36,070 nucleotides of DNA from positions 21,062 to 57,131 of the forward strand of contig JAOACB010000013.1 of the NCBI GenBank assembly GCA_026418055.1. Direction: 5' to 3'. Position 1 is the stretch's first letter. Each line of letters opens with the position of its first letter. Below are positions 1-36,070 of this stretch, piece after piece. This DNA is from Fimbriimonadales bacterium (GTDB taxonomy: Bacteria; Armatimonadota; Fimbriimonadia; Fimbriimonadales; Fimbriimonadaceae). The position numbers and the translations under genes were made by a program. The notes beneath the pieces were generated by a model, which ran no database searches, had not been told where the DNA came from, and saw only the letters and a list, made by a program, of their open reading frames with translations.

Positions 1-812
1 TCGGCGCCCTTGCCCTGGGGGTCGGCTCGGGTTGGGCCAAGACCCTGGTCACCGAGGCGAGGATCCTCAAGGTCACCGAGAGGGGCTACGTCCTCAGCGT
101 CGGCACGCAGCCGCTGGCGGTGGAGGACACGCCCTCGACCCGCCACTGGGCCGGCAAGAAGCCCGCGGCGCGCGGCGCCTTCGGCGAGGGATCGGTCGTG
201 GTGGTGCGGCTGAACGTCGACACCGATCCGCCCACGCTGAGGGAGATCGCCGACCGGGAGACGCAGGCTTGGCTCGACGGCTTGCGGAGGAACTTCGTGA
301 AGGGCCGGATCGAGGGCCGCGACCCGAAGTACCTGACCGTGAGGCTCGACGATGGCTCCACGTTCTCGTACCGCGCCACCGAGAAGTCGAAGCTCGAATT
401 GCAGGGCAAGGCCGTGGCCTCCCTCTCCGATCTGGAGCCCGGCATGGTGGTTTGGACCAAGGGACGGCTCCTGCCGACGCTCGACACGTGGCTGGCCGAG
501 CTGAGGGACACGCCGCCCCCCTTGCAGCCCAAAGCACCCAAGGGTCCGGCCCGGCCGAAGCTCCCGCCGCTGCCTCCGAGCGGCACGCTGCAGGGAACGC
601 TGCGGGCGGTCACCGCCAGCCTCCGGCTGCTGGAGGTGGAGGCCCAGGGGCGGACGCTGCACGTGGTTTGCCCGCAATCCTGCGAGATTCGCATCGGAGG
701 CGCCAAGGCCGCTCTGGAGGCTCTGCCGATCGGGGCCGCGTTGAAGGCGGCGTATCGAAGGGACCCCCAGGGCCGCTTGGTGGCGGCTTCCGTGGAGGTG
801 CTCCCCAAGTAG
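1..812 (+). CDS. Exported DUF5666-like protein, 5' end missing
   Basis: The reading frame is already open at base 3, so the gene starts outside the window. The first visible residues (GALALGVGSGWAKT) look like the end of a signal peptide with cleavage near GWA. The mature part has two similar beta-rich units, one about residues 100-160 and one in the last 70 residues, separated by a proline/lysine-rich linker. Each follows the pattern 'G.i..v......v.....g....v' with a late 'l..G..v', which resembles the OB-like DUF5666 repeat. No catalytic motif is visible. Function is unknown; an exported, possibly surface-associated role is inferred only from the signal-like start. It ends about 90 bp before the sigma-factor gene. 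Confidence 0.6.
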   Translation, partial: GALALGVGSGWAKTLVTEARILKVTERGYVLSVGTQPLAVEDTPSTRHWAGKKPAARGAFGEGSVVVVRLNVDTDPPTLREIADRETQAWLDGLRRNFVKGRIEGRDPKYLTVRLDDGSTFSYRATEKSKLELQGKAVASLSDLEPGMVVWTKGRLLPTLDTWLAELRDTPPPLQPKAPKGPARPKLPPLPPSGTLQGTLRAVTASLRLLEVEAQGRTLHVVCPQSCEIRIGGAKAALEALPIGAALKAAYRRDPQGRLVAASVEVLPK

Positions 813-857
813 GACGGACGAACCTTTTGCAACCGGGGGCGTCCAACCCCAGTAGGG

Positions 858-863
858 TATAGT
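858..863 (+). promoter_or_regulatory. Candidate -10 box (TATAGT) for the sigma-factor gene
   Basis: TATAGT matches the -10 consensus at four of six positions and lies in the gap after the DUF5666-like gene. No convincing -35 is present at 16-18 bp. Transcription would start near 870, ahead of both candidate start codons of the sigma gene. Confidence 0.3.
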
Positions 864-899
864 TCGACACTTCAACGGATTGGCACAGTCCGTGCAGGG

Positions 900-1829
900 A
901 TGCTGTCCATCGATCGGGTCGGCCGAACGCGCCGGATCGTTCGCGCGAGCGGCGATTCGGCGAGGCATCGGATGGCGCAGTTGATGCACTTGGAAGAACA
1001 CGACGACGGAGTGCCCAGCTACCTCAGTCGGCTGACGCAGGCGCCCCTGCTTTCCGCCGGCGAGGAGACGGAGCTCGCGCGCGCCGCGAGGTCCGGGGAC
1101 CGCAACGCCAGGCAGCGGCTCATCGAGTCGAACATGCGCCTCGTGATCAACATCGCCAAGACGTACAAGGTGCGCTCGATCTCGCTCGAGGACCTGATCC
1201 AAGAAGGCGCCATCGGACTGATGCAGGCGGCCGACCGCTTCGACCCGGACAAGGGCTTCCGCTTCTCCACCTACGCCACGCACTGGATCCGCCAAGCGAT
1301 CGGCCGCGCCATCGACAACAAGGCCAAGGCGATCCGCCTTCCGGCACACGTGAGCCAGTCGCTTCGCAGGATCGAGAGGGAGCGCGTGCGGCTGATGCGC
1401 GAGCTGGGACGCGAGCCCACCACCGAGCAGCTCTCCCAGGCCGTCGGTTGCACCACCAAGAAGCTGCTGTCGATCCTCCAGAGCTCGCAGGAGTTGCTGA
1501 GCCTGGACATGGGCACCAACGACGGCTCGGGCACCACGCTGGGCGGGCTGATCAAGGACCCCGACTACATCGATCCCGAGCAGCTGGTGTGCTACCGCGA
1601 GCTCATCGCCGAGCTGATCAAGCTGCTGAGCGAGCTGACCGACCGGGAGAGGGAGATCATTCTCAGGCGCTACCACCTGGTGGAGGGCTCCGAGCACCTG
1701 CAGCAGGAGGACGTGGCCAAGGAGTTCCAGCTCTCCCGCGAGCGCATCCGCCAGATCGAGAACCAGGCGATGAAGAAGCTCCGCGCCATCGCCCAGCGAC
1801 GGCGCCTGAGGGAGATGCTCAGCAACTGA
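900..1829 (+). CDS. RNA polymerase sigma factor, RpoD/SigA-like (sigma-70 family)
   Basis: 309 residues that direct RNA polymerase to promoters. Region 1.2 lies near residues 37-70. Region 2 follows with the core-binding and -10 recognition segments (DLIQEGAIGLMQA; FSTYATHWIRQAI near 122-133). Region 3 spans about 140-215, and region 4 ends with a helix-turn-helix (LSRERIRQIE). There is no region 1.1, so it is shorter than a classical primary sigma. In region 2.4 the usual Trp-Trp pair is His128-Trp129, as in RpoH-type factors, which suggests a group 2 or alternative sigma rather than certain housekeeping sigma. The start is uncertain: ATG at 900 has almost no Shine-Dalgarno, and an in-frame ATG at 972 would give 285 residues. 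The neighbours give no clue to its regulon. Confidence 0.9.
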   Translation: MLSIDRVGRTRRIVRASGDSARHRMAQLMHLEEHDDGVPSYLSRLTQAPLLSAGEETELARAARSGDRNARQRLIESNMRLVINIAKTYKVRSISLEDLIQEGAIGLMQAADRFDPDKGFRFSTYATHWIRQAIGRAIDNKAKAIRLPAHVSQSLRRIERERVRLMRELGREPTTEQLSQAVGCTTKKLLSILQSSQELLSLDMGTNDGSGTTLGGLIKDPDYIDPEQLVCYRELIAELIKLLSELTDREREIILRRYHLVEGSEHLQQEDVAKEFQLSRERIRQIENQAMKKLRAIAQRRRLREMLSN

Positions 1830-1882
1830 GCGTCCTGCCGGAAGCGGGCCCGCTCTGCCATCCTACTGTCGTCGGCACCGCC

Positions 1883-2560
1883 ATGGACCTCCTCTCCTCA
1901 GCCCTGGACTACTTCATCCACCTCGACCGGCATCTGGGCGAGGTGCTGCGCCAATACAGCACAGGGACCTACGCGATCCTGTTCCTCATCGTGTTCTGCG
2001 AGACGGGTCTGGTGGTCACCCCGTTCCTTCCCGGGGACTCTCTGCTGTTCGCGGCCGGGGTGCTCGCCTCGCGCACGGGGGAGCTGCACCCTTGGGCCCT
2101 GGCCGCCGTGTTCTTCACCGCGGCGCTGTGCGGCGACAACGTGAACTACCTCGTCGGCCGGTCGCTGGGACCGCGCCTGTTCCGCAACGAGGACTCCAGG
2201 GTGTTCAAGAGGAGGCACCTGGTTCGAACGGAGGCCTTCTTCGAGCGCTACGGGGCCAAGACGATCGTGATCGCCCGCTTCGTGCCGATCGTGCGCACCT
2301 TCGCTCCCTTCGTGGCGGGCATGGGCCGCATGGCGTACCGCCGGTTCCTGGCGTTCAGCGTGCTCGGAGCCTGCCTGTGGGTCGGGCTCTTCGTGTTCGG
2401 CGGGTTCTACTTCGGCACGGCCCCGATCGTCGAGAGGAACTTCACGGTGGCGATCCTCGCGGTGATCGCGATCTCGATGCTGCCCGCGGCGTGGGAGGTC
2501 CTGCAGCACGTTCTGCGGCGCAGGCGCGCCGCGGCCGCCGGCTCGGGTTCGGTGCGGTAA
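1883..2560 (+). CDS. DedA family integral membrane protein
   Basis: 225 residues. The first hydrophobic segment is followed by the DedA signature region: ETGLVVTPFLPGDSLLF near residue 35-50, GDNVNYLVGR near 80, and the RFVPIVRTFAPFVAG motif near 135-150 with its conserved Arg and Pro. Three further membrane segments end in a basic tail (RRRRAAAAG). DedA proteins act in the cytoplasmic membrane, and several have been identified as undecaprenyl-phosphate translocases. The start is the ATG at 1883, which gives a normal family N-terminus; the open frame extends upstream only through the sigma gene in another frame. It ends 12 bp before an Alg5-like polyprenyl-phosphate glycosyltransferase gene, so a shared role in polyprenyl-lipid sugar chemistry is plausible but inferred. 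Confidence 0.9.
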   Translation: MDLLSSALDYFIHLDRHLGEVLRQYSTGTYAILFLIVFCETGLVVTPFLPGDSLLFAAGVLASRTGELHPWALAAVFFTAALCGDNVNYLVGRSLGPRLFRNEDSRVFKRRHLVRTEAFFERYGAKTIVIARFVPIVRTFAPFVAGMGRMAYRRFLAFSVLGACLWVGLFVFGGFYFGTAPIVERNFTVAILAVIAISMLPAAWEVLQHVLRRRRAAAAGSGSVR

Positions 2561-2563
2561 CAT
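2558..2563 (+). promoter_or_regulatory. Candidate -10 box (TAACAT) just upstream of the glycosyltransferase
   Basis: TAACAT overlaps the stop codon of the DedA gene and lies 9 nt before the TTG start. There is no Shine-Dalgarno in between, so transcription from here would give a leaderless or nearly leaderless message. Read-through from the DedA gene is the alternative. Confidence 0.25.
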
Positions 2564-2572
2564 AGCGCCGTC

Positions 2573-3313
2573 TTGAGTCCGAGCCACTTGTCGGTGATCG
2601 TCCCGGCCTACAACGAGGAGGGCCGCCTCGGACGGACCCTCGACCGTTTGAAGGAGTATTTCGAAGCCCAGCCGTATCGCTGGACGGTCACGGTCGTGAG
2701 CGACGGCAGCACCGACCGGACGCCCGAGATCGTGGAGGAGTTCCGGGCGAGGGACCCGCGCTTCCAGCTCAAGGCCTACGAGCCGAACCGCGGCAAGGGC
2801 TACGCGGTGCGAACCGGCATGTTGGAGACCGAGGGCGAGCTGCTGCTCTTCTGCGACGCGGACCTGGCGACGCCGATCGAGGAGATCGAGAAGCTGCTGC
2901 CGGCGATCGAGCGGGGCGCGGACATCGCCATCGGCAGCCGGCCCCTGCGCGAGAGCCGCCTGGAGGTTCGTCAGCCGCTGTACCGCGAGATGCTCGGCCG
3001 GATGTTCAACAAGGCCGTGCAGCTGATGGCCGTGCGGGGAATCCACGACACCCAGTGCGGGTTCAAGCTGTTCACCCGGCGCGCGGCCCACGAGGTGTTC
3101 TCGCGCTGCACCCTGGATGGCTTCAGCTTCGACTTCGAGGCGCTGCTGATCGCCCGAGACTTGGGCCTGCGCGTGGCCGAGGTGCCGATCCGCTGGAGGC
3201 ACCAGGAGGGCTCCAAGGTGGTCCTGCTGCGCGACGGCCCCAGGATGCTGCTGGACTTGGTGCGCCTGAGGCTGCGCGGGCGGCGCAAACGGTTGGAAGC
3301 CCGTGCACGCTGA
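2573..3313 (+). CDS. Family 2 glycosyltransferase, dolichyl/polyprenyl-phosphate glucosyltransferase (Alg5)-like
   Basis: 246 residues from a TTG start. The GT-A nucleotide-sugar domain begins at once (LSVIVPAYNEE), with the aspartates VSDGSTDRT near residue 42 and the metal-binding FCDADLATP near 97. The segment HDTQCGFKLFTRRAA, a later FDFEALL and the ending 'W..QEGSKV....M..DL.RLR' are hallmarks of the Alg5/DPM1-type enzymes that move a sugar from a nucleotide onto a polyprenyl phosphate at the cytoplasmic face of the membrane. There is no C-terminal membrane helix, unlike some bacterial members. It overlaps the following methyltransferase gene by 11 bp and closely follows a DedA gene. The sugar transferred cannot be told from sequence. 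Confidence 0.88.
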   Translation: MSPSHLSVIVPAYNEEGRLGRTLDRLKEYFEAQPYRWTVTVVSDGSTDRTPEIVEEFRARDPRFQLKAYEPNRGKGYAVRTGMLETEGELLLFCDADLATPIEEIEKLLPAIERGADIAIGSRPLRESRLEVRQPLYREMLGRMFNKAVQLMAVRGIHDTQCGFKLFTRRAAHEVFSRCTLDGFSFDFEALLIARDLGLRVAEVPIRWRHQEGSKVVLLRDGPRMLLDLVRLRLRGRRKRLEARAR

Positions 3314-4040
3314 GGAATACGCCCGGATGTTCGAGCTGGAGGACCGCTATTGGTGGTTCGTCGCTCGGCGGCGCCTGGCGCTGTCGCTGCTGCGCGACGC
3401 CCTGGACGCGGAGCGGCCGACGGTGCTGGACCTGGGATGCGGCACGGGGGTGGTGCTGGGGGAGCTGGGGCGGTGGGCGGAGCCGGTCGGCGTGGACTTC
3501 AGCCCGCTGGCGCTCGGCTTCTGCCGTCGCCGGGGCCTCGGCCGGCTGGTCGCCGCGCGCGGGGAGAGGCTGCCGCTGCGCACGGCGGCGTTCGACGCGG
3601 TCGTGGCCTTGGACATCCTGGAGCACATCCCCGACCACGAGGCCGCGTTCCGCGAGGCGTACCGCGTGCTGAAGCCCGGCGGCGCCATGGTTCTGAGCGT
3701 GCCTGCCTTCCGCGTGCTGTGGGGCCCTCACGACGTGGCGCTGATGCACCAGCGGCGCTACCGTCTGAAGGAGGTCGAGCGCCTGCTGCGGGCCGCCGGC
3801 TTCGAGGTGCGGCGCCTCTCCTACTCGATCTTCCTGCTGTTCCCGCTGGTGCTGCTGATCCGTCTGGCGGAGAAGCTCAAGAGGGGCGAGCCGAGGGCGT
3901 CGCTTCCGCGGGTTCCGGGCTGGCTCAACGGCCTTCTGGTAGGATTGCAGGCGGTCGAGACCGGGTGGATCCGCCGTCGGCGCCTGCCGTGGGGCAGCAG
4001 CGTGGTCGCGGTCGCCGTCAAGCCCGGTTCGAGCGCATGA
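3303..4040 (+). CDS. Class I SAM-dependent methyltransferase
   Basis: 245 residues from a GTG inside the end of the glycosyltransferase gene. Motif I of the Rossmann-fold methyltransferases is clear (VLDLGCGTGVVLGEL near residue 41). An acidic residue follows at the end of strand 2 (VGVDFS), then FDAVVALDILEHIPD and the LKPGGAMVLSVPA strand. This is the Methyltransf_11 arrangement found in many lipid and glycan methyltransferases. The N-terminal 'YARMFELEDRYWWFVARR' resembles enzymes in glycan or lipid clusters. A hydrophobic stretch near 175-190 (YSIFLLFPLVLLIRLA) may associate with the membrane. It overlaps both neighbours, so translation is probably coupled. The substrate is unknown; a polyprenyl-linked sugar is possible from context only. 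Confidence 0.88.
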   Translation: MHAEEYARMFELEDRYWWFVARRRLALSLLRDALDAERPTVLDLGCGTGVVLGELGRWAEPVGVDFSPLALGFCRRRGLGRLVAARGERLPLRTAAFDAVVALDILEHIPDHEAAFREAYRVLKPGGAMVLSVPAFRVLWGPHDVALMHQRRYRLKEVERLLRAAGFEVRRLSYSIFLLFPLVLLIRLAEKLKRGEPRASLPRVPGWLNGLLVGLQAVETGWIRRRRLPWGSSVVAVAVKPGSSA

Positions 4041-4861
4041 CCCACGTTCTCGGAAGCATCCCGTTCGTCAACGGAGCGCCCTTGGTGCATCCGTTCCTGC
4101 GCCTGGGAGAGGCGTCCCCCGTGCGCGTGGTGGAGGCGGTCCCGTCCGACCTGCCCGGCCTGCTGGAGAGCGGTCAGGCCGAGGCGATCCTCGTGTCGAG
4201 CATCGACGCGCTGCGCACGCCCGGCCGAACGGCCTGCGCGGGCGTCTGCATCGGCACGCGAGGAATGGTCGAGAGCGTTCGGCTGTTCAGCAAGGTCCCC
4301 TTCGACGCCATCGGCACGCTGGCCGAGGACGCCAGCTCCATGACCTCCAACGCTCTGGCCCGCGTGATCCTGGCGGAGTCGTTCGGCGCGCGGCCCCGGA
4401 CCCGGCGCCTGCCCCCGAACCTCTACACGATGCTCGAGGCCTGCGACGCCTGCGTGCTGATCGGCGACATCGGCATGACCGCGGACGGAACGGGTCTGTA
4501 CGTGCTGGACCTGGGCCAGGCTTGGGTGGCGCTCACGGGACTGCCGTTCGTGTGGGCGCTGTGCGTCGGCGACGAGCGCCTGACCCCGGAGATGGCCGGT
4601 TGGATGAACTGGGCGCGCGGGCGCTCGGGTTGCGGGGCCGACGCCGAAGGGCCGCCGGACGAGCAGCTGATCCGAGCCGCCGCCGACCGGGCCGGCATGG
4701 ACCGCGAACTGGTGCGCGCCTACCTCACCCGCACGATGTCCTACAGGCTGGACGACGCGTTCCTGTCGGGCCTGCGCGCGTTCGGCCGGTACCTGGTGCG
4801 GCACGGCATCGTGGCGAGCGCCGCCCTACCCCGGTTCGTCGAGCCGGCCGACGTCGGCTAG
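4037..4861 (+). CDS. mqnA: Chorismate dehydratase, menaquinone biosynthesis (futalosine pathway)
   Basis: 274 residues. MqnA removes water from chorismate to give 3-(1-carboxyvinyloxy)benzoate, the first step of the futalosine route to menaquinone. Family features are visible along the chain: the start 'GSIPFVNGAPL' , 'LLESGQAEAILVSSID', 'SSMTSNALARVIL' near residue 100, 'CVLIGDIGM', and 'VLDLGQAWVALTGLPFVWALC'. MqnA is preferred over the related MqnD because of the TSNALA and GLPFVWA segments and the length. The start ATG overlaps the stop of the methyltransferase (ATGA), so it is the third gene of a coupled run. Its stop shares bases with the stop of the convergent GH16 gene. No other mqn gene is in the window. 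Confidence 0.88.
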   Translation: MTHVLGSIPFVNGAPLVHPFLRLGEASPVRVVEAVPSDLPGLLESGQAEAILVSSIDALRTPGRTACAGVCIGTRGMVESVRLFSKVPFDAIGTLAEDASSMTSNALARVILAESFGARPRTRRLPPNLYTMLEACDACVLIGDIGMTADGTGLYVLDLGQAWVALTGLPFVWALCVGDERLTPEMAGWMNWARGRSGCGADAEGPPDEQLIRAAADRAGMDRELVRAYLTRTMSYRLDDAFLSGLRAFGRYLVRHGIVASAALPRFVEPADVG

Positions 4862-5682
4862 CTCCTGGGCTTGTAGACCCGCACGTAGTCGATCTCGAAT
4901 CGGTGCGGGAACAGCGACTCGTCGATCCCCTGCGCGCCGCCCCAGGCTCCTCCGATCGCCAGGTTCAGGATCAGGTACTGAGGCTTGTCGAACGGCCACG
5001 CCGCGTCTCCCGTGCCTTCGTTGCGGTACACGAAGTAGCGCGTGTCGTCGAAGAAGAACTCCAGCCGGTCGGGATACCACTCGACGGCGTACACGTGGAA
5101 GCGCTCCCAAGGCCTGTCGGCCAGGATGCTGTTGCCACGGCCGTTGCGCTTGACGTGGTTGTAGGCCTCGGTGTGGATGTTCGCGTGGATGCGGTTGGGA
5201 TCGAACCCCACGTTCTCCAGGATGTCGATCTCGCCGCACTTCGGCCACCCGACGCTGCGGATGTTTTCTCCGAGGGTCCAGATCGCGGGCCACGTGCCGC
5301 GGCCCGTGGGCACCTTGGCGCGGACCTCGATGCGGCCGTACAGGATCGGCTTCTTTCCGGACGTGTGCACGCTGGCCGAGGTGATGCGGCGGCCCTGCCA
5401 GTTGTCGATCCTGGCCTCGAGGATCAGCTTGCCGTTCTCCACGCGGGCGTTCTCCCGCCGGTCGACGGTGTAGTACTGCGCCTCGTTGTTGCGCACGTAG
5501 CCCTCCTCGTAGCTCCAGAACGCCGGGTTCGGCCTGGGTCCCTTGTCGAACTCGTCGGCCCAATCCAGCTTCCAACGTTTCGGGTCGAACTTCACCAGAG
5601 TGGGCTTCGTGTCGGAACTGCCAGCCAGGCCGTCCTGAGGCGGCATCGTCGCGGCGATTCCGACGAGGAAGAGGCTCAGCAT
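4858..5682 (-). CDS. Secreted glycoside hydrolase family 16 (laminarinase-type beta-glucanase)
   Basis: 274 residues. A short hydrophobic N-terminus (MLSLFLVGIAATM) suggests export. The catalytic domain starts near residue 38 (LDWADEFDKG). It carries the GH16 active-site motif GEIDILE with nucleophile Glu151 and acid/base Glu156, then 'HVYAVEWYPDRLEFFFDD' and the closing 'FEIDYVRVYK' strand. The NIHTE segment and overall form are closest to bacterial endo-beta-1,3-glucanases, but the exact glucan cannot be fixed. The start is chosen because AGGAGG lies about 8 nt upstream; the frame is open further upstream only as a shadow of the next gene. It is convergent with mqnA and divergent from the phosphoesterase gene. 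Confidence 0.92.
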   Translation of the reverse strand: MLSLFLVGIAATMPPQDGLAGSSDTKPTLVKFDPKRWKLDWADEFDKGPRPNPAFWSYEEGYVRNNEAQYYTVDRRENARVENGKLILEARIDNWQGRRITSASVHTSGKKPILYGRIEVRAKVPTGRGTWPAIWTLGENIRSVGWPKCGEIDILENVGFDPNRIHANIHTEAYNHVKRNGRGNSILADRPWERFHVYAVEWYPDRLEFFFDDTRYFVYRNEGTGDAAWPFDKPQYLILNLAIGGAWGGAQGIDESLFPHRFEIDYVRVYKPRS

Positions 5683-5708
5683 GGTCGGTTTCCTCCTGTC
5701 TACGGGCC

Positions 5709-5714
5709 ATTTAA
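5709..5714 (-). promoter_or_regulatory. Candidate -10 box (TTAAAT) for the GH16 gene
   Basis: TTAAAT on the minus strand lies 26 nt ahead of the GH16 start, which leaves room for a leader with its AGGAGG. The whole 79-bp gap (5683-5761) is divergent. A TTGACC on the plus strand at 5722-5727 could be a -35 for the opposite gene, but its spacing to a -10 is poor. Confidence 0.25.
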
Positions 5715-5761
5715 CCCGTTCTTGACCCATGGCCGACCGCGTTCCGGGTATCCCTCGCACC

Positions 5762-7351
5762 ATGCGCACGGTCGCCCTCCTCACCCTTGCGCTCCCCGCG
5801 GCCCTCGCCCTCGCGCAGGTGCCCGATCTTCCGCAACCGAACGGCACCGCGACGGGCTTCGTGTTCGAGGACGCCAACCGCAACGGATCGCGCGATCCCG
5901 GCGAGCGCGGCTTGGCTGGCGTCGCGGTGAGCAACGGCGTCGACGTGGCCCGCACCGACCGATCGGGCCGCTGGACCCTGCCAGCCTGGGACGGCGCCGT
6001 GTTCTTCGTCGTCAAGCCCTCGGGCTGGACCGTTCCCCACGAGCCCGACGGCCGACCGCGGTTCCACCGCATCCACAAACCGAGCGGGTCCCCGCAACTC
6101 CGCTTCCCCGGGGTCGCGCCCACTGGCCCTCTGCCCGACAGCGTGGATTTCCCGCTCCGCCGGGCGCGCGAGCCCAGGACGTTCGAGGTGCTGCTGTTCG
6201 GAGACACTCAGCCCCGCAACCTGCGCGAGGTCGATTACCTGGCGCGCGACGTGGTTGCGCCGCTGGTGCCGCAGGCGCGCCGCTTCGCGTTCGGAGCGGT
6301 GCTGGGCGACATCGTGTTCGACGATCTGAGCGTCACGCTGCCGCTCGTCCGAACCGTCGGCGCCATCGCCGTGCCTTGGCGCTACGTGCTGGGCAACCAC
6401 GACTTGAACTTCGACGCCCCCGACGACCTGCTCTCCGACGAGAGCTTCGAGGCCACCTTCGGTCCGCCCTACTACTCGTTCGACGTGGGCGGCGCGCACT
6501 TCGTGGTGCTGGACGACGTCGAGTGGATCGGGGTGGAGAACGCCAAGAGGGAGAACCCCGAGCGCACGCGCGGCTACTACCGCGCCGCGCTCGGCCCGCG
6601 CCAGCTGCGCTGGCTCGAGAACGACCTGAGGCTGGTGCCCAAGGATCGCTTGGTGGTGTTGCTGATGCACATCCCGCTGAACGAGGTCCGCGAGCGCCAA
6701 GATGTGCTCCGGCTGCTGTCGCCGTTCCGGCACACGGTGTCGTTCAGCGCTCACACGCACACCATGGAGCATCGGTTCTTCGGCAGGGAGGAGGGTTGGC
6801 AGGGGGAGGGCCGTCACTGGCACATCGTGCACGGCGCCTCCTGCGGCTCGTGGTGGGGCGGCCTGCCCGACGAGAGGGGCATCCCGCACGCCACGATGTC
6901 GGACGGCACACCCAACGGCTACGGCATCCTGCGGGTGGAAGGCAACCGTTGGAGCTGGGAGTACCGGACGGTCGGCGCGGCCAGCGACGAGTCGATGCGC
7001 ATCCTGGCTCCCGACGCCGCGAGGGCCGACGAGCTGCGGGGAACGAGGGTGTTCGCCAACGTGTTCGGCGCAGGCGAGCTCTCCACGGTGGAGATCAGCG
7101 TGGCCGGGGGTGCGTGGCGACCCATGAAGCGCGTGCTGGAGCGCGACCCTTGGTACGCGGCGCTGGTGGAGCGCGACCGCGCTCAGTTGCGGCTGCCTTA
7201 TCTGCCGCTGCCGGGGCCGTCGGTCTGCACCCATCTCTGGACGACCGTCCTGACGGAGCGGTTGGAGCCAGGGGTGCACGCCCTCCGCGTGCGCGAGACC
7301 GACCCCTGGGGGCGCGTGCGCGAGTCCGTGCGGACCCTGAGGGTGGAGTGA
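5762..7351 (+). CDS. Secreted calcineurin-like metallophosphoesterase
   Basis: 529 residues. A signal peptide (about residues 1-19, ending ALALAQ) is followed by a beta-sandwich of the SdrD/MetallophosN kind (TGFVFEDANRNGSRDPGE, near 32-50), then the phosphoesterase core. Metal-binding motifs are in the expected order: FGDTQ (147-149), LGDIVFDD (181-188), GNHD (211-214), a later MHIPL, and SAHTHTMEH. The last 150 residues form a second beta-rich domain typical of the 'calcineurin-like phosphoesterase C-terminal' family. The enzyme should hydrolyse a phosphoester outside the cytoplasm; the substrate is unknown. The start is the ATG at 5762, where the signal peptide begins; an upstream in-frame ATG at 5729 is less likely. 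Confidence 0.88.
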   Translation: MRTVALLTLALPAALALAQVPDLPQPNGTATGFVFEDANRNGSRDPGERGLAGVAVSNGVDVARTDRSGRWTLPAWDGAVFFVVKPSGWTVPHEPDGRPRFHRIHKPSGSPQLRFPGVAPTGPLPDSVDFPLRRAREPRTFEVLLFGDTQPRNLREVDYLARDVVAPLVPQARRFAFGAVLGDIVFDDLSVTLPLVRTVGAIAVPWRYVLGNHDLNFDAPDDLLSDESFEATFGPPYYSFDVGGAHFVVLDDVEWIGVENAKRENPERTRGYYRAALGPRQLRWLENDLRLVPKDRLVVLLMHIPLNEVRERQDVLRLLSPFRHTVSFSAHTHTMEHRFFGREEGWQGEGRHWHIVHGASCGSWWGGLPDERGIPHATMSDGTPNGYGILRVEGNRWSWEYRTVGAASDESMRILAPDAARADELRGTRVFANVFGAGELSTVEISVAGGAWRPMKRVLERDPWYAALVERDRAQLRLPYLPLPGPSVCTHLWTTVLTERLEPGVHALRVRETDPWGRVRESVRTLRVE

Positions 7352-7371
7352 TCGTCCGCGGCCGGTTGGAC

Positions 7372-7377
7372 CACAAT
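7372..7377 (+). promoter_or_regulatory. Candidate -10 box (CACAAT) for the helicase gene, leaderless spacing
   Basis: CACAAT ends 5 nt before the GTG start, and no Shine-Dalgarno is present. A transcript from this box would begin at or next to the start codon. Confidence 0.35.
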
Positions 7378-7382
7378 CGGCC

Positions 7383-9431
7383 GTGGAAACCGGATGCCGC
7401 GGCCTCATCGCCAGGGCGTTCGAAGCCCTGCGCGAACGGCCGGGGTTCGTCGAGAGGCCCGATCAGCTGCAGCTGGCGCTGCTGATCGCCGACTGCCTCG
7501 AGAGCGGCTCCTCGGGCGCCTTCGAGGCTCCCACCGGTCTGGGCAAGTCTCTGGCGGCGCTCGTCCCCGCGCTCGCGCGCGCCGCGGCCGCAGGCGGGAG
7601 GACCGTGGTGGCGACCTACACCAACGTGCTGGCCGAGCAGTATTGGAAGGCCGACCTGCCTCTGGCGCGATCGCTTCTGCCCGAGTTCGACGTGCCGGTC
7701 GCGTTCCTGATCGGCCGCCAGCGCTACGTGTGCCTGCAGGCCTTGCGGGCAGCCGACCCGACGCTGGCGGAGGCGTTCGCGCGGCTGGCCGACCAGGGCA
7801 CGGAGTCGGAGCTGCGCGCCAGCGGCCTGCGCAGGCCCCGCGAGCTGGCCGAGCTGTGGCGCGGCGTGGGGGTGCCCCCAGCCTGCGAGGCCCGGCGCTG
7901 CCCCGACTACGCGGCGTGCTGGTTCTTCTGCGCCCGCGAGCGCGCCAAGGACGCCAAGGTGGTGGTGACGAACCACAGCGTGCTGCTCATGGACGCGCTG
8001 CTCCGGCGGCATTCCGATGGCGCGCAGTCTCTTCTCGGCGACGCCTGCTCGGTGGTCATCGACGAGGCCCACGACTTCGCGCAGGCTGCGGCCTCGGCTC
8101 TGGAGTTCGAGCTCTCTCCGGCGACGCTCGAGCTGGTGGAGCGGTGCGCGGAGGGCCTCGAGGACGCGCTGGCTGTGGCGGCGATGCAGTCCGGCGAGGT
8201 CTCTGCGCTCGAGGCCGCCGGGGAGCGGTTCCGTCGGCGGCTGGAGCGGCTGCGGGAAGCCCTGCGCTCGCTGGCGGGGTGTTCCGGCATCCTTGCGGCC
8301 AACCCCAGGGACATCCTGGAGCACCCGAGCGTGAGCCGGACGGTTTCGCGCGAGCTGGGCGCTGCCGCCGAGGACCTCGCGGAAGAGACCGCCGCGGCCA
8401 TCGAGGAGTACGCGGCCGAGACAGGGCGCCTGCTGCGGTCGTGGCGGCTTCGCGGAGAGGCCGAGAACAGCGTGCTGGACGAGGCCGAGGAGGTCGCCGA
8501 CCCTTACCGCATGGTGCTGAGGGAGACCGCGGCGGGATGCAGGTCGCTCTTCGAGCCGACCGGCGTGTCGGTCTCGTACGTGGCCTCGGAAGAAGACGCG
8601 GTGACCCTGCGCTCCGACCCCATCGACCTGGCCGAGCCGCTGCGGGACCTCGTGTGGTCCCGAAGAGCGGCGGTGTGCCTGTCGGCCACGCTGGCGTTGG
8701 ACGGGAACTTCGGCTTCTTCCGCTCGCAGACGGGCTTCGAGCCGGACTTCGAGGAGATCCTGCCGTCTCCGTTCGACTTCGCGACGCAGGCCGCCTTGTA
8801 CCTGCCGCCTGCAGGCGCCATCCCCGACCCCTCGGCGGCGCGCCGCAGCGGCGGCGAGGAGGCCTACTACGCCGCGCTCGCGGAGGAGCTGACCCGGATC
8901 CTAAGGGCGGTGGGAGGGCGCACGCTGGCGCTGTTCCACTCCCGACGCGAGATGGAGGCGGTGTACGAGCGGATGCGCGTGCCCCCCGAGCTTCCGGTGC
9001 TGCTGCAGGGGCGCACGGGGGTCTCCCACGTTGGGGAGCGCTTCCGCAGGGACGTGGCGGCGTCGCTGTTCGCGTTGCGCTCCTTCTGGACCGGGTTCGA
9101 CGCGCCGGGGGAGACGCTGAGCTGCGTGGCGCTGGTGCGCGTGCCGTTCGAGGTGCCCGTCGACCCTGCCCAGATCGCGCGGTCGGCGTGGCTGGCCGCC
9201 AAGGGCTTGGACCCGTTCCGCGAGCACAGTCTTCCGCTGGCCAAGATGCTGGTCCGTCAGGGGGCCGGTCGGCTGATCCGCCGATCCGACGACCGCGGCG
9301 TGATCGCCCTGCTGGATCCGCGCGTGCAGACCAAGCGCTACGGCCAGGAGATCCTGGAGAACCTTCCCGCGAACCTGCGGGTGTTCCGCGACATCGGCGA
9401 GGCCGCGGCGCACGTCGGCCTAGCGGGCTAA
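7383..9431 (+). CDS. dinG: ATP-dependent DNA helicase, DinG/XPD-like with Fe-S cluster
   Basis: 682 residues, a superfamily 2 helicase. Walker A is APTGLGKS (49-56) and the DEAH box is IDEAH (226-230). Between them are the cysteines expected to hold a 4Fe-4S cluster: Cys117, Cys168, Cys173 and Cys179, with Cys183 nearby. The second RecA-like half has the late motifs 'LALFHSRREME' and 'RSFWTGFDAPGETLSCVALVRVPF', followed by the QxxGRxxR-type motif in 'RQGAGRLIRRSDDRG'. DinG-type enzymes unwind 5'-to-3' and act on forked, R-loop or G-quadruplex substrates. There is no N-terminal exonuclease domain, unlike some Gram-positive DinG proteins. GTG is the only sensible start. It converges with the aldolase gene at a shared hairpin. 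Confidence 0.88.
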   Translation: METGCRGLIARAFEALRERPGFVERPDQLQLALLIADCLESGSSGAFEAPTGLGKSLAALVPALARAAAAGGRTVVATYTNVLAEQYWKADLPLARSLLPEFDVPVAFLIGRQRYVCLQALRAADPTLAEAFARLADQGTESELRASGLRRPRELAELWRGVGVPPACEARRCPDYAACWFFCARERAKDAKVVVTNHSVLLMDALLRRHSDGAQSLLGDACSVVIDEAHDFAQAAASALEFELSPATLELVERCAEGLEDALAVAAMQSGEVSALEAAGERFRRRLERLREALRSLAGCSGILAANPRDILEHPSVSRTVSRELGAAAEDLAEETAAAIEEYAAETGRLLRSWRLRGEAENSVLDEAEEVADPYRMVLRETAAGCRSLFEPTGVSVSYVASEEDAVTLRSDPIDLAEPLRDLVWSRRAAVCLSATLALDGNFGFFRSQTGFEPDFEEILPSPFDFATQAALYLPPAGAIPDPSAARRSGGEEAYYAALAEELTRILRAVGGRTLALFHSRREMEAVYERMRVPPELPVLLQGRTGVSHVGERFRRDVAASLFALRSFWTGFDAPGETLSCVALVRVPFEVPVDPAQIARSAWLAAKGLDPFREHSLPLAKMLVRQGAGRLIRRSDDRGVIALLDPRVQTKRYGQEILENLPANLRVFRDIGEAAAHVGLAG

Positions 9432-9440
9432 AGGCGAGAG

Positions 9441-9470
9441 GGGGGGACCGCCCCGGAGGACGGTCCCCCC
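9441..9470. terminator. Hairpin between convergent helicase and aldolase genes
   Basis: A perfect 10-bp G/C-rich stem (ggggggaccg / cggtcccccc) encloses a 10-nt loop. It sits in the 59-bp gap between two convergent stop codons and can serve both strands. There is no clear T-run on either side, so termination may be factor-assisted. Confidence 0.65.
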
Positions 9471-9490
9471 TCTTCGGCCGAGGGCGGGGC

Positions 9491-10453
9491 TCAGAGCCCG
9501 AGCCTCTCCTTCACGAAGGCGCGGGCCTCGTCCAGCTGGCCGGCCGAGCCCAGCAGCTCGTTGCGGGACGCGATGAACTTCGCGTATTCGCTCATGAAGA
9601 TCTTGCCCGGCGGGCGCAGGTCGAAGTTCTCGGGATGGTCGCGGAAGTGCTCGCGATGCACGCGGCACCACACCAGGCGCCCGTCCGTGTCGATGTTGAT
9701 CTTGCACACGCCCCTCTTGGCGGCTGGCAGGTACTCGTTGGGGTCCACCCCCTTGGCGCCCTTGAGGCTGCCGCCCGCGGCGTTGATGCGCTCCACCTCG
9801 TCCTGCGGCACGCTCGAGGACCCGTGCATCACCAGGGGGAACCGCGGCAGGCGACGGGCGATCTCCTCGATCACCTCGAAGTGCAGCCCCTGCTTGCCGG
9901 AGAACTTGAACGCGCCGTGGCTGGTGCCGATGGCGCAGGCCAGGCTGTCGCAACCGGTGAGCTGCACGAACTGCTCGGCCTCGGCGGGGTTGGTGAGCTT
10001 GGCGTGCTCCTCCTCCACCGAGATGTCCTCCTCCACGCCGCCCAGTTGGCCCAGCTCGGCCTCGACGGAGATGCCCTTGGCGTGCGCGGCGTCCACCACG
10101 CGCTTGGTGATCTCGACGTTCTTCTCGAAGGGCTCGTGGGACGCGTCGATCATCACCGAGCTGTAGAACCCGCTCTCGATGCAGTCGTAGCACGTCTGCT
10201 CGTCGCCGTGGTCGAGGTGCACCGCGAACAGCGCATCGGGCCAGATCTCGTCCGCCGCTCGGATCATGGCTTCGAGCATGCGCTTGTCGGTGTAGCTGCG
10301 CGCGCCCTTGCTGATCTGAATGATGAACGGCGCCTTCGACTCCATGTTGCCCCGGAACAGGCCCATGGTCTGCTCCAGGTTGTTGATGTTGTAGGCGCCG
10401 AGCGCGTACTTGCCGTACGCGTGCTCGAACAGAACCTTGGTCGGAACGATCAT
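9491..10453 (-). CDS. fba: Class II fructose-bisphosphate aldolase
   Basis: 320 residues. The enzyme cleaves fructose 1,6-bisphosphate to dihydroxyacetone phosphate and glyceraldehyde 3-phosphate in glycolysis and gluconeogenesis, with a catalytic zinc. 'VHLDHGDEQ' supplies the catalytic Asp81 and the first zinc ligand His82. 'VEAELGQLGGVEED', 'AIGTSHGAFKF' (second His) and 'LVMHGSSSVPQDEV' (third His with the phosphate loop) follow in family order, and 'KINIDTDGRL' closes the barrel. The start at MIVPTKV is preceded by AAGGAG at good spacing; upstream codons in the frame have no support. It stands alone on the minus strand. A tagatose-bisphosphate substrate cannot be ruled out from sequence. 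Confidence 0.92.
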   Translation of the reverse strand: MIVPTKVLFEHAYGKYALGAYNINNLEQTMGLFRGNMESKAPFIIQISKGARSYTDKRMLEAMIRAADEIWPDALFAVHLDHGDEQTCYDCIESGFYSSVMIDASHEPFEKNVEITKRVVDAAHAKGISVEAELGQLGGVEEDISVEEEHAKLTNPAEAEQFVQLTGCDSLACAIGTSHGAFKFSGKQGLHFEVIEEIARRLPRFPLVMHGSSSVPQDEVERINAAGGSLKGAKGVDPNEYLPAAKRGVCKINIDTDGRLVWCRVHREHFRDHPENFDLRPPGKIFMSEYAKFIASRNELLGSAGQLDEARAFVKERLGL

Positions 10454-10543
10454 GTCTTCGTCTCCTTCGTGCCGGGGAGAGCGGGTCGCCGACCGGATCC
10501 CACGCTGGATCGGCCGCGGGCCTCCCGCCCGACGGCTGGCCCG

Positions 10544-10549
10544 ATTGTA
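10544..10549 (-). promoter_or_regulatory. Candidate -10 box (TACAAT) for the aldolase gene
   Basis: TACAAT on the minus strand, five of six matches to the -10 consensus, lies about 90 nt ahead of the aldolase start. No good -35 is visible. The surrounding gap 10454-10687 holds no gene that I can support. Confidence 0.35.
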
Positions 10550-10687
10550 GACCATTCGGCCCATCGGCCGCCGAGCGCACTCCGGGCTTCGGGGAATGTG
10601 GTTCCGCGGGCAAAGACGAAGGTGCGTTCTCCTGTGCTCCATGGCCGCCGCGGCGGTCTCGCGTTCGATGTCGGGAAAGAAGGATCC

Positions 10688-11283
10688 TTGAGCGTGAACG
10701 TCGCTGCCCCGGCGCTGGCGGGGATCATCGCGGCCTGCGCGCAGGCTCCGAACATCGTGCTCAGCTGGCTCCTAACCCCGAGCGGCACCCTCGGCGTTCT
10801 CCGCCCCCGGGTCGGGGCGGAGTCCAAGGGGTCCGCTGGCGGCCGGCTCCACCGTGGTGGACGGGGCGCTCTTCGCGGACGGCCACCACTGGGGCGGGGG
10901 CACCGTCGGGTGGGACGCCGAGCTGCCCGAGTCGGCGAACAGCTTCGTCGAGATCGATCCGGAAGGCCTCTCCGAGCTCTGGACGCCGACCCTCCAAGCG
11001 GACACCAGCGACCATTGTCTCGTCCACATCCGCGATGCGAACGGCGTCCGGAGCCATGGGGAAACCGCCTTCCCCTCCGCCGGTTGGGGCTTCCCCCCGG
11101 TCGGGCGGCCGGTCGCGCTCGTGGCAGACCGCCGGATTCCGCCCGTACGGGAGTCTTCGCGACGGGGCCTCCCCGGCGTCCGAGTTCCGAGCGCTGGGCG
11201 CGCCGGCTCCGGAGCCGATCCCTTCGGCGCCTGCCGGGCTCGGTCTTGCCGCCGCGATGCGCCCGAGGCGCCGCCGGGTCTGA
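10688..11283 (+). pseudogene. Frameshifted PEP-CTERM protein with discoidin-like domain
   Basis: No single frame is open, but three consecutive segments look coding, with roughly 90% G/C third positions in the first two. From about 10688 to 10830 (frame 2) there is a signal-peptide-like stretch (VAAPALAGIIAACAQA). From about 10845 to 11110 (frame 3) comes a beta-sandwich-like segment (TVVDGALFADGHHW, SFVEIDPEGLSELWTPTLQA, DTSDHCLVHIRDANGV), similar in pattern to F5/8 type C domains. From about 11120 to 11283 (frame 1) the segment 'SEFRALGAPAPEP...GLGLAAAMRPRRRRV-stop' looks like a PEP-CTERM sorting signal. Two single-base shifts, by decay or assembly error, would explain this. The exact start and shift points are uncertain. 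It lies between the aldolase and pseudopilin genes. Confidence 0.5.
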
Positions 11284-11326
11284 TCCGAGCCTTTCCGACG
11301 GTTCCGTGTGCCAACATGGGGCCGTC

Positions 11327-11992
11327 ATGCCGCTTCGCCGGGCGTTCGCCCTGCTCGAGCTGCTGGTGGTGCTCGCCATCGTCGCCGTGCTGGCGGCCAT
11401 CCTGTTGCCGGTGCTGGCCGCCGCCCGAGAGAGGGCCAAGGTGGCCGCGTGCCAGAGCAACCTGCGCCAGCTCGGCCAGTCGTTCTTCCTCTACACCGCC
11501 GACTGGGACGGCGTGTTCCCCCCGGTCTACGAATGGAAGAACCTTCTGCAGCCGTACATCCGCACCGTGAGCATCAACCGTTGCCCCAGCCGGCCGCAGC
11601 TGCCCTGGTGGTACGGTCAGGGCTACAACATTGGGTTCGCTCCGCTGGGGGTTCGCGGCTTCGCCGGGTGCGACGAGTCGGAGGTCTCCGCGCCCTCGGC
11701 CAAGATCTTGGCGGCGGAGTGGGAGCGTTGCAACGCTGGTCCGCCGGTGGGCCCGACGACGCTGTTGGCGGGCGGCGCCACCAGCTATTGGGCGGTCTGC
11801 CGGGTGCACCTGGGCACGTCCAACGTGCTGTTCGGCGACGGCCACGTGCGCTCGCTGCGTCCCGACGCCTACCACAGCAACACCGCGAGGATCGATCCGG
11901 AAGGCAGGCCGGTGCCACCGCTCGGGGAGGCGCTGCGGCCTGTGCCCGAGCCGGTGTGGCGCGCCTACTGGGACGTGCGGCACGATCCCTGA
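11327..11992 (+). CDS. Type II secretion/type IV pilin-like protein with H-X9-DG motif
   Basis: 221 residues. The N-terminus is a prepilin signal: short basic leader (MPLRRA) followed by FALLELLVVLAIVAVLAAILLP, with Glu at position +5 after the predicted cleavage site. The residue before cleavage is Ala rather than Gly, as is usual in this group of proteins. Near the C-terminus 'HLGTSNVLFGDGH' fits H-X9-DG, a signature of the large pseudopilin-like families of Planctomycetes and Armatimonadota. The protein should be anchored in the inner membrane with a periplasmic globular domain; its specific job is unknown. It is followed by a hairpin and the binding-protein array, and appears to be transcribed separately. 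Confidence 0.88.
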   Translation: MPLRRAFALLELLVVLAIVAVLAAILLPVLAAARERAKVAACQSNLRQLGQSFFLYTADWDGVFPPVYEWKNLLQPYIRTVSINRCPSRPQLPWWYGQGYNIGFAPLGVRGFAGCDESEVSAPSAKILAAEWERCNAGPPVGPTTLLAGGATSYWAVCRVHLGTSNVLFGDGHVRSLRPDAYHSNTARIDPEGRPVPPLGEALRPVPEPVWRAYWDVRHDP

Positions 11993-12061
11993 GGCTCCGT
12001 CTTCGTGGGCTCGTTCGGCGCCTCCGCATGCCGTTGGCTCGCGCCGCCATCTTGCCGGCAG

Positions 12062-12091
12062 GCCGCCTTCATAGAAAATTCTGAAGGCGGC
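12062..12091 (+). terminator. Inverted repeat between the pseudopilin gene and the binding-protein array
   Basis: Arms gccgccttc and gaaggcggc form a 9-bp perfect stem around a 12-nt A/T-rich centre, followed by ttt. It can terminate the pseudopilin transcript. Its right arm also covers the expected -35 position of the promoter at 12108, so it could instead, or also, be an operator. Confidence 0.5.
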
Positions 12092-12107
12092 TTTGGAGCT
12101 CGGTCGG

Positions 12108-12113
12108 CATAAT
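12108..12113 (+). promoter_or_regulatory. Candidate -10 box (CATAAT) heading the binding-protein array
   Basis: CATAAT matches five of six -10 consensus bases and ends 5 nt before the ATG of the first binding protein. No Shine-Dalgarno is present. The arrangement predicts a leaderless transcript that begins at the start codon and could run through four lipoprotein genes and the kinase. Confidence 0.45.
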
Positions 12114-12118
12114 GGGTT

Positions 12119-12967
12119 ATGGCTTCCAGGAGCCTCGGATGGTGGCTGGCTCTGGCGCTCGCGGCGGTCAGCTGCCAGGCCCCAGGCCGCACCGGCGTCA
12201 GGGACCCTTCGGTGCGGCCGCAACCCGAGGCTGCGCCGGCCGCCCGGCCGACGCTCCGGCTCGTGTGCAACGAGTGGTGGCCCTACGCAGGTCGCGAGGG
12301 AGCGGACAGAGAGGGCTTCGCCGTGGACCTCGTGCGGGAGGCCCTGCGGAGGATGGGCTACGGGCTGGACTACCGCGTGAGGCCCTGGGCTCGCTGCGTG
12401 CTCGAGATGCAGACCGGCGAGACGGACGGCGTGCTCGCCGCCTATCCGATCGAGGGCCGCGACTGGCTGCGCGGCTCGGTGCCGCTCGGGCTGGGTCCGA
12501 ACTGGGTCGACGAGTTCCTCGTGCTGAAGCGGAAGGGTTCCCGATGGCGCTTCTCCGGGCCCGGCTCGCTCGCCTCGGCGCGCGTCGCGGTGGTCGAGGG
12601 TCACCACTATCCCGCGCCGATCGAGCGTCGCCTGTACGACGGCAGGGAGGGGCTGGTCGCGGTTTCTGGCGACGACCCCACGCCGCGCCTTGTCAGGCTC
12701 TTGGCCGAAGATCGCGTGGACGCCGCCGTCGACGGGCGTCTGGTGCTGGAGGCCTTCCTCGCCGAACACCCCGAGTGGCGGAAGAGGGTCGAGCCTGCAG
12801 GCACCCTGCGGTGGCGGCCGGTGTTCGTGCAGCTGCGCCCCGACCTCCCCGGGGCCCGCGAGATCCTGACGCGCCTGGACGCGGCTTTGCTGGAGGTCTA
12901 CGCGTCGCCGGGGTTCCCCGGACTTCTGGCCCGTTATGGATTGAGCCCGGACGATGGCGCGCGGTGA
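12119..12967 (+). CDS. Solute-binding lipoprotein 1 (SBP_bac_3-like), array member
   Basis: 282 residues. A lipoprotein signal ends at the lipobox AVSC (Cys19). After a Pro/Ala-rich linker the binding domain starts near residue 45. It has the two-lobe order of the amino-acid-type periplasmic binding proteins: 'CNEWWPYAG', 'EGFAVDLVREAL', 'VRPWARC', 'TDGVLAAYPIEGRDW', a crossover 'RVAVVEGHHYP', 'VDAAVDGRLVL', and a closing 'LLARYGL'. By analogy with HisJ-type proteins, the Arg in EGRD could bind a carboxylate and the Asp in AVDG an amino group; this is inference. No permease or ATPase gene accompanies it. It shares W.PY.G, RPW.R and YGL with the next three genes, so all arose by duplication. 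Confidence 0.85.
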   Translation: MASRSLGWWLALALAAVSCQAPGRTGVRDPSVRPQPEAAPAARPTLRLVCNEWWPYAGREGADREGFAVDLVREALRRMGYGLDYRVRPWARCVLEMQTGETDGVLAAYPIEGRDWLRGSVPLGLGPNWVDEFLVLKRKGSRWRFSGPGSLASARVAVVEGHHYPAPIERRLYDGREGLVAVSGDDPTPRLVRLLAEDRVDAAVDGRLVLEAFLAEHPEWRKRVEPAGTLRWRPVFVQLRPDLPGAREILTRLDAALLEVYASPGFPGLLARYGLSPDDGAR

Positions 12968-13004
12968 GGTGCGTGGAAGAAGGAAGCAACGAGGAGGTTG
13001 GCCG

Positions 13005-13853
13005 GTGAGGGGCGGCGTGGCTCTGGTTGGGTTGGGGATGCTCGGTCTGACGCTCTGCCTCGCCGGATGCCCGCAGGCGGGCCCGACCGAGGACGGCGCC
13101 GAAGGCCGACCCCTGCCGAACGCCCAGCAACCGTCGAGCGAGCGCCGCCTCTTGTTCGCGGGGAACGCGTGGTGGCCGTACACGGGGGAGTCCCACGACG
13201 GTCGCCAAGGGTTCACGGTGGACTTGGTGCGTGCCGCCCTCCGCCGGATGGGCTTCGAGATGGACTATGTGGTCCGACCCTGGTCGCGGGTCGTGCGCGA
13301 GCTGGAGGCGGGTCGGATCGACGGAACCACGTGCGCGTGCTCCGGGCCCGAGAGGCCGTGGCACTTCACCCGGGCGAACGTCGGTCTGGGTCCGGGCTGG
13401 GTGAGCGGCGTGACGGTGCTGCGGTCCAAGGCCTCCCGATGGCGGTGGCGGGGACCCGACTCGCTCCGGACGGCCAGGTTGGCGCTGGTGGCGAACTACC
13501 ACTACCCCAGTCCGCTGAGGGAGCGCCTAGCCCGCCCGGACCGGCGCCTGGTGGTGGTGACCGGCGAGGACCCCACGCGCCGGCTCGTTGCCTTAGCCGC
13601 GAAAGGAACCGTGGACGCGATCGCCGACGACCGACTGGTTCTGCAGGCTACTCTGGCGCGCATGCCGGCCGAGGCCGCGAGGCTGGAGGAGGTCGGCTTC
13701 CTGCCCGCTTGCAACCTGAAGGCGGCGTTCAGCCCCCGCCTGCCGGACGGCGCTCGGCTCGCACGGGAGCTGGATCGGGCGATGCGCGAGGTTTACCGGT
13801 CGCCGGAATTTCCGTTGATCTTGTCCCGTTACGGCCTTCGGCCGGAGCCTTGA
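13005..13853 (+). CDS. Solute-binding lipoprotein 2 (SBP_bac_3-like), array member
   Basis: 282 residues from the GTG at 13005, chosen because AGGAGG lies 9 nt upstream and the start then gives a clean lipoprotein signal (lipobox LAGC, Cys22). The alternative ATG at 12954 would overlap gene 1 and add a charged extension. Shared motifs are 'GNAWWPYTG', 'QGFTVDLVRAAL', 'VRPWSRV', 'IDGTTCACSGPERPW', 'YHYPSPL', 'GEDPTRRLVA', 'VDAIADDRLVL' and 'LSRYGL'. Both candidate ligand contacts are present (Arg in PERP, Asp in ADD), so it groups with member 1. Cys residues in CAC replace the small residues at this place in member 1. It should be held on the membrane surface facing the periplasm. The ligand is unknown. 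Confidence 0.85.
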   Translation: MRGGVALVGLGMLGLTLCLAGCPQAGPTEDGAEGRPLPNAQQPSSERRLLFAGNAWWPYTGESHDGRQGFTVDLVRAALRRMGFEMDYVVRPWSRVVRELEAGRIDGTTCACSGPERPWHFTRANVGLGPGWVSGVTVLRSKASRWRWRGPDSLRTARLALVANYHYPSPLRERLARPDRRLVVVTGEDPTRRLVALAAKGTVDAIADDRLVLQATLARMPAEAARLEEVGFLPACNLKAAFSPRLPDGARLARELDRAMREVYRSPEFPLILSRYGLRPEP

Positions 13854-13905
13854 GGCGGTCGTGGGCTGGCGAAGAGAAGGCCCGCTTCGAGAGAATGGAG
13901 GAATC

Positions 13906-14739
13906 ATGTTGGGCCGGCCGAGCCCCCTGAAGACGCTCTGGGCCACGGTGCCGTTGCTCGTCGCGGGCTGCGGCACGTCTCCCCCTCGGCTGGAGCCCGA
14001 GGGCAGTGCGGGGCTTCCCCCGCGGCCACCGAGGACTCTGCTGGCCGTGTCGGACGAGTGGTGGCCGTACGTGGGGCCTACCGGCGCCGAGCGAGAGGGC
14101 TTTGTGATGGATCTCGTCCGCAGGGCGCTCGAGCCTCAGGGCTACGCGGTCAGGCTCGAGATCCGGCCGTGGACCCGGTGCCTGCTGGACGCCGAGCAAG
14201 GGCGCGCGGATCTGGTGCTGTGCGCGGTGCCCGAGGAGGCTCCGGGCCTGCTGTTCGGCGCGGAACCAGTCGGCGGCACCGAGCGCGGCGTGTACGTGCG
14301 GCGAGGGTTGAGGTGGTCGTATCAGGGAGTGTCCTCGTGGCGCCCGCTGCGCCTCGCCGTGGTCGAGGGCTACCGCTACCACCCCGAGTTCGACGCCTTC
14401 CTCGAGGAGCACAGGCGGCGCGGCCGCGTGTTGGCGGTGCGCGGCGAGAAGCCGCTGGAGCGGCTGATCGCGGCGGTCAGGACCGGAAGGGCCGACGCCG
14501 TGCTGGAGAACGCGATCGTCATGCGGGCGCACCTGCAGGTCCATCCGAAGGACGCCGAGCTGCTGCGCGAGGCGGCGACGCTGCCGGGGCACGCGGTGTA
14601 TGTGGCTGTTTCCCCGAAGACCCCGAACGCCAGGGACGTGGTCGCTGCCTTGGACCGAGGCCTGGCCGGCCTGCGGCGGACCGGCGAGACCGACCGGCTG
14701 ATGCGATCCTACGGCGTGGAGCCGTTCGAGGCGCCGTGA
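13906..14739 (+). CDS. Solute-binding lipoprotein 3 (SBP_bac_3-like), array member
   Basis: 277 residues from the ATG at 13906, which has GGAGG a few bases upstream; an earlier in-frame start at 13861 gives an odd charged leader. The lipobox is VAGC (Cys22). Motifs are 'SDEWWPYVG', 'REGFVMDLVRRAL', 'IRPWTRC', 'ADLVLCAVPEEAPG', 'VVEGYRYHPEF', 'GEKPLERLIA' and 'ADAVLENAIVM', with 'MRSYGVEP' at the end. Compared with members 1 and 2, the candidate ligand Arg is gone (EEAPG) and the Asp is Glu (LEN), which predicts a different ligand. It is closest to member 4. The 52-bp gap from member 2 has no terminator. Confidence 0.84.
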   Translation: MLGRPSPLKTLWATVPLLVAGCGTSPPRLEPEGSAGLPPRPPRTLLAVSDEWWPYVGPTGAEREGFVMDLVRRALEPQGYAVRLEIRPWTRCLLDAEQGRADLVLCAVPEEAPGLLFGAEPVGGTERGVYVRRGLRWSYQGVSSWRPLRLAVVEGYRYHPEFDAFLEEHRRRGRVLAVRGEKPLERLIAAVRTGRADAVLENAIVMRAHLQVHPKDAELLREAATLPGHAVYVAVSPKTPNARDVVAALDRGLAGLRRTGETDRLMRSYGVEPFEAP

Positions 14740-14795
14740 AAACTCGGTTTGGCGGGAACGGGAAACCGGTGGACAATACGTAAGGGGGTTCAACC

Positions 14796-15677
14796 GTGCC
14801 TGTCGAACGGGATGGGGGCGCCTGGCGGAGGTCGGCGTTGGCGATCGGCTTGTTGGTTGCGGTCGGAGCAACGGGTTGCTTCGCCGAGCCCGTCGTCGCG
14901 CCGGCGGAGGATGCCGACAATCGGCCGAGCCGGGCGCCCCGCAAGCCGCTGAACCCTCCGCCGGAGGCCCGCAAGGCCCTGCTCCTGGTTTCCGACGAGT
15001 GGATGCCCTACACCGGACGCCAAGGAGGCCGAGAGGGCTTCGTGACGGAGCTGGCCAAGGAGGCTCTGCGCAGAGCGGGCCACGAGGTTCGCTACGAGGC
15101 GCGACCCTGGAACCGATGCTTGGCGGACGTCGGCGCGGGTTTGGCGGACGCGGTGCTCTGCGCCGATCCCTCCGAGGCGCCGGACCTGGTGTTCAGCCGC
15201 GAGCCGATCGCGGTCACCAAGCCGACTCTGTTCGTGCACCGGGGCTTCACCGTGGGGGGGCGGCGGTGGCGCTACGACGGGGAGGCGTCGCTCGAGGGGT
15301 TGCGGCTCTCGGTGGTCGACGGTTACCGCTACGCCGAGCCGATCCGCCGCTACGTCGAGCGGCATCGCGGAAGCTCCCTGGTGCTCCCGGTTCGCGGCGA
15401 GGACCCGGTCGAGCGCCAAGTCCGCGCGCTGCTCGCGGGAAGGGTGGATGTGTTCGCCCAGAACGAGCTGGTGGTGCGCTGGAGGCTGCGGGGAAGGTTA
15501 GAGGCCAGCCGCATCGAGCTTGCGGGGCGCACGCCAGAGGGCCGGCTCTACGTGGCGTTCAGCCCCAAGCGGAGGGATGCGCGGGACATCGCCGCCGCGT
15601 TCGATCGGGAGTTGCGCGTCCTGTGGGCATCCGGACAGGCTGCCGCGATCGAAAGGCGCTACGGCCTCGGTCCCTGA
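14796..15677 (+). CDS. Solute-binding lipoprotein 4 (SBP_bac_3-like), array member
   Basis: 293 residues from a GTG preceded by a G-rich ribosome-binding stretch (AAGGGGG). The lipobox is ATGC (Cys28), followed by a longer Pro/Arg-rich linker than in the other three. Motifs are 'SDEWMPYTG' (Met in place of the second Trp), 'REGFVTELAKEAL', 'ARPWNRC', 'ADAVLCADPSEAPD', 'VVDGYRYAEPI', 'GEDPVERQVR', 'VDVFAQNELVV' and 'IERRYGLGP'. The Arg position again reads EAPD, and the Asp position is Gln (AQN), so it is the most diverged of the set at the likely pocket. It ends 61 bp before the histidine kinase gene. Confidence 0.84.
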   Translation: MPVERDGGAWRRSALAIGLLVAVGATGCFAEPVVAPAEDADNRPSRAPRKPLNPPPEARKALLLVSDEWMPYTGRQGGREGFVTELAKEALRRAGHEVRYEARPWNRCLADVGAGLADAVLCADPSEAPDLVFSREPIAVTKPTLFVHRGFTVGGRRWRYDGEASLEGLRLSVVDGYRYAEPIRRYVERHRGSSLVLPVRGEDPVERQVRALLAGRVDVFAQNELVVRWRLRGRLEASRIELAGRTPEGRLYVAFSPKRRDARDIAAAFDRELRVLWASGQAAAIERRYGLGP

Positions 15678-15738
15678 GGAGGAGAATCGGGTTGAACTTG
15701 CCGAAAGGTAGGGTGCGGAGAATCGCAAAAGAGAAGCG

Positions 15739-17595
15739 ATGAGGTTCCGAGACATGGGCGTCCGGTTCCGGCTGGCTTTGGTCCTGCTGTTCGTGGGCCT
15801 GGCAGCGATCCTCGCCCTGTTCGCCTACCGTTCGCGGCTCAACGAGCAGGAGGCCAAGGGAACGGCTCTCGAAGTCGCAAGCCGGAAGGCGAACAAGCTC
15901 GCCGCGGCCCTCGCCGCACCGCTGTACGAGGTCAGCCTGCCTTCCGTGGAGTCTCTGGTCGCCTCGGAGTTCGACAACCCTGCGGTGATGCAGATCGCCG
16001 TGAGGGAAGGCCCCGACCGCAGGCTGATCCTGGTGTACCGCCGTCTGGCCGATCAGCCGAGGAGGGTGGAGGCCGTTCGGTTTCGGCGGGACTGGCAGTC
16101 CCGGGAGTACGCGGTGGTGTACCAGCGGCCGGGCGATGCGGGCGAGGTGCTCGGCACCGTGGCGGTGTGGGCCGATCCCGCGCTTGCCCTGCAAGACCTC
16201 CAAGCGCGCACGCAGAAACGCCTCATCGAGGAGGTCGTGCTGGTGCTGCTGCTCACGGCCTTGGCCGGCGGAATCGCCGACCGCCTCGTGGCCCAACCGC
16301 TGTCCCAACTTGGGACCGTCCTCCGGCGCACGGCGGACACGGCGGGGGCTTCCGTGCTCGACACGGCGGGCACCCTCGAAACGTTCGAGCGTTCTCTGGC
16401 GGCCGTGCCTTCGAGGAGCCCCGAGATCGAGGAGTCCAAGCGGAGCCTCAGGATGCTGGTGCAGTCCCTGGTGCAGAGGCAGCGGGAGCTGGAGGGGATC
16501 CTGGGCAACGCCCTGGGAGCGATGGCCTGTTTCGAGATCCCCAGCTTCAGGGTGCTGTACGGCAACGAGGAGTTCTGGACGAAAATGGGTTCCACGGTGG
16601 CGGATGGGCATGCGGTGCGGGAGCTTATCACGGCGAACACGCATTCCGACGACGTTGAGGCCCTGTGGGCCACCTACGCCGAGGCGGTTTCCGGCCGCGT
16701 GTCATCGGTGGTGGAATGCCGGCAGATCGGACCCGACGGGAGGGTGGAGCGCTGGTGGAGATTCCGCTTGGGTCCTTTCGACCGGGACGAGACCGGCCGC
16801 GTCACCGGCACGGTGCTGCACGCCATCGACGTGACCGACCTGCGCCGGCTGCAGGAGGAGCTCGAGCGCGCCAACTCGCAACTGGAGGAGGCCGTGGAGG
16901 AGCGCACCCGCGAGCTGGTCGAGGCCAACCGCGAGCTGGAGTCGTTCGCCTACAGCGTGTCGCACGACCTGCGGGCGCCGCTCCGCTCGATCAACGGCTT
17001 CGGGCGCATCCTACTGGAGGACCATGCGGACAAGCTCGACGAGGATGCGCAGGACTGCGTGCGGCGCATGGTGGCCGCCGCAGAGCGGCTCGGGGCGCTG
17101 GTGGACGCGCTGCTGCACCTGTCGCGCGTCGCGCGCGCCGAGGTGCGCCGGACCGAGGTGGACGTGAGCGCCGTCGCCGAGGAGCTGCTGGCGGACCTGC
17201 GCGAGGAGAATCCCGACCGCAGCGTGGAGATCGTGGTCCACCCCGGCGCGTTCGTCAAGGCCGACGCGGCGCTCACGCGGTCCGTGCTGCAGAACCTGCT
17301 CTCCAACGCTTGGAAGTACACGCGGAGACGACCGGACGCGCGCATCGAGGTGGGGCCTTGCGAGGTCTGCGGAAAGCCGGGGTTCTTCGTGCGGGACAAC
17401 GGCGTGGGCTTCGAGCCCGGGTTGGCCGCGCAGGCGTTCAAGCCGTTCCAGAGGCTGCACACGGACAAGGAGTTCGAGGGCCTCGGCGTCGGCCTGGCGA
17501 CCGTGCAGCGGATCGTCGCCCGCCACGACGGCCGCATCGAGGTGCAGGCGGCTCCGGGCCAGGGGGCCGAGTTCCGGGTGACGCTGTCGCCCTAG
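15739..17595 (+). CDS. Membrane sensor histidine kinase with PAS-like domain, end of the binding-protein array
   Basis: 618 residues. Membrane segment 1 is near residues 11-30 and segment 2 near 165-184, enclosing about 130 residues outside the membrane. A linker and a PAS-like domain (about 255-370, 'MACFEIPSFRVLYGNEEFW') are followed by a coiled coil (370-405). HisKA has the phospho-accepting His409 (SVSHDLRAPL). The ATPase domain shows N-box 'LQNLLSNAWKYT', G1 'VRDNGVGFEPG' and G2 'GLGVGLATVQRIV', of the phytochrome/bacteriophytochrome-like HisKA class. There is no receiver domain, and no response regulator gene lies nearby. Position and orientation behind four binding lipoproteins suggest that these deliver ligand signals to its outer domain, as in systems where free periplasmic proteins activate a kinase; this is inferred. 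Confidence 0.9.
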   Translation: MRFRDMGVRFRLALVLLFVGLAAILALFAYRSRLNEQEAKGTALEVASRKANKLAAALAAPLYEVSLPSVESLVASEFDNPAVMQIAVREGPDRRLILVYRRLADQPRRVEAVRFRRDWQSREYAVVYQRPGDAGEVLGTVAVWADPALALQDLQARTQKRLIEEVVLVLLLTALAGGIADRLVAQPLSQLGTVLRRTADTAGASVLDTAGTLETFERSLAAVPSRSPEIEESKRSLRMLVQSLVQRQRELEGILGNALGAMACFEIPSFRVLYGNEEFWTKMGSTVADGHAVRELITANTHSDDVEALWATYAEAVSGRVSSVVECRQIGPDGRVERWWRFRLGPFDRDETGRVTGTVLHAIDVTDLRRLQEELERANSQLEEAVEERTRELVEANRELESFAYSVSHDLRAPLRSINGFGRILLEDHADKLDEDAQDCVRRMVAAAERLGALVDALLHLSRVARAEVRRTEVDVSAVAEELLADLREENPDRSVEIVVHPGAFVKADAALTRSVLQNLLSNAWKYTRRRPDARIEVGPCEVCGKPGFFVRDNGVGFEPGLAAQAFKPFQRLHTDKEFEGLGVGLATVQRIVARHDGRIEVQAAPGQGAEFRVTLSP

Positions 17596-17615
17596 AGCCC
17601 GCCGCCGACCCGCCG

Positions 17616-17621
17616 TATCAT
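17616..17621 (+). promoter_or_regulatory. Candidate -10 box (TATCAT) for the dehydrogenase gene, leaderless spacing
   Basis: TATCAT ends 7 nt before the ATG at 17629 in a 33-bp gap after the kinase gene. No Shine-Dalgarno is present, so a leaderless transcript is likely if this promoter is used. Confidence 0.4.
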
Positions 17622-17628
17622 CGCGGGC

Positions 17629-18561
17629 ATGAAGGTGGCGGTGATCGGCGCCGGCAAGGTGGGGTCGGCGGTGGTGGGCGACCTGATGCACGTGGGCGCG
17701 GTTTCGGAGATCGTGCTCGTCTCGCGCGACCGCTTCCGCGCGGAGGGCGAGGTGCTCGACTACCAGCACACCACGTCGTTCACCCACTACCCCTGCGTCA
17801 ACGTGACGGTCGGCGGGTACGAGGACTGCGCGGACGCCGACCTTGCGGTGATCGCGGCTGGGCCGAGCATCGAGAAGGGTCAGACGCGCATCGATCTGGC
17901 TGCCCAGAACGTGCAGGTTCTGAGGGAGATCCTGCAGGGATTGGACCGACACTGCCCCGGGTCGCAGCTGATCGTCGTGACCAATCCCGTCGACGTGCTG
18001 ACGTACGCCGCCTACCGGCTGTCGGATCGGCCCCGCAACCGGGTGATCGGCACGGGCACGATGATCGACACCGCGAGGCTGATCCGCTCCATCGCCGCGG
18101 CGTACCGGATCGACCCGAAGAACGTGTTCGTGTACATGCTGGGCGAGCACGGCGAGACGTCGTTCGCGGCTTGGAGCATGGCCAACATCTGCGGCCTGGG
18201 GCTGGAGGAGTTCGGGCGGCTGCACGTGGCCGCGAGCCTCGATCGGGCCGCCGAGGAGGAGAGGGCCAAGCAGGCCGGCTACGAGATCCTGCGGCGCAAG
18301 GGCTACACCAGCCACGGCATCGCCGCGGCCGTCGCGCGGCTGGTGATCGCCATCGCCAGCGACGAGAAGTGCATCCTGCCGGTGTCGGTTCCCTTGGAGG
18401 GCGAGTACGGGCTGAGGAACACGGCGCTGTCGGTGCCCTGCGTGGTCGGCGCGGGCGGCGTGGAGAAGGTTCTGGAATTCCCGCTCAGCCTGGAGGAGCG
18501 GCGCAGGCTGCAGGCGAGCGCCGACCACCTCGCGGCGGCGATCCAGCAGGCGGGGCTCTGA
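17629..18561 (+). CDS. L-lactate/malate dehydrogenase family 2-hydroxyacid dehydrogenase
   Basis: 310 residues with the NAD-binding start VIGAGKVGSAV. The catalytic set of this family is present: Arg87 (GQTRIDL, equivalent to Arg109), Asp147 and Arg150 (IDTAR, equivalent to Asp168/Arg171) and His174 (LGEHGE, equivalent to His195). Thr227 (KGYTSHG) matches the lactate dehydrogenase Thr246. The specificity residue 102, Gln in lactate and Arg in malate dehydrogenases, aligns with Ile81 (AGPSIEKGQ). The enzyme therefore probably interconverts a 2-oxo and a 2-hydroxy acid using NAD, but neither lactate nor malate is assured; a larger apolar substrate is possible. It is a single gene converging on tmRNA. 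Confidence 0.85.
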   Translation: MKVAVIGAGKVGSAVVGDLMHVGAVSEIVLVSRDRFRAEGEVLDYQHTTSFTHYPCVNVTVGGYEDCADADLAVIAAGPSIEKGQTRIDLAAQNVQVLREILQGLDRHCPGSQLIVVTNPVDVLTYAAYRLSDRPRNRVIGTGTMIDTARLIRSIAAAYRIDPKNVFVYMLGEHGETSFAAWSMANICGLGLEEFGRLHVAASLDRAAEEERAKQAGYEILRRKGYTSHGIAAAVARLVIAIASDEKCILPVSVPLEGEYGLRNTALSVPCVVGAGGVEKVLEFPLSLEERRRLQASADHLAAAIQQAGL

Positions 18562-18584
18562 TGCGGACCGGGACCTGCCGATCC

Positions 18585-18613
18585 GGCGTCCGCTCCGGGC
18601 CTGGCGGACCGCC
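18585..18613. terminator. Candidate hairpin between the dehydrogenase gene and tmRNA
   Basis: Arms ggcgtccgc and gcggaccgcc pair with one bulged base across a 10-nt loop, in the 76-bp convergent gap. There is no T-run, so a terminator role is tentative. Confidence 0.35.
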
Positions 18614-18637
18614 TGCGCACCGGGCATCGAGGAGGGT

Positions 18638-18992
18638 TGGTGGAGGCGGGGAGAATCGAACTCCCTTCCAAAACCGTCGCCTCTCAGGCGTCCACGAGCG
18701 TCTCCCCGGTTTGGCGTTTCGGCGCCGGCGACGCCCCGGGGCGGGCCTGCCGACGGCCTAGCCTGGTTGGTTTAGGGATCCTCGCCTCAGGCGGCGGCTC
18801 GGAGCCCGATCCAGCTGTTTTCCACACCCGCTGCCGGCCCTGCTGGCCCAGGCCGGGCGGATGCGCGGCTCAATTAGGCCGCGTAGGCGTAGTTGTTGTT
18901 CGCCTTTGCTTTGTTGCCGCTTTTTACGAGGCCAGCGGCGCCTCGGCTCGCAACCCGAGATCGAACCGGCCCTGTCGAACCCGTTCGCCCCC
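18638..18992 (-). ncRNA. ssrA: Transfer-messenger RNA (tmRNA)
   Basis: The minus strand reads as a complete one-piece tmRNA of 355 nt. The 5' end GGGGGCG pairs with CGCCTCC just before an encoded 3' CCA, with one G-U pair. Next to the 5' end is the conserved GGGTTCGACAGGG segment. The 3' tRNA-like half has a T arm (GGGAG, loop TTCGATT, CTCCC). The central part carries the well-known CTCGTAAAAAGC sequence just before the tag reading frame. tmRNA frees stalled ribosomes and tags the incomplete protein for proteolysis, with SmpB as partner (not in this window). G/C-rich pseudoknot arms follow the tag. No clear promoter is seen in front, so processing from a longer transcript is possible. Confidence 0.93.
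18874..18903 (-). other. tmRNA proteolysis-tag reading frame (ANNNYAYAA)
   Basis: Codons GCG AAC AAC AAC TAC GCC TAC GCG GCC TAA on the minus strand give the tag ANNNYAYAA. The GCG resume codon lies 15 nt after CTCGTAAAAAGC, within a base of the spacing in E. coli. An earlier in-frame GCA two codons upstream (AK...) is the only alternative start. The C-terminus YAYAA differs from the common YALAA. Confidence 0.8.
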
Positions 18993-19008
18993 AAGCCATT
19001 GGGTTAGA

Positions 19009-19046
19009 CGCCCGGGGCGGGCGGTTGGGTTCCCGCCCCTCGGGCG
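19009..19046 (-). terminator. Strong hairpin after the sugar isomerase-like gene
   Basis: Arms cgcccg+gggcggg and cccgccc+cgggcg pair over 13 bp with a 2-nt bulge and a 10-nt loop. The hairpin begins 2 bp after the isomerase stop and ends 16 bp before the tmRNA 5' end. There is no T-run. It probably insulates tmRNA from the upstream minus-strand genes. Confidence 0.55.
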
Positions 19047-19048
19047 CC

Positions 19049-19975
19049 TCACGATGCTCTTCTTCTCACGAACTGCCGCAAATAGGCCGCGCTCTGACGC
19101 AGCGCCTGCTTGCGGGCCTCCAGCGAGCCCTCGTAGGCCCTGTCCTCCACCTCCACGCACAGCGGCCCGTCGTAGCCGCAGTCGGTCAGCACCGACACGA
19201 AACGGCCCCAGTCGACCTCTCCGAGTCCCGGCAGCTTCGGGGTGTGGAACTGCAGCGGCGTGGCCAGCACGCCCACCTCGTTGAGGCGCCTCCTGTCCAC
19301 GCGGCAATCCTTGGCGTGCGCGTGGAAGATCCTCGGAGCGAACTCCCAGAGAGGCTCGATCGGGTCGATCTGTTGCCAAACCAGGTGCGAGGGGTCGTAG
19401 TTCAGCCCGAAGTTGGGGCTGGGGATCTCGGCGAACATCCTGCGCCAGATGGCCGGCGTGGTGGCCAGGTTCTTTCCGCCGGGCCACTCGTCGCTGGTGA
19501 ACAGCATCGGGCAGTTCTCGATGCCGATCCGCACGCCGTTCTCCTCGGCCAAGGCCATCAGCGGCCGCCAGGTCTCGAGGAACCTCGGCCAGTTGTCCTC
19601 GACGGACCGTGTCCAGTCCCTGCCGACGAACGTGTTGACCTGGCCGACCCCCACCCTCGGCGCCGCACGGATGACCTTCTTGAGGTGGTCGAGGCACGCG
19701 GCGGCCTCGGCGGGGTCCGGCGACAGAACGTTCGGGTAGTAGCCCAGTCCGCTGATCTCCACGCCGGTCGACCGCACCAGGCTACGCACCCTCTCGATCC
19801 CGTCGTCGTCCAAGGAGTCCACGTCCAGGTGCGTCACGCCCGCGTAGCGGCGCTCCGCCTTGCCCACCGGCCAGCACATGACCTCGACGCAGTCGAAGCC
19901 CTCCTCGGCTGCGAACCCCAGCACCTCCTCGAGGCCCAGCTCGGGAAGGATCGCGCTCACGAATCCCAGCTTCAT
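19049..19975 (-). CDS. Sugar phosphate isomerase/epimerase, xylose isomerase-like TIM barrel
   Basis: 308 residues of the AP endonuclease 2/xylose isomerase-like barrel. Family landmarks are the opening '[19 protein letters not shown]', '[11 protein letters not shown]', '[11 protein letters not shown]' near residue 150 with a metal-binding Glu, '[14 protein letters not shown]' with Asp and His, '[11 protein letters not shown]', and '[11 protein letters not shown]' near the end. These acidic and His residues hold a divalent metal in family members that isomerise or epimerise sugars and inositols. The exact substrate is not predictable. It starts 22 bp after the end of the Gfo/Idh/MocA gene on the same strand, a classic pairing in carbohydrate catabolism, so the two probably form an operon. 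Confidence 0.88.
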
Positions 19976-19997
19976 CGGTGGCTCGCTCCGTTCCGCC

Positions 19998-21146
19998 TCA
20001 CAGCGTCACCCAGCGCTGCTCTTGGTGGCTCCTGAGGATCGCCTCGCACAGGAGGATCTCCTTGTGGCCGTCCTCGAACGTGGGGAACGTGGGCGGCGCG
20101 TCGAAGTCCCCGGCCTGGATGTAGCCGTAGAACGCTCGGAAGCACTGCTTCATGGTGTCCGGGAAGCCCTCGTTGTGCCCGCCCGGATAGTTGGCGAACT
20201 GGCGGGCGTAATCGCCCAGCAGGCTGGGATCGCGGATCAGCAGCTCGTTGGCCTTCTCGCGGTGGCCGATCCACAGCTGGTTCGGGGCCTCGCTGTTCCA
20301 GGAGAGGGCGGCCTTGCTGCCGGCGATCTCCAGGCGCAGGCAGTTCTTGCGGCCCGCGTACACCTGGGACACGTACAGCGTTCCCCGCGCTCCGTTCTTG
20401 AACTTCAGCATCACGCACCCGTAGTCCTCGGTCTGGATGTCGATCGGCTCGAGCTCCACCTGCTTGGGACCGGTCTTGCCGCTGAACGTCTCCACCTCTC
20501 CCTTGGGCCGCTGGCGGACGGGCCACACGGTCTTGAGGTCCGCGCACACCGCCTCCACCTCGAGGCCGGTGATGTTGGCCATGAGGTCCAGCCAGTGCGT
20601 TCCGATGTCCGCGATGGCCCTCAGCGCGCCGCCCTCCTCGGCCAGCACGCGCCAGTTGTAGTCGGTCGGATAGAACAGCCAGTCCTGCGTGTAGCTGCCG
20701 CACACGTGGAACACCTCGCCGATCTGGCCGGCGCGCACGCGGTCCTTGGCCTCCAGCGCCAGCGGGTAGTAGCGGATGTTGTAGTTCACGGCGGCCGCCT
20801 GCCTGCGGCCCTTGGCCATCGCGACGAGCTCCGCGGACTCGGTGGAGTTCATCGCCAGCGGCTTCTCGCACAGCACGTGCTTGCCGGCCTCCAGCGCGGC
20901 CTTGGCCATCGGGTAGTGCAGCTTGTTCGGCGTGCACAGGTGCACGGCTTGGGCCTCGGCGTCCGCCAGCACCTCGTCGAACGACAGGTAGGCCTTGGGG
21001 ATCGAGAGCTTCTCGGCGGCCGAGCGCGACTCGTTCTCGTCCACGCCGAGGATGCCCACCACCTTCTGCCCGGCCCGGCGCAGGGCCTCGACGTGCACGG
21101 GCCCGATGAAACCGGCGCCCACGACGGCGACTCCGATCTGAGACAT
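19998..21146 (-). CDS. Gfo/Idh/MocA family NAD(P)-dependent oxidoreductase
   Basis: 382 residues. The Rossmann domain opens with '[19 protein letters not shown]' and contains '[31 protein letters not shown]', where EKP is the family lysine motif. The second domain has the '[10 protein letters not shown]' segment with the His that sits over the substrate, and a large beta-sheet for substrate and oligomer contacts. Members oxidise or reduce sugar hydroxyls or keto groups. The start MSQIG is preferred because AGGAGG lies 9 nt upstream; a TTG three codons earlier is too close to it. It is the first gene of a two-gene unit with the isomerase-like gene, and divergent from thrC. Confidence 0.9.
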
Positions 21147-21223
21147 CGTTTCCAACCTCCTAGGAATCCGTCGCCATTCTATCCCGCCGGGCGCATCCGC
21201 GGACCAGAGCCGGTGGATTCGGA

Positions 21224-21229
21224 TATTCT
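21224..21229 (+). promoter_or_regulatory. Candidate -10 box (TATTCT) for thrC
   Basis: TATTCT ends 9 nt before the thrC ATG, in the 92-bp divergent gap with the oxidoreductase gene. Only a weak AGGGA lies between, so a very short leader is predicted. Confidence 0.35.
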
Positions 21230-21238
21230 AGGGACTCC

Positions 21239-22306
21239 ATGGCCGTGTGGAAAGGGGTGATCGCGCGCTACGGCGATCGGATGGCCATCCGGGGCGCCGA
21301 CCGTCCGGTGACGCTGAACGAAGGGAACACGCCCTTGATCCCAGCCCCGCGCCTGGCCCGCGCGCTGGGGCTCAATTGCGACCTGCGCCTCAAGGTCGAG
21401 GGAGCGAACCCCACCGGGTCGTTCAAGGACCGAGGCATGACCGCCGCTGTGACGGACGCCGCGGCCGCCGGGGCTCGAGCCGTGATCTGCGCGAGCACCG
21501 GCAACACTGCCGCCAGCGCCGCCGCCTACGCCGCACGGGCGGGCATGGAGTGCGCGGTGCTGGTGCCCGACGGCAAGATCGCCATGGGCAAGCTGGCGGG
21601 GGCGGTGGCCTACGGCGCCCGCGTGGTGGCCATCGACGGATCGTTCGACCGCGCCCTCGAGATGGTGCGGGAGGTCAGCGAGCAGGCTCCGGTCGTGCTC
21701 GTGAACAGCCTGAACGAGGCGCGCATCGAGGGCCAGAAGACCGCCGCCTGGGAGATCGTCGAGGCGCTCGGCCGGGTGCCCGACTGGCTCGCCCTGCCCG
21801 TCGGCAACGCGGGCAACATCACCGCCTACTGGAGGGGATTCCGAGAGCACCACGAGGCCACCGGCGAGGGATTGCCGCGGGTGCTGGGAGCGCAGGCGCA
21901 GGGCGCCGCGCCCATCGTGTACGGGCGGCGCGTGGAGCCCCCCGAAACCCGAGCCACCGCCATCCGGATCGGCAACCCGGCCCGGTGGTCGCAGGCTCTC
22001 GAGGCTCTGGAGCAGTCGAGGGGCCACATCCTGGCAGTGACCGACGACGAGATCTTCGACGCCTACCGTCTGGCCGCCTCCACCGAGGGGGTGTTCTGCG
22101 AGCCGTCCTCGGCCGCGGGCCTAGCCGGTCTGCGCAGGGCCGTCCGGCAGGGGGCGGTGGACGTCCGAGGCCGCACGGTGGTGGCGGTGCTCACCGGCCA
22201 CGGCCTCAAGGATCCCGGCTCCGCGCTGGAGTGCGACGTCCGAGTCGAAAAGGTCGCCGCGACGACGCAGGCTCTGCTCGAGCTGATGCAGGGGGCGCCG
22301 GCGTGA
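21239..22306 (+). CDS. thrC: Threonine synthase
   Basis: 355 residues, a PLP enzyme that converts O-phosphohomoserine to threonine in the cytoplasm. 'LNEGNTPLIPAPRLA' and 'LRLKVEGANPTGSFKDRGM' hold the cofactor lysine Lys63. 'ICASTGNTAASAAAYAARAGM' is the phosphate-loop region, and 'LPVGNAGNITAYW' is the glycine-rich loop that binds the PLP phosphate. 'GVFCEPSSAAGLAGL' follows in the C-terminal part. The length and simple form match the short bacterial class. The stop overlaps the GTG start of the homoserine kinase gene (GTGA), so the last two steps of threonine synthesis are translationally coupled, in pathway-reverse order. Confidence 0.95.
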   Translation: MAVWKGVIARYGDRMAIRGADRPVTLNEGNTPLIPAPRLARALGLNCDLRLKVEGANPTGSFKDRGMTAAVTDAAAAGARAVICASTGNTAASAAAYAARAGMECAVLVPDGKIAMGKLAGAVAYGARVVAIDGSFDRALEMVREVSEQAPVVLVNSLNEARIEGQKTAAWEIVEALGRVPDWLALPVGNAGNITAYWRGFREHHEATGEGLPRVLGAQAQGAAPIVYGRRVEPPETRATAIRIGNPARWSQALEALEQSRGHILAVTDDEIFDAYRLAASTEGVFCEPSSAAGLAGLRRAVRQGAVDVRGRTVVAVLTGHGLKDPGSALECDVRVEKVAATTQALLELMQGAPA

Positions 22307-23229
22307 TCCGCGTTCGGATCCCGGCGACCACGGCCAACCTTGGCCCCGGCTTCGACTGCATGGGCCTGGCGCTCGACCTTTGGAACACCTTCGAGCTGCA
22401 CGTGGGCGGGCGGGGCTTCCGCGTGGAGACGCACGGCGAGGGCGAGGGCCAGCTGCCGTCGGACGAGAGCAACCTGGTGGTGCAGACGATGCTCTCCGAG
22501 CTGGGAGAACTGGGTTGCGAGCCGCCGGAGGGCGCGAGGGTCGTGGCGCACAACACCGTGCCCTGCACCAGCGGCTTGGGCAGCAGCTCCACGGCGACCC
22601 TGGCCGGCCTGCTGTTCGCGCACGCGTTCGCGCTCGCCTGCCGAGGCCGCTCGCCGATGGAGATCGACCGCCAGGCGGTGCTCGAGCGCGCCGTCGCCTG
22701 GGAGGGCCACGGGGACAACGTCGTTCCCGCGCTGCTCGGGGGCTTCGTGATCGTGGTGCCGGACAACGGCCGAGTGCTGACCCAGAGGGTGCCGCACGTG
22801 CCCGTCAAGACGGTGGTGTGCGTGCCCGACTTCCACTACCCCACCACGCTCGCCCGCTCCGTGCTCCCCGACGCGTACAGCAAGCCGGACGCGATCTACA
22901 ACATCGGCCGCGCGATGCTGGTCGCCGAGGCGCTACGAGCCGGCGACGACGAGCTGCTGTCGAAGGCGATGAACGACCGGATCCACGAGCCGTACCGCGT
23001 GCCGTCGATCCCGGGCGCGCAGGCGGCCAAGCGGGCGGCGCTGGAGGCGGGCGCGATCTGCGTGGCGCTCAGCGGAGCGGGACCCGGCCTGATCGCCTTC
23101 GCCCGGCAGGGGTACGACCGGATCGGCCGCGGGATGAAGGCCGCCTTCGCCGAGGCGGGCCTCGCCTCGCGCTACTGGATCCTGGACGCCACCGACCAAG
23201 GCACGCACATCGGCTTGTTGCCCGTCTGA
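22303..23229 (+). CDS. thrB: Homoserine kinase
   Basis: 308 residues of the GHMP kinase family. The enzyme phosphorylates homoserine with ATP to give the substrate of the adjacent thrC product. The N-terminal 'VRIPATTANLGPGFDCMGLAL' is characteristic of homoserine kinases. The ATP-binding loop is 'PCTSGLGSSSTAT' near residue 87, and the C-terminal GHMP motif is 'CVALSGAGPGLIAF'. 'GHGDNVVPALLGGFVIV' lies between them. The GTG start overlaps the thrC stop by 4 bases. The gene ends about 70 bp before ftsK, which has its own promoter candidate. Confidence 0.95.
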   Translation: MIRVRIPATTANLGPGFDCMGLALDLWNTFELHVGGRGFRVETHGEGEGQLPSDESNLVVQTMLSELGELGCEPPEGARVVAHNTVPCTSGLGSSSTATLAGLLFAHAFALACRGRSPMEIDRQAVLERAVAWEGHGDNVVPALLGGFVIVVPDNGRVLTQRVPHVPVKTVVCVPDFHYPTTLARSVLPDAYSKPDAIYNIGRAMLVAEALRAGDDELLSKAMNDRIHEPYRVPSIPGAQAAKRAALEAGAICVALSGAGPGLIAFARQGYDRIGRGMKAAFAEAGLASRYWILDATDQGTHIGLLPV

Positions 23230-23246
23230 ACCGGCGCGCGCGGTTG

Positions 23247-23252
23247 TATACT
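23247..23252 (+). promoter_or_regulatory. Candidate -10 box (TATACT) for ftsK
   Basis: TATACT (five of six consensus bases) lies 45 nt before the ftsK ATG and predicts a leader of about 39 nt. A TTG precedes it directly, but no good -35 is seen at the usual distance. Confidence 0.4.
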
Positions 23253-23297
23253 GCGTGCTGTGGTCTGCCACGGATCCGGCGGACCGGGCGGCTCGGC

Positions 23298-25478
23298 ATG
23301 AAGGTCGACACGAAGTCGAAGGCGGCCATCCAGCCACGGCAGGGTGCCCAGAACCCGGAGCTCTGGGAGGACGTCGCGGGCATCGCGCTGATCGCTCTCG
23401 GTCTGCTGTGCCTGCTGGCTCTGGCGTTGCCCGACACCGGGCTCGTGGGCGGGGCGTTGGGCTCCGTGCTGCGCTCTCTGTTCGGCCGCGGCGCGTGGGC
23501 CATGCCGTTCGTGACCGTGGTGATCGGCGGCTCGCTGGTGTTCGGCCGCCGCTGGAACGAGGTTCCCAAGGTCGTGTGGGGCCTCTCGCTGGTGTACGTC
23601 GCCTTGCTCGGGGTGTTCGCTCGCGGGCTGCAGGGCGACTTCTTCGACCCCCAGGTGGCGGAGGGTTCCGGAGGCTACGTGGGGGCGGTCGTCGGCTGGC
23701 TGTTCCAAACGCTGTTCGGCTCCGCCAAGTGGGTGGGTCTGGGCGCTCTGGGCATGATCGGCTTGATCCTGGCCGTGGGGGCTCCGATCCGAACGATCGT
23801 GGGACGGCGCGCCCGCCGACCCGCCGAGGGTCGCCCGACCCCGCGGCGCGCGGTGGTGCAGGCGCCGGAGAGGCCCGCCGCGCCGGTTCGCCAGGAGCCT
23901 AGCCCGGGGGCGCCGAACGAGGAGCCGCGCCGCGCCCGACCGGCGCCGGTCATTCGCGAGACGGTGCAGGCCGGCGGGCCCACGCTGGAGTCCATCCCCA
24001 AGGAGGGCTACCAGCTGCCGCCCATGGGCCTGCTGGCCGCGCCGCAGGACAAGCCGCGGCGCAGCCGCGAGGAGATGGAGCGGAACATCCGCACCTTGGA
24101 GGGCACGCTCGAGGAGTTCGGCATCGAAGCGACGGTCGTGGAGGTGGCCACGGGCCCGACGATCACCCGCTACGAGGTGCAGCTGGGTCCAGGCATCCGC
24201 GTGGCCCGCATCACGGCCTTGGCCGACAACATCGCGATGAACCTGGCGGCCTCGAACGTGCGCGTCGAGGCGCCCATCCCCGGCAAGAGCGCGATCGGCG
24301 TCGAGGTGCCCAACGCCCACCCCACCACGGTCACGCTGCGCGACGTGTGCGACACGCCCGAGTTCCGCGACCATCCCTCGCGTCTGTGGGTGGCGCTGGG
24401 CCAGGACGTGAGCGGCGTGAACAAGTACGCCGACTTGGCGCGCATGCCGCACCTGCTGATCGGCGGCGCCACCAACTCGGGCAAGTCGATCGGCCTGTCG
24501 GCGATCATCATGAGCCTGCTGCTCCGCAACACCCCCAAGGATGTGCGGATGGTGATGATCGACCCGAAGCGCGTCGAGCTCACGCTGTTCGACAACATCC
24601 CGCACCTGCTGTGCCCGGTGGTCAAGGACGTGAGCCTCGCGCCGTCGGTGTTGCGCGCCGTCAAGCGGGAAATGGACCGCCGCTACGACCTGTTCAGCCA
24701 GGAGGGCGTGCGCAACATCGAAGGCTGGAACAAGCGCGCCTCGTTCCAAGACCGACTGAGCTACATCGTGGTGGTCATCGACGAGCTGGCCGACCTGATG
24801 ATGCAGGCCGCCGCCGAGGTCGAGACGGTGATCTGCCGGCTGGCGCAGCTGGCCCGGGCGACGGGCATCCACCTCGTGATCGCCACGCAGCGCCCCTCGG
24901 TGGACGTCATCACGGGCACCATCAAGGCGAACATCGCCTCCCGGATCGCGTTCACCGTGAGCTCCCAGATCGACTCCCGCACGATCCTCGACCAAGCGGG
25001 CGCAGAGCGCCTGATCGGCCGCGGCGACATGCTGTTCCTGCCCATCGACGCCAGCAAGCCGTTGCGCATCCAGGGCTGCTACGTTTCCGAGCAGGAGATC
25101 GATGCCGTCTGCGAGTTCTGGCGCGCCCAGGAGAAGCCCGCGTACACGTTGCGGCCGGTCGAGGCCTCGGAGGACGGGCGCGAGCGCGGCTCGGGTTCCG
25201 CCGACGACGCCCTGGATCCGCTGTGGGAGGAGGCCGTGCGATGGGTGGTCGAGCGCGGCCAGGCCTCGACGTCGATGCTGCAGAGGAAGTTCTCCATCGG
25301 CTTCCAGCGCGCCTCGCGGCTGCTGGACGAGATGGAGGAGCGGGGCATCGTCGGTCCGCGCGATGGTCCTCGCCCGCGGGACGTGCTGGTGGATCCGTTG
25401 CAGCTGGAGACGCTGTTCGGCGGGGGGCGGGTGTACACCGGCGAGGAGCCCTATCCCGACGAGGACGACGGCTACTGA
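23298..25478 (+). CDS. ftsK: DNA translocase FtsK/SpoIIIE
   Basis: 726 residues. Four to five membrane segments occupy about residues 25-170 and anchor the protein at the division site. A Pro/Arg-rich linker (175-230) is followed by the alpha/beta motor. Walker A is GGATNSGKS near residue 390, Walker B is VVVIDELADLMM near 495, and 'ATQRPSVDVITGTIKANI' follows. The C-terminal gamma winged helix (about 640-705, 'DPLWEEAVRWVVERGQASTSMLQRK' region) would read polar DNA motifs. FtsK pumps chromosome ends through the closing septum and helps resolve dimers at dif. The linker is short compared with E. coli FtsK. It is a single gene convergent with the glycan operon. Confidence 0.95.
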   Translation: MKVDTKSKAAIQPRQGAQNPELWEDVAGIALIALGLLCLLALALPDTGLVGGALGSVLRSLFGRGAWAMPFVTVVIGGSLVFGRRWNEVPKVVWGLSLVYVALLGVFARGLQGDFFDPQVAEGSGGYVGAVVGWLFQTLFGSAKWVGLGALGMIGLILAVGAPIRTIVGRRARRPAEGRPTPRRAVVQAPERPAAPVRQEPSPGAPNEEPRRARPAPVIRETVQAGGPTLESIPKEGYQLPPMGLLAAPQDKPRRSREEMERNIRTLEGTLEEFGIEATVVEVATGPTITRYEVQLGPGIRVARITALADNIAMNLAASNVRVEAPIPGKSAIGVEVPNAHPTTVTLRDVCDTPEFRDHPSRLWVALGQDVSGVNKYADLARMPHLLIGGATNSGKSIGLSAIIMSLLLRNTPKDVRMVMIDPKRVELTLFDNIPHLLCPVVKDVSLAPSVLRAVKREMDRRYDLFSQEGVRNIEGWNKRASFQDRLSYIVVVIDELADLMMQAAAEVETVICRLAQLARATGIHLVIATQRPSVDVITGTIKANIASRIAFTVSSQIDSRTILDQAGAERLIGRGDMLFLPIDASKPLRIQGCYVSEQEIDAVCEFWRAQEKPAYTLRPVEASEDGRERGSGSADDALDPLWEEAVRWVVERGQASTSMLQRKFSIGFQRASRLLDEMEERGIVGPRDGPRPRDVLVDPLQLETLFGGGRVYTGEEPYPDEDDGY

Positions 25479-25482
25479 CCCG

Positions 25483-25511
25483 AAAAAGGAGCCCCCCGCA
25501 ACGCGGGAGGC
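25483..25511 (-). terminator. Intrinsic terminator of the GH1-LacI-pilin-lipoprotein-GH44 unit
   Basis: On the minus strand, gcctcccgc and gcggggggc pair over 9 bp with one mismatch around a 3-nt loop, followed by tcc and five T residues. It begins 38 bp after the GH44 stop. It is oriented to end minus-strand transcription; the plus strand has no T-run here for ftsK. Confidence 0.75.
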
Positions 25512-25549
25512 CCAATGGCCAAAGCTTCACGCCACTCGAAAGACGGGCG

Positions 25550-27076
25550 TCAGCGCGCGCCGACGACCTCCACCGTGCTGACGCTGAGCGCCGGAGCCTG
25601 GAAGCGCAACGCGCCCCTGCCGACTTGGGGCTGGAACCGGACCGCGGAGCGCAGGTTGGCGCCGTCCAACCGGTATCCCGCCGCGGACCGGATGGAAAAC
25701 CCTCGGAGCGAGACCTCGAAGGAGGTGGGAGACGAGCTTTTGTTGACGGCGACCAGCACCAGCCTTCCCGGCCGGTCGGGGCTGGACGAGGCGTACAGCG
25801 AGCTGACCGCGGGGTCGCCGCCCTGCACCCTGAGCGAGCGGGATCCGAACTTGCCGCCGCGCCCGTCGTAGTCGCGGAAGGCGCGGAACGCCGCCACCGT
25901 CGCAGGCCTGTCGGGGGAGATGCCCCAGTGAGCCGCCGCGAACACGCCGTGGCGACCAAAGATGCCCAGCACGTCGGCCTGCGCGACCAGACCGCTGGCG
26001 TCGCGGCCTCCGCCGTAGTCGTATTCGGTGATCGCCAGGCGCGTGCCCGGATACTGCCGCCGGATCTGCTCGAGCAGACCGGGAAGCAGCGCGATCGGCT
26101 TCCTGCCCAGGTTCTCGGCGATCCAGCTGTCCTCGACGTAGGTCGGGTCCCACAGCGAGCGCGGGGCCTGCACGCGCGCGGCGACCAGCGCGGGGGTGGC
26201 CTCCGGCGAGGTCACTCGGACGCCGCCCCCGCGAGCCTCGGGGTACCAGTGGATGTCGAGCACGTCGAGCAGCCGCCTCCCGGCCCGCTGCCCCGCGGCG
26301 CGCATGCCCGCAAGGTAGAAGTCCAGGAAGTCCCTGCCGTTCGCGTCCGGCGCGTCCTGGAACGTGCGGAAGCCCTGCCAGCCGTAGCTGACGGGCCCGA
26401 ACACCAGGGACCGGGGAGCAACGGCCTTGATGGCTTGGGCGTACTCGATGCCGATCTGCAGGATCTGCGCGTAGGTGGGGTTCCTCGGCCAGATGCGCTG
26501 GTGGGTGAAGCCCCACAGATCCACCTCGTTGTCGAGGCTGAACCAAACGGGAGCGTTCGGCCGTGCGAACTTCGAGATCCAGGCTGCGAACTCGTCCTGG
26601 TACACCGCGCGGTCGGTGGTGTCCGGAGGATAGGCGAGCGGGCCGTTCTTGCGCGGATACGAGCGGTGGAAGCGCGTCTCGAGGTGGTTCGGCGTCTGGG
26701 CCACGTCGCCGTCGGCCTTCTTGTCGGCGGCGACGTAGCCGGTGCAGGGCACGGTCACGAGCGCGGCGGCGCCGTGCCGCACGGCGTCCTCCACGAACGT
26801 GCGCACGGTCCAGCCGGGCTCGTCGGTCTGGCCCATGTAGCCGTCGTTCTGATGGTGCCAGTCGCTGCCGGCGTTGCTGGCGTTGGTCTCCCAGTTGTAC
26901 GCCGACATGCGGTTTCCCCCCTGCCGGGCCAGCGGGAAGAGCGGACCGAGCCTCCTCCAGTCGGGGAAGTTCGCGCCGTAGATGTAGGGGGAGATCGGCT
27001 GGCCGACCGCGGGGTCGACCGTGTAGGCCTGCGTCGGGGTCTGCGCCAGCGCGAGCGCTGCCAAGAGGGTGTGCAT
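25550..27076 (-). CDS. Secreted glycoside hydrolase family 44 (endoglucanase/xyloglucanase)
   Basis: 508 residues. A short signal peptide (MHTLLAALALAQTPTQA) is followed by the GH44 N-terminal signature 'ISPYIYGANFPDW' and 'GGNRMSAYNWETNASNAG'. The acid/base Glu184 lies in 'SLDNEVDLW' and the nucleophile Glu351 in 'ITEYDYGGG'. The last 90 residues form the beta-sandwich that completes the family fold. GH44 enzymes cut the beta-1,4-glucan backbone of cellulose derivatives and xyloglucan. There is no carbohydrate-binding module or dockerin. It is the last gene before an intrinsic terminator. GH1 and GH42 enzymes nearby could remove glucose and galactose from the products, which fits xyloglucan use (inference). 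Confidence 0.92.
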   Translation of the reverse strand: MHTLLAALALAQTPTQAYTVDPAVGQPISPYIYGANFPDWRRLGPLFPLARQGGNRMSAYNWETNASNAGSDWHHQNDGYMGQTDEPGWTVRTFVEDAVRHGAAALVTVPCTGYVAADKKADGDVAQTPNHLETRFHRSYPRKNGPLAYPPDTTDRAVYQDEFAAWISKFARPNAPVWFSLDNEVDLWGFTHQRIWPRNPTYAQILQIGIEYAQAIKAVAPRSLVFGPVSYGWQGFRTFQDAPDANGRDFLDFYLAGMRAAGQRAGRRLLDVLDIHWYPEARGGGVRVTSPEATPALVAARVQAPRSLWDPTYVEDSWIAENLGRKPIALLPGLLEQIRRQYPGTRLAITEYDYGGGRDASGLVAQADVLGIFGRHGVFAAAHWGISPDRPATVAAFRAFRDYDGRGGKFGSRSLRVQGGDPAVSSLYASSSPDRPGRLVLVAVNKSSSPTSFEVSLRGFSIRSAAGYRLDGANLRSAVRFQPQVGRGALRFQAPALSVSTVEVVGAR

Positions 27077-27100
27077 GGTTCCGGATGGGTCGAAGCGTTC

Positions 27101-27123
27101 GGGGCCGGCTCGGCGCCGGCCCC
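27101..27123 (-). terminator. Hairpin between the small lipoprotein and GH44 genes
   Basis: A perfect 9-bp stem, ggggccggc and gccggcccc, encloses a 5-nt loop. It lies 13 bp after the lipoprotein stop. There is no T-run. The arms are the same as in the hairpin on the other side of the lipoprotein gene. Confidence 0.5.
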
Positions 27124-27136
27124 TAGGGAGATCCGA

Positions 27137-27349
27137 TCAGTTGCCGCTCTGTTGGGCCTTCTGCTGCTGCTCGGCGGCCTTCCTCAGGCCCTCCTGCATG
27201 CCTTGGATGGCCTCGGGCGGGGGCTCCTTGAGGTTGCCCATGTTGCGGAAGGCCTGCTCCTCCTCCTTGGTGGCCTCGGTCTTCTGCGAGCAACCCACCG
27301 CGACGAGGCCGAGGGCCAGCACGGCGACGAGAGCTGCGAGCTTCTTCAT
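27137..27349 (-). CDS. Small lipoprotein
   Basis: 70 residues. A short basic start (MKK), a hydrophobic run and the lipobox VAVGC (Cys20) mark it as a lipoprotein. The remaining 50 residues are polar and rich in Glu, Gln and Lys (EATKEEEQAF, QGMQEGLRKAAEQQQKAQQ) and probably form a single helix. No family is recognised. A strong AAGGAGG at the right distance shows it is really translated. It sits inside the minus-strand glycan unit, yet is flanked on both sides by near-identical G/C-rich hairpins, so it may be a stable, separately abundant message. Possible roles are an envelope spacer or a small partner of the neighbouring secreted enzymes; neither can be shown. Confidence 0.8.
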   Translation of the reverse strand: MKKLAALVAVLALGLVAVGCSQKTEATKEEEQAFRNMGNLKEPPPEAIQGMQEGLRKAAEQQQKAQQSGN

Positions 27350-27376
27350 GCGATTCCTCCTTGAACGTGTCGGCTC

Positions 27377-27408
27377 CGCGGGGCCGGCTGGGACGCGCCG
27401 GCCCCGCG
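27377..27408 (-). repeat. Hairpin between the pseudopilin and small lipoprotein genes
   Basis: A perfect 12-bp stem, cgcggggccggc and gccggccccgcg, encloses an 8-nt loop. It lies 13 bp after the pseudopilin stop and about 27 bp before the lipoprotein start. There is no T-run. It could end or stabilise the upstream message. Its inner arms match the hairpin at 27101-27123. Confidence 0.55.
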
Positions 27409-27421
27409 CGCCTGGCTCAGC

Positions 27422-28258
27422 TTACTGCCGGTAGGCGTCCCACATGTTGTCGGCCGGCCGGTTGCGACCGTCCGGGTTGGTGCGCACGGGCTGCATCATG
27501 GCCGCGTGCCCGTCGGCGAACAGGAACGGCGTCTGGCCGCTGTACACGACCGAGCAGCCGCCCCACTTGTCGTTGTCGTTCCACTTGACGTGCGCCTGGT
27601 ACACGGCTCCGGTGCGGTTGCGGCCGGTGACGTCCTGCGCTCCGCCCTCGGGGGTCAGGCCGGGGGCTCCGCCGGTGCCGGCCCAGTCCCACCAGTCGAC
27701 GCCGGGGAAGTACAGGCCGTTGCCGAAGATCGTGTTGCCGAAGAAGCGGCCCGCCAGCACGATGGTGCTCGCCGGGTTGGTCACGGCGGTCTCGGTGGCC
27801 ATGTTGCGCTGGATCCAGGAGGTCTGGTACAGGCCCATGACGCCGTACACCGCCCAGCTGTTCAGCGTGCTGTCCCACTTCATCGCGCCGTTCGCCGCGA
27901 AGCTGAGGGGCAGGATCTCGGGGATCGTGCGCATCCAGCTGTCCCAGCTGGCCTTGTCCTTCGGGTCGCTGGGGTCGGTCAGCAGGGCGTAGCTCTTGAT
28001 GTAGGGCTGCGTGTCGACGGTCCAGCCGCCGTCGCGCGGGGCCCACCAGTCGCGGCCCAGGCCCATGGGGTAGGTGCCGTCCTGGTCCTGCATGTACATC
28101 ATGATGCCGAGGCCCAGCTGCTTGATGTTGGACAGCGCCGCGGTCTTCTTGGCGGCGAGCTTCGCCTGGGCGAAGACGGGGAACAGGATGGCGGCCAGGA
28201 TCGCGATGATGGCGATCACGACCAGAAGCTCGATGAGGGTGAATGCTTTGCGCTTCAT
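27422..28258 (-). CDS. Type II secretion/type IV pilin-like protein in the glycan unit
   Basis: 278 residues. The prepilin leader MKRKA is followed by FTLIELLVVIAIIAILAAI, then 'LFPVFAQAKLAAKKTAALSNIKQLGL', the form typical of Armatimonadota. The C-terminal part has 'YSGQTPFLFADGH', the H-X9-DG region with Tyr in place of the first His. The protein is expected in the inner membrane with a large Trp-rich periplasmic domain (for example DSWMRTIPEI, GVDWWDWAG). AGGTGG lies upstream at good spacing. It starts 5 bp after the LacI stop and is therefore co-transcribed with GH1 and LacI. A role in secretion or surface display of the hydrolases is possible but not shown. Confidence 0.9.
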   Translation of the reverse strand: MKRKAFTLIELLVVIAIIAILAAILFPVFAQAKLAAKKTAALSNIKQLGLGIMMYMQDQDGTYPMGLGRDWWAPRDGGWTVDTQPYIKSYALLTDPSDPKDKASWDSWMRTIPEILPLSFAANGAMKWDSTLNSWAVYGVMGLYQTSWIQRNMATETAVTNPASTIVLAGRFFGNTIFGNGLYFPGVDWWDWAGTGGAPGLTPEGGAQDVTGRNRTGAVYQAHVKWNDNDKWGGCSVVYSGQTPFLFADGHAAMMQPVRTNPDGRNRPADNMWDAYRQ

Positions 28259-28263
28259 TGGAT

Positions 28264-29310
28264 TCAGTCCACCTTTGGATTGAGAGGGGGGGTCGAGGTG
28301 CTGCCCCGAACGTCGAGGCCGCACGGCAGGACGAGGTCGTAGGGCTCGGGCGACTCTCCCCGGATGCGCCGCACCAGGAGGTCGACCGCCTTGGAGCCGA
28401 TGTCGACGAGCGGTTGGGAGACCGAGGTGAGCGGGGGCTCGACCTCGTTGCAGAAGGCGGTGGAGTCGAACCCCACCACGGAAAGCTGTTCGGGCACGCG
28501 CACTCCGAAGAGCCGCGCGCGGTCGATGACGGTGGCCGCGACCCCGTCGTGCTGGCAGACGAGGGCCGTGTGGCGAGGGCCTGCGGCGAGGTAGCGGTCG
28601 AGATTCTCCAGGTCGTGCGCTCCCGGATAGAGCAGCACGTCGTCCTCGGTGACTGGGACGCCCAGCGAGTCCATCCGGTTCCGGAAGGCCGTCATCCGCT
28701 CCGAGGTCTCGGTGAACGGCCGGCTCTCGCCGACGACGAAGCCGATGCGCCGGTGGCCCAGGTTCCAGAGGTGGTCGACCGCCAGGCGGATGCCCCCGGC
28801 GTTGTCGCACCGCACGCTCGGGAAGCGACCCTCGAGAAGCGCGGATGGCGTGTGGATCAGCACCAGGGGCACCCGGGAGGCCAGCAGCATCCTGCGGTTC
28901 TCCTCCACGGGATCGGTGCTGTACCAGATCAGCCCGTCGAAGCGGCCGTCGTTGATGCCCTCTTCGGGGGAGCCGCCCATCAGCTTGGGACACAGCGTGA
29001 CCGAGTAGCCGTGGCGGAACGCGCCCTCCACCAGCCCGTCCATCAGCGCGGCGAAGTACCGCGAGCCCTGGGAGAAGATCGGCCTGGCGAAGCCGATGCC
29101 GTGCAGGATGCCGATCATCGACGTTTGGCCGTCCCGGAAGCTCCGGGCGAACACGTTGCAGCGGTAGCCCAGCTCCTCGGCCGCCTGGCGCACTCGCTCG
29201 GCGGTGGCGGGGCTCACCCGCACGGTGGTGGCCCGTCCGTGCAGCACGCGCGACACGACCACGGGGGAGACCCCCGCCTTCTTCGCCACGTCGCGCATCG
29301 TCACAGCCAT
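28264..29310 (-). CDS. LacI family transcriptional regulator
   Basis: 348 residues. The helix-turn-helix is at the N-terminus (MRDVAKKAGVSPVVVSRVLHG), followed by the hinge helix region (SPATAERVRQAAEELGY). The effector domain resembles periplasmic sugar-binding proteins: 'IGILHG', 'DGLIWYSTD', 'HRRIGFVVGE', 'LSVVGFDSTAFC' and 'PPLTSVSQP'. It starts 16 bp after the GH1 stop and ends 5 bp before the pseudopilin gene. It likely represses its own operon and the divergent GH42 gene in the absence of a sugar inducer; the palindrome and repeats at 30720-30758 are candidate sites. The inducer is unknown, with a beta-glucoside or beta-galactoside most likely from context. Confidence 0.93.
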   Translation of the reverse strand: MAVTMRDVAKKAGVSPVVVSRVLHGRATTVRVSPATAERVRQAAEELGYRCNVFARSFRDGQTSMIGILHGIGFARPIFSQGSRYFAALMDGLVEGAFRHGYSVTLCPKLMGGSPEEGINDGRFDGLIWYSTDPVEENRRMLLASRVPLVLIHTPSALLEGRFPSVRCDNAGGIRLAVDHLWNLGHRRIGFVVGESRPFTETSERMTAFRNRMDSLGVPVTEDDVLLYPGAHDLENLDRYLAAGPRHTALVCQHDGVAATVIDRARLFGVRVPEQLSVVGFDSTAFCNEVEPPLTSVSQPLVDIGSKAVDLLVRRIRGESPEPYDLVLPCGLDVRGSTSTPPLNPKVD

Positions 29311-29326
29311 CCTCTGCCCCGCTGGC

Positions 29327-30682
29327 TCAAAGGTTGGATCCGTTGCAGCGGATCGTCTCGGCGTACCAGTGGAAGGAGTCCTTGGGCACCCGCCTCTGGG
29401 TGGCGTAGTCGACGTACACGAGGCCGAACCTGCGGTTATAGCCGAACGCCCACTCGAAGTTGTCCAGGAACGACCAGTGCAGGTAGCCGAGCACCTGCAC
29501 TCCCTCCTGGGCGGCCTGGGCCAGCTGGCGCAGGTGCCGACGGGTGTAGTCGATGCGCTGAGGGTCGTGCACCTTGCCGTCCAGAGCGACCCAGTCCATG
29601 CCCGCCAGGCCGTTCTCGGTGATGGCGATCGGCTTTCCGTACCTCTCCCAGAACTGCCTGGGGCCCCAGTACAGGCAGCGATCGTCGACGATCCAGTCCA
29701 TCATGGTCTTCGGCGCCCCCTGCGGCTCCGGCGAGGCTGCGGCTCGGCCCTCTTCGTCGGCCGACACCTCCCAGCCGGTGTACACGTTCAGGCCGATGAA
29801 GTCGATCGGTTCGGAGATGGCGCGCATCTGCTCGTCGGTCGCCTTCGGGGCCTTCTCGCCGAACGTCTCCAGCGCCTGGTCGGGGTACCGCCCGAAGACG
29901 ATCGGGTCGATCCACCAGCCCATGCCCCAAAGCGAGTCGGGCGCGGCGTCGAACGTTCGCCGGGCCGCGGCCTCCCGGTCGGCCGCGCTCTGCGGGTCCT
30001 TCGGAATGCCGGGGCCGATCGCGGGCACGACGCCCACTCGGCAACCGGGGGAGTGCGCCCGCAGGACCTGCGTGGCCTTCCCGCTGGCGACCAGCGTGTG
30101 GTGCGAGGCCAGCAGCACCTCGTCGAACCGCAACCGGTCTCCGGGCGCGTGATGACCCGACTGCAGGCCGAGGCTGATGAAGCACTGCGGCTCGTTGAGG
30201 GTCATCCAATGCCGCACCCTGTCGCCGAGCCTCCTCGCGACGATCTCGGCGTAGTCCGCGAACCAAGAGGCGCTGTCGGGGTTCAGCCACCCCCCGCGGT
30301 GGTACAGCGACAGTGGGAAGTCCCAGTGGAACAGCGTGACCCAAGGCTGGATGCCCGCCTCCAGCAGCGCGTCGACCAGGCGGTCGTAGAATTCCAGGCC
30401 CGCCTCGTTGACGGTTCCGACGCCCTCGGGCAGCACGCGGGGCCAGGAGACGCTGAACCGGTACGCCCGGACGCCCAGCTCGCGCATCAGCGCAACGTCC
30501 TCGCGCCACAAGCGGTAATGGTCGCACGCAATGTCGCCGTTGTGGCCGTGGTACACGGCGCCCGGCTTGCGGCAGAACATGTCCCACACGCAGGGCCCGC
30601 GCCCATCCCCCGTCGCGGCACCCTCGATCTGGTACGCCGCCGTCGCCACACCCCAAGCGAAACCGTCCGCGAATTGCGCCAT
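29327..30682 (-). CDS. Glycoside hydrolase family 1 beta-glucosidase
   Basis: 451 residues, the usual GH1 length, with no signal peptide, so cytoplasmic. 'FAWGVATAAYQIEGA' is the GH1 N-terminal signature. The acid/base Glu164 is in 'TLNEPQ' and the nucleophile Glu356 in 'ITENGL'. 'HWSFLDNFEWAFGYNRRFGLVYVDY' near the end carries the substrate-binding Trp and Glu residues. The enzyme releases terminal beta-glucose, or other beta-linked sugars, from oligosaccharides. The start is the ATG at 30682, where the family N-terminus begins; the longer open frame upstream is not coding. It is the first gene of the minus-strand unit, read from the intergenic region shared with GH42. Confidence 0.94.
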   Translation of the reverse strand: MAQFADGFAWGVATAAYQIEGAATGDGRGPCVWDMFCRKPGAVYHGHNGDIACDHYRLWREDVALMRELGVRAYRFSVSWPRVLPEGVGTVNEAGLEFYDRLVDALLEAGIQPWVTLFHWDFPLSLYHRGGWLNPDSASWFADYAEIVARRLGDRVRHWMTLNEPQCFISLGLQSGHHAPGDRLRFDEVLLASHHTLVASGKATQVLRAHSPGCRVGVVPAIGPGIPKDPQSAADREAAARRTFDAAPDSLWGMGWWIDPIVFGRYPDQALETFGEKAPKATDEQMRAISEPIDFIGLNVYTGWEVSADEEGRAAASPEPQGAPKTMMDWIVDDRCLYWGPRQFWERYGKPIAITENGLAGMDWVALDGKVHDPQRIDYTRRHLRQLAQAAQEGVQVLGYLHWSFLDNFEWAFGYNRRFGLVYVDYATQRRVPKDSFHWYAETIRCNGSNL

Positions 30683-30719
30683 CGCACGATCCTGAGGGCA
30701 AGAACGATGCCCGACGCCC

Positions 30720-30758
30720 ATGATACACCGATATATGCCGCCCGGTATACCGATGAAT
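30720..30758. promoter_or_regulatory. Candidate operator/promoter between divergent GH1 and GH42 genes
   Basis: Two near-identical elements, TACACCGAT (30724-30732) and TATACCGAT (30746-30754), lie 22 bp apart on the same face of the helix. The second overlaps a perfect 10-bp palindrome, CGGTATACCG (30743-30752). On the minus strand TATCAT (30725-30720) is a -10 candidate for the GH1 operon, 37 nt ahead of its start. The rest of the 171-bp gap (30683-30853) is G/C-rich apart from a run of six T at 30764-30769. A LacI protein encoded in the operon is the obvious candidate to bind here. Confidence 0.5.
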
Positions 30759-30853
30759 CTGGGTTTTTTGCGGGATTTCCCCTCCAGCCGTGCAAACCCG
30801 GCGCCGGCGGCGCGCCGGACCGCGAGGGTAACTTGCGCCCGAGGGCAGCGGCG

Positions 30854-32863
30854 ATGGCTCACCCAGGCATCCGGTTCGATCGCATTCTGTACGGCGGAGA
30901 CTACAACCCCGACCAGTGGCCGGAGGAGGTTTGGCGCGAGGACGCGCGGCTCATGGCCTTGGCGCGCTGGAACACAGCCACGGTGCCGGTGTTCTCTTGG
31001 GCGCGCCTGGAGCCGGAGGAGGGCCGCTACGACTTCGGCTGGCTCGACCGCGTGCTCGAGACGCTCGAGGCGGACGGCATCGGCGTCTGCCTGGCCACCA
31101 GCACCGCCTCGCAGCCCGCCTGGGTGGACGCCAAGTACCCCGACGTGCTGATCACGGACGCGAACGGCGTGCGCCGCAGGCACGGCGGAAGGCACGCGTT
31201 CTGCCCCAACAGCGCCAACTACCGCCGGCTTTCCACCGGTCTGGCGTCGAAGCTCGCCGAGCGCTACGGCGCGCGGCCGAGCCTGCGCCTGTGGCACGTG
31301 AACAACGAGTACGGCACGATCTGCTTCTGCGGCAGCTGCGCGGCGGCGTTCCGGCGGTGGCTGCAGCGCCGCTACGGCACCCTCGACGAGCTGAACCGGC
31401 GCTGGTACACCGCGTTCTGGAGCCACACCTACACGGACTGGTCGCAGATCGAGCCGCCCTACTCCCACGGCGAGGGGGCCATCCAGGCGTTGCGCATCGA
31501 CTACCATCGCTTCCAGTCGGAGAGCCTCCTGCGTTGCTTCGTCGCCGAGCGCGACGCCATCCGTCGGCGCTCGCCGGGCGTGCCCATCACCACCAACCTC
31601 ATGGGCACGTTCTTCAACCTGGACTACCACCGCTGGGCCGAGGAGATGGACGTCGTTTCTTGGGACAACTACCCCTGGCCCGATGCGAAGCCCGAGGAGG
31701 TGGCGTTCTACCACGCCCTGCACCGCGGCATGAAGCACGGTCAGCCCTTCCTGCTGATGGAACAGAGCCCCTCTCAGCAGAACTGGCAGCCGTACAACAA
31801 GCTGAAGGCCCCGGGGCGGCTGCGCCTGCAGTCGTTCCAGACGATCGCGCACGGCTCGGACAGCGTGATGTACTTCCAGTGGAGGCGGGGCCGCGGCGGC
31901 ATCGAGAAGCTGCACGGCGCGGTGGTCGAGCACGGCGGCGACGAGAACAACCGCGTGTTCCGCGAGGTGGCAGAGATCGGGCGGGAGCTCGAGGCCCTCG
32001 GCACGGCCACCCTCGGCGGGCGGACGCCCGCTCGGGTGGCCGTGCTGTTCAGCTGGGAAAGCTGGTGGGCCATCCGCTGCTCGAGCGGCCCGAGCGCGGA
32101 CCTCGACTACCCCGCCGCCGTGCGCTCGTTCTACGCCGCGCTGCACCGGCTGGGCATCGACGCCGACGTGATCGGTCCGAACGCCCCCCTCGAACCCTAC
32201 GATGTGCTGCTGCTGCCGCTGCTGACCATGGTGCCCCGCGAGCTGGGGCGACGGCTGACCGAGCGCGTGGCCCAGGGCGCGACGCTCGTCGCCACCCCCT
32301 TCACGGGCTTGGTGGACGAGACCGACCTGGTGCACCCCGAGGGCGCCCCCGGGCCTTTGTCGGAGGCGCTGGGGGTGCTGGTCGAGGAGACCGACGCTCT
32401 GATGCCCGGGGAGCGGAACGCCGTGCGGTGGCTCGACGGACCCAAGGCAGACGCCCGATGGCTGTGCGACCGGATCCGGCTGAGGGGCGCCGAGCCCATG
32501 GGCTTCTACGAGGCGGGATTCTACGCGGGTGAGCCCGCGGCGACGGTTCATGCGTGCGGCAGAGGGCGCGCCTGGTACCTTGCGGCGTTTCTGCAGGACG
32601 ACGGCCTGCGCGCGTTCCTGAAGAGGGTTTGCGCCGAGCGCGGCATCGCGTCTCCGCTGGAGGGGGGCGCCGAGCCCCCGGAGGGCGTCGAGGTGACCCG
32701 GCGCGTGCAGCCAGGCGGCGAGACGCTGACCTACCTGCTGAACCACTCGGAGGAGCATCGGAAGGTGAGGCTGCCGTTCGAGGGAACGGACCTGCTGCGC
32801 GGGGAGCCCGTCGGCCCCGAGGTGGATCTTCCGCCGCTGGCCGTTCGGATCGTGCGCCGGTAG
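30854..32863 (+). CDS. Glycoside hydrolase family 42 beta-galactosidase
   Basis: 669 residues with no signal peptide. 'ILYGGDYNPDQWPEEVWREDARLM' is the GH42 start. The acid/base is Glu152 (HVNNEYG) and the nucleophile Glu303 (LLMEQSP). Four cysteines in the family spacing, Cys117, Cys157, Cys159 and Cys162, should bind structural zinc, as in the thermophilic A4 enzyme. A trimerisation domain of flavodoxin-like form (from about residue 390, 'RVAVLFSWESWWA') and a small beta domain complete the chain. It splits terminal beta-galactose from oligosaccharides in the cytoplasm. It is divergent from the GH1-LacI operon and likely shares its regulator. GAGGG lies upstream as ribosome-binding site. 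Confidence 0.94.
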   Translation: MAHPGIRFDRILYGGDYNPDQWPEEVWREDARLMALARWNTATVPVFSWARLEPEEGRYDFGWLDRVLETLEADGIGVCLATSTASQPAWVDAKYPDVLITDANGVRRRHGGRHAFCPNSANYRRLSTGLASKLAERYGARPSLRLWHVNNEYGTICFCGSCAAAFRRWLQRRYGTLDELNRRWYTAFWSHTYTDWSQIEPPYSHGEGAIQALRIDYHRFQSESLLRCFVAERDAIRRRSPGVPITTNLMGTFFNLDYHRWAEEMDVVSWDNYPWPDAKPEEVAFYHALHRGMKHGQPFLLMEQSPSQQNWQPYNKLKAPGRLRLQSFQTIAHGSDSVMYFQWRRGRGGIEKLHGAVVEHGGDENNRVFREVAEIGRELEALGTATLGGRTPARVAVLFSWESWWAIRCSSGPSADLDYPAAVRSFYAALHRLGIDADVIGPNAPLEPYDVLLLPLLTMVPRELGRRLTERVAQGATLVATPFTGLVDETDLVHPEGAPGPLSEALGVLVEETDALMPGERNAVRWLDGPKADARWLCDRIRLRGAEPMGFYEAGFYAGEPAATVHACGRGRAWYLAAFLQDDGLRAFLKRVCAERGIASPLEGGAEPPEGVEVTRRVQPGGETLTYLLNHSEEHRKVRLPFEGTDLLRGEPVGPEVDLPPLAVRIVRR

Positions 32864-32951
32864 GCCTGGGTCTTTGTGCCGGCTTCGGCGGAGCCAGGCC
32901 GGCAGTGTTGTAGCATGGACGTCCGCGCCCGTGGCGGAAAGGAGAACTCCG

Positions 32952-34325
32952 TTGCCCCTCGCCTTCAGCCGAATCCTGCCGCTGGTTCTGCCGCTCGCTC
33001 CGTTGCTGGCTCGGGCCGACACGTTCGGTGCGTTGTCGTTCCCGCCACAGACCGGCTCGGCTCGCATCTCGCCCTACGCCGTCAGCTACGCCGATCTCGA
33101 AGCCTCCAGCTTTCGCATCGTCACGTTCTTCCGGGAGTCGGCCAGCTCGGGAGACGCGGGAGCGGACTCCCAAGCGGAGTGGGAGCGCAGGGTCGAGCGC
33201 CTGCTGAATGGAGTCGGCAAGGCGTCGAAGACCGAGACCGTGGCCCTGCCGGAAGGCTGGACGCTCTCGCTGACGAGCGCACCGATCGAGCTCCCCGAAG
33301 GGGATTACCAGGTTCACCTCGGCGTGTACTCGGGCCATGGCGTACGGGCCGCCGCCAGGGTGGTGCTCAAAGGTCGGTTGGACTCCAAGGCGCCGCGCCC
33401 CGCGTTGTTCGCGCAGATCAAACCGGTCGCCCCCTCGGCGGGTCCCCGGCCCGAACCGCTGAACTCGGGCTTCACCATGGCGATTCCCGACGGCTTCGAG
33501 CAGGTCCAGCAGTGGAGAGTCAAGACGCTGCGGGCCTCGGTCGGCGGCCGAACGACGTACACCTCGGCGTTGTTCCGACTGCTTGATCCGATCAAGGGGG
33601 AGGGCGACTTCGGCCTCGCTCTCAAGGAGCTGTGGAACACGAGCGTGCCAAGCGGGTTCGTTAGCAGCAGGGTGATGTTCCGCCGATACGTCGGTGCGGG
33701 GCTCGGCTCATGGTTCTCAGCCGGACTGGGACGGGAGCTGGGCCGCAACGCGGACACGCTGTTCCAGCTGTTTCTGGTCAACGTGGGGGACGTCTGGCAA
33801 CCGATCGTGATCGCCCAGACTTACGAGGACCCCGACAACCCCGACGCGGCCTCGGTGGCGGCCGCTGGGCGCGAGAGCTTCGCCGCTAGCGGCAAGATGG
33901 TCGAGGAGATCCTCAAGGACCTCTCGTGCACAGGGGTCGGCGGCGGGCCGATGGCCTTGCCGGAACATCTCGTGGGCGACTACCGGTTCGGCTCAGAGTC
34001 CGGCGTGGACTGGGTCATGAACCCGATCGGACCGATCCCCACGAAGCCGGCCACCGTCGGAGGCACGCTGAGCCTCAAGAAGGACGGAACCTACGAGCGT
34101 TCGGAGGGCGGCGGACCGACGGAGAAGGGATCGTGGAGGATCGAGCGCGATCTGCTCGTGCTCCAGTCCTCGTCGGGCTCGTCGCGCAGGCTGCGGATCG
34201 CAGCGGTGACCCAATTCAAGACGGGCGAGCGCCTGCTGGTGCTGCTGCCTCGGCTGAGCGACCCCGTCGCGCCGCTGGTCGTGAGCGATGCGTCGACCTA
34301 CTACCTGGCGCGTCCGGCCCGCTGA
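32952..34325 (+). CDS. Exported protein of unknown function
   Basis: 457 residues from a TTG start, chosen because AAGGAG lies 10 nt upstream and the chain then begins with a signal peptide (about 23 residues, cleavage after ARA). The frame is open upstream to 32874 but the added residues are charged and unlikely. After the signal there is a region of about 130 residues with alternating beta strands, a middle part ('FTMAIPDGFEQVQQWRV', 'LWNTSVPSGFV', 'LFQLFLVNVGDVWQPIVIAQTY'), and a C-terminal beta domain of about 110 residues of the lipocalin/META-like kind ('LVGDYRFGSE', 'GTLSLKKDGTYERSEGG', 'KGSWRIERDLLVLQ'). I do not recognise the family. It stops 14 bp from the stop of the convergent membrane protein gene. 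Confidence 0.78.
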   Translation: MPLAFSRILPLVLPLAPLLARADTFGALSFPPQTGSARISPYAVSYADLEASSFRIVTFFRESASSGDAGADSQAEWERRVERLLNGVGKASKTETVALPEGWTLSLTSAPIELPEGDYQVHLGVYSGHGVRAAARVVLKGRLDSKAPRPALFAQIKPVAPSAGPRPEPLNSGFTMAIPDGFEQVQQWRVKTLRASVGGRTTYTSALFRLLDPIKGEGDFGLALKELWNTSVPSGFVSSRVMFRRYVGAGLGSWFSAGLGRELGRNADTLFQLFLVNVGDVWQPIVIAQTYEDPDNPDAASVAAAGRESFAASGKMVEEILKDLSCTGVGGGPMALPEHLVGDYRFGSESGVDWVMNPIGPIPTKPATVGGTLSLKKDGTYERSEGGGPTEKGSWRIERDLLVLQSSSGSSRRLRIAAVTQFKTGERLLVLLPRLSDPVAPLVVSDASTYYLARPAR

Positions 34326-34339
34326 GCCGGGCCGCGCCG

Positions 34340-35455
34340 TCACAGGGCGAGCAGCCCGGCCAAAACCAGCAAGGCGGCCGCCACCGCGGCGGCGAGCCGC
34401 AGGCGGGGCGGCCGGAGCTCTGAGAACGACCGCCCCAGGGTTCGGGGCTCGACGCCGATCGCAGCCCACGCCGAAGGGTCGATCCTCACGGCGTCGTCGC
34501 GCATCCTGGCGAGCATCGGCCCCCAGCCCGCGGCCTCGACGGGAAGGCTGTGCAGGGAGGCGTTCTGCCGATGGATGCGGATCACGGGATGGGATCGCAG
34601 GAGCGCCGCCCTGGCCCGCGGCGCTGCGAGGAGCCCCAGGGCTGCGAGGCATCCCAGCGCCCTAGAAGCTTGGAGCTCCTCCGCCTCGACCGATACGACC
34701 TCGCTGGCGCGGAAGGCACAGGACCCTCCCAGCCACCGCAGGACGTATTCGCCCGGGGAGGCTCGCTCCAGCTCCAGCGCCTCGTGCCATGCGGCAAGAA
34801 CCCAGATCCATAGGCTCGGAACGGCGGCCAGCGCCGCGGCCAGGGTGGTCGCCGCGGGCGGCAACGCATCCAAGAGGCCGAACCGCAGCACGAGTAGCGC
34901 CAACCCGATCAGGAACACCGCGAAGAACAGCGCAAGCAGGTCGGGCACCACGGCCGACGGGACCGGATGCGGGGCCACGCTCTCTCGGGCCCTCCGCGGC
35001 CAAGGGATCCACCCCCAGGCCAGCAGGCCGCAAGCCAAGGCCAATGGAGCCCAGCGGCGCAACGGGAACGCCGCATCGGCGGGCGCCCGGCTCATGGCCT
35101 CTCGCGCAGCAAGCCTGCGCGCAGCCAGCCAGAGGGCGCTTCCGTCGGCGCCGGCCACACGGACGAGCAGTCGGTCGGCGCCGCGCCAATCCAAGCCGCG
35201 CGCAGGCCGAGCATCCGGAGGGAGGAACACGGTGGAGGGGACAGCTCGGCCGGTCGGCCCCTGGGCGGCTTGGGCCGCGATCTCCGACCACTCCCGTCCC
35301 CCGGCCTCGACGAACCCGTGGGCCCTCGCCTCGGGCTCGGCGCGCCCCCTCGGCACGGCGTCGATCGCGACCAAGAAGCGCGGCGACCACGTCCCAAGGA
35401 CGGTGGCCGCCACCGCGCACAGCGCCAGAACGAGGCGGCGCGCCACGGGGAGCAC
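34340..35455 (-). CDS. Membrane protein of unknown function
   Basis: 371 residues from a GTG. An N-terminal hydrophobic segment (residues 8-22) is followed by about 110 residues outside the membrane. Then come a segment near 136-150 (PLALACGLLAWGW), two more near 172-210 (LLALFFAVFLIGLALLVLRFG and an Ala/Leu-rich stretch), a cytoplasmic PH-like or bPH-type region ('EYVLRWLGGSCAFRASEVVSVEAEEL'), and a final helix at the C-terminus. No family is recognised. The gene starts 19 bp after the end of the alcohol dehydrogenase gene, but has its own -10 candidate (TATCGT) 6 nt upstream and no Shine-Dalgarno, so a leaderless message is possible. Confidence 0.7.
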   Translation of the reverse strand: MLPVARRLVLALCAVAATVLGTWSPRFLVAIDAVPRGRAEPEARAHGFVEAGGREWSEIAAQAAQGPTGRAVPSTVFLPPDARPARGLDWRGADRLLVRVAGADGSALWLAARRLAAREAMSRAPADAAFPLRRWAPLALACGLLAWGWIPWPRRARESVAPHPVPSAVVPDLLALFFAVFLIGLALLVLRFGLLDALPPAATTLAAALAAVPSLWIWVLAAWHEALELERASPGEYVLRWLGGSCAFRASEVVSVEAEELQASRALGCLAALGLLAAPRARAALLRSHPVIRIHRQNASLHSLPVEAAGWGPMLARMRDDAVRIDPSAWAAIGVEPRTLGRSFSELRPPRLRLAAAVAAALLVLAGLLAL

Positions 35456-35461
35456 GCCGCC

Positions 35462-35467
35462 ACGATA
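35462..35467 (-). promoter_or_regulatory. Candidate -10 box (TATCGT) for the membrane protein gene, leaderless spacing
   Basis: TATCGT on the minus strand ends 6 nt before the GTG start, inside the 19-bp gap after the dehydrogenase gene. No Shine-Dalgarno is present. Confidence 0.3.
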
Positions 35468-35474
35468 CCTTGGC

Positions 35475-36070
35475 TCAAGCGGCGCAGAGCCGCAGAATCT
35501 CGCGCACCTGCTCGGGGCCGATGTCGCGGTGCTCGCCCAGGATCACGCCGCGCCGCTCCAGCCTCGGCGGGACCTGCTCGACCGCGTCCTGCGCGCCGTA
35601 CTCGGCCAAGCGGGTCTTCACTCCGAGCAGGCGGAAGAACTCCTCGGTCTTCTCGATGGCCGCCCTAGCCTTCTCGTCCTCGGTTCCGGTCGCCCCCCAC
35701 ACGCGCTGTCCGTACTGCGCCAGCTTGGCTTTCTTGCTCTCGAACCGGAAGCGCCAAACGGCCGGCATCACCACCGCCAGCGTCTGCCCGTGGTCCATGC
35801 CGTACAGCGCGGTCAGCTCGTGGCCGATGCCATGGGTCGACCAGTCCTGCGGCACGCCCAGGCCGATGATGCCGTTCAGGGCCATGGTGGCGGTCCACAT
35901 CATGTTGGCCCTCAACCCGTAGTCGTTCGGGCGCTCGAGCAGCTGGGGGCCGAGCTCGACGAGCGTGGCGAGGATCGCCTCGGCGAAGCGGTCCTGCAGC
36001 GGCGCGTCCGCGGGGTACGTCATGTACTGCTCCATCGTGTGCGCGAACGCGTCCACCACGCCGTTGGCGG
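35475..36070 (-). CDS. Iron-containing alcohol dehydrogenase (YqhD/butanol dehydrogenase-like), C-terminal part
   Basis: The frame runs off the right edge, so only about the last 198 residues are visible. 'ANGVVDAFAHTMEQYMT' and 'DWSTHGIGHELTALYGMDHGQTLAVVMP' carry the His residues that bind the metal in group III alcohol dehydrogenases. The segment after it ('KLAQYGQRVWG') and the C-terminal 'DIGPEQVREILRLCA' match the YqhD/BDH-type subfamily, which reduces aldehydes with NADPH. The N-terminal nucleotide-binding half is outside the window. The substrate cannot be told. The gene may be co-transcribed with the membrane protein gene that follows. Confidence 0.9.
   Translation of the reverse strand, partial: ANGVVDAFAHTMEQYMTYPADAPLQDRFAEAILATLVELGPQLLERPNDYGLRANMMWTATMALNGIIGLGVPQDWSTHGIGHELTALYGMDHGQTLAVVMPAVWRFRFESKKAKLAQYGQRVWGATGTEDEKARAAIEKTEEFFRLLGVKTRLAEYGAQDAVEQVPPRLERRGVILGEHRDIGPEQVREILRLCAA

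Follow-up and report, generated by a model that had tools for sequence, protein, structure and literature searches.

The genes described here probably encode a sensor kinase that is coupled to binding proteins and has several receptors. They belong to a Fimbriimonadaceae (Armatimonadota) MAG, 97% complete and with a GC content of 70%, and lie in a window (the whole stretch of DNA that was analysed) of 36,070 nucleotides. Four SBP_bac_3-type lipoprotein genes (12119-15677), a histidine kinase gene and an L-lactate dehydrogenase (LDH) gene follow one another on one strand, and a convergent tmRNA gene comes after them. The intergenic gaps from the first lipoprotein gene to the kinase gene are 37, 52, 56 and 61 bp, the last of them separating the fourth lipoprotein gene from the kinase gene, and the genes of the block had a GC3 of 0.85-0.90 and a coding-like codon periodicity. 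Gene calls, Pfam matches and gaps confirmed the sequence-only reading of this region as four diverged SBP_bac_3-like lipoprotein genes and a two-TM histidine kinase gene on the same strand. Adjacency of SBP and kinase genes does not always mean a functional link, and by itself it has failed as a guide elsewhere (PMC11113362).

Upstream of the block, a hairpin is a probable transcript boundary: folding of positions 12050-12115 gave -30.2 kcal/mol (z -3.91), and 0 of 200 shuffles were as good. This hairpin lacks a T-run and hence was not scored as a terminator by the consensus scan. The same scan detected no terminator-like site in 11700-18800, which agrees with the earlier statement that no terminator stands between the genes; however, it found no promoter either and is therefore insensitive in a 70% GC genome. 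A CATAAT motif read shortly before lipoprotein gene 1 may be the -10 box of a promoter for a leaderless transcript, and CACAAT occurs at equal spacing before the orthologue of this gene in relative L015. The tmRNA gene that bounds the block downstream was called by ARAGORN and matched Rfam RF00023 with 150.6 bits.

The sequence-only reading mentioned neither the hairpin and the tmRNA gene at the borders nor the LDH gene that closes the block. The product of this LDH gene matched TIGR01771 with 307 bits (cut-off 303.55) and is 88-90% identical in both genus relatives, where the gene occupies the same place, while identity to the rest of the family sample was only 31-37%. The presence of this gene suggests a link of the block to carbon or fermentation metabolism. 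A kinase paralogue and a malate dehydrogenase on contig C124 were considered as a second kinase-dehydrogenase pair and rejected, since a separate 496-aa gene intervenes in relatives.

Features of the lipoprotein-kinase block and its borders (positions in the window)
Feature	Positions	Strand	Remarks
Hairpin	12053..12110	+	10-bp core (GCCGCCTTCA/TGAAGGCGGC), extended; separates the prepilin-like gene upstream from lipoprotein gene 1
CATAAT	12108..12118	+	5 nt upstream of the ATG of lipoprotein gene 1; read from sequence
Lipoprotein 1	12119..12967	+	SBP_bac_3-like, 282 aa, AVSC lipobox
Lipoprotein 2	13005..13853	+	SBP_bac_3, 282 aa, LAGC lipobox
Lipoprotein 3	13906..14739	+	277 aa, VAGC lipobox
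Lipoprotein 4	14796..15677	+	SBP_bac_3, 293 aa, ATGC lipobox, GTG start
Sensor histidine kinase	15739..17595	+	618 aa; TM1, periplasmic domain, TM2, PAS, HisKA, HATPase_c
Kinase periplasmic domain	15832..16227	+	residues 32-163; predicted docking surface for lipoproteins
L-lactate dehydrogenase	17629..18561	+	33 bp past the kinase gene; last gene of the conserved block
tmRNA	18638..18992	-	convergent; downstream boundary of the block

All four lipoproteins matched the Pfam family SBP_bac_3 (PF00497), with E values of 3e-5, 1.9e-7, 2.3e-5 and 8.4e-7 for copies 1 to 4. Copies 2 and 4 are above the curated Pfam score of 26.4 bits (31.3 and 29.3), and copies 1 and 3 are slightly under it (24.2 and 24.6), their homology to copies 2 and 4 being clear. 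The start of lipoprotein 2 was placed at the GTG at 13005, which has the SD sequence aggagg, and a longer form starting at the ATG at 12954 is possible. A profile of ten sequences matched amino-acid-binding proteins of the PDB (E 2e-9). Cyclohexadienyl dehydratase and its ancestors gave weak profile matches (E 5e-5 to 0.003), which would fit SBP-fold enzymes similar to this dehydratase, but plain amino-acid-binding proteins matched equally or better, and both the lipobox anchoring and the presence of four diverged copies beside a kinase make such enzymes extremely improbable.

Copy 2 is the sole copy with both canonical amino-acid-binding residues (Arg and Asp). In copy 1 an Arg is present beside the carboxylate-Arg column and the alpha-amino Asp is replaced by Gly, and copies 3 and 4 lack both residues, the canonical Arg column being uncertain by one position in the lipoprotein alignment. 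As the pocket residues differ among the copies, the pockets are not redundant and, because both canonical residues occur in copy 2 alone, the sequences indicate that the four lipoproteins probably have different ligands.

The block recurs in all three genomes of the genus (the host, G001 and G002) and in no other of the 291 Armatimonadota. In G002, four SBP genes, the kinase gene and the LDH gene are found together, and the 5-kb cut contig carrying the array of G001 contains at least two SBP genes, the kinase gene and the LDH gene. The kinases are only 53-56% identical, and the block was nonetheless kept; the synteny of lipoprotein and kinase genes in relatives, which had been set beforehand as a check, is thus present throughout the genus. 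This co-occurrence stands for one genus, that is, for one evolutionary event. As regards transcription, overlaps of start and stop codons (4-22 nt) between SBP genes of the relatives are typical of operons and suggest that these genes are translationally coupled there; the earlier idea of a single transcript would accord with this arrangement.

The content of the array has changed between species. The orthologue of lipoprotein 1 (L015:766-1635) is 61% identical, and that of lipoprotein 2 (L015:1632-2513), the most conserved copy between the window and G002, is 70% identical with a dN/dS of 0.25. No 1:1 orthologue of lipoprotein 3 was found in the arrays of the relatives, and copies 3 and 4 turn over. 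Orthologue dN/dS values were 0.20-0.34 overall, indicating purifying selection, and the lipoproteins are therefore kept functional. One copy alone, probably copy 2, might signal to the kinase, the rest being scavengers, decoys or binders of unrelated ligands, which would accord with the intact Arg and Asp of copy 2, its higher conservation and the turnover of copies 3 and 4. However, both complete arrays keep four copies despite their changing identity, and purifying selection (dN/dS 0.20-0.22) clearly acts on the G1/G2 orthologue pairs for copies 3 and 4 as well, so that we consider a single signalling copy somewhat unlikely.

Co-evolution of the SBPs and the sensor was also considered from the uneven divergence of the kinases (window versus G002: periplasmic part 45%, kinase part 74%; G001 versus G002: 89% and 79%). 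It was dropped, since the PAS region diverges as well as the sensor region and the rate pattern is consequently not specific to such co-evolution.

In the host genome these four genes are the only SBP_bac_3 genes. The model TIGR01726 for the HEQRo 3-TM domain of polar-amino-acid permeases, which belong to PAAT-type ABC importers (TC 3.A.1.3), had no match in the three genus genomes, while 11 of the 14 control genomes were positive. The earlier claim that ABC permease and ATPase genes are missing holds within the block; genome-wide, 18 BPD_transp_1 permease domains are encoded in other places, none of them of the polar-amino-acid class, so that no permease of matching class that could pair with the lipoproteins was found elsewhere in the genome.

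Several SBPs sharing one transporter are known, and with these 18 domains at other sites the lipoproteins could be receptors for uptake through a common permease and ATPase encoded elsewhere, the kinase only regulating uptake. Apart from the lack of a permease of the polar-amino-acid class in the three genomes, two observations speak against this: the ABC importer closest to the block, some 27 kb upstream (C39:4142-5709), lies behind its own large binding-protein gene, and the distant SBP relatives cluster with two-component genes. These relatives (L029, L031-L036 and L038; Betaproteobacteria and Pseudomonas; 20-27% identity) adjoin or overlap genes for a histidine kinase, or for a kinase and a response regulator, with no evident permease gene. 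A role as shared uptake receptors therefore appears quite improbable.

The kinase has its extracytoplasmic domain between the two TM segments and a HisKA motif SHDLRAPL with His409, and lacks a receiver domain. Pfam and PDB sequence searches gave nothing usable for the sensor domain, and Pfam CHASE8 (PF17152) was not detected in the kinase even at E 10; alignment with a CHASE8-bearing kinase was collinear but weak (hhalign E 0.016, probability 2.9%). As the AlphaFold model of the whole kinase was too poor (pLDDT 58), the sensor domain was modelled alone. The AlphaFold2 model obtained (m2494926523e2, pLDDT 86.2) has two helices followed by five strands, and a single-Cache/PAS fold is predicted. 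Its best structural match was the LapD orthologue CdgS9 (Z 13.4), followed by CitA/PAS kinases (citrate-binding CitA, Z 11.6, 2.0 A rmsd); the LuxQ periplasmic domain gave Z 8.2.

The similarity to CitA and to other ligand-binding Cache domains could mean that the kinase senses a small molecule itself and that the lipoproteins are only co-regulated neighbours, and adjacency without binding is documented (P. aeruginosa AgtS and AruS failed to bind their neighbouring SBPs; PMC11113362). However, the top structural match is a protein-binding domain, and strong matches to the sensor domain were restricted to 3 of 291 Armatimonadota, exactly the range of the SBP array. Direct sensing is for these reasons unlikely, and both the identical phyletic range and the modelled fold, a type for which binding of periplasmic proteins is known, support coupling of the kinase to the lipoproteins.

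Activation of histidine kinases by SBPs is a well-known general principle, and the novelty here is limited to the number of receptors. Orphan kinases are common, a nearby regulator being a usual but not obligatory companion of a histidine kinase; neither a response regulator nor a receiver domain was found in the block or among the annotated window genes scanned. In characterised SBP-kinase couples, 10 of 11 are encoded by neighbouring genes (PMC11113362). The block resembles CuaD-CuaSR, LuxP-LuxQ, TorT-TorS and TctC-TctE in its unfused SBPs and the periplasmic or extracellular domain of the kinase, CuaD being a lipoprotein that binds the extracellular domain of CuaS (PMC10384115). Unlike such three-component systems, which have one SBP per kinase, it has four SBPs and no transporter, and unlike CuaDSR it has no adjacent regulator.

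The block shares SBP_bac_3 domains and a PAS-HisKA kinase with the BvgS family, but its flytraps are four separate lipoproteins, and its kinase contains no SBP domain and has its own Cache/PAS periplasmic domain. Fusions of one or two SBP_bac_3 domains to hybrid kinases exist in the same phylum (L087 and L100, the latter with two). LapD, whose output domain binds a periplasmic protein (PMC4359373), and CdgS9 have the closest solved fold to the kinase sensor, but LapD is a GGDEF-EAL protein of inside-out signalling, whereas the output here is HisKA-HATPase. LapG, the partner of LapD, is a protease, and a GWxQ loop holds it; GWxQ was not seen in the three kinases. Outside Armatimonadota, where the survey of arrays covered 17 loci, the distant orphan relatives have a single SBP and were not seen as arrays; their kinases are of other classes (LytS/LytTR or CHASE8, one with a CHASE8 periplasmic domain). 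The two SBP_bac_3 matches of L101, from another Armatimonadota genome, were rejected as an array of this type: the second lies in an open frame whose start encodes a glycosyl hydrolase, and a kinase was not detected there. In the part of the literature covered, we found no report of one kinase served by more than one periplasmic binding protein.

The unfused multi-receptor array suggested in the sequence-only reading is supported in part: the association of four SBPs with one kinase and no transporter is kept in the genus, and contact between SBPs and kinase is proposed. In such a system, four lipid-anchored Venus-flytrap proteins, diverged after duplication and with different pockets, would bind small extracellular solutes at the membrane surface. 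Once closed by ligand (or when open), they would dock on the single-Cache/PAS-like domain of the kinase dimer. Docking would shift TM2 and, through the PAS domain and the coiled linker, change autophosphorylation of His409. The lipoproteins would play no role in transport, and a response regulator encoded elsewhere would pass on the signal.

A combinatorial array, in which at least four anchored flytraps with different ligands compete for one kinase dimer or occupy it jointly, is a more tentative proposal. If it is true, the ligand range would evolve by duplication and replacement of small lipoprotein genes, with the kinase remaining constant. Turnover of the array between species would allow mapping of the SBP-kinase interface from sequence. 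In this host, signalling is apparently the task of all SBP_bac_3 proteins, and the conserved block of four SBPs and one kinase, with no transporter to match, would represent a natural case of integration of multiple ligands by a single kinase.

The host of the window is an Armatimonadota MAG (2.89 Mb, 97% complete; the window lies on contig 39). Four tandem genes for SBP_bac_3-type lipoproteins are followed here, on the same strand, by a histidine kinase (HK) gene, and this observation of the sequence-only reading was correct in gene coordinates, lipobox-like cysteines and gaps. Intergenic distances from lipoprotein 1 through the L-lactate dehydrogenase (LDH) gene were 37, 52, 56, 61 and 33 bp, and every gene of the block was coding-like by codon periodicity. 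The four binding proteins (SBPs) are 31–45% identical in pairs, and their profile matched solved amino-acid-binding proteins (E 2e-9). Conserved spurious reading frames past LDH are accounted for by the tmRNA gene.

Table. Genes of the block and the adjacent tmRNA gene (window coordinates)
Feature	Position	Strand	Remark
SBP_bac_3-type lipoprotein gene 1	12119-12967	+	lipobox-like AVSC
SBP_bac_3-type lipoprotein gene 2	13005-13853	+	lipobox-like LAGC
SBP_bac_3-type lipoprotein gene 3	13906-14739	+	lipobox-like VAGC
SBP_bac_3-type lipoprotein gene 4	14796-15677	+	lipobox-like ATGC
Histidine kinase gene	15739-17595	+	
L-lactate dehydrogenase gene	17629-18561	+	
tmRNA gene	18638-18992	-	tag ANNNYAYAA; convergent with the block

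The block had also been claimed to lack transport genes. Its four copies are the genome's only SBP_bac_3 proteins. A search with TIGR01726, the permease class that partners this fold family, detected no member in the source genome or in two same-genus relatives, whereas 11 of 14 control genomes gave a match. The source genome contains 18 permease domains of other kinds, and the permease nearest to the block is located about 27 kb upstream, behind its own large binding-protein gene. The claim holds for the block, and genome-wide the search detected no permease of the class that matches these proteins.

The relatives compared were an uncultured Fimbriimonadaceae bacterium (CALGMO01) and Armatimonadetes bacterium UBA8783 (DPBN01). 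The synteny proposed as a check was found in both: one (G002) has a prepilin-like gene, four SBPs, HK and LDH in this order, and in the other (G001) a 5-kb contig carries two SBPs, HK and LDH and then ends. Some SBP genes of the relatives overlap by 4 to 22 bases. No other genome among 291 Armatimonadota gave a close SBP match; two matches were weak, one of them an SBP-kinase fusion (L087). Matches to the HK sensor domain were confined to the same genomes, apart from four weak ones (E 5e-4 to 9e-4). Ortholog dN/dS values were 0.20–0.34 for SBPs, 0.27–0.56 for HK and 0.08–0.16 for LDH, all rough because dS is near 1 in several pairs. In the SBP tree, window copies 1 and 2 grouped with G002 copies 1 and 2, copy 3 of G002 and G001 was placed next to copy 1, and copy 4 of these two relatives fell with window copies 3 and 4; four slots have therefore been retained in both complete arrays while their content turned over. 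LDH closes the block in all three genus genomes at 88–90% identity, whereas other sampled family genomes have relatives at 31–37% only; the gene may therefore have been acquired together with the block. It could be a target or just a cotranscribed gene.

A stable hairpin (z -3.9) lies between the prepilin-like gene and lipoprotein 1, and CATAAT (12108-12118) stands 5 bases ahead of the lipoprotein 1 ATG, where the relative has CACAAT. Both elements suggest that the transcript starts at lipoprotein 1. GATAAT occurs with similar spacing at L015:2610-2622, in the orthologous array of a relative, 5–6 nt ahead of a lipoprotein start codon; these spacings suggest leaderless promoters for lipoprotein genes in the genus, possibly including a separate one for G002 copy 3. 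The prepilin-like gene (about 11320-11992; N-terminal LLELLVVLAIVAVLAAILLP, C-terminal FGDGHVRSLRPDAYHSN) is upstream in G002 too; a Pfam scan from 11308 gave no match, possibly in a wrong frame. Around the block, all on the minus strand, are carbohydrate genes (25553-27076, 28267-29310, 29330-33067 and 4858-6207), namely GH44, GH1 and GH16 glycoside hydrolases and a LacI-type regulator, the GH1 being the C-terminal part of a 1246-aa frame.

Pocket residues were read by alignment against AncQR (4zv1) and 2yln, the Arg column being uncertain by one position. We take the Arg to bind the carboxylate and the Asp the amino group in this fold family. Copy 2 and its ortholog retain both (SGPER and ADDR), copy 1 retains an Arg with Gly in place of Asp, and copies 3 and 4 have neither. 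On the simplest reading of these residues, ligands differ among the copies and copy 2 alone is a plain amino-acid binder.

HK matched HisKA, HATPase_c and PAS_4, with a conserved phospho-acceptor motif (SHDLRAPL); no receiver domain appeared in the domain scan and no Pfam family matched its periplasmic part. This domain (residues 32–163), predicted in isolation together with three relatives, was modelled as two helices and five strands between long TM helices (pLDDT 86). Among solved structures, the LapD ortholog CdgS9 matched best, through its periplasmic output domain (Foldseek E 1.5e-4; Z 13.4; 4.2 Å over 112 residues). In LapD the partner bound by this domain is LapG, a periplasmic protease (PMC4359373), although likeness of fold is not demonstrated function. 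CitA-type PAS domains came next (Z about 11.5), and the LuxQ periplasmic domain scored Z 8.2. The Cache/PAS-like domain may also bind a ligand directly, as in CitA.

Distant SBP homologs in Betaproteobacteria and Pseudomonas are 20–27% identical. In L029 (Betaproteobacteria) the homolog comes after a kinase of the LytS type and a LytTR regulator, its start overlapping the preceding stop, a layout repeated in L032, L033, L035, L036 and L038 as judged from gene size and first residues. In L031 (Betaproteobacteria), and similarly in L030, it adjoins an OmpR/CusS-type pair, and in L034 (Pseudomonas alcaligenes) it is immediately 3' of a CHASE8-bearing kinase. No permease gene was evident next to these homologs, the Pfam scan covering some of the neighbours. 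In other Armatimonadota families, hybrid kinases with PAS, HisKA, HATPase and receiver domains carry two (L100:780-4064) or one (L087:4823-7792) fused SBP_bac_3 domains, as in BvgS, and are BvgS-like proteins outside Proteobacteria. Given these two-component neighbours and fusions, this SBP branch looks like a signalling one.

The block is most likely a binding-protein-coupled kinase with several receptors. The lipid-anchored flytrap lipoproteins would differ in the solutes they bind, and would dock on the kinase through its Cache/PAS-like domain. In CuaD-CuaS a lipoprotein SBP is able to work in this way (PMC10384115). However, P. aeruginosa AgtS and AruS are not bound by their neighbouring SBPs (PMC11113362), and this caution about adjacency applies fully here. 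The earlier proposal of an unfused array, in which one kinase reads several ligands, is reasonable and now better supported by block conservation, the missing matching transporter, the shared SBP and HK range and the fold class, all of which are shown; its central step, docking, is inferred, as are ligands, output and the partner regulator. The interest of the system would rise if two of the copies act on the same kinase.
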